64,000 nucleotides of DNA from Chloranthus sessilifolius (Eukaryota > Streptophyta > Magnoliopsida > Chloranthales > Chloranthaceae), in assembly GCA_021018995.1 (NCBI GenBank), contig CM037588.1:144107725-144171724 (forward strand). Reading direction: 5' to 3'. Positions 1 through 64,000 of the stretch are shown piece by piece. Made by a program: the position numbers and the translations under genes. Position 1 is the stretch's first letter, and each line of letters begins with the position of its first letter. Below the pieces are notes generated by a model. It worked only from the letters and a program-made list of their open reading frames with translations, had not been told where the DNA came from and did no database searches.

Positions 1-2300
1 CTCATACCCGGCCCCAGGCGGGAACTTGGCACCTACCCTTCACCAACCCTAATTCACCCATCCTCATGCAACTCAAGGCCGTTCTCAAGTATCCCTCCAA
101 ACCCAATGGGCTCATCAAGTCTTAACCCAAAATCTAACTTTCACTCATCCTATCACTCCACAGAACTTCCCTCACATACAATGGGCCCACCCAACACCCA
201 TTCAGTCTGTTCCGCACCAACAGGAAAATCTTACCCCCACTCCACCATATATAGACCCACAATATGAGGAAGATGAGATCAGGAACAGTGGAGCATATAC
301 AGGGGCACTCACCAACGCCAATCCCCCACCTGTAATCACCAACCCTCTGGTAGCACAAAGTGAATGGAGACCGACCATTGAAAAGGCGGCCTCCCCATCT
401 AAAGAATTCGAGCAGTTGAAAGAACAATTGGACAAGATCCAGAAATAGTTGATGAAAATGGGTGGAACTGAGATCCATGCCATGAACTTTTCTGATTTAT
501 TCTTGTTTTCTAAAGTCCCCTTATCCCCAAAATTCAAAGTGAGAACCTTCGACAAGTATAATGGCACCCCATTGTACATCTCAAGTCCTACTGCGGGGAC
601 ATGTGCCAGTATGGAGGGGATGAGCGCTTGCTCATAAAGGTCTTCCAAAAGAGCCTTACGAGTTTAACTTTAAAGTGGTTCACATCACTTGAACCTTCCA
701 TGATCAAAATATGGAAAGACCTGACCCATCTATTTTAAGAACAATATGTCTATAACATCGATATAGAACCGCACTAGTCTGATCTAGCCCGATTATAGTA
801 GAAACCCGACGAAGCATTTAGTGATTACCTTGGGCAATTAAGGGCGTTGGTCTCTCAGGTCAAAAATAGAATACATGACAATGAGTAGATTGAAATGATA
901 TTGAAGAACACCCTACCAATCATCTCGACCTTTTTGGTATACCAACAGTAATCAAGTTGTGCTGATTTAGTTAGGAACGTCTATCGCTGTGAGGATGCGA
1001 TAAGAGAAGGGCGTTTGAATAAAAATGCAATAGTGGGGTCCGGAGGTTCGCCGATCAGAGAAATGAAAGAAGAACCAGGCAGATGTGTAGATAGTTTGTA
1101 ATATGCGACCCATTATTAGCACGCCCCCTTTCCAATTTAGGGCAGCTCAACCAACCCTGCCCATAAGTGAGTCGATGTCGAGAATCGGAAATGGCCAAGG
1201 AGCATAGATGACCCTGATCAAAGAAAAGCCCATTTTGATAGAGTCTTCACACCCTTGGGGCAGTCACTGAACATTCTTTTGCTGTTGTTAATTGAAAAGG
1301 GTCTGGTCACAACACTCCAGCCACGACCACCGCTGAATCCGATCCTGAGAAATTATGACCCTAACACTCATTGTAACTTCCATCAAGGGTCAGGCCACTC
1401 AACTGATCAATGTTTCCCTTTAAAACATACGATACAAGACATGATAGAGGCCGATAAAATCATCTCTCCCGCACGTCCCCAAGACAACCAACATGCCAAC
1501 ATTCACCAGGTGCCACTACCCCCGCACCCACCCGGAGGGGCAGGTCCGAGAGTAACTGTCAGCATGGTAGAGGAGGATGACCAGGAGTTTGATCTGACGG
1601 ATTATATCCACGCCCAGGAAGATTTCATAGCACCACGGCAGAGAGGCCAAGAGGATAGAAGTATTGGGGTGATTGAACCCTTGAATCTAGCTAATTACTT
1701 TCCCAAACCCACACCACAAGCGAAACCTTTAGATCTTAGGATATATTTCCCATCGCCAGCTCCTATCAACTATATCCAAATCAATTCCTACCAACCATAC
1801 ACCACCACACCCGCCAACTACCCACTGACCTATTGTGTCCCCTATCCCCCTCCATCACCCATTAGTTATCAATAGCCCACCCTCGTCACATCACTCCCAA
1901 TTCAATCATCCGCAATCCTCGCCAACCCCACTTGGCCCACCTTCCCCACCCTTCCAGAAGTTAACCACGTGATCCCCGCCCATCCCAATCCATTGGCACG
2001 GGCATCTCCGGTACCCCCTTGTGCCCTGTTCCAGATCTCGAGACTGACTTATAATCCTAATCAACCCATGCTCAGTTATAATCAAACAAATATTAATGCC
2101 GACAGTAGCAAGGAGGGGGTAGTAGATTTTGTCACCAGGTCAGGAAAGATTTCCAAGCAACCAGATGCACCTATACTAGCGCCAACCCAACTAGAGGGGA
2201 AGAAGGATACTACTGTCGTAAACTCATTTGAGAAAATGAGCCGAGAGCACATACTTGAAATAGCTCAGGAGAATGCCGACCCATATCACGGTCTGAGATC
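1..2300 (+). mobile_element. Element A gag region (fossil)
   Basis: The proline-rich translated segments and a capsid-like stretch at about 480-1080 fit a Tat-lineage gag. A zinc-knuckle-like module at about 1363-1445 has the CNFHQGSGHSTDQC pattern, where the C, H and C residues would bind metal. The segment after it (1480-2100) is very rich in Pro and resembles the long linker of plant Tat polyproteins. This gag would package element RNA in virus-like particles. It is broken in several places. The true gag start may be left of the window. Confidence 0.7.
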
Positions 2301-2305
2301 TATGA

Positions 2306-2809
2306 ATGACATCTCCGCTTCATTTCCAAGCTTTGATGGGGGTGTTAAAAAATACACATGTATCTCTCCAAGTAAGCTTAGATGAGGTTGGGCAGATAAT
2401 CGGGCAGGTGATGGCTCTCAATGCCATCTCTTTTTCGGATGTCGATTTACTAGAGGAGGGAAATAATCATTTTAAATCTCTCAACATCACTATAGAGACT
2501 AGAAATATGATAATCCCATTAGCATTGATCGACAACGGGTCTGCTTTAAATGTGTGCCCTCTGAGAACCGCTACTAAAATAGGGGTAGATCCATGTATGT
2601 TGAGACCAACGAAAACCAGTGTCAGAGGCTTTAATAACACAAGAAGAGAGATAATGGGCGAAGTTGACCTTGAGCTCGTAATTGGGTCAATGACTTTTTT
2701 CATACCATTCCAAGTAATGGACATCAAATCCTCCTTCAACTTGTTATTATGGCGTCCTTGGTTACACAAAGATTGGGGTAATTCCATCGACACTGCATCA
2801 AAAGCTTAA
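2306..2809 (+). mobile_element. Element A aspartic protease domain (fossil)
   Basis: The translated segment contains LIDNGSALNVCP at about 2526-2561. This is the Tat-lineage form of the retropepsin active-site motif, in which D-N/S/T-G-S/A is the catalytic signature. It is followed by the flap-like and C-terminal hydrophobic segment with FNLLLWRPW at about 2733-2760. This protease processes the polyprotein. It lies immediately after gag and before a charged linker, as in other Tat elements. Confidence 0.8.
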
Positions 2810-2813
2810 ATTT

Positions 2814-3850
2814 ATGTCTGGGCAGAAGGTCATCACCATCATAGGGGAAGGGAATGACGAAAGAGAAAAAGCCACCCAAAATATTGAGAACCCCAAAGTA
2901 CTAGATGTACTACACACGACTGAAGATACAGACCTCCACAACTTTAAATATGAGGTGTCAGCGATAGTCTTGGAGCCCCAAGAAAGTATCACCTTGAAAA
3001 TCGGAGGTGGGATGGTGGTAGCTGTAGCCATGTTCCAAAAATGGGCTATAAAAAATGAAAGGGATTAGGACCCCGATTACAAGGAAGGAGAGAGCAACAT
3101 ATCAGATTTGGGTTACGTTATAAGCCCACAGAAGAAGTGTGAGAGGCTAAGGAAAAGGCCTGAACTATTGTTGCAACAAGAGCCAGCAGAATAATGGTGG
3201 AAGAGAAACTCCTTCCTCGACCTCACATCTGAGACACCTTTGTGAGTGTCGGGATTGTGAAGATCGATCAGAATGGGGCAACCCAGTTAACCCCACACAA
3301 ACCAGCAGCTCCTGTCCACCCCACCAATCCCCAAATTATCCCTCCCAACCAGAAAATAGACCTGTCCGCTTTGTCCCTTTTCGAAGAAGAGTTTTCCCTA
3401 CCCGCACAATCTCCCCGTGTGGTAAACCACCATAGGACCTTCCTGACATTTGAGGACAGGATCTCAGACGAACCCAAGATCAACATGATGGAGCCTAACT
3501 CTGAGAAATTATATCAGCTCAACTCCTCCATTAGAATAGGTAAAGGGGGAATACCACAGGTAAGAAATTGGGTGTTTGTGCCCCAAACTCTGGAAGCGAT
3601 GAGTGGCTGAAAATTCGGCACCCACTTCCCAAAAAAAAAATAACCTACAAAATGTGAGGTTAGCCCTTGGTGGGCAACACCGTGCATGTATAGAGACTCG
3701 CCCTGCCAAAGGCCGATCCCCGAAGAAAAAGAAAAAACTAAAAAAATAGAAAAAGATAAAGATAAAAACATAGAAAAAATACAAAATCCAAAAAAATTAT
3801 CTTTCAAAATTCCAGAGAAAATCAAAGAAAAAGATGCCTTAATTGAAAAA
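2814..3850 (+). mobile_element. Element A protease-RT linker, lysine-rich (fossil)
   Basis: No catalytic domain is recognisable here. The segment 3242-3610 is a Pro-rich spacer. The stretch 3715-3840 is strongly Lys/Glu-rich (EKEKTKK, DKDKNIEK). Element B has a similar Lys-rich linker at about 22685-22790, so this is a shared feature of the two families. In Ogre-type elements this interval is known to contain a small intron. I cannot prove one here from the sequence alone. Confidence 0.5.
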
Positions 3851-3959
3851 CCCGTCCCACGTGAAATCGCTCCCTTTTCTATAGAAATACAAGAAGAGAT
3901 AGCAGTCACAAATCTGGATGAGAAAATCCCTACTGATGAGCTTCCCAATGATCTCCTTG

Positions 3960-4960
3960 AGCTGTTTGCTGACTTTGAACATGGTCCTACCCCGATCGTT
4001 GAAGGAACTGAGGACGTCAATCTGGGCATCGATGAGGTTCCTAAAATCACCAAAATTAGAACATCACTATCTCCTAAGGAAAGAAAAAGCATGATTGATT
4101 TTCTTCGTTCATACCAAGACGTCTTTACGTGGTCGTATAAGGATATGTCTGGTTTGGATACCGATTTGGTTGAGCATGAGTTGCTGTTATTTTCAGATGT
4201 TAAGCCAGTCAAGTAGAAGTTGAGATGCCTCAGGCGAGAATGGATGCTGAAAGTGAAGGATGAGGTCATCAAGCAGTACGACGCGAGGTTTCTCATGGTT
4301 TCCAAGTACCTGCAATGGCTAGCCAATATCGTCCCTGTACCAAAGAAAGATGGTAAGGTTTGCATGTGCATCAATTTCAGAAACCTAAACAGGGCGAGCC
4401 CAAAAGACGACTTCCCATTACCACACATCGACATCTTGGTCGATAATACTGCAAGACATAGAATGCTCTTGTTCATGGATGGATTCTTCGAATACAATCA
4501 TATCAGGATGGTCGAGGTGGACTGAGAGAAGAGAACGTTCATTACTCCATAGGGAACTTTTTGCTAGCGAGTCATGCCATTCGGGTTGAAAAATGCTGGT
4601 GCAACATATCAGAGAGCTATGACGACACTATTTCATGACATGATGCACCGAGAAATTGAGGTGTACATCGACGGCATGATCGCCAAGTCACCAGAATGAA
4701 GTGACCATTTGGTAAATCTCCAGAAGCTATTTGAGAGGCTGAGAAAATATAGATTGTGCCTAAACCCTCATAAGTGTGAATTTGATGCCATGTCAGGAAA
4801 ACTACTAGGCTTCATTGTCAGCAGAAGAGGCATCGAGGTTGACCCGATCAAGGTAAAGGCCATCGTCAAAATGCCACACCATCTACAGAGAAAGAAGTCA
4901 GATGCTTCTTGGGCAAAATACAGTACATCAGTCGCCTCATTGTGCAATTTACTCCTATCT
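3960..4960 (+). mobile_element. Element A reverse transcriptase domain (fossil)
   Basis: Successive RT blocks are visible: the N-terminal ANIVPVPKKDGKVCMCINFRN block at about 4321-4383, the DFPLPHID block at about 4410-4433, the MPFGLKNAGATYQR block at about 4573-4614, the catalytic-box region around 4659-4692, and the LLGFIVSRRGIEVDP block at about 4804-4845. Spacing and wording are typical of Tat-lineage Ty3/Gypsy RT. RT copies element RNA into cDNA. The domain is broken. Confidence 0.85.
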
Positions 4961-4969
4961 ACAAGCTGA

Positions 4970-5480
4970 TCTTCAAGTTACTAAAGAAAGATTCACCTGT
5001 CAAATGGAATGACGACTGTCAAGCAGCATTTGATAAGATTAAAGATTACCTCCTCAACTCACCAATTTTGGTACTGCCCGAGCCTGGGAGGTCACTCTTA
5101 AAATAACTCTCCACAATGAAAGTTTCGATGGGAAGTGTCTTAGGGCAACATGATAAAACAAGAAGAAGAGAGCAAGCCATTTATTACTTGAGCAAGAAAT
5201 TTATTGATTATGAGACACGCTATTCTAATCTGGAGAAGGCATGCCTGGCTCTCGTATGGGCTACCCAGAGGCTCCGCCACTACTTGCTATCTGAGGCTGT
5301 TCTACTCCTACCACGAATGGATCCATTGAAATACCTATTCGAGCTCACTGGTCGAATTGCACGATGGGAACTTCTCCTATCTGAGTTTGACATCACATAT
5401 GTCACACAAAAGTTGATCAAGGGGCAGGCACTCGCCGATCATCTTGTCGAGAACCCTTTACTTGATTATGAACCTTTGAG
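4970..5480 (+). mobile_element. Element A RNase H domain, Gypsy type (fossil)
   Basis: The translation shows the YYLSKKF-DYETRYSNLEKACLALVWA block at about 5182-5271 and the LTGRIARWELLLSEFDI block at about 5344-5394. These follow RT directly and are the ordinary Ty3/Gypsy RNase H and its C-terminal connection. This domain removes RNA from the RNA-DNA hybrid during cDNA synthesis. Confidence 0.8.
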
Positions 5481-5529
5481 AACTAAATTTCTAGATGAGG
5501 ACATCTTGTTCATGACAGAGGATGATGCA

Positions 5530-6089
5530 GCAGACACAGAGAAATCCTGGGTAATGTACTTTGACGGGGCAGGAAATGTTGAGGGTCAAGGAATCAATGC
5601 TATTCTGATTTTGCCAAGAGGATCTCACGTACCAGTATCCATCAAGCTCAACTTCCCATGCACAAACAACATGGCTGAATATGAGGCATGCACGGCAAGC
5701 TTACAAGCGGCACTTGACCTAAAAGTAACTCATCTCAGGGTATTTGGTGACTCACAATTGATCATATGCTAGAAAAATGGAGATTGGAAGATGAAGGATG
5801 AAAAGTTGATCCCATACCATGAGCATCTCAAAGATTTGATAGCATGTTTTGATGATACTACTTTTTCTTATATCCCACGAGCGAGAAATCACTTTGCCGA
5901 TGTAGTAGCAACGTTGGCATCAATGGTCGAAATTCCATATGGTGTCGAAATGAAGCCAATCATGATTGACCAGAGGAGTGAGCCAGCCTTCTGCCTCCAG
6001 ATTGAGGAACCCACAGGATTAGATGATGAGCCTCCATGGTTCTCAGATATCATAAATTTCCTCGAAACTCGAACCTTCCCTGAGGGTAC
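5530..6089 (+). mobile_element. Element A second (archaeal-type) RNase H, copy 1 (fossil)
   Basis: The translation has YFDGAG near the start (about 5557-5574), then NNMAEYEA (about 5668-5691), then LRVFGDSQLII (about 5734-5766) and RNHFADVVATLASM (about 5884-5925). These are the D, E, D, D blocks of the archaeal-type RNase H that the Tat branch acquired in addition to the Gypsy RNase H. Its presence is the main reason for calling the lineage Tat. The end of this segment abuts a near-identical second copy. Confidence 0.8.
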
Positions 6090-6619
6090 TTTGACGGGGC
6101 AAGAAATGCCAAGGGTCAAGGAGTCGACACTATTTTGATTTTACCAAGAGGACCCCACATACCAGTATCCATCAAGCTCAACTTCCCATGCACAAACAAC
6201 ATGGCCAAATATGAGGCATGCACGACAGGCTTACAAGCGGCAATTGACTTGAAAGGAACTCATCTTAGGGTATTTGGCAACTCGCAATTGATCATATGTC
6301 AGACAAATAGAGATTGGAAGATGAAGGATGAAAAGTTGATCCCATACCATGAGCATCTCAAAGATCTGATAGCATGTTTTGATGATATTACTTTCTCTTA
6401 TGTCCCGCGTTCGAGAAATTGCTTTGCCAATGCACTAGCAACATTGACATCAATGGTCGAAATTCCATATGGTGTCGAAATGAAGCGATCATGATTGAGC
6501 AGAGGAGGGAGCCGACCTTCTGCCTCCAGATTGAGGAACCCACAAGATTAGATGATGAGCCTCCATGGTTCTCAGATATCATGAATTTCCTCGAAACTTG
6601 AACCTTCCCTGAGGGTACG
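5560..6619 (+). repeat. 530-bp direct tandem duplication spanning the second RNase H of element A
   Basis: Bases 5560-6089 and 6090-6619 align at an offset of 530 bp almost throughout, for example TTGACGGGGC at 5561 and 6091 and the pairs around 5800/6330 and 6030/6560. Short GTACT homology is present at the junction. The copies differ by about 5-8 percent by eye, so the duplication is old. It gives the element two adjacent copies of the archaeal-type RNase H region. Confidence 0.9.
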
Positions 6620-7784
6620 TCCACGATGGACAAGTGGACCATCCAACATTTAGTGGCCAATTACGTCATTTACAGTAAGTGCCTCTACAAGCGATCATAT
6701 AATAACATCCTTCTTCGATGCCTTACTGAGGGTGAGAAAAGCAAAATTATGAAAGACATCCATGAGGGAATATGTGGGGCCCACGTCAATGGACACATGC
6801 TCGCTAAGAAGATTCTATGGCAGGGATACTTCTGAACCACCATGTAAGCTAACTGTTACAAGCACGTTCAGAAGTGCTATAAATGTCAAGAATACTCCAG
6901 TCTGATACACGCTCCTGCCATTGATCTACACATTATGACCACTCCTTGGCCATTCGCCACTTGGGGCCTCAACATCGTCGGAAAAGTAAACCCAAAAGCT
7001 TCAAGCGGGCATCAGTTCATCCTCATCGCCATTGAGTACTTTACCAAATGGGTAGAGGCAGCTTCATATACAAACATCATGGCCGGTCATGTTGAAAAGT
7101 TCATCAAGAATAACATCAAGAATAACATCATTTGCGAACAAGCGCATCTGGGCCTTCTGCGAGCAGTACAAGATCAAACATCATCGCTCGTCACCTTATA
7201 GACCACAAACCAATAGGGTCGTAGAAGCTGCCAATAAAACGATCGTCCACATCCTGGAAAAAATGGTCGTCACCTATCAAGATTGGAGTGAAAAATTACC
7301 ATTCGCATTGTGGGCCTATCGAACGTCGATCCGTATCGCTACAAGGGCAACACCATTCTCCCTTGTGTATGGAGCTGAGGCCATCCTGCCAGTTGAAGTT
7401 GAGGTGCCTTCACTCTACACTCTCATGGAATCTAAGCTATCAGAAGCTGAAAGAGAGAAGTCCCATTTTGAGCAGTTGAACTTACTAGATGAGAAAAGGC
7501 TCCTGACTTTGTGTCACACTCAAGTTTACCAAGGGTGAATCACACGCGCCTACAACAAATGTGTTCACGTTCGAGATTTGAAAGTAGGTGATACCATATT
7601 CAAGAAAATCTTCCCATCCCTCCACTCTGATATGAGAGGAAAGTTCAAGCCCAACTGGGAGGGACCTTATGCCATCCGAGAAGTACTCCTAGGGTACGCG
7701 CTCCGCCTCGCCATCAGGTCGGCACAGTGTGTGTCACATCTCCAAAGGAATAATCGGCATAATCTCCCCATTTTACCAAAATAG
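6620..7784 (+). mobile_element. Element A integrase (fossil)
   Basis: The segment 6700-6930 holds the His/Cys zinc-binding region (EGICGAHVNGHMLAKKILWQGY). The catalytic core follows with TTPWPFATWGLNIVG at about 6937-6980, EYFTKWVEAASY at about 7034-7069 and the PYRPQTNRVVEA block at about 7195-7230. The LPFALWAYRTS block at about 7296-7328 and a C-terminal NWEGPYAIREVL block at about 7650-7690 end the domain. Integrase inserts the cDNA into host DNA. This is the last pol domain; a nearly gene-free spacer follows. Confidence 0.85.
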
Positions 7785-7789
7785 AGAAA

Positions 7790-8099
7790 AGATAAAAAAA
7801 ATTGTAAGGTAATAGGTTTCCCTTTTTTAGTTACAAGTCTGTACTTTGTTTACACCACATCTCCCAAAAAATAATTGGTGTGATATCTCGCTCCCTTTCC
7901 TTTTTTTGCAAAAAAAAAAAAATTATAAAAACATAAAGAAAGTATATATACCCAAAAAAAATCTGGCAGGGGTTCTTATGCCCTTTTGTGTGGTAATCTG
8001 ATCTATGCAAAAAGAATGTGCAGGAGGAAATCAACAACCCAACTCGTGCTTTAGGGGACAGATCTCTGCACGTAAAGCATCCTCCCTTATGTCTAGCTC
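7790..8099. other. Spacer between element A pol and the first antisense gene
   Basis: About 310 bp with A- and T-rich tracts (for example around 7910-7960). No reading frame or RNA gene is supported here. It separates the end of pol on + from the 3' end of the antisense gene on -. Confidence 0.5.
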
Positions 8100-9611
8100 C
8101 ATCATCCAGCTGCTATGAAGACTCCTTTACCATTTCTGGGAAGCATTAGTAGCACTAAGAGCGTCACTTAAGGCTCCTTTTAGATGAAGGACCTCACACT
8201 CAGCTACATCAGCCCTAGCCTCTGCCACCTCTGCTCTAACCATCTGTTTCTCTAAATTCTCATGCAGGATTCGCTTCTCATCCATTAGTAACTCAATATG
8301 GTTCCGAAGCATCGACTCTTTCTGCGACCAAGGTCCCCCTACATAACTGCTCTCTGCCTGATCCGGGTAACAGGCAGGAGACATCTTAGACCGTAGCTAG
8401 GCCTCATACTCTGGGGAGGACAAGACCACATTCCCTTGCTCTAGATCGCACATGAGCGTCGACTGATGCATTTTCCAGAAAGTAGCTATCCTATCCATAT
8501 CCCTAGAGGACCCCCAAGAGAAAATTAAGTCGCACAGGGGTAGCATTGTCACATAAGGCACCTACTAAGAGCAACCAAACTGGTGCAACACTCGAAATGG
8601 GAAATAATAAGTGCTGCCAGTCAAACCGAGGAGAGTGATGCCCTCATGATCTCTGGAATGAACCACCGAGAAAGCCCTATCTAATCAAGGAATCCTTCAC
8701 ACCAACTCAGCTTCAGCCAGCCAAAGCTTCAGCCCTTGTTATCCTCTCATGGAAGCATGGGGCATCTACCCAAAAAGCAGCGGGCCACCTCATCACGAGC
8801 AACATAGAAGCAGGGTACGGGTCCCAAGATAGCAAGATGCTCCCCAAGCCAAATTTGAAGCAAGATGGGACATCCTCGGAGGCCCTCCACCTTGCCCAGA
8901 GCAAAGGCATCAAGGCAGCGATAAAGCTCCGCCAACACCATATGCATTGCAGAGCGGCCTCCCTCTATTTCTGCTAGGACGCCATAGAGTGCAAGCGAGA
9001 AGCTCTCTCCCCTTGTATTAAAAAGAACCTCGAAGATAACGCAAAGGGAAAAGGCCTTCACGTTATGAGGATTTCTATTCAACAATTTTTGCAGGCTTTC
9101 CTCTCCAAAAATTTCTCATGAATTTCACCAAACACCTGGTGGGCCCGCCGATGAGACTTTTCTCATAATCAATTTTCTTCAAGGCTAAGGTGATCTGGAT
9201 GGCTTTAACATAACCTAGTTTTAGTAGTACTCTGGCAAGGTCTCTATGCAACTTCAGACCTGATAGATTGGAGAGCTCCTCGAGAGTAGGAGTTAACTCA
9301 CGATTACCAAAACAGAAGACATGGATGCTAACTTCCCAAGATGAAGCCGTTGCATAAATGAAATCCCAAAGTAGAGGAACTTCAAGAAAAGATGAGAGAC
9401 GGAACAATCCAAGCCGATCCAAACCCACGAGCTCGCTCTCATTCAAGCTCTTAAGCCACTTCTTTAGAAAATTAGGCCCCATGCCAAAAGAGGGAAGTAT
9501 AGTAGTTCCGGGCCTTCTATGAGAGGCAGGGCCAAAAAGCGGGTCCATTGTCATACAAAGATGTTCCCGAGATACAATTCGATATAGGACAATGGACCCA
9601 CCCTTTGGCAA
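8100..9611 (-). pseudogene. Element A antisense gene 1, DUF7745-like with coiled-coil tail (fossil)
   Basis: The gene runs on the strand opposite to pol. Its N-terminal part (9554 down to about 9075) contains the blocks FGNRELTPTLEELSNLSGL and FIYATASSW, typical of the plant transposon-associated DUF7745/PMD-like group. The middle part (about 9080-8750) has LAELYRCLDAFALGKVEGLRGC and LLQIWLGEHL, which match the later DUF7745 blocks. The tail at 8384-8127 is a heptad-like coiled coil rich in E, R, L and A. The function of this family is not known; association with Tat elements is. The gene is broken. The assignment rests on remembered family patterns, so it is moderate. Confidence 0.55.
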
Positions 9612-9711
9612 GCAAAAGAAAAAAGGCAGTAAAAAATATCAAGTCAAAATCAAAAGGAGAAAAGAATGCATTCTCGGGCTTAAAAGGCCCCACTTTCCCC
9701 TGATGGCACCT

Positions 9712-9874
9712 GATGTGTGTGTTAAACACGCCAGAGCAAATTTTCTCAGAATTTCTTTGGCATGTGTATTACACACGCCAAACCACTTTTTCCCCAGATC
9801 TGCTTTGGCATATGTATTACATACGCCAAGCCACTTTCTCCCAGATTTGTTCTGGCGTGTGTATTACACACGCC
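9712..9874. repeat. Palindrome cluster upstream of element A antisense gene 1 (4 copies)
   Basis: Four copies of a 21-bp palindrome with arms GGCGTGT and ACACGCC lie at about 9712-9732, 9759-9779, 9807-9827 and 9854-9874. Start-to-start spacings are 47, 48 and 47 bp. A TTTTAAG element on - lies about 24 bp beyond the first copy, in the direction of the antisense gene. The same palindrome occurs at 57530-57692 and 58760-58904. I infer a promoter or upstream regulatory array. Confidence 0.85.
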
Positions 9875-9889
9875 AGACCATTACTACCA

Positions 9890-10328
9890 TCCAAAAGAGG
9901 AAAAGTGAGTATAGGGGAGGTCATTTTGCTGATCCCCTAGGCAGCCAACCTGCATTTCCTGTCATTTGTTTAAAAAGCACTAGCCCACATTCAAAGATAC
10001 AAAATTTTTGGGTCACATCCAACTAACACATGATTTCCTATGCAGGGAAAATATGCGCAGACATGAAAATAGCGACCAAATGTTAGCCAAGGGCACGGCC
10101 CCAAGGCCATTCTTTTTAATTGGGTCCATCCTGTAGAAGAGAGTCAACATACCATAATGAAAGAGAAAGGAGAAAGAGATGGAGCAGGCAACAAAGAGGG
10201 AAAAGCAATGACATTCATTCAAGATAATAAAAGCTGTCTAAAAAAATATTCTTCGATACATCTTCCCAAAATAAAAATAGTAAAATCCCAAGAGTTCAAA
10301 AAGTGTCTAAACAAATTAGAGCAAAAGC
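9890..10328. other. Spacer between the two antisense genes of element A
   Basis: About 440 bp between the palindrome cluster of antisense gene 1 and the stop codon of the PMD gene. It would contain the 3' untranslated region and terminator of the PMD gene. I see no further coding signal in it. Confidence 0.4.
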
Positions 10329-11521
10329 TTAATCCTTGGCAGCCCCCTTCGATTTCTTGCGATGGCACGAGGTACTTGGTACGTCCGAACCTCCCCCACC
10401 CAGGACCATGCCTGAGAAAGCCGACTAACCAGGGAGTGCGCTTCCTTTTCACGAGCACGCTAGAAATCATATCCAAAGCCATCAATCAAGGTCGGTTGAA
10501 AGAAAAAATAGCAAGGCAATGATCGAAACCAGTCAGTATGACACTCACCATCTCCACGTCCCGGAGGCTGGCAATATTGTGGTAGTACTCGGCCTGATTC
10601 ACGGCTGATTCATAGTTCTGCACGAAAGAAAAGAGAGATATTAGTCACAAAGGCAACAAGCGCAAGCATAGGAATTTCTCTAGCAAGAAAAAGTACCAAA
10701 AGGGAAAAACTTACCCCAGGAACCAATTCAAGAGGAGGGACCTGGACCGCTTCAGCAGATAGGCGGGCCCACTCATCTACATCGGCACATAAGCTCGAAA
10801 GAAAGGCATCATCAAGGCGTCTAAATATCCTCTGAACCTCAGCTGTAGAACTACCTGAAGCACCCGCACCAGAGGGGCCTGAAGGACCAGCACTCATAGC
10901 CTCAGCAGAACCTGCCGCTGCCACATCATCATCGCCAGAGTTGTCTTCCTGATCGAACTGTGAAAAGAAGTAAGGTCTCAGTTAGTAGAGAAAAAAAACT
11001 GAATTAGAACCATAATAAGCCTGCTTAAAAAGAAGAACCACCTGAGATCATGGGTCACCAAAGGCCAGGAAGTTGGCACCGGGCATAAAATGTGGCAGAA
11101 TGGGCTGATAGGGCAGGGACTCAAACCACAATTAGTATCCCCGAGGCATAAGAAGATCATCGATGGGGACCCCATGATGGAGAAACCTAGCAAAAAGCTC
11201 CTCATTAGTACCCTCAGGAGCCATAATGTCCGTCAGAGGAGCCTGCGGCATGACAAAGTAGTCTCGATACTAATGCACCACTCTCTTCCCAAGATAATAT
11301 GAACCAGCATAAGGGTCATAGAATACCTGCCTAGATAGAAAAATGTCCCATCAACCAAACAGGTACCATAAAAAGAAATGTTGAGAAAGAAAAGAGAGAA
11401 ATAGTCGTACCTGCTCCAGGACCAGTAAGTCAAATTGGGACCTCAGGCCCATCCCCAAATGTTTCATCCTGACGTCATGGTAGTGGTTCTTGTGCCAATT
11501 ACTCATCAGTGGATACGTATA
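10329..11521 (-). pseudogene. Element A antisense gene 2 (PMD gene), 3' portion (fossil)
   Basis: Successive exons can be seen on -. One (around 11090-11430) reads YRDYFVMPQAPLTDI and resembles the region after the plant mobile domain. One at 10715-10957 is Gly/Ser/Ala-rich (81 codons). One at 10549-10617 has 23 codons. The terminal exon ends in KKSKGAAKD and a stop at 10329-10331. Exons are bounded by AG acceptors and GTAAGT/GTGAGT-type donors. The basic C-terminus may be a nuclear signal. The coding strand continues upstream at 14117, across the inserted solo LTR. PMD proteins act in plant chromatin and silencing pathways (MAIN/MAIL1 are host members), but the role of the element copies is unknown. 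Confidence 0.65.
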
Positions 11522-14111
11522 TGTTGGTGCGCACTTTTTCTGGGTTCTTCTCGGTTCCTGTTGAATAAGTGGCTTCCAATTCTGTCCTATTGAACTCTAG
11601 CGATGCGGTGTATGTGATAAGGTGGGGATAAATAGTAATAGGAGGAATTTCCTAAGATGATTCCTAGTTAATGTATGATTGCAAGCTGCAGATATTTATC
11701 GACGCTGTAACATGTCAATGATCACGCATTTAAGCGGGAGTGGGTTACTTCTATACTGAATCGTCCGCCTGCGAACGTCAGCAGTAGTGTCCTCTTTTAA
11801 TTAGATAGTTTCAGCTTTCTTTGCAGTTTCCCTTGTTGCTGCTATGGTCAATTTAGATTCTTTTTTTGTGTTATGAATTATGATTAGGTGAGCTTATTAT
11901 GATGGATTATTTTAGTGTCCTGATGCTATCAGGAGTCCAATCATTTTCAGTTTCTCAGTATCATTAGGAGTCCAATTAATATCAAAGTCCTAGTACTGCT
12001 AAGAGTCTAATCAATTTCAGTCTCCTACTGGTACTAGGAGTGCAGGTGTATCAGTTACAATAATATTCTGATTAAACAAAAGAGTTCAATTATATCGCAA
12101 TTCTAGATAAAGCAGGTATACTAATTTTATTGCAATTCTAGACAAGTAGATGTATCAATCGCCTGACAATCACAACTAAAGCACTTAAGGTAATCTTACT
12201 AGCATTCTAATTTGAAGAAAACAAAGACTAATTTTTTTTAGGATTTTTGATTGAAGCAATAAATCAATTTACTAAATTAGAAATAAATGATCGAGGCGAC
12301 AAAATTAACTCTTTCTTTTTTAGAATCATAATCTACGGATCAATTATGGTATAAATCTAACTAATAATAAATGAATTAACTTTCCTAAATTCTGGTTGAG
12401 ATAATAAAGTAACTGAACTAGAAGACTAAATTGAATCAAAGCAAATAATGATATGAAGGCTTGTTTGATGCAATTAGTCAATTATATTGAAATAATAAAA
12501 AAAACTAAACTATAATTAACTAGTTAATCCTAAACAATCTAAAAAAAAGGGGGGTTAGGCCCGCTATGCTAAGAAGGATTGGCCTCATTCCCGAGTACCC
12601 TCCGTAAGCTCCCTTGGGCAAATCGGATGGCTGAGATAAAAGATAGGTGGATGATTGAATAATAAAAAGGGAGATTTTTAGAATTGAATTCGAAATTATA
12701 ATAAGAAATTAGATTGAGAAACTAAAGTTATGAATTTTTAGATTTTTGACAGTATGAAAATATAGAATTAAATTATAGATTAAAATTTATGACTGAATTC
12801 GGGTTCGAAATCATAAAAAACAGGCAGTATGATTAAGTACTAGTTCTGAACTCTGAGAGTCAGAACCAGAAATTAATGACAGGACTGTAGATTAAGATTT
12901 TAGAGTAGAATCAGAGCATAAGGTCGGTATGTCGGACTGCTAGATTAAGAACCGGTTCTAGAAACAGAGAACTAGAACCAAATATAAAGAATTTCGGTCC
13001 GAAGAGGGTGCTACGGTCTAAAAATTAGAAATAGAATTGAATAGTTAAACTAAGGGGGATATCCTAAGTCTAAAATAAGATTAAATTCTTACCTAAGGTC
13101 GAGGCTGCGAAGAGGAATCATCGAAGATCCGGGGGTTTGAATCTCGAAATTATAACTAATTTGCTCTATGGACTTGTCCTCGAAGTTCTCTGGTTTCGAA
13201 GTTCCAAAAAATTCCGTTCTCTCTCTCAAAATTACCAGCCTCCTCGTGTTGTGCTCGAAGAGGATGCTACAGTATAAAAATTAGAATCGGGGCTATGAAG
13301 AGAAATCTCGGAGTTCGAAAATTAAAATCATGGCTAATTTGCTCTAGGTATCCATTCTCGGAGCTCTCTGGTTTCAGAATTTACGCTCTCATTTCTCAAA
13401 ATTTGCAACCCCTCTCTCTCTTCGAGAAAAAAAGCTTTTATAGGTTTTCATTCAATTATGCACTCCTTTTCGGATGTTTAACTGAATTGCGCGCCAGTTT
13501 TCTGGTGCTTAATCGTTTTGAGTCGATCACCGACTCAGTGAGCGACGGGCTGAATTACTCAGTGGGTTTCCTAGTCTTAACGAAATCAGGACTAATTACG
13601 CGCATGGTGGGATGTGCGTAATCCAATTAAACGTGTTACTTGAAGCACTTAATCGAGGAAACGTAGGAGTCAAGGATAGGAGACTAGGTCGGGCATAGGC
13701 CAATTGTGCACTAGTGGTGTAGCGCTCAATCCGATCACACATCTGTTTTCAGGCACGTAATCGAGTCTTGAAATGGTCTTTGAAAGGAAGGTTGGTCTAA
13801 AAGGGGACTGATCGCGCACTTGTGGTTCTGCGCATGATCGAATTACGTGCGGGTTTTTAGACGCTTAATTCAGGGTTGTCTGGGTATGGTCTCAAGAATG
13901 GAATGCAGAACTATTGTTTAAGTCTGCATTCTAACTATATACTATTGCTTAGTATATAGCCTCCCTACATTGGGATCTGAGCCACAAAGCTATTATTTCA
14001 GCTTGTGTTCAGCCATATACAGTTGCATGGTCCCATGCCGAGGGTTAAAAAGGTCAAGGGGTGACTAAACGAATTTGTGTACTCCGAGAGGGCGAAATGG
14101 GGGTGTCTACA
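11522..14111 (-). mobile_element. Solo LTR of the element B family inside element A
   Basis: The segment is an inverted copy of B's LTR. It begins TGTTGGTGCGCAC, the complement of B's LTR end, and finishes GTGTCTACA, the complement of B's LTR start. It is flanked by perfect GTATA on both sides (11517-11521 and 14112-14116). No internal region is attached, so this is a solo LTR left by LTR-LTR recombination. It carries only one to two of the hairpin units that are about sevenfold in B's LTRs, and it is more diverged from B's two LTRs than they are from each other. Confidence 0.92.
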
Positions 14112-14116
14112 GTATA

Positions 14117-14605
14117 GACATCGGAGAAAAGGAGTGGGTGGCCAGGCTGGAAGTGCAGGTACCCCCAAATCTGAAAAGAGCAATCAAGATAAATGATGTG
14201 TTAGATACAGGATGAATGACTAGCCAATGAACTAAGGAAAGTGGAGAGTCAGGGGTTACCTCGATCATAGGCCAGAAACTGACGATAGAAGCCGTATTCC
14301 CAACTGAGGCGCAGGCCAGGCTAGACATTAGCACGACATATCCGGCCCCACCCTAGTCATACCGATGCACGTCGTCCCAGTTTCCCATAAGGCAAAACAA
14401 AGACAGTGAAACCCAAACTCCGCTAGCATTTGTAAAGAGGGTCTTGCCTAAGATGAAGAGGAGCGAGATGCGAGCCAACATCAGGGCACGCTCAGGCTAA
14501 AGGAAGATATCCGCATCCGGCTGGCTCAGACCCACCAACTCGTGCTCACCAAACAAATTTGCCAACCAAGATAATTTAACCTCAGAGCCATGCTTGTTCT
14601 GAGTG
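14117..14605 (-). pseudogene. Element A antisense gene 2 (PMD gene), middle portion (fossil)
   Basis: On - this segment encodes RALMLARISLLFILGKTLF, a SGVWVSL block, the GNWDDVHRYD block and a GGAGYVVLMSSLACASVG block. The run of blocks matches the second half of the plant mobile domain, where a W/G-G-A segment precedes a short Leu-rich helix. It sits between a solo LTR on its downstream side and element B on its upstream side. The target duplications of both insertions show it was once contiguous with 10329-11521 and 55978-56577. Confidence 0.75.
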
Positions 14606-14610
14606 GAGGG

Positions 14611-17395
14611 TGTAGGCACCCCCATTTTACCCTCAAGGAATATACAAATCTATTCGGTCAACCTTTGACCTTACCCTTGACTTTTTAGAAAGGACTTACC
14701 TTCTCTGAAAGCTTCACATCCCGACATAGGAACCATATACTGAAACAATAGTATATGGCTGAACACAGGCTGAAATAATAGCACTGTAGTTCAGATCTCT
14801 TTACCCTAATATGGGACCATGTAATGAAACAATAGTATATGGCTGAACACAGGCTGAAATAATAGCTCTGTGACTCAGGCCTCATAACCCTAACGTGGGA
14901 GCCGTGCACTGACACAATAGTACATGGTTGAATACAAGCTGAAACAATAGCTCTGTGGCTCAGATCCCAACGTAGGGAGACTATATACTGAAATAATAGT
15001 ATATAGTCAGAATGCAGACTGAAATAATAGTCTAACATTTCAAACCCCTAAACCCTAATATGGGACCATATACTGAAACAATAGTATATGGCTGGACACA
15101 GGCTGAAACAATAGCTCTGTGGCTCAGGCCCCATGACCCTAACGTGGGAACCATGCATTGAAATAATATTACATGGTTGAACACAGGCTAAAACAATAGC
15201 TCTGTGGCTCAGATCCTAATATAGGGAGACTATATACTGAAACAATAGTATATAGTCGGAATGTAGGCTGAAATAATAGTCTGGCATTTCAGACCCGACC
15301 CAGACCAGGACAGCCCCGAATCATGTGCCTAAAACTACGCGTGCAATTTGATCGCACGTAAAATCACAAATGTGCAATCAGTTCCCCTTTTAGACTAGAC
15401 TCCATTCCCCAGACTGCCTCGAGACTTGATCACGTGCCTCACACGAGACGCACAATCGGATTAAACGCCAGACCACCAGCGCGCAATTGGCCTACCCCGA
15501 CCTAGTCTTATCGTCCTTGACCCCCAAGTTTCCTCAATTAAGCACTTCGAAAGAGACGCTTAATCGGATTGCGTATTTCACCCCAAGCGCACAATTAGTC
15601 CTAACAATGTTAGAACTAGGAAACCCGCTGAGTAAGTCAACTGGTCGCTCATTTAGTCGATGACCGACTCAAAGCAATTAAGCACTGGGAAACTGGCGCA
15701 CAATTCGGTTAAACGCCTAAAACAGGATGTTTAATTAGAGAAAACCCTATAAAAATATATTTTTTTTATCTGGCCAAGTGGCTGGAACAACATGAGAGAG
15801 AATGGATTTTTTTGGGATTTCGAAACCAGAGAACTCCGAGAACGAACCCACAGAGAACATGACTATGATTTCGAGATTCAAGCTTTGAAATTTGAGACTT
15901 CTCTCCGCAGCCTCGACCATAGGTAAAAATTTAGTCTTTAATTCCCGACCTTAGCTTTAATTCCCAACCGTAGCACCCTTTTCGGACCGTAATTTTTAGT
16001 CTCTGATTCTAGTTCTTCGATTCTAGAACCAATCCTTAATCAAACGACCTGATTTACCGATCCGTAGACTTTAATTTCGTTCTAAAATCTTAACTCCAGT
16101 CCTATCATTAATCTTTGGTTCTAGTTCTTAGTTTCTAAAACCAGTCCTTAATCATACGGTCTGATTTTCTAATTTTGGACCCGAATTCAGTCCTAGAATT
16201 TTAAATTTCTAATTTTAATTTCTGAATTTAATATTTCTAAATTCAATCCTTAATTTAGTTTTCTAAAACTCTAGTTTCTAAATTTAATCTATAATTATAA
16301 CCCCGAAATCAACTCTAAAAATCTAAAAAAATAATATTATAATCCAAAAATCTAATTTATCTTTAATCTCAGCCATCCGATTTACCCAAGGGAGCTTACA
16401 GAGGGTACTCGGGAACGAGGCCAATTCTCCTTAGCATAGCGGGCCCAAAACTCCTTTTTTTTTTTTTTAATTTTAGAATTAATTAATTGCTTTAATTAGT
16501 TCTTATTTCAATACAATTAATTAATTACATTAATTAAACTTTTAGTTCAATTACTTAATTGCTTTAATCAGAATTTTAGGAAAGTTAGTTTATTTATGTT
16601 AATTAGATTCTAGTATAATTAATTCATCGTTTCGATCATAATTTTAGAAGAAAATCAGTTCCTTTATTTCGATTAGTAGTTTAGTAAAGTTAATTCATTG
16701 CCTTAATTAGTGTTTTAGTAAAAATCAGTCTTTTATTCTAATTAGAATTCCAGTCAAATTATTATATTTGCTCCAGTTAAAATTTCAACACAATTAGTAT
16801 ACTTGCTTTACTTAGAATTTTAGTATAATTAGTATGCTTACTTTAATTAGAATTCCAGCATAATGAACATGTCTGATTTAATTAGAGTTCCATTACAATT
16901 GACATACTTGCATTCCTAGTACAATAAGGAGACTGATATTAATTGGACTTTTGGTAAGACTAGGAAACTAAGATAAATCAGACTCCTAACAGGACTCTAA
17001 TATTGGATTAAACCACCATAATAAATCCCCACACCACTAAGTTCACAATAGAATTAGGAAATCTAAATCAATCAGAATCACTACAATAACAAGGAAAAGA
17101 AAAGAAAATTAAACTATCTAAATTATAAGAAGAGCCATAACTATGGCGGCGTTACATGGCGAACAATTGATAAAAAGTAACCCACACTTTCATTGTAAAG
17201 TGTAGTGGCGGCGTGTTGACATCATTAAATATCTGCAGCTGATGATCGTAACAAACTAGGAATCTTCCTAGAAAACTCTCCCTTTTATTTTACCTCCAAC
17301 AGTCCAAACGCTGCATCGCTAGAGTCCACTTGGACAGAATTGGGCCACTGATTCAACGAGGACTGAGAGGAAGCCAGAAAAAGTGCACACCAATA
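14611..17395 (+). repeat. Element B 5' LTR
   Basis: The LTR is about 2.79 kb. It starts TGTAGGCACC after the GAGGG target copy and ends CACCAATA. It has three zones: a tandem hairpin array (14733-15290), a zone rich in GCGC/TAATT-type motifs (about 15330-15745), and a TATA-like CCTATAAAAATATA at about 15745-15758. A long AT-rich stretch follows and probably contains R, U5 and the leader. It matches 53141-55972 along its whole length. Confidence 0.92.
14733..15258 (+). repeat. Tandem hairpin array in the element B 5' LTR (about 7 units)
   Basis: Units start near 14733, 14817, 14901, 14981, 15064, 15150 and 15229, a period of about 80-86 bp. Each holds an imperfect palindrome with arms such as CCATATACT and AGTATATGG around a conserved GAAAYAAT loop. 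Between palindromes lies a second conserved part, GGCTGAAACAATAGCTCTGTG. Arm variants tend to change on both sides (see the CCATGCACT/AGTGCATGG type in the other LTR). Confidence 0.9.
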
Positions 17396-17398
17396 GAC

Positions 17399-17418
17399 TG
17401 ATGATCGCGATGGGACAC
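17399..17418 (+). promoter_or_regulatory. Probable primer-binding site of element B
   Basis: TGATGATCGCGATGGGACAC begins 3 bp after the LTR end. As I recall the 3' end of a plant tRNA-Arg, its complement differs from this by transitions only, as expected after CpG decay. The same TCGCGATGGGA core follows the LTR at 59870. Primer identity is inference. Confidence 0.5.
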
Positions 17419-17650
17419 TTTTGTTGAACTCTTTTTTTTTCGATAGTTAGTTTATTTTATCTTCCCGCCTTTTTCTTTCCATCGCATCATTTAGATTTCG
17501 TTAAATATATGAGTCTTCGTCAAAGACCCGAGATGTCTGGTATACGAAGAGTGATTTTAGGAGACCCCCCATTGTGGGCATATCATGACAACCCTATGTA
17601 CGAAGAAGAACCATTTTACAATTTCAGCCTATGAAAACCTGAGATTAACA

Positions 17651-20430
17651 TGGCTGGCGAACAAGAGAATCCCTTCTCTACCGCACACACCGGTAATAAT
17701 CATAATGGGAGGGATAGTAACACTGGACAAAACCTTACTGCTTAACAAATTATAGAGGTCAATATTCAGAGAATACAGAGAGGAGATGATGACTCTGAGG
17801 ATTGGCCACTACATACGAAATCATTAGGTCACAATAATTTTTAGAAGACCAAGAACGACAGGAAAGGCCACTGCCTACCCCGAGCTCAGTGTCAGCCCGC
17901 ACCTCACCATTGAGACAATCTACTCACATTTTTCAACGATGATTCTCCAGACAAGGTTGGCCCACGGGTTACCCCAAAGGACAACTCCATCAAGATCGAG
18001 GATCTCCCTAAGATGCTCGACGAGTACATGGCCAAGAGAGAGTGCCTTGGTCACTCATTCGGATTCGACAAATTTTACTAGGACGTCGAATTTAACTTAA
18101 CAATAGGATTCAAACCGCCAAAATTTACCAAATATAATGACACCGAAAATCTAAACCATCACTTGGCTCTCTTTTGTAACGATTATCACCCCATACGTGA
18201 TAATCAAGGAGTTCTCATTCACTATTTCCAACGCTCATTAGAAGGAGAAGCTCTAGATTGGATTGCTGGACTCCCGCTTTATAAGATAGAAACATTCGAC
18301 GATTTAGTCGGTCAATTCCTAGACCAGTATAAGTACTTGATCCAAGAGACAGTTAGTCTCTGCGATCTGATGGCAGCAAAGTAAGGACTCGATGAAGAGT
18401 TTACCAACTTCGTCGCCAGATGGCGGAAACTCGCTACTAGAACCAGCACTTCAATGAAAGAGAAAAACTTGATCGACATTATTATCTACAATACTAAAGA
18501 ACCGTTAAAGAGCACACTTGTCATAAGTGATTGCCCTGACTTCACTGCACTCCACTCCCGGGCATCCCGATTAGCGTGATACATTAAAGGCGGAGACCTC
18601 ACCCTATCCGTAGTTATATCGAAAGTAGGCTCTTCCAGTGAATCGAAGTCGAAACATAATAAGAAAGCCTCGAGAACTGAATAGGTCAACACCATTGTCA
18701 ACCAAGGACAAAACTCCGGGAACGGGAATTTCCAACCACGAAACTTCGGACAAAATCAAAATAACAATGGTATACCAACCAAAACCAAGGTACCAATCAT
18801 CCAAGATACGCAAACCAAAACCAAGGCTAGAACCAGAATCAAGGCCAATACCAGAATAGAAACTAATATCCTAACACTTATCAGAACCAGAATGCAACGC
18901 AGAATCGTCTGGCCCATGCGTCAAACTATAATAACATACCTCCACCACAAAATTTTAACCCATCTAGAGGCCCTTATTAGCCGAGGCGGAATTACTACCC
19001 CCCTTTGCCTGACATAATTTTTAACATTTTCCGTCTCCTTAACACTCAGAATCTCCTCAGATTCCTGTAAGAAAGACCTTGCCCATGGCCAACAAATCTA
19101 GATTATAGTAAGTACTATGCATTCCATCGATACGCGGGACACAACCTAGAAGACTGCGGGGTCCTCCGGGATGTGATCTATGGCATGAGTGACTAGAATC
19201 AAATTGACTGGGAGGCACTTAGGAATCCTAACCCCAGTAACAATAGTCAATCCCAACAAAATTTAGGAATCATTAATAACCCTATGCCCAATCATAACCA
19301 AGGAACATCAGCCCAGGTCACTACCATGGATCTCCCCAGTCAATCTTCCTTTCAGTCGTCTACCTTAATCACTCGCGTCTAACCCTCCAACACTATTGCT
19401 ACCCCTGTGAGAGCCTCTTCACCCCTACCACCCCTCAGCTTTAATCACTCGAATTGCCCCACCGAGCCCACCTCTATACCCAAAATTCACTCAGATACGA
19501 GTCCACTCTTTTAGGGCCTCGAGACCATTCCTCCATATCACCCGCCAGAACCTCTAACCCCTCCTAATCCCGAACCAACGCTACTATCACTCCCTATGTC
19601 TGATTCTGAACCCAAGTATGGAGATCACGTTCTTCAAACTGCAGCTCAAATTGCCGCATGGGTAGAAAGCGTCACTCGAAAGTCTCCGAACCAAGAAAAT
19701 GAGATAATAACCGAGTGTTTGCCAAACATAGGAGAACATGAACAAAAAGAACATTTCGAGACTCTAACTCCTCCGAATCCCAAACCAACGCCACTATCAC
19801 TCCATGTGTCCGATTCTGAACCTGAGTATGGATACCACGTTCTTCAAACTATAGCTCAAATTGTCGTGTGGGTAGAAAGTGTCACTCGAAAGACCCCGAA
19901 CCAAGAAAGTGAAACAACCGAGTGTTCACTGAACATAGGAGAAAATGAACAAGAAGAACATTCCGACCTGTGCGAGACACTGGTCTTTGCTTTCCTAGAA
20001 GAGGAGGATTACACATAGTACCTCCCACCTTAGAGCGGCACCATGCAGGTACGCGCCCCAACCTCAAACTTTACTCACTTCGCAAATACATCGACGTCGA
20101 GCCACACTAGGTTCGGTCAACAACCGACTTGCTCGATTCTTAAATCAGGAACTAATTACCCACCTCCACCTTTCCCTCGAAATAAAGATTTTATGAACGT
20201 ACAACCACCAGAGGGGAGCATGAGACAAAAAGAAGTTAACTTACCACCCCCACCTCACATTATCCCTCCACTAATCCCTACACCTCAACCACTCCAATCA
20301 CCTACGCCCAAGGCTCATCGGTTGGGCAAAGAGATCGCATTCGATTCAAGACAAGAATATGACCTTCTACGGCATCTCTAAAAGATCCCGACTCAGATAT
20401 CTATATTAGAACTCATCAAGAAATCGCCTG
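17651..20430 (+). mobile_element. Element B gag region (fossil)
   Basis: The start MAGEQENPF lies at 17651. The capsid-like block at about 18115-18540 contains FTKYNDTENLNHHLALF and FQRSLEGEALDWIAGLP, a Retrotrans_gag-type pattern. Gln/Asn-rich and Pro-rich segments follow. A zinc-knuckle-like module YYAFHRYAGHNLEDCGVL lies at about 19110-19165. The segment 19560-19970 is an internal duplication. The region is broken. It would form the particle core. Confidence 0.75.
19560..19970 (+). repeat. 210-bp direct tandem duplication in the element B gag tail
   Basis: Bases from about 19560 and from about 19770 align at an offset of 210 bp (for example CCAACGC-ACTATCACTCC at 19575 and 19785). The period is a multiple of three, so both copies stay in one frame and give two 70-residue units beginning near SDSEPKYG and SDSEPEYG. 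The copies differ by roughly 15 percent by eye. Confidence 0.9.
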
Positions 20431-20471
20431 ACCATCACCGACTACTAATAAGAACACTTGAAGATACGTAA

Positions 20472-20890
20472 GTGGATGAGGACTCCACATTGGATGAGTT
20501 ATATCAAATTACCTCGGTCATGGTGCAACCCTTGACACTCACTTTCACCGACGCAGACATACCTAAAGAGTCGCTCTGCGGGAGCGCAGCTCCTATATAC
20601 CTTACAGTTACAATTAGAGGGTTCTCCATACCCCACGTGTTCGTCGATACAGGAGTAGGACTCAATATCTGCCCTCTCACAACATTAAAGACGCTCGAAT
20701 ACATGGAACATGATATCTGGCCCTCGGCACTATCTCTTATAGCTTATGACGGCTCGCGTCATTTTGTCAAAGGAGCTTTCAAACTCTAGGTTCACCTCGG
20801 ACCTATAATAAAAGATGTCACTTTTCATATTTTTGATTCTGTTAGTACGTACAATCTTATCATAGGAAAAAAATGGTTAGAGTAAATGAA
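20472..20890 (+). mobile_element. Element B aspartic protease domain (fossil)
   Basis: The translation shows IPHVFVDTGVGLNICPL at about 20628-20680, a retropepsin active-site block of the Tat form, followed by YNLIIGKKWLE at about 20850-20883 near the C-terminus. It lies between gag and the G-patch, as expected. It would cleave the polyprotein. Confidence 0.75.
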
Positions 20891-21174
20891 GGTCATCACA
20901 TTCATATACCACCAATGCGTCAAATTTTCATACGAGGATTCCATTGTCCATATATACGCTGACATGTCCCTCCAGGAGATAGACACAGATTACGCAGCAA
21001 GTATTCCGACAGCCCATAATTTCATATTGAACACGGGTCACATTTAGAAGACCCGAACCTCAGATGAGACAATCATTACGGAAGTCCATCCCCCTACCCC
21101 TCCTAGTTCTCCCCCAACGTGTCAATAAAAATTGATGAGAAGAGAGGTCGGTCCGGACCTCGCCAAACTTTACG

Positions 21175-21420
21175 ACATCAACCCAACAGCGAAAAAAGGT
21201 TGGGACCTCATGTACCAACTCAGATATGTTACCCACACTGGACTCGGTAAAAATAAGTAAGGTCGTGTAGGACCTGTCGTCCCAACGAAAATATATAAAC
21301 GCATAGGGTCAGGTTACCAATCGGATGGCCCACAAGCCGACTTGTTCCCTATCTCACCAAAATGGTCTCTATATGACCACTTCGTCTACGAGACTACTGA
21401 GAAAGTAGATGTACCAAAGT
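21175..21420 (+). mobile_element. Element B G-patch-like segment (fossil)
   Basis: The translation from about 21193 reads KGWDLMYQLRYVTHTGLGKNK. It has the Gly-rich G-patch core in which GLGKN is the recognisable end. G-patch segments between protease and RT are known from Ogre/Tat polyproteins and are thought to bind RNA or RNA helicases. The match is short, so the confidence is moderate. Confidence 0.6.
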
Positions 21421-21459
21421 AGAAGGAAGTGTCCTTTGCTAAATCATAAGAAGCGGAGA

Positions 21460-22560
21460 TCGAACGAATGGTTAAGGCATTCATCGATTTAACGAATTTG
21501 AATGATGATATTGATAAACTGCTCGAGGGAGTCAAACCTTTATTTGACACTAAGGAGCTTATGGAAGAGAGGAAGCAAGAACCTCCAGAACTAGAGCCAC
21601 GTTTAGAGGAGTGGGACTCCACTGACAACAAAGACTTTCACATAGCAGCCTTGCAAGATGACAAAGAGCACTTACACTCGACGTGGAGAGAGGATGACGC
21701 CCTACAAGAAAATCTTAACTCGCATAGCATCCGCCTCGGCCTTAGCCTTGGGGAATGGGAATGCCTGTGGGACTCCCCTTGTACCGCTCACCCATACCAA
21801 CCCCACTGCAGGGCATGCACCAGCATATTAGAACTCTTCGCTAGTTGGATCCGACATTCCACAATAGTAGAATTGAATCACTCCAACCTCGTAACAACAG
21901 AAGCGAGCAATGACCCACCGACTAGGCCACTACCACAAGAAGAAGATAATCTCAACAATCATTTAGTTGACCCAGGGGAAATGCCCACATCGCCCTCATT
22001 AAATTTGAAGAGGAGCTCGAACTAGACACTTCTCCATCCCCAAATGCGCCACAACTTCAAATATTCTAGAAATCTCTTGAGGAAGAGTGGCAACCTCTCC
22101 CGAGTGATGATGAGGACTACTGGATAGACCTCCTCGCACTCGAGTTAGTAGAGCAAGCTAACCTAGGACCTCAAGCACTTTCAGACCAAGAAGACGAATT
22201 CGATACCAGCCTCGACTCTAACTTTGAAGGATGGGAATGTCCTCGGAGATCTCCCTGCATTTCTCACCATTATCAGCCTCATTGCTGAGCATGCGCGCCC
22301 ATTCCGACATACTATGAAGTTTAAGGGAAAGAACTCACTACCCTTGAGGATCCCGTAGGAGGTCATCCTCGACAGGAAGAACAACTGTATTATAACTCTG
22401 AGGATGATAGTTCGACCGATTACGATCTCTAGAGCTTCTTCGAAGAAGAGACGATCAATGTAATAGAGGAAATCTGAACGTCAGTGTCGCTGTCACCCGT
22501 GTCACTTATTCAAAAGATCTCATTAGCTGAGGACTCTAAAAACAAATGCCAAATTTAGAA
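21460..22560 (+). mobile_element. Element B acidic spacer with a repeated Cys motif (fossil)
   Basis: This segment is Glu/Asp-rich. It holds two copies of a motif with the spacing C-x5-C-x8-C-x2-C, at about 21757-21820 and 22228-22296, each starting WEC and containing HYQPHC or PYQPHC. The identical spacing and the His residues suggest a small metal-binding unit. I know no named domain with this pattern. Confidence 0.55.
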
Positions 22561-22728
22561 CAAGTCCACATTTTTTGAAGAATTTTTTGAACGGCTCCAG
22601 CAGTCGTCTCGCTCCCTAAACTAGAGGAAGCAACTCCCCCGGCGCCTCTTGAGGCGATCGACCTTATACCATACCTATTATAGAAAATCAAAAAAATAGA
22701 AAAAGAAGAAAACCCTAAAAATTTAGAA

Positions 22729-24000
22729 ATGCAAAATCCAAAAAAATCAGAAAACCTCAGAAAAGAAAGGGAACCCTTCGTCCCGAATCGAGTTCATGAC
22801 CAACAAGGAAACTTTCCTTCTACCCCATCTCTCTTACGAGGACGTAAGGCATCTAGGCTAAACTACAAGCCAGTCATCATACCAGATGAGGTACTTCACG
22901 ACTTTGAGAAAAGGATCAATAGCCTTGACATTCACCTTACTAAAGATCTCTCGATCATAAATTGTACCGATGAAGGGTTACCTTTCGTAAAATCGAATTC
23001 TCAGTGTAACAATTTCACAGTATATGAGCTTACCAAGGATGAAGATCGAACACCAGTCATCGAGGATGTGCCAGACTTCCAACGGGTTATCAAGTGTTTC
23101 GACGAGCAAACCCAAGCTGCCGTGGAACCTACGGAAGAAATCAACTTTGACACTGAAGAGAAACCTAAGAAGTTACTAATTAGCGTAACACTCAGCTCCC
23201 AGGAACATCAACAAATTGCACAAGTCTTACAAGAGCACCTCGACTCCTTTGCATGGTCTTATGAAGATATGCCTAGTTTAGACCCAAGTTTAGTAGAGCA
23301 TCGCCTTGTCTTAGAACCCGATGCGAAGTCCGTTAAGCAGAAGCTCCGTAGGATGCACCCACAAACAACCCTTCAAGTTAAAGAGAAAGTTGATAAATTA
23401 CACAAAGCCAAATTCATTCGAGTCGTCCTCTTCCCCAAGTGGGTCGCCAACATAGTACCTGTTGCCAAGAAAGATGACAGAGTATGGGTTTGTATTGACT
23501 TCTGAAACCTCAACCAGGCATGTCCAAAAGTCAATTTCCCACTTCCACACATTGACACTCTAGTCGACAACACCGCTGGACATGAGATGCTATCCTTTAT
23601 GGACGGTTTCTCTGGGTATAACTAGATCAAATTAGTAGAGTCTGACAAAGAGAAGACTTCTTTCACCTCACCATGGGAAACTTACTGCTACGCCATCATG
23701 CTTTTTGGGCTAAAAAATGTAGGAGCCACATATCAATGCACCATGATGGCTATTTTTTACGACATAATGCATAAGCGTGTAGAAGTCTATGTCGATGATA
23801 TATTAGTTAAGTCCCAAACGCGGGCAGGACATGTTGAAGCACTTCGGCTGGTGCTATAAAGAGTTAAGAAATATCAGCTAAAAATGAACCCAGAGAAATG
23901 TGTCTTCGGAGTCACCTCCAAAAAATTATTCGGTTTCATAGTCAGCAAGCGAGGAATCGAAGTCGACCCCGCAAAAGTCCGAGCCATTCTTGAGATGCCA
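22729..24000 (+). mobile_element. Element B reverse transcriptase domain (fossil)
   Basis: The segment starts with a Lys-rich linker (about 22685-22790) and an acidic stretch. RT blocks are WVANIVPVAKKD (about 23440-23475), FPLPHIDTLVDN-type (about 23536-23572), MLSFMDGFSGYN (about 23588-23623) and the catalytic box VYVDDILVKS (about 23785-23815). The LFGFIVSKRGIEVDP block lies at about 23930-23970. This is a typical Tat-lineage RT. It is broken. Confidence 0.85.
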
Positions 24001-24079
24001 CCTCCCAGTAATATCAAAGAATTACGAGGCTGATAGGAAAATTATAATTCATCAGGAGGTTTATCTCCTAGCATTCAGG

Positions 24080-25110
24080 CAGATGCGATCCTTTCTACAG
24101 ACTACTTAACGGAGGAACTGAGTATAAATGGGATGACCAGTGTCAGCAAGCCTTCGACAATATCAAGAAGTACCTTCTTAACCCGCCAATACTATCGTCA
24201 CCACTTCCTGGAAGACCCCTAATCCTATACCTCTCAGCAAATGACAAAGCAATGGGAGTAATTCTGGAATAATATAAAGAAGACGGTAAGAGAGAGGGCT
24301 ATCTACTCTCTTAGTAGGGCGATGGTCAAATACAAACAAAAATACACTTCAATGGAGAAGACTTGCCTCACACTGGTGTGGGCCTCAATCAAATTACGAC
24401 ACCACTTCGGAGCACATAAAATACTAGTACTAGCCCGAATGGACCCTCTGAAGTATGTATTCGAAAAGCTCGCAATATTAGGAAAAATTGTTTGTTGGTA
24501 TATGCTATTACAAGAATTCAATATCACTTATGTCCTGCAGAAGTCGATCAAAGAATAAGAAATCGCCGATTACCTCATAGATCTTCCGCTCCAGAATGAT
24601 GAACCCATACGTGTGAATTTCCCCGATGAAGACTTACTCACAATTCATAATGAAGAGCTCGATAAGACCTCGTGGACCCTTTATTTCGACAGTGCTCTAA
24701 ATCACAAAGGAAAATGCATCGGGATAGTTCTCCTAAGCCCATAAAAGAGTTGTCATATCTAAGGCTTTTCAACTAGACTTTCCCGTCACTAACAATGTCG
24801 TAGAATATGAAGCTTTCATAGCTGGACTATGAGAAATACTACAATTAGACATTAAACAGTTAAAAACCATCGGTGATTCCAAGCTAGTAATCTCGCAAGT
24901 CATAGGTGAATGGAAAACCAAGGAAAGGAGACTAATGACATACCTAAAAATCGCTCAATATTTGATAAAAAAATTTGAAAGAATCTTTTTCCCCCACATC
25001 CCTAGATTAGAAAATGAGCTCGTAGATTCTTTAGCCACACTATCCTCGGTCATCCAAATATGCATTGGACAAAGTACTAAGACCTTCTTCATTGAAAAGC
25101 TAATAGTACC
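24080..25110 (+). mobile_element. Element B RNase H and second archaeal-type RNase H (fossil)
   Basis: The Gypsy RNase H part shows the KYTSMEKTCLTLVWASIKLRHH block at about 24340-24405 and ARMDPLKYVFEK at about 24436-24470. The second RNase H follows, with TLYFDSALNHKG at about 24679-24715, VEYEAFIAGL at about 24801-24830, IGDSKLVISQ at about 24870-24899 and LENELVDSLATLSS at about 25009-25050. The two RNase H domains in tandem are diagnostic of the Tat branch. Confidence 0.8.
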
Positions 25111-25399
25111 CGCCCACGAGGTAGCATGGACTGTTAAGAGAGAATTACCAATCCTCCCCACAAGCACAAGAACAAAAGAAGCAATCACTTTAAAAAATCA
25201 CGTCAAAGTAGAAACTGAAGTTGCTATGTTCAGATTTGAAAAATCACCAGCCGACGACAGACAGCCATGGTATTTCAACATCTGGAACTTCTTAAAGCAT
25301 CAACATATTCCTCCATATGCTATGAGGATCAAATAGAAGACTATAAGAAATCCATGCGCCCGATTCTGCATACTCAATGAAATATTATACAAAGAAGCC

Positions 25400-26530
25400 T
25401 TTACTAAAGGAGTACAGCTATGATGTGTCACGACCGCCGAAGGATAATACATCATCCGAGAAGCACAAGCCAGTGCTTGCGGCACCCACGCCGGGAGACA
25501 GAGACTCGCCGACCAAATTATATGACAAGGCTACTTCTGGCCGACAATCGCATACTACACAAATTCTACAAGCAATGCCAAGAACACATCGCACTTATCA
25601 AAGCTCCATCAGTTGCATTGAACACTATGACCTCGCCGTGGCCATTTTCGATATGAGCCTTCGACGTCATCGGCCCTTTCACAAACACAATTAGGAACAC
25701 TCACAAGCATGTGTTCATACTTACAACAATCTCATACTACACTAAATGGGCAGAAGCTAAATCTTATGTTAGAATAATCACTGCTTCAACACTCGTGAGG
25801 TTTATCGTTCGGAATATCATCATCAGGTTTGGAGTACCAGGGATATTTTTCATTGACAATGGATCACAGCTCCTCACAGAGAAGACGAAGAAATTATGTA
25901 AGAAGTTCGACATCAATCTACGCCACTCATCACCATTCTACCCTTAAGGAAATGGACAAGCAGAAGCTACGAATAAAATGCTAATTCAAATTTTGAAATG
26001 CACAATAAAAACCAGCAATAGAGCCGACTGGCTCGAACGATTACCAGAAGCACTCTGGGCCTATAGGACCTCTATTCATATGGCCATTGGCCAAATTCCC
26101 TACTTCCTTGCCTACGGGATGGAGGTAGTCCTACCATATGAGGTACAAGTACCGTCCTTACGGATTTAACTCGATGATGAACTATCCTTAGACGAGAGGA
26201 GAATTGTCCTACTCGCACAGTTAGAGTAACTCGATGAAACACGTCTAAGGGCAGCTGATCACGCTCAGGTATATCAGAGGAGAGTTGCCAGAGCCTACGA
26301 TAAGAAAGTCCTCGAATGAACCTTTAATATTGGAGAATTAATCTAAAAGAAAATCATGTCTTTCAAACACACCCATCCAAAAGGATAACTGGAATCAAAC
26401 TAGGAAGGCCCTTATGTTATAATAGTCGCATATCCTGGTAACGCATACAACCTAGTGAATAAAGACGGGGAAGAACTCCCTAGCCCTTGGAACGCCATGT
26501 ACGTTAGAAAATACTATCCTTAGTCCTGTG
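25400..26530 (+). mobile_element. Element B integrase (fossil)
   Basis: The core shows FDVIGPFTNTIRNTHK (about 25660-25708), YYTKWAEAKSY (about 25735-25767), RFGVPGIFFIDNGSQL (about 25825-25872), the GNGQAEATNKMLIQI block at about 25951-25995, and LPEALWAYRTSIHMAIG. The C-terminal part shows NWEGPYVI-like and YVRKYYP-type blocks at about 26398-26520. The downstream sequence is cut by the Athila insertion at 26729/26730. Confidence 0.85.
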
Positions 26531-26729
26531 ATCATCACATCTTGTGGTTAAATACTTATACTTATCACCCTCCGTAGTCGTCACGACCCGTTCATTGGTC
26601 GTACGTCATCAATCCCCGGAGTATCCTTAAGACCTCTAATTTATCGCCAACTTTCTCATTCGGGCGAACTGATTGAAGGACTAGTGACCCACCTAACCTC
26701 TTTCAAAAGTATAAGTAACACCCGATCCT

Positions 26730-28083
26730 TGATCGATTTTAAATGTTACCCTTGCAAGTGCACAAGATCAGTTGTAGCACGGTAAAATTAAGGGTGTCAA
26801 ACCCACAGGGAAACGTGAAATTTAATTAATCCTTAAAGAGATTTAAGAAACCCGAGGAAGTACCAAGGGAGAAAGTTTGATTTGCCACACAAGTACAACA
26901 TGATTCTCAATGCAATAAAAGAATGTCAATCTAGGCTAGAACAAATTATAATAAAGAAGAAAAATGATAGTATATGAACTGATCAAGGAGTTAGCTAACT
27001 ATCGATTCGTAACTTTTCTACCATTCAATCTCACAATTTCATTTTAAGTCAAAACACCATCATTTATTAGGAAAATAAATAAATCGAGAAGAATGTGACT
27101 ATTGATCCGGCATACCCTATCTTAAAACTATGACTCAGCCTATCATTGCGGTATGAATCATGTAAAAAGTATAGCATATCTCAAAATTCTAAGTCACGCC
27201 AATGATAAATCAATCATTCTGCAGCCTAGATCGACCTGCAGGAACAAATCTAGATGGAGTGCTTCTTTTACGGTCGTTGATAACTACGATCAACGACTAT
27301 AAATGAAGACTCAATAATATTCAACCAAGCATACACTTATAACAAAATGATTTAATGACAATACCATGAAATTGTAGAAACAATAATATAACAGTTACTT
27401 ATCTACGGTTCGCTTCCTCCTTGAGCAAATGACTTTAGCCGCTCATCCTCGGTATACAAGCCCGTTGTAGATCCGAAGATATCCTTTTAACAATGATCTT
27501 TTATTTATCACAAAATTCTCTTTACAATGCATTTATTCCTAGGTACAATCTATGCTTTAAAGAAAAAACTGTCGAGAAGAAGAATGAAAACCTAATACAA
27601 TCTAATAAGAGAGGAACCCTAAAAGAAAAGGAAGAAAGAAGATGAGAGGATAGAATCAAAAATAGAGATTAGAGATCTCCGAGAGCCCCCAAAATAAAGA
27701 CGTAACTTTCTTTATAAAGGGGCGAGCAAAACATTTCCCTAATAACCTCAATCGATTGAGAATTAATCCTCAATCGATTGATTTTGAATTCGAAATAAAA
27801 GGGAAAAGTTGTCTTCTCTTGTCAATCGATTGACACATAGGGGTAGATTCTTCATTCTCTTGATGGATATTGAGCTTTTTCACGAACTTTTATGCTTTTT
27901 TTGACCTTTTTGGTCCACAGTTCTTGTGTAACCCTTAATTGTCCTCTTTTATGTTCTTTAATGATCCAACGGTCAGAAACACCTGTAAACATTGAAACTA
28001 CATAACAACCATTAAATGCTTTCATCAGTTAGCTAAATATAAGTTTTAAGATGCAAAATATAGTCACATTTCGACACTGATCA
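26730..28083 (-). repeat. Athila 3' LTR
   Basis: About 1.35 kb, matching 40114-41492. It carries three TCAATCGATTGA sites (27748, 27770, 27822); the other LTR has four. A polypurine tract (GGTTTGGGGGTG on -) lies at about 28084-28096, exactly outside the LTR as expected for a 3' copy. Confidence 0.95.
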
Positions 28084-28096
28084 CACCCCCAAACCT
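28084..28096 (-). promoter_or_regulatory. Polypurine tract of Athila
   Basis: GGTTTGGGGGTG on - directly abuts the 3' LTR. It would prime plus-strand DNA synthesis. Similar tracts recur at about 29941-29954 and 30003-30030. Confidence 0.8.
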
Positions 28097-28099
28097 ACA

Positions 28100-30250
28100 C
28101 TTTGCTAGTCCTCGAGCAAAGAGAATGACAAATAACTAATCAATTTAGCAAATAAAATGAATGCCACTTTCGTAGGGAACACGATTGCATTTAGCCTATG
28201 CAACAAGCCTTTAAACCCCTAGGTGATCCCTAGTGGAGGAGTTTTATCGCCTGAAGGTTTTCAAAGAAGGTACCTATAAACTTCAAAGCTTATGAATTTC
28301 AGAATTGTAATAATGCCCTTTCATGGTTAATTATCCGTGAAATCTTGTAAGATGCTACTGTCCATGCTTATTTTAGTAATGCTCATTCAATTTAGTTCAT
28401 TGTTCTTCCAATACTCATAATTCATGCCCATAATTTTATCACTGCTAAAGTTCTTTTATCTGAGAATAAGTTTAAACTAAAAGTCTTTAGATTCTATGTC
28501 CAGACTCAATTCTCACCATAGGTGTGCACTCAAAATGAAATCGCTCCTGATGAATAGTTTTATTTTTCACTCATATGTGAGATGGAATTACAATGCAATT
28601 AGAAAATTCTCACATATTATAAGAAAGATGGTGCATCAAAGAATTTTTAAAAGAAATCTCATTAAGAAAGATATTTGTATTTTAAGCATGCATATACCAA
28701 GCACCATAGACATTGTATAATCATTCTCCATAAGGCATTTACCATTCATGATTGAATCAAGAAGTTCTTTCAAAGGTTATAATGGGGCTCGGGTGAAGGT
28801 TACGAAAGAAAGGGAAAATTGGATTCAAGTTTCTCTGAGAAATTGATAAAAGAGACACAATTGATTTCTGATATTTTTCACACTTTTGAATTCTCTAGAA
28901 CCTTTTCCTCTTCATCATACACTTTTCTCTTTCTTTTCTTTTTCTTTTTAACACTACTTTCATATATTTCTCTACTTCTTGCACTAAGCTGAATTTTCTT
29001 TTTCTTCTCCCCTTTTATGTTTTTTTATTGTATTTTATTATTATTATTATTATTTTTTGCTTCCACATTATTACCAAGCTCTCAATTTCCTTTCTTGCTC
29101 TCATCCCTAATTTCTCAGAAATAAAAGGGTAAGGCTTTTAAAACCGGTGTGGGGTATGGTCAATATAGCTTAACAAGGAATATTTCAGGATAAAACTCTT
29201 CAGTTAAGGCTCAAACGGGGTGCAACAAGATAAATCAATGTATGGTGGGATATTTTAGGCACTATCGAGCCAAAGATGGCCTTTGATCATCTCCTCTCAT
29301 GATGGTATTAATGCCTATTTGTCTCGAATTTTTATACAATGTTTTCTAGCACAATAATATAACATATGCAAAATCAACAAATCGAAATAAATTATATGAG
29401 ATTTCAACAATTGAGAATGAAGTTCAAAGATACTCTGCATATTTTCAGCACTCATAAAAAAAATGAGGACACGTTCCAAATCTCACTGAGATTTAGTCTT
29501 CCTTTGGAATCTTGAGATTTCCAGTTCTTAACTTAAACTCTCAGATTTGGGACTTAAAGCAATGCGATGGTACAAAAATTTTTAGGCATAAATCATGAAA
29601 ATCATCATTCATCCTATGTTGAAATTAATGAGCATTCATAAAACAGTCATGGCATGATAACAATCTTTAAAGAATTTCCTGTCATAAACAATTTAAGAAC
29701 ATAAATAAAATTCGACATCCATAAGTCTAATTGTCATCAATTACTAGATTGACGCCAATTCATCAATCGATTGACTGATAAGGGTTTCCAATAGGTCTGT
29801 TGATTATCAGTCCATCGATTGAGACATTTGGTGTGGTCTCAATCGATTGACTGATGCACTTTTAATATTCGAAAAACAATCCCTTTTTTATTTATTTATT
29901 TTTATTTTATTTTTATTTTTAATAATAAATCGAAAGAAATACCCCCCCAAACCTGAACCGTTTAATGCCCTCATTGATTGGATTTTGGGAAAGTGAATGA
30001 GACCCCCCCCCCCCCCCCCCCCCCCCAACCTGTTAAATGCAATCGAGGACCAAGAAAGCAGATCAAGTGAAAGGTATTGTGATCAAAAATTAAAAACACA
30101 AATAACTAACTAAACTAAACTTTTATTAAATTTGTGCAAAGTATTACACTTATTGAAAATTTAAAGAAAATAACCTAATTCTAGAACAAGTCTAAAAGGA
30201 AAAACATGAAGGAAATTAAAATCTAAAAATATTAAAATAACCTAATCTAG
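28100..30250 (-). other. Athila non-coding region between extra ORFs and 3' LTR
   Basis: About 2.1 kb without supported genes. It holds TCAATCGATTGA-type sites at 29763, 29811 and 29839, pyrimidine-rich stretches (28900-29080), short ATT repeats near 29037-29056, and a run of 24 C at 30003-30026. The content is typical of the long 3' non-coding part of Athila. Confidence 0.6.
30003..30026. repeat. Poly-C (poly-G on the element strand) run of 24
   Basis: An uninterrupted run of 24 C is followed by AACCTG. The same CCCCCAAACCT context occurs at 29942 and at the polypurine tract at 28086. This suggests expansion of a polypurine-tract-like sequence. Run length may be affected by sequencing error. 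Confidence 0.85.
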
Positions 30251-30276
30251 ATCTTAAGACTAACATTCCGAATCCT

Positions 30277-30663
30277 TTAGTCGTCCATGGAGGATCTCCT
30301 TTCCTTCAGCTTCGGGAACACATAATTCCACATCTCCTCTGTGATCCCACCCTCGCCTGGTGGTGGAATGGGTGATTGTGGCAGAGATGTTGGTGGGGTA
30401 GAAGGTGGTGGTATGAGAGGCAGTGGCGGATTCAATTCTGCCCATAAATAGGTCGGAATCAAATTCTTTGACGGGTTGTTTACGGCATCAGCTGAACGTT
30501 CAAAGCTTGATTTGACTTCTTGATTTGATTCTAAGTTGAGGTCGATGACTTCACGATTTGAAAAATCAGGCCGTGGTTGAGGTGAGTGGTAGCGTGCATG
30601 TTTCCGAGCCGGTTCCTTCAATTTCTTTACTGCAGATTGGGTATGATACCGGATGGGTGCCAT
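30277..30663 (-). mobile_element. Small Athila downstream ORF (128 codons)
   Basis: An open frame on - starts MAPIRYHTQSAVKKL and has a Pro-rich C-terminal part ending near KERRSSMDD. It lies downstream of the larger extra ORF and upstream of the polypurine tract. I recognise no domain. The start has TCAATCGATTGA pairs upstream (30864-31121). It may be an independent small protein or a non-functional frame. Confidence 0.4.
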
Positions 30664-30863
30664 AGCTAAAGCTTGGGGAAGAGGAAATAATATTTTGACT
30701 AAGGTGATGGGAAGGACTACCCTAAGAGTGGTTTAAATAGAGAAGACTTTATAAAACACATACTCTAAAGACTCAAAGAAACCTCCTAAGTACGGACTCT
30801 AAGGGGACTCAAACCTCTCTATTTTCGGAGTGGAAGAGGTATTTTTCTGGAAATATACCTCAG

Positions 30864-31121
30864 TCAATCGATTGAAACTTTAGTGTCAATCTATTGACAC
30901 TAGATGCCAAGGGTGCCATTGGGTGCACGGTTCAAACTTTCCTTTTTCAAAACAAGTGTTTTTGGAGAAACTTTTTGTTATTAACAGATTAGATAGTTCT
31001 GCCCATGCAGAAGTCAATCGATTGAGAGTTGTTCCTCAATCGATTGACTATTCGGAGTTGCTTTTCGAGAATTACAAATTGAAGTGCTCAATCGATTGAG
31101 AGTTTAATCTCAATCGATTGA
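30864..31121 (-). repeat. Athila TCAATCGATTGA pairs between the extra ORFs
   Basis: Three pairs start at 30864/30886, 31014/31036 and 31088/31110. Each pair has a start-to-start distance of 22 bp. The sites are exact or differ by one base. Confidence 0.9.
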
Positions 31122-31310
31122 CTGATGCACTTATGTACCAATCCGAGAATGAACAGAAATTATCACACTAAAAACACTCTGATTTCATTGATTTAATTGA
31201 TTTGATTACACCCACATGATCCCATCATCACTAGAAAACAAACTACGATTAATCCTACCTAAAAACAAAATGAAAAACACATCAAACAAAGTAAAACACC
31301 AACACAAACA

Positions 31311-32556
31311 CTAAACAAACACAAACACCAACAAAAACCCAAACAAAAGCAAACAATCATTGATCATTATCATCATCATCATTTTCAGGGTCTCCCTCCT
31401 CATCCATCGCCGCTCTCGCTCCTGTGATGAATCCGTCGGCACGCCCAGGGAATGATTCCCGAGCCATCCGCATGAGAAGTGAAGTTTGAAATTATAAACA
31501 TCGATCAATACCTCCCACAGTGGCACTCAACCCATCAATCCGTGCCTCGAGGCAAGCTACTGCTGCCTCGACATTAAAATCGGGGACCTCTTCAGGACGA
31601 GGTCGTCTAATGCCGCCGGGTTGGTGTTGTGTGGGGTTTGGTCGGGGAGGAGGAGGAGGTACATCATCGACGTCAATAGGTGGTGGCGTAACACGCAGAA
31701 TGACCTTGATGCTCTTGCCCCAAATGTTCGTGCCATAGTGATAAAATTGCATATCACCCATCTCTTCATCATCATAAATCGGGCACCCAATTTGGTCCAA
31801 AATATGAATCACGTAGTGCGGGAAATGTAAAAGAATAGCTTCTCGCTTCTTTGGTGCGGTGGTGATCACGATGTCGCTATGACACCGATATATTTCTTCA
31901 AGCATCAATCCTGGAGCATCAAACCACATATTCGTGTGCGCTGCATAAAGTGCCAACACCTTATTCTTCATCCTCTCACTCTTCGTGCCATGCGGTAAGA
32001 GATTGTTTGACATTACAATGCCCCAAAACAAGATGTCCATTGGTAGGATGGCTCGTTTAGTGGACAAACCGGACATGCTCCGTCCTCCACACATGTTGTT
32101 AATCATTTGGTCCTGGCTGAGATCAATTGTGGGATTGATGTGGTGGTTCAATGGACGAATCACGTAGAAATTGAATGCACGTGCGAGATCGGCGACATGC
32201 AAGTTATATCTCCAATTGTCGATCTCGAGGCGGATGAACGATAATCTCGTTGGCGACAGTGGAGCGGACACCCATTCCATGTTCTGGTAAAACAACCGTA
32301 GAATACGGAGTGAGACATCAATAGGCGGAGGAGCGAGCAACATCTCCAAGTGTAGAGCTTCAATGAATTTGATCGAACGAGCGGCTTCTGCGATGTGTCG
32401 ATTTTTTGCAAGATCAAAGAAATTCTCCATTTGAAACTGGCAATCCACGTACTCGTCATTTGGGATGTTCATAGGAATGTTGGCGGGACGAGGTGGTTGG
32501 TAGATCAGTGGTCCGAGCTTGCGCCATTTTCGATCGTCGAGGAGAATGAAAATCAA
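31311..32556 (-). mobile_element. Athila extra ORF downstream of integrase
   Basis: An open frame of 354 codons on - starts at 32556 (MIFILLDDRKWRKLGPL). It contains the VADLARAFNFYVIRPLNHHINPT and LSTKRAILPMDILFWGIVMSNN blocks, and has a Pro-rich then short coiled C-terminal part. An overlapping frame continues to 31311 with an acidic end. Such an ORF is characteristic of Athila (often listed as the Athila ORF or plant transposon protein). Its function is not established; it lacks clear transmembrane segments or a signal peptide, so an envelope role is not supported. Arrays of TCAATCGATTGA pairs flank it on both sides. Confidence 0.65.
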
Positions 32557-32641
32557 AACATTCGGATTGGAGAGTTGTGAAGAAGGGGACCACGGGTGTC
32601 CCCATTATATAATTGATTGCCAACCGATTTAGGATTGAGTG

Positions 32642-33121
32642 TCAATCGATTGAAAATGGTTGAACTTACCACATCGTGGGAATGTGAAGGGGCACTAGGC
32701 ATGCGGATGTGACGTGGTACAATCCCCTCATCCATTTTTAATGTCAATCGATTGACACAGGGATGACAATCGATTTAGAATGACCTTTTCGCGAAAAGTC
32801 ACACCGTTTAGGTGCCTTGGGAACCGGCAGAGTTAATATGCAATCAAGTCAATCGATTGAGGATTGAGTCCCAATCGATTGACATTGTCGTGCCCCTAAA
32901 AGTAGCTGGAATCGATAAGACGTGTCGATTGACGCTTCGCTTTTCGAAATTGGTCATTAATTCGAGATAATGTCAATCGATTGAAAATTAAGTCTCAATC
33001 GATTGACAAATGAAAGAAGGAGATGATGATGATGATTGAACATCAATCGATTGACAGGGTAAGTGTCAATTGATTGAGGAAATAAGGTCAATCGATTGAC
33101 TTTTTGGAGTCAATCGATTGA
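32642..33121 (-). repeat. Athila TCAATCGATTGA array upstream of the extra ORF
   Basis: Sites start at 32642, 32744/32766, 32849/32871, 32973/32995, 33043/33066 and 33088/33110. Pairs are spaced 22 bp (one pair 23). The array fills the gap between the end of integrase and the extra ORF start at 32556. That position fits a promoter or binding platform, which is inference. Confidence 0.9.
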
Positions 33122-33539
33122 AAAAGACTCTTTTTCAATTAAAAACACAAACAACTAAGAAAACACACTGGGTTGCCTCCCAGTAAGCGTTGAGTTTATG
33201 TGTCAACAGCTCGACCACTTCATTGTTCACTTTTTCGGGTCACTGAGGTATGTCGCTTCAATCCTCATCTGGGTCATTGGCTCAAACATTGGTTTGAGTC
33301 GTTGCCCGTTGACTTTGAAAATTCGATTGTCCTTAAGACTTCTAATCTCAATTGCACCATGCACGGTAGTAGATACAACCTGAAATGGTCCTTCCTACCT
33401 TGATTTCAATTTTCCTGGGTGAAGCTTAAGTCTGGAGTTGAACAACCGAACTTTTTGTCCGATGTGAAACTCCTTTCGAGAAATTTCTTGATCGTGCAAC
33501 TTTTTAAACCTTTCCTTATACATCTTCAAATTTTCATAT

Positions 33540-34400
33540 GCATCGTAGCGTAGCTCTTCTAATTCGTTCAGCTGTAGCCTTCAAGTTGACCCTGCCTCTT
33601 GCATATCGAAATTAAATCTTTTTATAGCCCAGAATGCTTTATGCTCTAATTCAACTAGAAGATGACATGCTTTCCCATAGACAATCCTAAACGGTGACAT
33701 TTCGATCGGGGTCTTGAATGCAGTACGATATGCCCAAAGAGCATCAGATAGCCGGTTCAACCAATCTCTTCTATCCGGTCATACCGTCTTTTCTAAAACC
33801 CGTTTGATCTCCCGATTCAACACTTCCTCTTGACCACTAGTCTACGAGTGATACGACATTGCCACCTTGTGGGTGACGCCGTATTTCTTCATTAAAGTGG
33901 CAAAATGGCTGTTGCAGAAATGCGAACCACCATCACTATTGATTGCTCTTGAAATCCCGAATCTGTTAAACACATTTTCTTTCAAGAATTTGACCACGAC
34001 TTTGTGGTCATTCGATCGGGTTGCCATAGCTTCTATCCATTTAGAAACATAGTCAACGACCACTAGAATGTATGAATACTCGAACGATGGGGGAAAAGGA
34101 CCCATAAAGTCGATACCCCAAACATAAAAAATTTCAACAATCAAGATCAGGTTCAGTGGCATTATATTTCATCGTGAAATATTTTCAAGCTGTTGACAGC
34201 ATTGATGCTCTTTACAAAATTTGGCAGTGTCCCGAAAGATGAAGGGCCAATAACATCCGCTTTGAAGAATCTTATGTGCGGTCTTTTATCCTCCGAAGTC
34301 GCTTCCATAGGCCCCAGCATGACAAAAATTTATGATGCTCAGTTGCTCTTCTTCAGGTACACATCTTCTGATGACTTGATCTGAACAGAATTTGAACAAC
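33540..34400 (-). mobile_element. Athila integrase (fossil)
   Basis: On -, [20 protein letters not shown] lies at about 34128-34070, and [16 protein letters not shown] follows. [18 protein letters not shown] lies around 33970-33915, covering the catalytic core blocks. The HAGAYGSDFGG end of the zinc-binding region is at about 34318-34286. The C-terminal end lies around 33540. It is broken. Confidence 0.8.
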
Positions 34401-34409
34401 TGTGGTTCA

Positions 34410-35044
34410 TCCCAAAAATAATATTTAATCTGGGAGAAAAATAGATTTTTATCATTCTTACCCCACTGCGTAGGGATTCTGCCAGTGACCAGATAAATCA
34501 CAATGCTGGCGTACCAAGGAACTTTTGTACCTGTTGTATAAATTGCCATTAACTGCTCATTCGAAAAGGTGTCACGGATAGCCTCAGATACAGATGATTC
34601 TTCAGATAGAATTCTTGACAAATGATCAGCTACAACATTTTCAACCCCCTTTTTATCTTTGATCTCGAAGTTAAATTCTTGGAGGAGTAAGATCCATCGG
34701 ATCAACCTTGGTTTTGTGTCCTTTTTCGCCAACAGATATTTCAATGCAGAGTGGTATGAAAAGACCACTATTTTCGATCTAAGTAAATAGGAACGGAATT
34801 TATCCAATGCATACACCACAACTACCAATTCCTTCTCGGTGGTAGTGTAATTTAGTTGTGCATCAATCAGCGTCTTACTGGCATAGTAGATAACATGAGA
34901 TAATTTGTTTACCCTTTGCCCTAAGACTGCTCCAATAGCATAGTCGGATGCATCGCACATGAGTTTAAAAGGTAGAGAGTAATCCGGTGGTTGGATTATC
35001 GGTGCATTTGATAACAATTCATGCAATTTTAGGAAGGCCTTCAT
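34410..35044 (-). mobile_element. Athila RNase H domain
   Basis: On -, MCDASDYAIGAVLGQR lies at about 34970-34920, followed by HVIYYASKTLIDAQLNYTT and TEKELVVVVYALDKFRSYLL. The VENVVADHLSRI block at about 34640-34605 ends the domain. This is the standard Gypsy RNase H. No archaeal-type second RNase H is present, as is normal for Athila. Confidence 0.85.
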
Positions 35045-35160
35045 GCATTCCTCACCAAATTCGAACTAAACATCTTTTCCAAGCAAGGTACACAATAGTT
35101 AGCCACCTTGCTAAAATTTTTGATGAATCATCTATAAAATCCAGCATGACCCAAAAATGA

Positions 35161-36000
35161 TCAGATTTGATGAACTTTTTTTGGTGGAGGCAGATTAGCG
35201 ATTAAGTCAACTTTTGCCTTGTCGACTTTAATCCCTTTTTTCGAAATGATATGCCCCAAAACTATTCCTTGTCGAACCATAAAATGGCTCTTCTCCCAGC
35301 TGAGAACAAGTTTGGATTCTACACAATGTTGCAACACTTGTGCAAGATGATTTAAACATGATTCAAACGTCTTCCCGAAAACAGAGAAATCGTCCATGAA
35401 TATTTCGATGAACTTGTTAATCATATCCGAAAATATGGCTAACATACATCGTTGAAAAGTGGTCGGAGCATTACATAGGTTGAATGGTATTCTACGATAT
35501 GCAAAAGTACCATAAGGACACGTGAATGTTGTCTTCTCTTGATCTGCAGGAAATACGGGCACTTGGTTGTAGCCCGAATATCCATCGAGAAAACATTAAA
35601 ACTCCTACCCTGTTAACTTCTCAAGAATTTAATCAATGAATGGAAGAGGAAAATGATCATTTCTGGTAGTCGTGTTCAATTTTTGATAATCGATGCACAC
35701 GCACCACCCCGTAGTTTCACGACTAGGTACCAATTCTCCTTCAGTAGTCTCTTTCACTGTTATCCCAGACTTTTGGGAGACAATTTGAACTGGACTTACC
35801 CATTCACTTTCCGAGATTGCATAGATTATTTCAGCATCGAGTAACTTGATGATTTCCTTTAAAATGACTTCTTTCATGTTTGGATTAAGTCGCCTCTGTG
35901 GTTCTCTCGATGGTGTAGTATCATCTTCCAGATGTATTTTGTGCATACATACTGACGGATCAATCCCTTTAAGATCAGCTAAGGTCCATCCGATAGCCTT
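35161..36000 (-). mobile_element. Athila reverse transcriptase (fossil)
   Basis: On -, CVCIDYQKLNTTTRNDHFPLPFID lies at about 35710-35630. The TCPYGTFAYRRIPFNLCNAPTTFQ block is at about 35525-35455, the catalytic box FMDDFSVFG is near 35400-35375, and GHIISKKGIKVDKAK lies at about 35255-35215. The order is canonical. It is broken. Confidence 0.88.
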
Positions 36001-36993
36001 TTTATGATCTTTAAGCACTTTTAACAATTCATGCTCTTGTTTTTCTGATAATGTTGATGAAATAATTACTGGAAGCATTTCTTGAGGTCCCAGAAAAGCA
36101 TATTTGAGTGACTTAGGCAGTTGCTTTAATTCAACGGTTGGTGGCTGCTCGATTGATGGAGTCAGCTCATCTTTTTCCTCAATAGGTAATGGTTCCACCT
36201 TAGTCTCAATTTCACATAACTTATCATCTTCACTTGATGAATTCATCCTCTTCTTTTCTAACTGTTTCTTCTCAGATCCTTTCTCCTCATAGATGGCTAA
36301 CAAAGCAGTTTTGAATTCTTCTTTGGTAAGCATTGATGGTAGAGTTTCGTCCACTACTTCCTCCACCTGATCGATGTAGAAACAATCAATCTCATCCTCA
36401 TTGGAAAAATGGTTCATCGCATGAAATATATTGAGCCTGACTTTCATGTTTCCAAAAGAAACATCTATGACTCCCATTCGACAATTGATGCAGGCATTAG
36501 CAGTTGCGAGAAATGGACGTCCAAGAATGATTGGGACTTGATTGATGGATTTAACTGGTGGTTCCATGTCCAACACAACAAAGTCCACTGGGAAGATAAA
36601 TTTGTCTATTCCAACCAAAACATCCTCGATGATACCCCTAGGTCTTCTTTCTGACCTATCAGCAAGTTGGAGTGTAACTGTCGTGGGTTTTAATTCGCTC
36701 AGTCCTAATTTCTTGTACACTGAGTTTGGGATCAGATTGACACTTGCTCCCAAATCCAGTAATGCCTTACCAATTGGCTGCCCACCAATGACACATGACA
36801 CAGTTGGGACTCCAGGGTCCTTAAGTTTTTGAGGGGCATCCAATTGCAATATTGAACTGACTTGATTAGTCAGGAACACTTTCTTTGAAACTTGAGTATG
36901 TGCTTTTCTTTTACGAGTGCATAGATCTTTAAAAAATTTGGCGTACTCAGGAACTTGCTTGATTGTTTCAAGTAATGGAAGATTTATCTTCAC
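36000..36993 (-). mobile_element. Athila protease and linker to RT
   Basis: On -, the block GKALLDLGASVNLIPNSVYK at about 36775-36715 is the Athila-type aspartic protease active site. VPIILGRPFLATANACI follows at about 36545-36490. A charged linker (Glu/Lys-rich, about 36330-36100) leads to RT. This continuous frame is the longest pol segment in the window. Confidence 0.85.
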
Positions 36994-38706
36994 CTACTTG
37001 AATGTTTCGAAGACTTCCATTTTTGACGCTCCTTTCCCATTCTAGATGGAGGTGTTAGGCACTTAGGGAATGGTGCCTTCGGGGTATAGGAATAGGGTAC
37101 ATTTTTTGGTTCTTCTTCAGGTACTTGTTGGACAATTTGAGGAGATTCTTTCTCTTTTCCTTTCTCTAGTCCTTTGCCTTTTGTCGCTTCTTTTTCTTCT
37201 TCCTTATCAGGTTCCACTGACATTTCTACTTGATTATCAACTGCTCTCCCACTTCTCAACACAGTAATAGTTTTCAACTGTTGACTATTCGATGGTCCTT
37301 CATCAGGTGATGCTTGGCCTCGAGGATTGTTGATGGGTTGGCTAGGAAGCCGACCTTCCTCTCGTTGACTCAATTAATTGGTCAATTGGCTAAATTGGTC
37401 CATCATCATCTGCTGAAAAACTTGCATATTTCACATAATCTTTTCTTCCAAATCAGAATCTTTCCAAGCAGTAGTTTGAGATTGATTAAAATTCTGATTG
37501 AAAATTTGATTTTTACGGAACTCAGAGTTTGGATGATAATAAGGCGAATTCTGTTGAAAATTAGAATTCTGTTGTGGACGAAAGTTCTGTTGTCCACTCG
37601 TTATGTTGGTTCTGTACTGCTGGTTCGCCTGTCCAGTTTGGTTTGATCCTCCCCATCCTAAGTTGGGGTGATTTTTCCATTCCGTATTGTAGGTGTTTGA
37701 GTACATGTTCCTACCCTGTCGCTGATACGATTGAGTCAGATTCACCTGCTCTTGAGGAGTAGGTTCATCAGGGAAGAATGATAAGGTAGTTGGATACTCG
37801 TTAGCCATGTGACCTGGGTGGTCACAAATTGAACAAGCCTTGGGGTTGATAGGACTTTTAGCTTACTTAGTTGCAGCTAACAGCATGTTCATTTGCTTGG
37901 ACAATATGTCAACTTTTGTTGATAGATCTGAGGTGTTGCTGTTGACATCATATGGTCCATCTCTGGTTAACACATGAGATTTAGCTGCCACATCCAAATT
38001 AGTTAGCCCCAGAGTCGCATTTTGTATTGAGGTTTGTACAACTTTTCAAACAATGCCCACAATTTATCTGCCTCCTTTGTGGCGCATGATCCTCCATAAG
38101 ATGCATCAACCATGCGCCTCTCTTCTGGAATCAGTCTATTGTAAAAACTTTGGACTTGTTGCCACCTTAGAAGTTGATGACTAGGACAACTTCTGATCAA
38201 TTCCTTAAAGCTTCTGATGCAACAACATTCATGAAATATTTCTGTAGGTTGTTGGGAGAAAAATTGAATCTTCTGATGCAACTAGATGGTTTTGGTCATC
38301 GAAAATATTTTTTAAGAAATTGACGATGTAGCTCTGCCCAACTCTGGATAGATTGTGGTTCTAACGAATAGAACCAAGTTTTTGCCTTATCTCTTAAAGA
38401 GAAAGGAAAGAGTCGTAGCTTAGCTATCTCGTCGCTGACATTGTGAACTCTGAATATTTTACACACCCCAGTAAACTCATTTAAATGAACATGTGGATTC
38501 TCATTGGATAATCCATGGAAAATCGGTAACATTTGAATCATCACGGATTTGAATTCATAATGGTTTCCTGGAATGGGGGCATGCATGATACTATCCTGAT
38601 CCTCGTAAAAACTAGGATCATTATAATATTCTAATATTCTTGGGCCCTCATCATGATTATTATTCCCATTATTTTCATTATTTATGTTTTGATTCTTCCC
38701 ATTCAT
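36994..38706 (-). mobile_element. Athila gag (fossil)
   Basis: On -, an Asn-rich start (38706, MNGKNQNINNENNGNN) is followed by HYEFKSVMIQMLPIFHGLSNENPHVHLNEF and LRLFPFSLRDKAKTWFYSL, the Retrotrans_gag pattern. A CSICDHPGHMANEYP zinc-knuckle-like segment lies at about 37835-37795. A Gln/Asn-rich tail (37750-37430) and a Glu/Lys-rich segment near 37200-37080 complete it. It is broken. Confidence 0.85.
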
Positions 38707-38898
38707 TTATGGCCTGTGATCTGCCATGATTTCAGTATGATGATACCGATTCCTTTGGATTCTGTTATTCTCTCTGCAAGATCATTCGATCTCAAGATTA
38801 AATGGTTGTAGATGTGGGTGATGAAATCAAGTAAAACTCATGCACCAACACCCAAAACAAGGATTGATGAATCCACAATGAACTCACAGATTTCAGCT

Positions 38899-40035
38899 TC
38901 AATCAATTGAGGCAATGGTCTTGATCGATTGAAACAAAACACACAACAATATTCTAATAGAGACTTATCCGTCAATCGATTGATGTATTAAAATCAATCG
39001 ATTGAGGTTCAAAAGTCTAACTGGACAGCACAAAAATACCAGCCGAGAAGGCAAGCAGCAGAGGTTTAGTTAATCGATTGACAAAGAAATGTCCATCGAT
39101 TGAAAGAGTTCCAAAAATTTCCACAGCAATAATATTCCAGTCTCAATCGATTGACAGAGAATTTTTAATCGATTGATTTCTAAGATGAACAGTAGCCACT
39201 ACTAGAAGAAACGAAATTTTTTTTTTTTTATTATTAAATTCAAATTCCGAAATTCAAAACTCAAAAATTAAAATTTAAAAATTGAAAGTCAAAATTTAAA
39301 TTTCAAAATTTTAATCCAAATTTCAAATTTTAAATTCGAATTTTAAGATTCAAAATTCAAAATTTAAAATTTCAAAAATCGAAATTAAAATTCAAATTTT
39401 AAAATTCAAAATTCAAAATTTCAAAAATCGAAATTAAAATTAAAATTTTAAAAATTTAAATTCAAAATATAAAATTCAAAAATTTTAAATTTTAAATTCT
39501 AAAAACAAACCCACAAAATCTTATAAAATCTTACCTAAAAGAGGCAAAGAAGGAAAAGAATAAAAGACCCTATAAATCCTTAAACAAGAGATCCTAAAAA
39601 TCTTCTACTTCCTAAAAGAACTCCACAAAATCTTATCAAAGAGAATAAAATAAAGAAAAGAAGATTTTGCAAATCAAAATTTTAATCCAAATTTCAAATT
39701 TAAAAATCAAAGTTCAAACATGAAAATGAAAATTCAATTTAAAAATTAAATTTCAAAATTCAAATTATAAATTTCAAATTTTAAAAATCTTTCAAGCTCC
39801 ATATTTCAGATTTCAACAATCTCAAAATTTTCATCATTCTAATTTTAAAAATCCAAAATTTTAATATTCAAACTTTCGAAATTAAAAATTCAGATTTTTA
39901 TTCCTTGGAATTTTAAAAAATTAACACTCAAAATAGTCGATCGATTGGCACTTTCGAATCAATCGATTGACACATCAGCACGTCACAACCACAAAAACTA
40001 GTCGATCGATTGAGAGAGAGGTCTCAATCGATTGA
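38899..40035 (-). repeat. Athila leader: TCAATCGATTGA pairs and AT-rich low-complexity block
   Basis: Pairs start at 38899/38921, 38972/38994, 39070/39092, 39143/39165, 39937/39959 and 40002/40024, all 22 bp apart. Between 39210 and 39930 lies AT-rich sequence made of AAATTCAAAATTT-type words. The block separates the primer site from gag and contains no coding frame. Confidence 0.9.
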
Positions 40036-40089
40036 CTATCACACAATTCTACACAAATATCTTTTCGAATTTATCAAAATTTCGCCGAT

Positions 40090-40107
40090 TCCCCGGCAAC
40101 GGCGCCA
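40090..40107 (-). promoter_or_regulatory. Primer-binding site of Athila (tRNA-Asp type)
   Basis: On -, TGGCGCCGTTGCCGGGGA lies 6 bp inside the 5' LTR edge. This is the known Athila primer site. Confidence 0.92.
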
Positions 40108-40113
40108 AAAACT

Positions 40114-41492
40114 TGATCAATTTTAAATGTTACCCTTGCAAGTGCACAAGATCTGTTGTAGCACGGTAAAATCAAGGGTGTCAAACCCACAGGGAAACGT
40201 AAAATTTAATTAATCTTTAAAGAGATTTAAGAAACCCGAGGAAGTACCAAGGGAGAAAGTTTGATTTACCACACAAGTACCACACGATTCTCAATGCAAT
40301 AAAAGAAAGTCAATCTAGGCCAGAACAAATTATAGTAAAGAAGAAAAATTATAGTTTATGAATTGATTAAGGAGTTAGCTAACCATCGATTCATAACTTT
40401 TCTACCATTCAATCTTACAATTTCATTTTAAGTCAAAACACCATCATTTATTAAGAAAACAAATGAATCGAGAAGAACGTGACTATTAATCCGGCATACC
40501 CTATCTAAAAACTATGACTCAGCCTATCATTGCGGTATGAATCATGTATAAAGCATAGCATATCTCAAAATTCTTAGTCACGATAATGATAAATCAATCA
40601 TTCTGCAGCCTAGATCGGCCTGCAAGAACAGATCTAGATGGAGTGTTTCTTTTACGATCGTTGATAACTACGATCAACGACTGTAAACGAAGACTCGATA
40701 ATATTCAACCAAGCACACACTTATAACAGAATGATTCAATGATAATACCATAAAATTATAAAAACAATAATAGAACAGTTACTTATCTACGGTTTGCTTC
40801 CTCCTTGAGCAAATGACTTTAGCTGCTTATCCTCGGTATGCAAGCCCATTGTAGATCCGAAGACATCCTTTTAATAATGCTCTTTTATTTATCACAAAAT
40901 TCTCTTTACAATGCTTTTGTTCCTAGGTACAATCTATGCTCTAAAGAAAAAATTGTCAAGAAGAAGAAGAATGAAAACCTAATACAATCTAATAAGAGAG
41001 GAACCCTAAAAGAAAAGGAAGAAAGAAGATGAGAGGATAGAATCAAGAATAGAGATTAGAGATCTCCGAGAGCCCCCAAAATAAAGACGTAACTTTCTTT
41101 ATAAAGGGGCGAGCAAAACATTTTCCTAATAGCCTCAATCGATTGAGAATTAATCCTCAATCGATTAATTTTGAATTCGAAATAAGAGGGCAAAGTTGTC
41201 TTCTCTTGTCAATCGATTGACAATTGATTCTCAATCGATTGACACATAGGGGTAGATTCTTCATTCTCTTGATGGATATTGAGCTTCTTCATAGATTTCT
41301 ATGCTTCTTTTGACCTTTTTGGTCCACAGTTCTTGCGTAACCCTTAATTGTCCTCTTTTATGTTATTTAACGATCCAACGGTCAGAAACACCTGTAAACA
41401 TTGAAACTACATAACAATCATTAGATGCTTTCATCGGTTAGCTAAATATAAGTTTTAAGGTGCGAAATATAGTCACATTTTGACACTGATCA
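40114..41492 (-). repeat. Athila 5' LTR
   Basis: About 1.38 kb, matching 26730-28083. It carries four TCAATCGATTGA-type sites (41135, 41157, 41209, 41231), which form two 22-bp pairs. The LTR is bounded by TGATC/GATCA ends, followed by the target copy ATCCT at 41493-41497. Confidence 0.95.
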
Positions 41493-41497
41493 ATCCT

Positions 41498-42640
41498 CAT
41501 TCCCCTTCCCCCACCATTGGAGAACATGTTAGAGCAAAAAAAAATGATGATGCTAGGTTCAATCCAAACTCATTATTCTTGTATTAGCAGGATGCTTTCA
41601 AAAATACATATATAAAAAAATCGAGTGAGAACATTACGACGAATGAACAAGTCAATGAACTCAGGGACGCATAAGCAGGCCATGAGGACGCCTCTGGTAA
41701 CTTTACTAGAAGTGTATAAGCAAGCTGCGAGGGCATCCCTAATATCTCCATACTACTAGATGTTGTCGTAAGGTGGCGGGAGGAGGACAAAACTCTTGCT
41801 AGCCATGGAATGTGAGATTTTGATGGTACTGACACATGAAGAAGAGCTCGATCATGGCACCCCGTATCCCTTTGAGAAAAATATTGTTACTTATTCCTTT
41901 TAGAAAGCATTAGATACAAACTATTTCCCATATCACTGAGCCTTACAGGATACTCCTAGGAATGAAACTGAAAATCGATGAATGATGACTGATGCAATCA
42001 CCTACTATACCTACCGTACTTCTCCCTAATAACCACAGGATAGAGTGACCAACACCCTAAGATGAACCCCTATATATATAACTGACCTAATCAAAGAGAC
42101 CTCCCCCGGTTTGGCGACAACACTGATGGACGTTTCTTCAAAACTAACTCACCAAATACCCATGACTGCTTATAGACCCAAAGTGCTTATCTAAAACCCA
42201 GAAAAGCTCTATTATATCTACACAGTGGGATATTTTTTTGGTCGGAAATAGAATCACATTAGAAATGCTAACTCGTCCACAAAAAAAGGGGAGAAATGAC
42301 GAAGTTACCATCCAAAGAATGCTACCGAAGAAAAAAAAAAGAAAACTAAAGCATATATCCATCTTTTACTACCAGACCTCGGTCTGAGACACTCACCCCC
42401 CTTGACAACTGGCAAGGGAGCGAAAAAAAATTACTGATAGCATTACCTTTACAAGGGCAGATACAAAGCAATCCTCAACTAGCACCAGGCCAGCTCAAGA
42501 AGCATCCAAGTCCCCATGACGGTTGATGGCGCAAAAAAAAAAAGAGAAGTGAAAGGCAAATGCAAGAGGTAATCAAAAGAAAATGAGCCAATCAAGTGCA
42601 TCATCCAGACCAAAAATCTCTCCATATATATATCAAAATT
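41498..42640. other. Element B spacer between the pol end (beyond Athila) and the antisense gene 3' end
   Basis: About 1.1 kb directly continuing B sequence after the Athila insert. Short frames here have no recognisable domain. A-rich tracts are common. It ends at a hairpin (42666-42679) that I place at the 3' end of the antisense unit. Confidence 0.5.
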
Positions 42641-42665
42641 TTCTTTTCTTTTTACATTTGTCACT

Positions 42666-42679
42666 GGGGGCATTCCCCC
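42666..42679. terminator. Hairpin 1 of three covarying copies, downstream of the antisense PMD gene
   Basis: GGGGG-CATT-CCCCC stem-loop, followed by a TGTATATACAA context. Related hairpins at 49020 and 50248 have different but still complementary stems. A role as 3'-end or processing signal of antisense transcripts is inference. Confidence 0.5.
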
Positions 42680-42739
42680 CTGTATATACAACACACAGTC
42701 AATGGATAAAATAAACACACACACCCCCTACTCCCTATG

Positions 42740-43314
42740 CTGCCGCTAGGATGGACGAACACCATTGTCGCCAGTATCATCAGCTCAGAGGTTTGTAGAT
42801 TGATCATCCGAAAAAAAAATCCTGACACCCGGAGTCTGCGGAACCTCTAGATGACGAGGCCCCTCCATAGAACCCCCCTCACTCGTCTGGCTAACAGACC
42901 ATCTCGATCAAGAACGAGGGGGATACCCAGTAAGAATATCACAAACGACCGAATTCCCACGAGCATCATCCCTGACACGATCATGTGACGTGTGATGAGA
43001 CTGCCCAGCCGAGGAACCTGTAGCCCTCAACTCCGATCCGTCAAGCTGACTAACCAACCTATGCACCCCTTGCTCACTCCTCGTCAGATGATACTGTAGC
43101 TGATCCAGAGCACCTGCATCTCCACCCGCATCGTCTGACGTGCCACCTCTAATGCCTCTGTTTGAGTCCTCTGTGTGACCATCATCTCCATGAGCTGGTC
43201 CTCGCGACTTTGTGTCTCCCCAAGGAACTGTCTCGCCTCAGGAGTGGTGCGCACTCATGCTGCCTCTAGATACGCCTCAAGCTGACGAACCTGTATAATT
43301 AGACCAAGTCAAAG

Positions 43315-43360
<46 letters not shown>

Positions 43361-44503
43361 TATAGAAAAAAGCTTTGAAAAGGAAAGAACCATACCAGAT
43401 CCAGCCTCTCCTCCAGAAGTCGCTCAACCGTCATAGCGGTCACTGGATCAACAGGAGGCACAGAAAGAACAACAAACATAGGCGGCTGCAACGAGAACAA
43501 ATAAATATATCAGAAAATAGTATAATGACAAATAAACTATGAACACAATTACTAAAATATACTTGAGAAGGAATAAGAACAGACCCCTGAGGGAGAGCCT
43601 CGGGAGCGGAGTCTGGAACCGCCTGCACAAAAAAAAAAACAAGCCAACACAAAGTGTGTCACAGCAAATAGAATGAAATGACCTAAATAAAATTACACCG
43701 AACCAGAAATTATACTTGACTCTCTGGGCGTAGAGAGGCAGCAGTCGCCTCCCTCGTCTGAAGGTCCTCTGCAACCTGACGCTGAAATACCAACACAATG
43801 TTAGTAAACTATTAAGGAAAATGAAACCATAACACCCAATGAACTAATACAATTATATAAACGAGTCAAAAGATTGAGGAAACTCACCCAATGCTCCATC
43901 TTGGCCCGAAGCTGAGCCTTCACTGGATCCTCCCGACTAGAAGAGGCAACCGAAGAAGGATCAAATTTCTGAGCAGAAGCCCCCGCGACAGAAAGCTCTG
44001 CCGTCTGCAAACATTGACAAATGTGTCAGAATCAATAAGAGTCTACAAACTAATAAATCTAACCAAGATACTTACCAATCGATCAATCTCTGATCGCAAG
44101 CTGGCCTCCACCTCTCGACCGACCTGCTGCTGACCGCGTAACAACTCAATCAGCGTCACATGACTAGCGACCTCGGCCTCCCTCTCAGACTGTCCAAAAT
44201 AAAACAAAACACCACAACTATATCAGAACGGCTGAAAGACCAAGTCAACGTAATACACAAAAACTAATAAATTAACTCACCAGGAGTCGTCGAGTCTTCG
44301 CTAGTCGAGCCCCCAACTCATCCCCCGTTGCCTTAGCCTGAGCAATCGAGAAGGCTAAGGAGGGCAGCATCTCCTCATTGGGATGAGGAGCACACCCCAT
44401 ATGCTCCATCACCCTATGGAGGGTGTCTATTGCCCCCCGTACACTCGCGGTGAGATGGCCCTTCTCCAATGCGGCCAATCTCTCCCTCAATGTCAACGCC
44501 TAC
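42740..44503 (-). pseudogene. Element B antisense PMD gene, 3' exons (fossil)
   Basis: Short in-phase exons on - are flanked by AG acceptors and GTAAGT/GTGAGT/GTAT donors: 44076-44189 (38 codons), 43888-44004 (39), 43563-43622 (20) and 43396-43485 (30). A last exon begins at 43290 with a Gln/Glu-rich coiled-coil-like segment. The exon upstream of the first donor (44496-44284) encodes RERLAALEKGHL and a helical tail. The introns are 70-100 bp and AT-rich, with one holding a (TA)n tract. The spliced C-terminal part has no known domain. The 5' half lies beyond the solo Athila LTR. Confidence 0.65.
43322..43357. repeat. (TA)n microsatellite
   Basis: About 18 TA units inside an intron of the antisense PMD gene of element B. 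Confidence 0.95.
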
Positions 44504-45846
44504 TGATCGACACTGAAATATGACCATATTTTGCACCCTAATACCAACATTTGGCTATCCGATGAAAGCTATCTAACGACTGTTGTCTAGTTTTAGTAAT
44601 TTTAGGTGTTTCTAACCATTGGATCTTTAAAGAGCGTAAAAAAGGATAATTAAGGGTTTCATATGAACATTGGACCAAGAAGTCAACAGAAATACCAAAA
44701 TTCATGAATTTGATTGATGAGCCCAGAACATCCACCAAGAGAATGATGATGTCACCTTTATGTGTCAATCGATTGAGAACAAAATCTCAATCGATTGACA
44801 AGAAAGATAGTTTTTCCCCCTTTATTTAAAATTTGAATTAATTCAATCGATTGAGATTTGAACTCAATCGATTGAAATTAAAATTTGACTAATTCACCAA
44901 AAAGAGAATTTGAATTCAATCAATTGGGATTTGAAGTTCAATCGATTGAGCTTATTATGGAAATTGTCTTACTCGCTCCCTATAAAACCAAATCTACGGC
45001 TTAGGGTTAAGGGTTCTCTCTTTTCCTTTAAGTTCTTCTGTTGGTAGATTGTGTTTAGTTTTTCATAGCTTTTCTTTACAGTTCTTTGGAATGATAGTTT
45101 GTATTAGGAACAAAGCATTGTAAGGAGAGATCTTTTGATAAATAAAATTACATGATTAAGACGATGGCTTCTGGTTTACAACAGGCTTATACACCGAGGA
45201 TGAGCGGCTAAAATCACTTGTTCAAGGAGGAAACGACCCCTAGATAAGTAACTGCTAAAAGTGTGTGCTTAATTGAATATCATTGAATGCTCATTTATAG
45301 TAGTTCATCTTAGTTATCAACGACCATAAAAGGGTCATTCTATCTAGATATGTTCCTACAGGCCGATCTAGGCTGCAGAGTGATTATTTCTTTACTGTCG
45401 TGATTTAGAATTTTGAGATACACTATGCATTTTACATGATTCATATCGCAGTAGGCTGAGTCATCATTTTTGGGTAGGGTATGCTGGATCAATAGTCACG
45501 TTCTTTACGATTCATTTTTCTTCTTGATAAATGATGGTATGAAATTGTGAATTTAATTGTAGAGAAGTTACGAATCTAGGGTTAGCAAACTCTTTGATCA
45601 TTTCTTAAATTGTCATTTTCTTTGTCATCATTTGTTCTTGCTTAGATTAATTTACATTTATTGCTCTAGCATAGTGTGGTAACAGTTTAGCGAATCGACT
45701 TTCTCTCCCTTGGTACTTCCTTGAGAAAACTTTTTCTCTTTGAGAATTAATTAAATTTCACGCTTCCCCATGGGTTTGACACCCTTGATTTCACCATGCT
45801 AAGATAGATCTTGTGCACTTACAAGGGTACAATTTAAAATCGATCA
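44504..45846 (+). mobile_element. Solo Athila LTR inside element B's antisense PMD gene
   Basis: The 1.34 kb segment has TGATC..GATCA ends and matches the Athila LTRs in inverse orientation. Flanks are CCTAC (44499-44503) and CCAAC (45847-45851), a target duplication with one mismatch. It carries TCAATCGATTGA-type sites at 44765/44787 (22 bp), 44843/44864 (21 bp) and 44916/44938 (22 bp). It is more diverged from the full Athila than that element's LTRs are from each other, so it comes from an older or different insertion. It interrupts an exon of the PMD gene. Confidence 0.93.
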
Positions 45847-47990
45847 CCAACTTAGGCCTGCCAACCGTAAAAGAACCACTCTCATGAAAGGGACGTGTGA
45901 AGAGGCGCCCACCACCTAATGCAACAAACCATCTCCTAAACTCTCGGACGTTCGCCTCATCATGCGCCCCTTTCACCCTGGTCCCCCCAACTCTGAAATC
46001 CGTCATCTGAAGCGCCATCCGCTTTGCAAAGTTTCGGTGAGGGGGGTCGGTCATCCTCTTCTCCACCCTATGGCAAATCTCCGGAGGGACTCACTGAGCG
46101 AGCCCCAGCTGTCGCATCGCCTGAGATAGGTCGATCCTCTCCACCTTCTCTAAACAATGGACCCAAATGTCCAAGTCAAAGAAGGGTTGGCCAGACTGAA
46201 TCACTGGCACACCCGCATCCTCCTCTCTCCCGTAAGGCCTCCAAATTACCTACAACCAAACAAGCAAGCCAACCCATCAATGAAACCTCATAACCTAAGA
46301 GCCCGAAACAAAACAAAACAAAACGAGAACATGATGATATATACTTACCTCGCATGCATGTCCTCAAAAAGACCTCGTGCAATCTGGAGATCCGAAGACC
46401 AGCGACGACCCCTCAGCGCTACCCTCCACACATGCATCCGCAGAAATGTGAACGTCACCTCCAACGGAACCCCCAGACGAAGAAAAACAAAATAATCATA
46501 TGCCTAAAACTAGAAAACAAATAATAGAAATACTGAATAACTGCTACGACCAAAAGAAAAATAAATACACTATGACACCAACTAACTAAAACTCAGTTGG
46601 AAGAAATGAAGGAAACCTCCGATCATCGTGACGCCCTGTCCCTGACGATAAAGCTGCTCATAGAGATGTGCCAATGCGGCCGCACCACATGCATAAGAAG
46701 GGACCTGATCCAAGTCCCTGAGAATCAGTAAAAACAACTCGGTGACGCATCCCCTAGTCGAAGAAGAAAAGAGTACTGCACCGAGTAAGTGCATCAAGAA
46801 CGCTCGAAGCACCCTATCCGCAGCCAACCCCGGCTCCACCACGGGCTCCCGACCCGCCGCCACCACACAATGCACCTCGTAAGACACCCTCGCCTCCGAA
46901 TGACGCCTCGGAGGGACAAAGCCACTGGCAAATGTGTCAAACTACACCCGGCTCCGACCCACTCGACCTATAGGACACACCCAAAATCTCCTTACACACC
47001 TCCAAATACTCTCCCGCCATCTGCCCTATGATCGGCTCACCCTCGAAACAAAGACCAGTGATGTGGACCCAATCCTCTGGAATCGGCAATATCATACCAA
47101 CTGGAAAGAGAAGTGTCTGATGCTCCTCCCTCCACCTCTCCAAGATCGCCTCAATCAGACCATGATCGACCTAAAAGGGTTCCAACTCTAAGATCGGCCT
47201 GAAATCGAAAGACACCAGTCGTGCCCACTGAAACTCCGGCAAGGCACGGTACCAAGTATGGGACTCAGTCCACGCCGAGCTGATAGCCAACTGCGGAGGC
47301 TCCTATCGAATGAAATATAAGTAGAAAAATAAGACTAACACACACGCCCATGACAAGTAGATTTAAAGCTAAAAGAAAATGAAATATGCCCCAAACACAC
47401 AATAATAACTCATAACAAACACACAAAATATGATAAAAACAATAAAGCATAAACGTGACCCATCTCTAGATGCGAGCATGATGTATAAGTGAGCACACGA
47501 TCAATAATCAATGTAGGTTCGACATAAATTAAAAAGGGTTTCCAGATCCTAATAAACCTAAAATGCCTAGAAAAATCAAAGGAACTCTTGCTCACGGGTA
47601 CCTACCCGGCCTCAAGCGAAGAAATCTTCCAGCAGGAAGTGTCTGCGATCTTGACACCCCTCCCCCTAGTGCTCCTCAGCTCTCTCCTCCTCAACCCTCT
47701 CACCCTCATCCTCAACTCCACCCAGTTAAATCTCAGGTACCTCCTCCCTGACCGCTACTTGGTCACCCTCCGATATCTCCTCTCTAACCATCTCCCCGAT
47801 GTCCTCTCCCATGACAGCATCGGTCCGAGCATTGGAGGTCTCACCCATCTTCCCCATCATCATCCTCTCTAACTCAAAAATAGTAAGCTCGTGCCTCCCA
47901 CCACCCTCAGACTCCGTCCTAGAACAAAAAGCTTGAAAAACTGGAAAGAACAAAAGAAATGGCACCTGAAACGGACGATCGGACCGCGAG
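45847..47990 (-). pseudogene. Element B antisense PMD gene, 5' exons with plant mobile domain (fossil)
   Basis: On -, the first coding exon starts at about 47965 (MPFLLFFPVFQAF). ERWREEHQTLLFPVGMILPIPEDWVHITGL lies around 47140-47050. LRAFLMHLLGAVLFSSSTRGCV and the GAAALAHLYEQLYRQ block lie at 46820-46640; these are core PMD patterns. VRGTRVKGAHDEANVREFRRW-type sequence at about 45990-45920 continues toward the interrupted exon. The same exons are found on + at 59950-61690. PMD proteins are linked to silencing and development in plants; the role in elements is unknown. It is broken. Confidence 0.75.
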
Positions 47991-47999
47991 ATATCGTGA

Positions 48000-48500
48000 A
48001 AACACGAAAACTAGAGCGCAAAGAAACAAGGAAACAAAGAATCGAAGACCAAAACGGATAACGCGAGAAAAATAAAGAACTTTCAACTATTTATAGGATA
48101 CACCTAAATTGCACGCGTAAACTCACGTGCTCAAACCAATCACGCACCATGGTTCACATGCTTAATTCAGATCAAACGACTAGTCTTGAGCGCGTAACCT
48201 AATCGTCGCTCGCTCAAACTAACCTGACCACCTGGTTGCGATCCACCTAACAAGCGCGTAATCACCTCAAGTGCTCGAACCGGCACGCGCGAATGCCAAC
48301 AGTCACTTCAACAGTGACCGGCCACCGCCCTAATCCTGCACCCCATTCCGTGCGTTTAACTCGGTTAAACGACCAGAAATTGGTGCTCAATGACCTTCTA
48401 GTTCCCTGGAACGCGCACTCCCATTCCGGCGCGCAATTTATTTATGCGCCCGGAGTGAAGCGCGCAATTTCCCAGAAACACAAAAAATATGTCCCAAAAT
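48000..48500 (-). promoter_or_regulatory. Promoter region of the element B antisense PMD gene
   Basis: On -, a TATA box (TATAAATAG, 48088-48096) lies about 120 bp upstream of the first exon. Upstream of it, 48105-48480 is packed with GCGC/GCGTAAT/GCGCAATTT-type words, the same kind of words that precede the TATA box in B's LTRs (15330-15745 and 53860-54270). I read it as a promoter by position and composition. Confidence 0.6.
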
Positions 48501-48599
48501 AGCAAGTTCACAGGCTTAAATTAGGAGACTTCCGACATTGATTACCAACCTAAACTCCGCCTTGGTTAAGACCAATCCAAAAGCACTCCTGACTTAGAA

Positions 48600-48850
48600 C
48601 GTATACACCCCAAACTAAACTAAAAAAAATGCACCCCAACATCATTTTTACTCTTCAACTAAAACCAAACTAAGCTAAAAAAAATACCCCTCATCACTTA
48701 CGCACTCCAACTGAGACCAGAAAAAAAGAAAACGCCCAACATCATTTACACACTTCAACTAAATCCTGACTAAACTAAAAAAATGCCCCTCATCACTTAC
48801 GCACTTGATCTTAGACTAAATTAAAACTAAAAAAAATGCTCCCAACATAC
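48600..48850. repeat. Degenerate tandem repeat in element B (about 50-bp units)
   Basis: Units such as CCCAACATCATTT-CACTTCAACTAAA and CCCCTCATCACTTACGCAC alternate, each separated by a CTAAACTAAAAAAAATG-type linker, giving a higher-order period near 100 bp. They lie in the non-coding zone between antisense units. Confidence 0.7.
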
Positions 48851-48999
48851 CCCAGATTCGAAATAAAATGAACCGAATTAAACCAAGCCTAAATAAATAA
48901 ACATCATACTCAAAACAAGTTAAGTAAGCTACAAAATAAACCAAACCAAAAACATAACCACAAGAGGAATTAAAAACATAATCGTTTCATAAATAAATA

Positions 49000-49660
49000 A
49001 AATAATTACAAAATACACTGAGGGCATACCCTCTGAATATACAAAATTAAAACAGAGAACTTAAAATCCATACGTTCAGGCAATGCCCGAATCCGGATTT
49101 ATTAGGGAAATAAGAAATCTCGGAGAAGCCCAGAGGAGGAACGCACCCTGAACAAATCCTGGCGACGACAACCTTTCCCCACTCCGAGCCTGTAAAAAAG
49201 AAAGAGTGGCTCACGGAAAGCCACCCAGGACCTGCAGGATCCACCTTTGGAAGCTCACCTTGGAAAGCATAACAAGGAGCGACTAACACTGAATCCGTAG
49301 AGCCTATCGAGGAAAGATAGGCATCGGTCATGAAAACTCTGACCCTGTCTTATCCTTGGGTTTCTTTTCTACCACCTTTTTCTCTTCCATCTCCTCTCCC
49401 AATGGGGTGACACTTTGAGTTGGATTGATAGCACCAACCCTAGTATCACCCCGAATTCTCAATTCCGTCCATTCTCAATAATTCACTTGATAACCACAAC
49501 TCTTCGGGTTCAATACCCGGGATATAAAATAAAAAGGAAGAAAAGACATTAATGAACAAAACACACAACCAAAAAAATGCCCCAAAACTTTTAAACTTAA
49601 GCTTGAAATAAAATTCAAAACAACAAGAACCCAAAGCCCCTTGGCTCACACATTTATAAG
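49000..49660 (-). other. Second, small antisense unit in element B
   Basis: On -, short frames near 49500-49330 (Lys-rich, EEKKVVEKKPKDKTG-like) and 49190-49080 are separated by a TTTTTTACAG acceptor, suggesting a small spliced unit. It ends at hairpin 2 (49020-49033, GAGGG-CATA-CCCTC). I recognise no domain. It may be a decayed duplicate of the start of the PMD gene. Confidence 0.35.
49020..49033. terminator. Hairpin 2 of three covarying copies
   Basis: GAGGG-CATA-CCCTC with flanks TACAAAATACACT and TGAATATACAA, matching the contexts at 42666 and 50248. Confidence 0.5.
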
Positions 49661-49669
49661 CTTTACATT

Positions 49670-50230
49670 CCTAAGCCACAGGATGACAAGTGTCACATTC
49701 TAAAACCCCTTCCAATCTAATTAAATCCAAAACCAAACACATACCCCCTTGAAAGACCACAATCCATGACAACCTAGATAAACCAATAATCATGCAACAC
49801 TTACCTCTCCAAGGAAACACAAACCCAAAGCAAAGTAAACAAACTAATAGGATTCAAACACTTAACGCCCTTCTAAAAATTTTAAATTAAACCCTAAATT
49901 CACACACTTTTAACAAGTACCAAACCAAATCAAACCTAAGACCAAAAATACCTTAAGCAAACAAAAAAAACTCTCCAACATGAGACCCTAGCATGTTTGG
50001 GACCCCACAAGAAAATGCCCCCAACAAACCCATCAGAACCAAGTAAGCCCCCTAAATAAAATTTCGTAAAACAAATTAATCTCGAGATAAACTCTAAGCT
50101 AAACTAAATCCTAAACTGAATCAAACAAATTAAATACGCATTCGCTAATCCATTAAACAAGTTAAAACAAATGACTAAGCACAATAAACAAAAAAAATAT
50201 TGCTCCTTTATTCATAACTTTAAAAAAAAA
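49670..50230. other. Element B non-coding AT-rich stretch
   Basis: A-rich sequence with scattered AAACTAAAC-type words. No coding or RNA signal is supported. Confidence 0.5.
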
Positions 50231-50247
50231 AAATTACAAGTATCACC

Positions 50248-50261
50248 GGAGGCATACCTCC
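50248..50261. terminator. Hairpin 3 of three covarying copies
   Basis: GGAGG-CATA-CCTCC with flanks TTACAAGTATCACC and TGAACTTACAA. Confidence 0.5.
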
Positions 50262-51130
50262 TGAACTTACAATCCAAAACAAAAACCTATAACCTAACTT
50301 ACAACCCAAAATGAAAAATGGAGACCTGAAATCAACACTAAGCGAGGAGCAGAACGTCCAATCGGAGGCGTCAGAAAGAATACCGCCAGACTTGAAGTGT
50401 CCAATTGGAGGCTTCAGGGAGGATTAGTTGGGGAATACATCCCTCCACTTGTAACCCCGGCTCTTCAGCCATCTTCACTTGCTCCGTCGCCGCCTCCTCT
50501 ACACTGCCTTCACTGCTCCCTAAAAGGGATCGATGTGAAGACTAGTGCCCTCATTCCTAATACCGCCCATTCCTAAAATAACGTCGTTCTCGCACATAGG
50601 AAGAAATGACATCCCAATCGGACGGTTAGATCGCCCGATATCATTAAAATATGAATTTCTGAACACAAAATATCCAGAAAAGGTAAAACCCGAGACTAAA
50701 CCGAGGAATGAAAAGTAAATGAAGGCTCTCTCACTTATATAGAGTACGGCCTTAATCACGCTCCCGAACACATGCGCTTAAATAAGTCATGCGCCACACA
50801 CAATGCCTACAATTCGAAACACGCGCTCCAAAATGGGCTCGCAACTGAACCGTCGCCCTTGCCAAAGGAGCGACGCTCCGATCATGAGCAAACTATAAAT
50901 AGCACAATGCTATTCAATGACTCACACGAGCCATGCAATACGAAAGGTCACCCACCCGTACACGGACCTAGTGATGCCTCGATCATGCGCTATGATTATA
51001 GTGCACAATACAATCACACGTAAACTTAGCCACGCACAAACAACCCTTCGGACCCTTAATCGCACACCCAAAAATAGGCACGCAATCATATTGAGTAGCA
51101 GCTACCATGCACACAATACCAGAATTCATC
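50262..51130 (-). promoter_or_regulatory. Third antisense unit of element B with its own TATA box
   Basis: On -, a TATA box (TATATAAG, 50734-50741) is preceded by a zone (50760-51130) rich in ATGCGC/GCACGCAAT-type words. The transcribed start region around 50620-50645 (GATATC-GGCG-TC-AACCGTCCG) matches the leader of the PMD gene at about 47965-47990. A short frame follows (MSFLPMCENDVILGMGG, about 50610-50560). It appears to be a duplicated promoter plus first exon without the PMD exons. Confidence 0.45.
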
Positions 51131-51183
51131 CACCTTCACGCCCTTCTACCCTGCCTTGATAAAAAAAACAAAAAAATCCTTCT

Positions 51184-51920
51184 GCCCCATCGCATAGCCT
51201 CACAGGCTATTCAGAAATAATGTGGGAGAGCCGCTCACTCTTCTCCCATTGACCACCCCCTAGTCCCATCGCAACAAGGACTACATCCCTCCTATCCCAT
51301 CGTGAAACCCCGTCACGCACAACCCATCACGATAGGATGCACACACATGACACCACCTCAATATCTAGACCTATCGCGATAAATTAATCATCCCACCACA
51401 CATCCTCTCATGAGAAGCCAAAAGACGAAGCCAATCACAACGCAACCGCAACATGACCTTACATAACCCAAGATCTACCAAAGAAAGAAACGAGACATAC
51501 CTATCGCACAAATATCCTACCAGCGCCCCATCGCCAATTATGCTCAACCAATATCCCATTGCAAACATCACCATCCAAAAAGCTCAAACGACACCTGTCA
51601 CACCATATGATAGAAAGAGAGAAAGCTCGATCTTGTCCCATCGCTAAAGTAAAGAGCCCTCCTCCAGAATTGATCGCTACGTAATAGCCACTAGATACCA
51701 CTGTCGCAGCAGAAATGCATAAAGAATCGAGACTCCTCCCATGTCCCACTGCATTCGACCAATGCCGAGTTCCAGCACAAAAATCCTGTCAGAATCCCCA
51801 CAACCCACCAGGACTCATCCAACATGCAGCCAATGGGAAGGAAGAAATCTCCAAAGTCCCATAGCAACATCACACCTAGAACACTGCATCATAGTAATGG
51901 CCACAAAGTCCCATCGCGAC
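51184..51920 (+). repeat. Dispersed TCCCATCGC words, about 12 copies in element B
   Basis: Exact or near copies occur near 51186, 51244, 51264, 51295, 51322, 51371, 51501, 51527, 51554, 51636, 51740, 51857 and 51909. The complement GCGATGGGA is the core of the presumed primer site at 17406-17415. The copies are irregularly spaced. Confidence 0.7.
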
Positions 51921-51959
51921 ACTACACCATCACCAGTCCCGACACAAGCTGCGCATAAC

Positions 51960-53120
51960 TCAGGTAAGTATCACCCTCAGGTAAGTACTACCCACTTTTC
52001 AATTACTCGATATTTCTTCAAATATATATAGTTAGCTATGATTAAGCAAAAAAATATTTTCAAAACCCATCTTTCTCGACTCGCGAATCACTGTAGTCCT
52101 CCCATAAGAGACAATCATCAATATTCGTCAAGAAGGTTAGACAGGGTATCCGGCATGCCAAGTGTCATCTTGACAACCACATAAACGGTCGAGTTCACAA
52201 ATCTCGTACCGGTAGATCTACTCAGCGACATCTCAGAAGCCACATTTTTTTTCGTTTTACCACCGAATTGATCTTAAATTAAAAATCTCAAAATTTCAAA
52301 ACCCCTTACGTACTCCCAAAAAATTTTTACTTCTAAAATAAAAAATCTCCCACTTCCAAAAAAAAGAAACCAATCAAAAAATCTCTTACTCCCAAAACAA
52401 TAGAAAAGAAAAAAAAAATAGAGAGATTCACCTACCAAAATTTCACTTCAATCTACCTCAATTACCAGCCCAAACTGGCCATTCCCCTGGGAAACCGAAC
52501 AATGAGTATATTTAATCTAAGAACTTACAAACGCCTATTGGATAAGGAACACCTGACACGCATTAGTGTGAGCAATGACGTGTCCGGTCTGACATGACTC
52601 GCAAAAGCCTTCGACATTATATTGCACTGTATTATTATCGGTCCCTAGACCTTATGGACATTTGAATGATGCCCCCTGATACCTCGACTGTGTCATATCC
52701 CTCTATTTGACTGCCCCTTGTAGTAGGTCGCGACATGCGGCATGATGCTCCTTACACCCACAGATTAGGATATGGTGATTCTCCTTTCCGTTTGACTATC
52801 ACTCGTAGCAGGTCTCGCCACACGACAGGATACCCCTTGCACCCGTGGAATAGGATATACTAACTTCCTTCATCGACTGTCTATGACAGCGGGTTGCAAT
52901 ATGCGACGGGATCGCCCCTGGACATCAACGGCATGAAACACGCCTTTCGACAGCTACCACTGGGTCCCCGAATGCTCCATTTTAACTTGTGCTGATAGAT
53001 AAGAAAGCCAAGCATGTCATGTCAGCATCCCCAGTTCACATTTGTGAATTCTCAAGAGAAACAAGAAGACACCTCGAATGAGGCGTGTCTACTTTTTCGA
53101 CGCGTTCTTACTTCGCAAGA
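51960..53120. other. Element B 3' non-coding region before the polypurine tract
   Basis: No supported gene. It includes an A/C-rich stretch (52240-52450) and a stretch with repeated GTAGCAGGTCGCGACA-like words near 52720-52900. It ends at the polypurine-tract-like CCAAAGATGGGCATT just before the LTR. Confidence 0.5.
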
Positions 53121-53124
53121 GCGT

Positions 53125-53140
53125 GCCAAAGATGGGCATT
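53125..53140 (+). promoter_or_regulatory. Polypurine tract of element B
   Basis: GTGCCAAAGATGGGCATT directly abuts the LTR start TGTAGACAAC. A similar GCTAAAGAGGAGCATC precedes the LTR at 58518. Confidence 0.65.
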
Positions 53141-55972
53141 TGTAGACAACCCCATTTTGCCCTCTCAAAATATATAAATCTATTCGATCAACCTTTGACC
53201 TCACCCGTGACTTTTCGAAAAGGACTTACCTTCTCTAGAAGCTTCACATCCCGACATAGGAACCATATACTGAAACAATAGTATATGGCTGAACACAGGC
53301 TGAAACAATAGCACTGTAGTTCAAATCCCTTTACCCTAATATGGGACCAAGTACTGAAGTAATAGTATATGGCTGGACATAAGCTAAAATAATAGCTCTG
53401 TGACTTAGGCCCCATAACCCTAACGTGGGAACTGTACACTGAAACAATAGTATATGGCTGAACACAGGCTGAAACAATAGCTCTGTGGCTCAGATCCCAA
53501 CGTAGGGAGACAATATACTGAAACAATAATATATAGTCGGAATGCAGACTGAAATATTAGTTTGGCATTTCAGACCCCCAAACCCTAATATGGGACCATA
53601 TACTGAAACAATAGTATATGACTAGACACAGGCTAAAATAATAGCTTTGTGGCTCTGGCCCCATGACCCTAACTTGGGAATCATGCACTGAAATAATAGT
53701 GCATGGCTGAACACAGGCTGAAACAATATCTCTGTGGCTCAGATCCCAACGTAGGGAGACTATATACTGAAATAATAGTATATAGTCAAAATGCAGGCTG
53801 AAACAATAGTCTGGCATTTCAGACCCGACCCAGACCCGGAGAGTCTCGAATTATGCACCTAAAACCACGCGCTCAATTCGATCTCACGCAAAACCACAAA
53901 CGTGCAATCAGTCCCCCTTTCAGACCAGACTCCCTTCCCTAGACCGCCTTGAGACTCGATCATGCGCCTCACACTAGACGCGCGATCGGATTGAATGCCT
54001 GACCACCGGCACGCAATTGGCCTACGCTAACCTAGTCTTATCGTCCTTGACCCCCAAGTTTTCTCGATTAAGCACTTTGAAAGAGACGCTTAATCAGATT
54101 GCGTATTCTATCCCAAGCGCGTAATTAGTCCTAACAGTGTTAGAACTAGAAAACCCGTTGAGCAAGTCAGCCGGTAACTCACTAAGTCGATGACCGACTC
54201 AAAGCGATTAAGCACCGAGAACTGGCGCAAAATTTGGTTAAATGCTTAAAACAGGGCGTTTAATTGGAGAAAACCCTATAAAAAGATATTTTTTTAATCC
54301 GGCCAGGAGGCTGGAACAACATGAGAGAGAATGGATTTTTTTGGGATTTCAAAACCAAAGAACTCTGAGAACGAACCCATAGAGAACATGGCTATGATTT
54401 CGAGATTCAAGCTTCGAAATTTTGAGACTTCTCTCCGCAGCCCCGACCTTAAGTAAAAATCTAGTCTTTAATTCCCAACCTTAGCTTAATTCTAGTTCTT
54501 AGATTTAGGTTTTCTTAATTATTAATATTAAATTTTCAGTTTTAGACCGTAGCACCCTTTTCGGACCATAATTTTTAGTCTTTGATTCTAGTTCTTTGGT
54601 TTTAGAACCAATCCTTAATCTAACGTCCTGATTCAACGATCTGTAGACATTAATTCTATTCTAAAATCTTAATCTTCAGTCCTATCATTAATCTATGGTT
54701 CTAGTTCTTAGTTTTTAAAACCAGTTCTTAATCATACGGTCTGATTTTCTGATTTCAGACCCGAATTCAGTCCTAGAATTTTAAATTTCTAGTTTTAATT
54801 TCTCAATTTAATATTTCTAAATTCAATCCTTATTTTAGTTTTCTAAAACCCTAGTTTCTAAATTTAATCTATAATTATAACCCCGAAATCAACTCTAAAA
54901 ATCTAAAAAAATAATATTATAATTCAAAAATCTAATTTATCTTTAATCTCAGTCATCCAATTTGCCTAATGGAGCTTACGGAAAGTACTCGGGAACGTGG
55001 CCAATCTTCCTTAGCATAGCGGGTCCAAAACCCCTTTTTTTAAAGAATTTTAGAATTAATTAATTGCTTTAATTAGTTCTTATTTCAATACAATTAATTA
55101 ATTGCATTAATTAGATTTTTATTTCAATTACTTAATTGCTTTAATCAAAATTTTAGGAAAGTTAGTTTATTTATGTTAATTAGATTCTAGTATAATTAAT
55201 TCATCGGTTCGATCATAATTTTAGAAGAAAATCAATTCCTTTATGTCGATTAGTATTTTAGTAAAGTTAATTCATTACATTAATTAGAGTATTAGTAAAA
55301 ATCAGTCTTTTATTCTAATTAGAATTCCAGTCAAATTATTATATTTGCTCTAGTTAGAATTTCAACACAATTAGTATACTTGCTTTACTTAGAATTTTAG
55401 TATGATTAGTATGCTTACTTTAATTAGAATTCCAGCATAATGAACATGTCTGATTTAATTAGAGTTCCGCTACAATTAACATACTTGCATTCCTAGTACA
55501 ATTAGGAGACTGATATTAATTGGACTTTTGGTAAGACTAGGAAACTAAAATTAATCAGACTCCTAACAGGACTCTAATATTGGATTAAACCACCATAATA
55601 AATTCTCACACCACTGAGTTCACAATAGAATTAGGAGATCTAAATCAATCAGAATCACTACAATAACCAGGAAAAGAAAAGAAAACTAAACTATCTAAAT
55701 TATAAGAAGAGCCATAACTACTGACGTTCGCAGGTGGACGATTCAGTAAAGAAGTAACCCACACCCGCTCTAAAGCATGATCACTGATGTGTTACAGCGT
55801 CGTTAAATATCTACAGCTGACGATTGCAACAAACTAAGAATCTTTCCAGAAAACTCCCCCTTTTATTTTACCTCCAACATTCCAATCACCGCATCGCTAG
55901 AGTCCACTTGGACAGAATGGGCCACTGATTCAACGGGGACTGAGAGGAACCCTAAAAAAGTGCGCACCAACA
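53141..55972 (+). repeat. Element B 3' LTR
   Basis: About 2.83 kb, matching 14611-17395. It has the hairpin array (53265-53800), GCGC/TAATT motif zone, a TATA-like CCCTATAAAAAGATA at about 54275-54290, and ends CACCAACA followed by the target copy GAGGG. Confidence 0.93.
53265..53790 (+). repeat. Tandem hairpin array in the element B 3' LTR
   Basis: About seven units of 80-90 bp. Arms include CCATATACT/AGTATATGG, CTATATACT/AGTATATAG and CATGCACT/AGTGCATG around GAAAYAAT loops. Confidence 0.9.
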
Positions 55973-55977
55973 GAGGG

Positions 55978-56577
55978 GTAATCCCCGATTAATTGCACCA
56001 CCTCATCCCCGGTACATGAAGGTTGGTCACCGGCGTGCTGCCAATCCTTATCCTCGTAGTCATCGACCAATCGACGGGGGCAATAGCCATCTCAGCCATC
56101 GCCATGTGGAAAGTCATGGTCTCAGGCCGGAAATGTTCAATCATGGCCTTCACATAGGCTGAGTCACCCCTCATGGTAGGGGACGAAAGGAAATCTCTGA
56201 AGCCGGCTTGAGAAAGGAGGAACTTCACCACTGGAGGGAGATAGCGGTAAAGGCACTGGAGGTCAAGCCAACCTCCCCTGAACATAATGGGTGGCAAGTC
56301 CTGCATCAAGATGAAGAGGTGTCAGATCTTGTAGGTAAAGCAAGCTTGCACAAAGAAAGGGCAAAGCGGCGAAATAAAATTTATTTGATTACCTTGCCAA
56401 CAATCCTGAAATTCAAGATATGGATGTACTATTGATTAAGCAGACCAGCACAGGGTGCCTCGCCCTGCATTTCATACCAAGGCTGGGAAAAGAGTTGCAC
56501 CCCAAAAGCTGCTCCCCTCGTGGATCGTAGACCACCTCCGGTCCCTCCTCTTGCCCGTGCTCTTCCTCAGTTGACAT
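55978..56577 (-). pseudogene. Element A antisense gene 2 (PMD gene), 5' portion (fossil)
   Basis: On -, a start at 56577 (MSTEEEHGQEEGPEVV) leads to an exon with DPRGEQLLGCN. The next exon (56309 to 55989) has LYRYLPPVVKFLLSQAGF and AYVKAMIEHFRPETMTFHMAMAEMAI, the N-terminal part of the plant mobile domain (F-RPET-TFH-GEM-type pattern). It breaks off at element B's target duplication; its continuation is at 14605. The separating intron carries GTAAG/AG-type borders around 56330-56440. Confidence 0.8.
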
Positions 56578-56639
56578 CCTGAGATGGGAACAAGCAGCAG
56601 TATCACAACATGTCAGTAGCAAGAAACTGATTGCCGCAA

Positions 56640-57500
56640 GCCAAAAAGAAGGTAAGTACTCCCCTCTCATTTTTCCCATCAATCTTAAACCATCATCACT
56701 TCTAAAGAAATACATCAAACAAAAAAAGGAGGGTGGGGCCCAAGACCCCCCCCACATTTCAAAATAGAGAAAGCAAAAAATATATATAATACTGATAAAA
56801 ACAAACCAAAAAAATGTATGTGCATTTATGTAACCAAAAATCCAAAAAAAATGTGTGTACATTTACGTAACCAAAAAAAAAAAAAACATGTATAAACATA
56901 CACAAAAAAAAAAAGAACAGAAAAAAGAAAGAATCTTTCTTTTCCAAAACAAGCAAAAAAAAAAAATCTATATATATGTATATATATATGCATACACAAT
57001 AAATAGGCAAAAGCCAAAAAAAAAAAATAATAATCATCTTGCATTGCACACAAAAAAGGTCATCTAGATCCACACAAGAAAGAAAAAAAAAAGAGAGGCC
57101 CCTAATCACATTAACAAGTGAAGAAAAAGAGTAAGGCATCACAAAAATCATATTTTTGCTCAAAATCGAGGCCGATGCATATGGGAGAAATCAAATAAGT
57201 CATAAATGATCATGCTTACAAGAGGGATCACTCATTCATCATCTAAAAAGCAAAAATCCTAAGCACATTGCAAATTATTCAAGGAAAATCATAAAAAAAA
57301 AAGAAGTGAAACATTGATTACCCTAAAGAGGAATGGATCCTTGATTCGGCGTGGAGCGTGTGTTTAATCGGCGAGAGCGAATACCAACAATGAAACAAGG
57401 ATCAAAGCAATTCAAATGAACCTAGGAGGAGGTTCCGTTTCGGTTTGGAGAGGGGGAGAGGAATAGATTTTGAAAATGGTCCCTTTTGGCTTGGGCTCGA
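56640..57500 (-). other. Element A PMD gene leader region
   Basis: A-rich and AT-microsatellite-like sequence (56760-57070) with no supported frame. On - it lies between the palindrome cluster/TTTTAAAA element (57504-57511) and the PMD start at 56577. It probably contains the 5' untranslated region and possibly an intron. Confidence 0.45.
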
Positions 57501-57529
57501 TGGTTTTAAAACCCTCCTTAGTTTGTCTT

Positions 57530-57692
57530 GGCGTGTATAAAATACACGCCAGGCATGTTTTGATCCCAATGTGGCCTGGCATGTCTAATACACACACCAA
57601 GCCAAACCTGACCCGATTTGGCTTGGCGTGTATAATACACACGCCATGCTCTTCCTGGCCAAGTTTGGCTTTACGTGTGTATTGTACACACC
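57530..57692. repeat. Palindrome cluster upstream of element A PMD gene (4 copies)
   Basis: Copies at 57530-57550, 57578-57598, 57625-57645 and 57672-57692, spaced 48, 47 and 47 bp. On -, a TTTTAAAA element (57504-57511) lies 19 bp beyond the first copy in the direction of the PMD gene. It is the same palindrome as at 9712-9874 and 58760-58904. Confidence 0.88.
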
Positions 57693-57759
57693 GAGTTTGA
57701 TCCTCCTCGGACTCAAAGTGGTGCACATGCCCTTGAAACAGCGCATCAACCTCCATTTG

Positions 57760-58500
57760 ATCTGCTTGGGAGGCTATGCTAGAATAAGTGATTCAAGATC
57801 AATGAGCATCCCAAACATACATAAAATAACAAAAAATATCAATAAAAAATTCACATAAAATAACAATAGAAAAATCAATCGAAAATTCACATAAAATAAT
57901 GAAAAAAATCTGCATAAAATAAATGCACATATGCATGAGTCCTTCAAGAGCGGCACGTACTCCCAAAAAGTGTTGCGATATCAATTTGCTCCGCTCAAAT
58001 AGTCGTGCTAAATTAACTTCGGGATCGATGGGTTCGCCCAAAGACTTCAAACTTTGCTTCACGCAGGGGCACCCGTGGTCGGTCAAATGGGGTAATCAAT
58101 GCCTCGTATGATCGAACGCAAGCTGTGGATCTTTGCGTACTTGCTTCGCACCTATCTTTAAATATGGATCGATCATTCTCTTACTTATGGAGCTGTTTTA
58201 TTCAGAATGAAACTTGAACATCAAACATCTTCAATCATCCCGAGAAGCGGATGTTTTTCTCAACATATTGGGCTTTCGCAACTCGCTCCATCTCGGTTAT
58301 GCCCAGTAATGTCTCTAAGCGCTTGGCGACCAATAACCTCGAGGAACAAATGTTTTTTCCCGACATACAAGGTTTTCGTTCACTCACCATATTACCCACC
58401 TGATGTTTGAGGTTCGTTCTGAATACGATGGACCCGTCAGTGATGCCTTGGGCTTCTTCGGATGTCTCTTGTCTTTGGCATTCGATCATTAGTGATCGGA
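57760..58500. other. Element A 3' non-coding region before the LTR
   Basis: AT-rich repeats at 57800-57930 (AAAATAACAA and AATTCACATAAAAT words). The rest has no supported gene. It ends in the GCTAAAGAGGAGCATC polypurine tract. Confidence 0.45.
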
Positions 58501-58517
58501 TGCTAAAGAGGAGCATC

Positions 58518-59870
58518 TGTAGACACCCAAATTTGGCCCAAGCCCTAATCGAGACATACTTCAAGAAAAGAGCACCCTCAAGCTTTTGATAGCATCTCCC
58601 ATACCCTTAGAGACCTCTACAGAGATTGAATCTTATACCATTAAAAAGTAGAGGTTCCCAGCTTTCCTACAAGCTAAAAATCACCTCAATCCGAGTTGTA
58701 TTTCAAAAGTTACTGCGATCCAAAAAATGACCAAAAATGCATCTAGTACAGGCATGTATGGCGTGTATATTACACACGTCAAGCCATTTTTTCCCAGAAA
58801 TGGATTGGCATGTCCATTACATATGCCAAGTATAGGTGGGCCCCCCTGCGGGCTCTGACTTCCAGGACACTGTAGCTATGCCTGGCGTGAGTAATACACA
58901 CGCTAAGCTTAGCTACAGTAACCTTTGGTTTTTGCTAGAATTTCACTTATAGGGTTTGACTTGTTGACCACCCCAATGTTTAGGGTGGATTTCATTAAGA
59001 CTGTTGCACCCCTGCTTACCCTATTTACAACCCTCCAGTCATTTGAAGCCTCACCCTATCATCTACCATTGATCCTATCCTCACACATATCTATAACCTT
59101 AAAAACCTAGGAAATCTTAGACATTAGGATTACCTAATTACTAATCCTAATTAGCCTTTAAGCATCCCCTAACCCTCTCTTTTTCTATAAATAGAGAGGC
59201 ACCCCCCTTTGCAAATGGCTTAAAATTTTTCCAAAAGAGAGAAAAGAGTAAGAGAGCTTTCCTCCCCTTTGGTGCACCATCTCAATACAAATTTCAGAAC
59301 TTCAAAGTCTTCTTTAGACCCCACCTTCCATAAAAAATCTTCTAGTTTAGGTGAAAGCTACCCCCTAGCTCTCCTCTCTTACCCCTTAGCCACCCAGCTT
59401 TAGAGGTTAGAATCCATTCTTCACCCACTCAATCTATCAGAAGCTCATCAAGTGCACCTACGTGAAGGTTCACAGTTGTGCAATAAGGGCTCGAGAGCTC
59501 CGACTCTCCCCTCTACTCCTCTACCTTCTTAGCTTTTCCTTTATCCTTGAATTTGTGCCATTACGCCGCTAAAATCTCGATAGTTACGGAGGGGCACAAA
59601 TAGGATCAAAGTGCCTTCGGACAAGAGAAAGTGCTCTTTTCCTTTTTATTTCCTTTTATTTTGGCCATAAGTAGAGGCTGTTTTCGAGCGGGTTGATCGG
59701 GTGCCTAACACCTTCCCGATCGATAACCGAAGCCCCTACCCAAGACCCTTTGGCGTAGACCGGTGAATCAGAGTCATATTTTTGCACTTCAATGCTTTCA
59801 ATATTGATTTGAGGTTTCCCAGGACACCAAAAGCTCTGGGTGACGACTCTATATTTTTCGCGAGTGCACA
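58518..59870 (+). repeat. LTR ending element A (with primer-site-like sequence on its right)
   Basis: It starts TGTAGACACCC after a polypurine tract (58502-58517). A palindrome cluster (58760-58904) precedes a TATA box CTATAAATAG (59185-59194). It ends near GAGTGCACA at 59870. Directly after comes TCGTCGCGATGGGA, sharing TCGCGATGGGA with the sequence after B's 5' LTR. A normal 3' LTR is not followed by a primer site, so this LTR may be shared by two internal regions. The end coordinate is an estimate. Confidence 0.7.
58760..58904. repeat. Palindrome cluster in the element A LTR (3 copies)
   Basis: Copies at 58760-58780, 58807-58827 and 58884-58904 (spacings 47 and 77 bp). They are followed by the LTR TATA box about 280 bp downstream. 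The inter-palindrome sequence CAAGCCATTTTTTCCCAGA matches that at 9781-9850. Confidence 0.88.
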
Positions 59871-59949
59871 TCGTCGCGATGGGATCCTCAAAAGTCTGCG
59901 GTTGCACAGTGTTGCATTTCTTGCATTTCTTTTATTCTTTTGTCATACG

Positions 59950-61690
59950 TCTAGGAGCCCATTTCTTTGTACATCAGTTCTTTGTGGGGTGAGTACGATG
60001 CATTGTAATAGGCTCTCCCTGCATTCTAGTAGGAGAGACTTACGGGTTTTGGTTTCGGGCCCATCCTTGGGCTCAAACCTTTCTGCCCTGACGTTGGTTT
60101 GGTCGGGGCTATAATTGAGAGGTGGAGGGAGGAGCATGAGGCGTTTCTCTTCCCTACGAGGATGATGTTGCTGACTTGAGGACTGGGTTTGTGTCACTGA
60201 AGTGAGGTTCGAGTGTGAGCCTGTGACTAGACAGATGCTATCTGACTATCAGGTGACGAGTGTCGTGTGTTTCGGAACTAAGTATGATTCTAGCAAATCT
60301 GGGCCGGGGTTGATTTGGACCACTTGGTATCTCGATACTTTTAGAGCGGGGTTCACTCCTACGAGGTGTCATCCTGAGTCTTCGGTGGCATACGAGAGGC
60401 GTTGCAGGGCGATAGAGGCTCAGGCTCTCGTATTAAAGGTAGGGGTAGAGGCAAATCGCATTGTCAGGGCTTTTCTGATGCATTTTTTCAAAGTTCTATG
60501 TTTGTCTTCTACCCGGGGGTGTATCACTGGATTGTTTTTATCACTGCTTGTGGACTTGGAGAGAGTGTCCACATATGCCTGGGGTGCAGCGGCGCTAGCC
60601 CACTTTTAAGGTCAGTTATTTTGTCAGGCGAAGGGAGTCGCGACCATCAGCGACTTCATTCCCTTTCTACATGTGAGGTTTCAATTTTCTTTTCGTTTTA
60701 TAAGCTCTTAGGATTAGACGTCTCTTCCCTTTTAGGCTGGCATAGTCTTTGTCTTTGTAGTTTTGGGCGTACGACCATTTCCTCTGCCTTTGCCTAGGGT
60801 CCTTCCAGGGACGACACCTACATTCCTGCGTATGTATTTGTGGCAGACGTTGATGGGAGACTGCCAGAGGACTACAACTCTCCAGACCGCGAGGTGGTTG
60901 TTCGAGGATATGCACCTTGGTCAGGTGTGTGTGCACTTTTTTTTGTTAGTGTTGTCATATTGTGTAGTTTGGATCTTATTGACACTTTCATCTGGCTTGC
61001 TTTGAGATTACAGATTATTTGGAGACCCTATGAGGATGGGGAGGTTGTTTATCATGCTATTATACAGTCCAGCCAGCCCTTTTTTAGGCGGGAGATGTGA
61101 GTCCCTTGCTTCGAGATGGTGGAGCGGATTCACATCTCTTGAGTGGCTCGACAGTTGGGACTCCCCCAAGGAGTCCCTCCAGAGCTTCATCTGTGGGTGT
61201 CGAAGAAAAAGACCGATCCTCCTGGCCGCTTCTTTGAGAAGAAGATACCATATCAGTATTTAAATTTTAGGTCTGGGATGACCGAGGTTACCGGAGTGCG
61301 AGATGAGGCAAATGCTAGGGCCTAGACGAGATGGTTTGAGAATCTTCATGGCTGGCTTTTTACCCAGTTCCCCTTTCAGGGGAAGAGTTCCTTCAGTATT
61401 GGCGGGCCTGATTCTGCCAGAGCTTTCAAGGAGAGAGTGGCGGAGCTGGAGCGTGGTCAGCTGAGCCCAAGAATTCGTGGGGCATTGGAGACCCTGCATC
61501 TTGCATAGGAGCAGATGGGGAGTGCCCCCCGTCCTGATGAGGAGATGTTGCGGTCACTAGCAGCCTCTATCGTTAATGTCAGAGCTGCGGAGGATGGTTT
61601 GAGGGATCAGCTGGAGGAAACCCGCCATGTTCTGGTGAGTATAGTTTGGCAACTGCCAATATTACTAAGAGTGCTTTGGAACTAGCAAAT
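59950..61690 (+). pseudogene. PMD gene fragment of a third Tat-type element (fossil)
   Basis: The + strand carries exons homologous to B's PMD gene: the FGPILGLKPF and ERWREEHEAFLFPTR region (60050-60140), RAFLMHFFKVL-STRGCI and WGAAALAH (60460-60605), an exon after an AG acceptor at about 60736 and one with PYQYLNFRSGMTEVTGVRDEANARA (61246-61322). A conserved donor GTGAGT follows the RHVL end at about 61634, exactly where B's gene has one. The first exon and the promoter are absent. No gag-pol of this element is in the window. It is broken. Confidence 0.75.
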
Positions 61691-61734
61691 CAAAGGTAGC
61701 CCAGGCAATCTAGCCCAAACCGGGATCGATGAAA

Positions 61735-62158
61735 ATTTTTCTTTTTCCATGTGGAGAGTGGGCTCCCATTTCTTCAATATCAAAGGTCTGCCCCCAATAG
61801 ATCAAATCCCTACTTTCAAAATATACTTCCAATCTTCCTCCAAACTAAAATCAAAAAGGAAAAAACCTTCATCCATATCAAGGACCAGAACTGTACCTTT
61901 AATCTTCCACATACGAGAAACAGCCGCCTTCACCCCTTGAAAAAATAGTTTTCTTCCGATGGAATATCCCACAAGGGCACTCTCCCGTTGAAAGGCCTTA
62001 GCCTGTACATCTCTGTCATCACAGAGAACCTTTGAGGAATCTTGCGCCAAGAAGGATAGAGCGCACGAAGGTTCAACAGAAGATCCGTTAGAAAAAAGAG
62101 AGGTCTATTTAAGAACAGGTCTAAAAGGACCAGGATCAGGAGGCTTAGAAGAAGCCAT
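61735..62158 (-). pseudogene. LINE ORF1 remnant with DUF4283-like domain
   Basis: On -, a start MASSKPPDPGPFRPV at 62158 leads in one frame to AFQRESALVGYSIGRKLF, VKAAVSRMWKIKGTVLVLDM and GFFLFDFSLEEDWKYILKVG. This is the DUF4283 pattern found at the N-terminus of plant L1-type LINE ORF1 (and in related single-copy genes). Two in-frame stops are present, at codon 18 and after KVGI at 61802. The frame continues to about 61735 (GQTFDIEEMGAHSPHGK) and then fades; zinc knuckles and ORF2 are not present. It may be a 5' fragment of a LINE. Confidence 0.55.
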
Positions 62159-62284
62159 GAAAACCAGAAAGAGATATCAATCACTGCATGAAGCCTCAAC
62201 TCAACCCCAGGAAGAGAGCCTGTGGTGAATCAAGGAAGAAGAACCCACACGAAAAGTAAGACCTCCGAGCAAAACTTCTTTACA

Positions 62285-62761
62285 CATAAAAATTGCAACT
62301 CATTATTTTGAATGCACCAACGAGCAGCTCTATATGCTCTCCTTCTTCCGTGTTAGCATCCCCTGCAATCTGCAATCCAGTAAGCTAGAAACATTATAGG
62401 GAAGAAATTGATTGTTCCGTCTTCATATTCATCCGAGGATTTTCTTTTGCCCCATATAATTTCTAAGAGCATCATTCCGTGTAGCTGTAAACGTCGGCTT
62501 TTGTTGTGATGGGTAAGCCTGCAAGCCATTCCGGTGTGAGATAGCCTCGGGTTCCTCTCATGGTTGCCAAAATACGACTAAACTCCTGGCCCACGAGCTT
62601 TGCAATACCAAAATCCGCAACCTTGGGGCCGGGCACAGTGTAGTGTCCAACAGTATATTTTCCGTTGGTGTCACAATGAATGATGCATTCTCTGGTTTTG
62701 TCCCGCAGATAAGCGAGACCCTTAGCAATCCCAAGAGCAATTTGGTATCGTGTTTTCCAAT
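62285..62761 (-). pseudogene. Receptor-like kinase pseudogene fragment (G-type lectin S-receptor-like)
   Basis: On -, WKTRYQIALGIAKGLAYLRDKTRECIIHCD (62758-62669) matches the kinase domain of G-type lectin receptor kinases. KVADFGIAKLVGQEFSRIL and ATMRGTRGYLTPEWLAGLPITTKADVYSY follow (62620-62490), with the DFG motif kept and APE changed to TPE. A pair of compensating frameshifts alters the catalytic loop, where PTENILLD is seen in another frame. Further frameshifts follow; RAARWCIQNNELQ near 62320-62285 matches the domain end. An AG at 62762-62763 on - could be a splice acceptor. The N-terminal lectin, membrane and ATP-binding parts are absent. It is the only host gene remnant in the window. 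Confidence 0.8.
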
Positions 62762-62769
62762 CTAAAATA

Positions 62770-63330
62770 AGGAAATTCTTTTCAAATAAATGGGAATATA
62801 AAAGAAGGGAAAATTAGCAAAACATCCCCCATACTGAAATGTTTTAAGCTATTATACCAAAATAAAGGGTTTTAAGGAAAAGGGTTTTCACGGCTATTTA
62901 AAGCTCAGAGATTTGTGTGATGTGAAATACCCAATTGTGAGATAAAAACTTTACCCTTCTCCCCAAAATTTTGAAACTTGTTTTATTCATCTCTTCTTCT
63001 TCGACAAAACTGCCGGAGTGCTTTTCCGGTGAGCCTAGATAGGTAACTCGCCGGAACTCCAGCAAATAGGTAACTCAAGTAAACCTATATTTGCAGTAAT
63101 TTCAGATTTACACCATTAATCTTCCGGTTCAGATTTTCACCATTAATCTCCTGATTCAACTAAAGTAACTGTGAAGAAACTTGGAGGATTTACACAAGGA
63201 GAAAAGCACTTCGGAGCAGTAGTTAGCACGATTGGGACGATTCAACACATTAATCTAGTTTGCCTTCAAGGGTTCTGCGCCGAATTGAAGGAGCTGAAAG
63301 TGCCAAAGGGTTCTTTATAGGGGACTTTAG
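62770..63330. other. Unassigned AT-rich stretch
   Basis: No supported coding frame. ACATCCCCCATACTGAA-like words near 62822 recur at 63335-63410. Confidence 0.4.
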
Positions 63331-63347
63331 GAAAACATCCCCCATGG

Positions 63348-63443
63348 CCCATACTCAAGAATGTGACATTGGTGTGTCCACAATCAAGTGCATCCCCCAT
63401 ACTGAAGAATGTGACATTGGTGTGTCCACAATAAGTGCGATCA
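63348..63443 (+). repeat. 48-bp direct tandem duplication
   Basis: Two copies of a unit containing CCCATACTSAAGAATGTGAC and GGTGTGTCCACAAT, at 63348-63395 and 63396-63443, differ at a few bases only. Confidence 0.9.
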
Positions 63444-63449
63444 TCTGCA

Positions 63450-63905
63450 CATTGTACACGAACCGAGACCGAGCTCGACGTGTTGAGTGTGAAGGCTTAA
63501 GGTCAAAACCCATAGCTATTTGCCATTATATATTTCCTTTTGTAATTTAAGATTAAATAATGTTCATATGCTAGTAATTATATACATTATGCGTGTTGAT
63601 TGATCCGGTTGTTATTTCTTTCATTAATGAAATTTCAACCTAACTGATAAAATAAAATAATTCAAAATAAACATCCTCCACGTAGCACTTCGAGAGTGAG
63701 TTTTTTTAGGTGGTCAATGTAGAGGGAGAGAAACAAACTCTCTTCATATCTATGGTTGTAGTCCAATAAGGCCCTATTGTTAGCAACCTCAAACCCCTCT
63801 TCTTGGTAGACGACGCCTCATCACCTCAGCCCTTCTCTCCATTGAATTCATACAAGAGTATGGAAGATGAGATTTTGACGAATAGGCTGATGGCGATCAA
63901 AAGTG
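63450..63905. other. Unassigned sequence before the CACTA end
   Basis: About 450 bp without a supported gene. An AT-rich part lies at 63530-63670. Confidence 0.4.
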
Positions 63906-64000
63906 CACTACAAAAATAAGACTATTAGCGGCAGTCAAAAACTGCCGCTATTAATAAAAAAATTATCGCTAATACTCTTGTCGCTAATAGTCTTAATAGA
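63906..64000 (+). mobile_element. Terminus of a CACTA (En/Spm) DNA transposon, continuing beyond the window
   Basis: CACTACAAAAATAAGACTAT begins at 63906. CACTACAAAAA is the typical terminal inverted repeat start of plant CACTA elements. It is followed by subterminal inverted repeats: TTAGCGGCAGT at about 63924 and ACTGCCGCTA at about 63941 form a hairpin, then TCGCTAAT words recur. Subterminal repeats of this kind bind the CACTA transposase (TnpA type). The transposase genes and the other end are not in the window. Confidence 0.75.

Follow-up and report, generated by a model that had tools for sequence, protein, structure and literature searches.

Palindrome Pairs Spaced Exactly 22 bp in the Non-coding Parts of an Athila-Type Retrotransposon of Chloranthus sessilifolius

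Element Organization

The window, a stretch of 64,000 nucleotides of Chloranthus sessilifolius DNA, contains a retrotransposon on the minus strand and a solo LTR on the plus strand (Table 1). By its sequence, the retrotransposon is an Athila-type Ty3/gypsy element. A Pfam scan covered six of the element's ten minus-strand ORFs with 100 codons or more and gave matches in the sense order gag, protease, RNase H, and integrase, and the last place of integrase is the Ty3/gypsy order. Together with this domain order, the other features of the Athila layout were present, namely a PBS, a PPT, and two ORFs after integrase. We take the PBS and PPT to be of Athila type. The 3′ and 5′ LTRs were identical at 1274 of 1354 aligned bases, and the TSD ATCCT flanks the element on both sides. 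Relative to the 5′ LTR, the 3′ LTR lacks one palindrome member through a 22-bp gap. The solo LTR belongs to a related family, matching the 5′ LTR at 907 of 1213 positions outside the palindromes, and its TSD (CCTAC/CCAAC) carries one mismatch.

ORF2 matched no Pfam family at E values up to 0.1. With respect to the known Athila ORF1 family, ORF1 showed only a weak, sub-threshold likeness to PF20167 Transposase_32 (14.7 bits, cut-off 45), and none of the 2247 candidates from a protein search with ORF1 reached E 0.001 or better. For comparison with Sireviruses, in which clusters of the repeated motif form CpG islands, the observed/expected CpG ratio was 1.24 in the leader and 1.28 in the linker, but at a GC content of only 27 and 40%.

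Table 1. Features of the element and the solo LTR, with positions in the window
Feature	Position	Strand	Remarks
3′ LTR	26730..28083	-	palindromes 27748, 27770, 27822; direct repeat with 40114-41492
PPT	28084-28093	-	TTTGGGGGTG; immediately before 3′ LTR
Non-coding tail, with PPT	28084..30276	-	palindromes 29763, 29811, 29839 at irregular spacing (48 and 28); 3-mismatch partner 29741
ORF2	30277..30732	-	151 codons stop to stop; 0 palindromes
Cluster upstream of ORF2	30864..31121	-	three pairs: 30864, 31014, 31088
ORF1	31492..32604	-	370 codons stop to stop, open throughout; 0 palindromes
Cluster upstream of ORF1	32620..33121	-	pairs 32620 (one arm 3 mismatches), 32744, 32849, 32973; run 33043/33066/33088/33110
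gag-pol region	33138..38706	-	lower boundary approximate; open in pieces only; gag, protease, RNase H, integrase domains
Leader quartets	38899..39176	-	38899+38972 and 39070+39143; pairs 73 bp apart
Pairs near PBS	39937..40035	-	39937, 40002
PBS-like stretch	40090..40107	-	TGGCGCCGTTGCCGGGGA; presumably fits tRNA-Asp
5′ LTR	40114..41492	-	pairs 41135, 41209
Solo LTR, related family	44504..45846	+	pairs 44765, 44843 (21 bp), 44916

Palindrome Pairs and Their Placement

A self-reverse-complementary 12-bp palindrome, TCAATCGATTGA, with the core AATCGATT and the inner decamer CAATCGATTG, recurs in the non-coding parts, mostly in pairs whose starts are 22 bp apart. Positions 26730-45846 held 46 sites with at most two mismatches to TCAATCGATTGA, whereas 100 dinucleotide shuffles averaged 2.24 and never exceeded 6. 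Of these sites, 39 lie within the element. The center is CG in 41 of 45 sites with at most two mismatches in the element and solo LTR, as counted by eye. The sample is a single complete element plus a single solo LTR.

With both members at no more than two mismatches, 19 pairs were spaced exactly 22 bp, and all 100 shuffles contained none. This comparison with shuffled DNA bears out the pairing reported in the preliminary description, whose 18 pairs were all recovered with starts 22 bp apart. These pairs are not all independent, since 27748 and 41135 represent one pair in two LTR copies. The pair 33066/33088 is an addition to that list, and two further pairs have one partner with three mismatches (29741/29763 and 32620/32642), giving 21 in total once such partners are allowed. 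The near-misses at 21 or 23 bp described earlier were found at 44843/44864 (21), 33043/33066 (23), and 40359/40382 (23, both members with three mismatches); 29811/29839, spaced 28 bp, is further off. A second-order spacing of 73-74 bp occurs between pairs. Helical phasing between successive pairs was not significant (Rayleigh p ~0.07 at 10.5 bp, n = 13).

Coding DNA is avoided. The gag-pol region contained no site with at most two mismatches, as had been claimed, and the same held for ORF1 and ORF2. Nine sites with exactly three mismatches were present in the gag-pol region, none of them paired at 22 bp. Outside 26730-45846, the window (1-26729 and 45847-64000) contained one site with at most two mismatches and no pairs.

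Position Relative to TATA Boxes

TATAAA begins 31 bp past the proximal palindrome of the 5′ LTR (41135-41146), and the same distance separates it from palindrome 44938-44949 in the solo LTR. The TATA box starts 31 bp past the last palindrome in three of three LTRs (5′, 3′, and divergent solo); of these, the 5′ and 3′ LTRs are copies of a single one. Similar words lie upstream of the extra ORFs. The ORF1 linker has a TATATA beginning 30 bp past palindrome 32642-32653, with an overlapping word at 32. Upstream of ORF2, a TATATT begins 28 bp past palindrome 30886-30897 and 6 bp past its partner, but as a TATA box this word is weak. Rotation of five non-coding segments served as a control: three palindrome-TATAWW coincidences were observed against a mean of 0.36, a count reached in a fraction of 0.0054 of 5000 rotations, with the 28-32 bp bin picked after the distances were known. 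The leader and tail clusters had no TATAWW within 150 bp downstream.

Conservation of Palindromes and Spacers

A gap-free alignment of the LTR and solo-LTR promoters (110 columns) showed that the palindrome letters are conserved over their surroundings, with 21 of 24 palindrome columns identical compared with 41 of 86 others (Fisher p 0.0004). The spacers had been described as unconserved. They have indeed drifted, to a mean pairwise identity of 0.362, while the spacing was kept; yet this value exceeds the 0.264 obtained with letters shuffled, and a weak common consensus can be seen. The spacers also showed a slight dyad trend, matching their own reverse complements at 82 of 200 positions (shuffled mean 69.4, p 0.02, uncorrected), and first and last spacer bases matched in 11 of 20 cases (mean 6.94, p 0.037, uncorrected).

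A plain 22-bp tandem duplication was rejected as the origin of the pairs because the flanks are unlike the spacers: left flanks agreed at 55 of 200 positions (shuffled 60.1) and right flanks at 65 of 200 (62.6). The solo-LTR pair at 44916 is an exception, being reported with period 22 by Tandem Repeats Finder.

Comparison with Known Palindromic Repeats

The closest known counterparts are the palindromic repeated motifs (RMs) of Sireviruses (Bousios et al. 2010, PMC2829016). According to that paper, Sirevirus LTRs carry many palindrome copies shortly before a conserved TATA box, as the LTRs do here, and more copies occur in the linker upstream of env. In our element, 11 sites with at most two mismatches fill the linker directly upstream of ORF1 (32605-33137), which is putatively env-like at most. 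An RM calls for at least eight copies of a palindromic motif with dyad symmetry, and the element has 39 sites with at most two mismatches. Tobacco Tnd-1, with 8 copies of ACAATCGATTGT, has the inner decamer CAATCGATTG in common with our palindrome (PMC2829016).

There are also differences. Sireviruses are Ty1/copia elements, whereas the element here is Ty3/gypsy with integrase last, and the RM was termed Sirevirus-specific against a comparison set of other Ty1/copia elements (PMC2829016). The strict 22-bp pairing is not described for Sirevirus RMs in the text available of that source, which also gives a CGG-CCG core for all of them but Tnd-1, in contrast to AATCGATT here. Copies in the leader and in the ORF1-ORF2 gap likewise set our element apart from the Sireviruses as described there. 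Tnd-1 itself is reported to have no env, linker copies, or conserved TATA motif (PMC2829016), and its lack of such a motif would count against a promoter role. Among the papers listed for the literal words TCAATCGATTGA and CAATCGATTG, those besides PMC2829016 dealt with other subjects, judged by titles and the openings of abstracts, and no report of the palindrome in Athila was found among the open-licence papers listed.

The exact 34-bp pattern matched two stretches in a prokaryote genome collection. Look-alike loci in two Acidobacteriota (Geothrix rubra NZ_BSDD01000003 and MAG JAJZQW010000038) lie between divergent regulator-like genes, and both divergent genes of the tested locus (L031) match TetR_N. 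The bacterial pair is a putative TetR-type operator, situated where one would be expected and with binding assumed from position; as an outside parallel to the spacing, it speaks for protein sites in the plant element. Like the plant element, these loci carry an identical 12-bp palindrome twice, exactly 22 bp apart, but as a single pair with a longer palindrome rather than an array, and the likeness is taken as convergence. Among viral contigs, 29 stretches matched the short core pattern and two matched the decamer pair when spacers of 8-16 were allowed; none of the retrieved loci had more than two sites at one mismatch or fewer, and these matches are read as chance.

Interpretation of the Array

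With a probability of roughly 60%, we judge the palindromes to be cis-regulatory sites for a dimeric protein, arranged in cooperative same-face pairs that would activate the LTR promoter as well as two probable internal ones. Each palindrome would be bound by a sequence-specific dimer reading the half-site TCAATC/GATTGA, most likely a host transcription factor. Two dimers 22 bp apart, or two helical turns, would sit on one face of the DNA and bind together. Arrays of these pairs stop some 31 bp short of the TATA box in the putative LTR promoter and probably also serve internal promoters that precede ORF1 and ORF2, while the leader copies may act as downstream enhancer sites. Protein binding, cooperativity, activation, and use of the internal TATA-like words are what we infer from the arrangement of the sites. 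A sequence-specific dimer fits best because the letters and not mere pairing ability are conserved, because the pairs stay 22 bp apart although spacer sequences have drifted, and because the LTR array lies at a constant distance upstream of the TATA box. On these grounds, the same-face dimer proposed in the preliminary description remains the best-fitting reading; its tentative likening to HD-Zip sites is not supported. HD-Zip I sites, CAAT(A/T)ATTG, have facing CAAT and ATTG half-sites as the palindrome does, but with a single central base (PMC3060862); CAATCGATTG has two, with CG at the center of nearly all sites. HD-Zip sites are rejected on this spacing, a host factor of that family being highly improbable.

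RNA or cruciform hairpins, serving as an RNA signal or a small-RNA source, are an unlikely explanation. Because the palindrome is its own reverse complement, the two members of a pair could form a 12-bp stem closed by a 10-nt loop, and a hairpin role of this kind has been proposed for the Sirevirus LTR palindromes. A stem was predicted in sense RNA in 20 of 20 units (-9.0 to -24.2 kcal/mol, figures without a shuffled control). Two of 1255 windows of 110 nt passed -40 kcal/mol, the limit used in PMC10760457, and both lay on palindrome quartets (step 10, with the 3′ LTR and most of ORF1 and ORF2 omitted). Spacers and their flanks tend slightly toward dyad symmetry, which a hairpin also predicts; this counts in favor of hairpins and against protein sites. 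However, none of the 23 changed stem cells (of 240 cells) was compensated, leaving an RNA hairpin with compensation unsupported; in sense RNA 17 changes break a pair and 6 give G-U, and in antisense RNA the numbers are 13 and 10. Moreover, a stem by itself would require neither a loop of exactly 10 nor letter-by-letter agreement among some 45 copies. The 5′ LTR copies before the TATA box would be absent from a transcript begun there, although those of the 3′ LTR would be included.

Another explanation, element-encoded anti-silencing, is similarly unlikely. The ORF1 or ORF2 protein would read the non-coding palindromes and strip DNA methylation from the element's own copies, much as VANC21 binds a short motif that occurs chiefly outside the coding parts of VANDAL21 (PMC5735166). 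The layouts agree, in that a short motif crowds the non-coding parts and is sparse in the coding ones, and ORF1 and ORF2 have no established role, ORF1 being open across 370 codons. Against this, the VANC domains DUF1985 and DUF287 were absent from the six translated ORFs, ORF1 and ORF2 among them, up to E 0.1. The VANDAL21 motif YAGTATTAY is non-palindromic, often arises in tandem repeats and in one orientation, and is read by a DUF1985/DUF287 protein; the units here are palindromic and their pairs are not tandem copies. The constant LTR TATA distance further suggests a role in transcription. A more speculative and quite unlikely variant gives the element an addressing code of its own. A self-encoded ORF1 or ORF2 protein would assemble on every non-coding part as same-face dimer pairs, with pairs of pairs 73-74 bp (seven turns) apart, and tag the whole element as a single unit for transcription and against silencing, as an independently evolved Ty3/gypsy counterpart of VANC; Athila and the copia element Tnd-1 would also have converged on CAATCGATTG.

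Functionless spread, in which the 34-bp unit multiplied through slippage, template switching, or conversion, is very unlikely. It would explain why the 3′ LTR is short by exactly one 22-bp unit present in the 5′ and solo LTRs, as if deleted between two palindromes, and it agrees with the weak consensus common to the spacers. Within quartets, four of six spacer comparisons gave agreement at 7, 6, 7, and 9 of 10 positions; the remaining two, one of them with a lost member, agreed at 3 of 10. Nevertheless, neutral spread does not predict palindromes conserved beyond their surroundings or a TATA distance held in the LTRs. The quartet linkers are also unlike (upstream 1-12 of 30, downstream 5-8 of 30), yet linker length recurs.

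Conclusions

The array resembles a set of docking sites for a protein that would switch the element on. Palindromic arrays upstream of LTR promoters have been described as characteristic of a single copia genus. That a Ty3/gypsy element shows strict two-turn pairing, both in its LTRs and ahead of each extra ORF, suggests that plant retrotransposons without close kinship reach the same control design. The 34-bp unit offers a concrete probe for finding the binder and for testing the expression of Athila-type extra ORFs.

Element structure and classification

The palindromes lie in a minus-strand Ty3/gypsy retrotransposon and a neighboring solo LTR, and one exact pair stands at each of two bacterial loci (see table). 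ATCCT flanks both ends of the element as a 5-bp target duplication. PBS-like TGGCGCCGTTGCCGGGGA and PPT-like TTTGGGGGTG stand at the expected places, and we presume both to resemble the Athila sequences. This presumed likeness, the layout and the preliminary description are the grounds for the name Athila. On the minus strand 10 ORFs reach 100 codons or more, and the domain scan covered 6 of them. The two LTRs are identical at 1274 of 1354 aligned bases. Transitions account for 66 of the 80 substitutions, and the LTRs disagree at 15 of 39 CpG positions; methylation of the element would be expected to leave this pattern. The tail carries a 24-C run (30003-30026), and the leader between its two palindrome clusters (39230-39900) is very A+T-rich, with repeated AAATTCAAAATT-like sequence.

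Positions of features in the window and, in the last two rows, in stretches L031 and L030 of the prokaryote collection
Feature	Position	Strand	Description
3' LTR	26730-28083	minus	LTR retrotransposon
5' LTR	40114-41492	minus	LTR retrotransposon
gag, protease, RNase H, integrase domains	38706 to 33842	minus	separate open pieces; domain matches
ORF1	32604-31492	minus	downstream of gag-pol in sense direction
ORF2	30732-30277	minus	after ORF1 in sense direction
Solo LTR, related family	44504-45846	plus	target duplication CCTAC/CCAAC
L031 pair	5233-5266		exact palindrome pair at 22 bp
L030 pair	3649-3682		exact palindrome pair at 22 bp

Distribution and spacing of the palindromes

All 18 previously described pairs of the 12-bp palindrome, with starts 22 bp apart, were found. 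Allowing up to two mismatches, 46 sites occur between 26730 and 45846 (mean 2.24 in 100 dinucleotide shuffles), forming 19 exact 22-bp pairs against none in the shuffles. Counting partners with three mismatches brings the pairs to 21. The sites are confined to non-coding DNA, as had been claimed: the gag-pol region, ORF1 and ORF2 have none, while the 5' LTR has 4, the leader 12, the pol-ORF1 linker 11, the ORF1-ORF2 gap 6, the tail 3, the 3' LTR 3 and the solo LTR 6. The remaining site of the 46, at 43866, lies outside both the element and the solo LTR and looks like a chance occurrence.

Fine anatomy was assessed in 20 of the 21 pairs, with 27748 left out as the LTR copy of 41135. These contain 39 distinct palindromes, that at 33088 being a member of two pairs. 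Changes per half-site position were 5 (T1), 7 (C2), 4 (A3), 1 (A4), 1 (T5) and 5 (C6), making AT the most constant part. G precedes the first member in 14 of 20 pairs and C follows the second in 11 of 20; the symmetry center tends to be the middle of the pair, not each single palindrome.

Successive pairs are separated by 73 or 74 bp in 5 of 13 cases. A 2-bp bin this full arose in 0.00045 of trials drawn uniformly from 60-151, a range picked from the data. The linkers inside these quartets are dissimilar, with 1 to 12 of 30 bases alike on the upstream side. Distances of 22 and 73.5 bp approximate 2 and 7 helical turns at 10.5 bp; helical phase across all 13 pair-to-pair distances was not significant (p about 0.07).

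In element sense, 31 bp separate the last palindrome from the start of TATAAA in both LTRs, and the solo LTR keeps this distance despite an additional pair further upstream. The linker palindrome 32642-32653 is followed 30 bp on by the start of a TATATA. Before ORF2, TATATT starts 28 bp past palindrome 30886-30897 and 6 bp past its partner. Rotation of five non-coding segments (one LTR only) gave a mean of 0.36 palindrome-TATA coincidences against the 3 observed, a number reached in 0.0054 of rotations with a 28-32 bin set after the values were seen. The leader and tail clusters have no TATA-like word of this kind within 150 bp.

Two further palindromic repeat types occur in the window. An unrelated set around GGCGTGTGTATTACACACGCC, with a period of about 47 bp (9700-9900 and 57500-57700), may be a comparable array belonging to a different element. 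Inverted-repeat arrays at 14714-15296 and 53244-53826, the second known as a consensus only, share a loop that hardly varies, TGAAAYAATA; their stems differ from one another and are mostly self-complementary. This is the reverse of the Athila palindromes, whose letters are constant.

Conservation and the choice between hairpin and protein

In a three-row LTR alignment, the 5' and solo LTRs are identical at 42 of 44 palindrome columns, compared with 78 of 127 nearby (Fisher p 6e-6) and 907 of 1213 overall (p 6e-4), although this alignment misplaces the solo LTR's extra pair. Aligning backward from the TATA box over 110 gap-free columns gave 21 of 24 palindrome and 41 of 86 other columns identical (p 0.0004). 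This contrast indicates that words and distances were kept while the remainder was replaced. The spacers, described earlier as not conserved, do have low identity (mean pairwise 0.362 among 20 from the element and solo LTR) but exceed shuffled letters (0.264); either shared ancestry or a weak preference could account for the excess. One 22-bp unit present in the 5' and solo LTRs is absent from the 3' LTR, as by a putative deletion between two palindromes.

Each pair can also fold, in prediction, into an RNA stem of 12 bp with a 10-nt loop. Such a stem was predicted in 20 of 20 units (-9.0 to -24.2 kcal/mol, computed without a shuffled control), and 2 of 1255 110-nt windows, both on quartets, fell below -40 kcal/mol, the limit for miRNA-like structure in PMC10760457, where maize Ty3 elements are reported without an obvious peak of such structure. 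Spacers pair with themselves slightly more often than in shuffles (82/200 against 69.4; p 0.02, one among many tests). However, a selected stem leaves unexplained both why the letters are constant and why the loop has one exact length. One-sided changes affect 23 of the 240 stem cells, and two-sided changes affect none; the 23 give 17 broken pairs and 6 G-U in sense RNA, and 13 and 10 in antisense. One-sided changes could also reflect young changes and are not proof against a stem. Together with the constant letters and exact loop length, they lead us to favor reading by a DNA-binding protein, as first proposed.

Proposed mechanism and comparison with known systems

A protein dimer would bind TCAATCGATTGA, and two dimers two turns apart would touch and bind jointly. 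In the LTR, the array may thereby attract transcription machinery to a TATA box 31 bp away. It would probably do the same ahead of ORF1 and ORF2, and the extra ORFs would then have promoters of their own. A host factor is the favored binding protein, and one of the element's own products could also serve. WOX-type homeodomain and ARR-B proteins recognize TCAATC- or GATT-like half-sites and offer a lead.

In the prokaryote collection, two stretches contain the 34-bp pattern without any change. They are look-alike loci from two Acidobacteriota, and in both the pair sits between two divergent regulator-like genes. At the locus tested, L031, both divergent proteins have a TetR_N match, scoring 45.9 bits (first protein, taken whole) and 48 bits (second protein), the first additionally matches CecR_C, and an outer membrane efflux gene adjoins. 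Mechanical ORF starts abut the pair; later ATGs would place it between the genes. Such a spot is expected for a dimeric regulator's operator, which the pair likely represents, and hints at the geometry.

HD-Zip I sites have a single central base (PMC3060862). The motif contrast between coding and non-coding DNA resembles that of VANDAL/VANC (PMC5735166); no VANC domain was found among the 6 element ORFs scanned. Among the repeated palindromic motifs of Sireviruses (Ty1/copia) described by Bousios et al. 2010 (PMC2829016), twelve have CGG-CCG as their core. The thirteenth case is tobacco Tnd-1, which carries ACAATCGATTGT 8 times, in the LTR only, and is without the conserved TATA motif. The Tnd-1 motif and the Athila palindrome share their inner ten bases. 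The overall design is thus already known. New, as far as seen, would be the Ty3/gypsy host of the array, the strict 22-bp pairing, the additional clusters in the leader and ORF1-ORF2 gap, and the word in common with Tnd-1.
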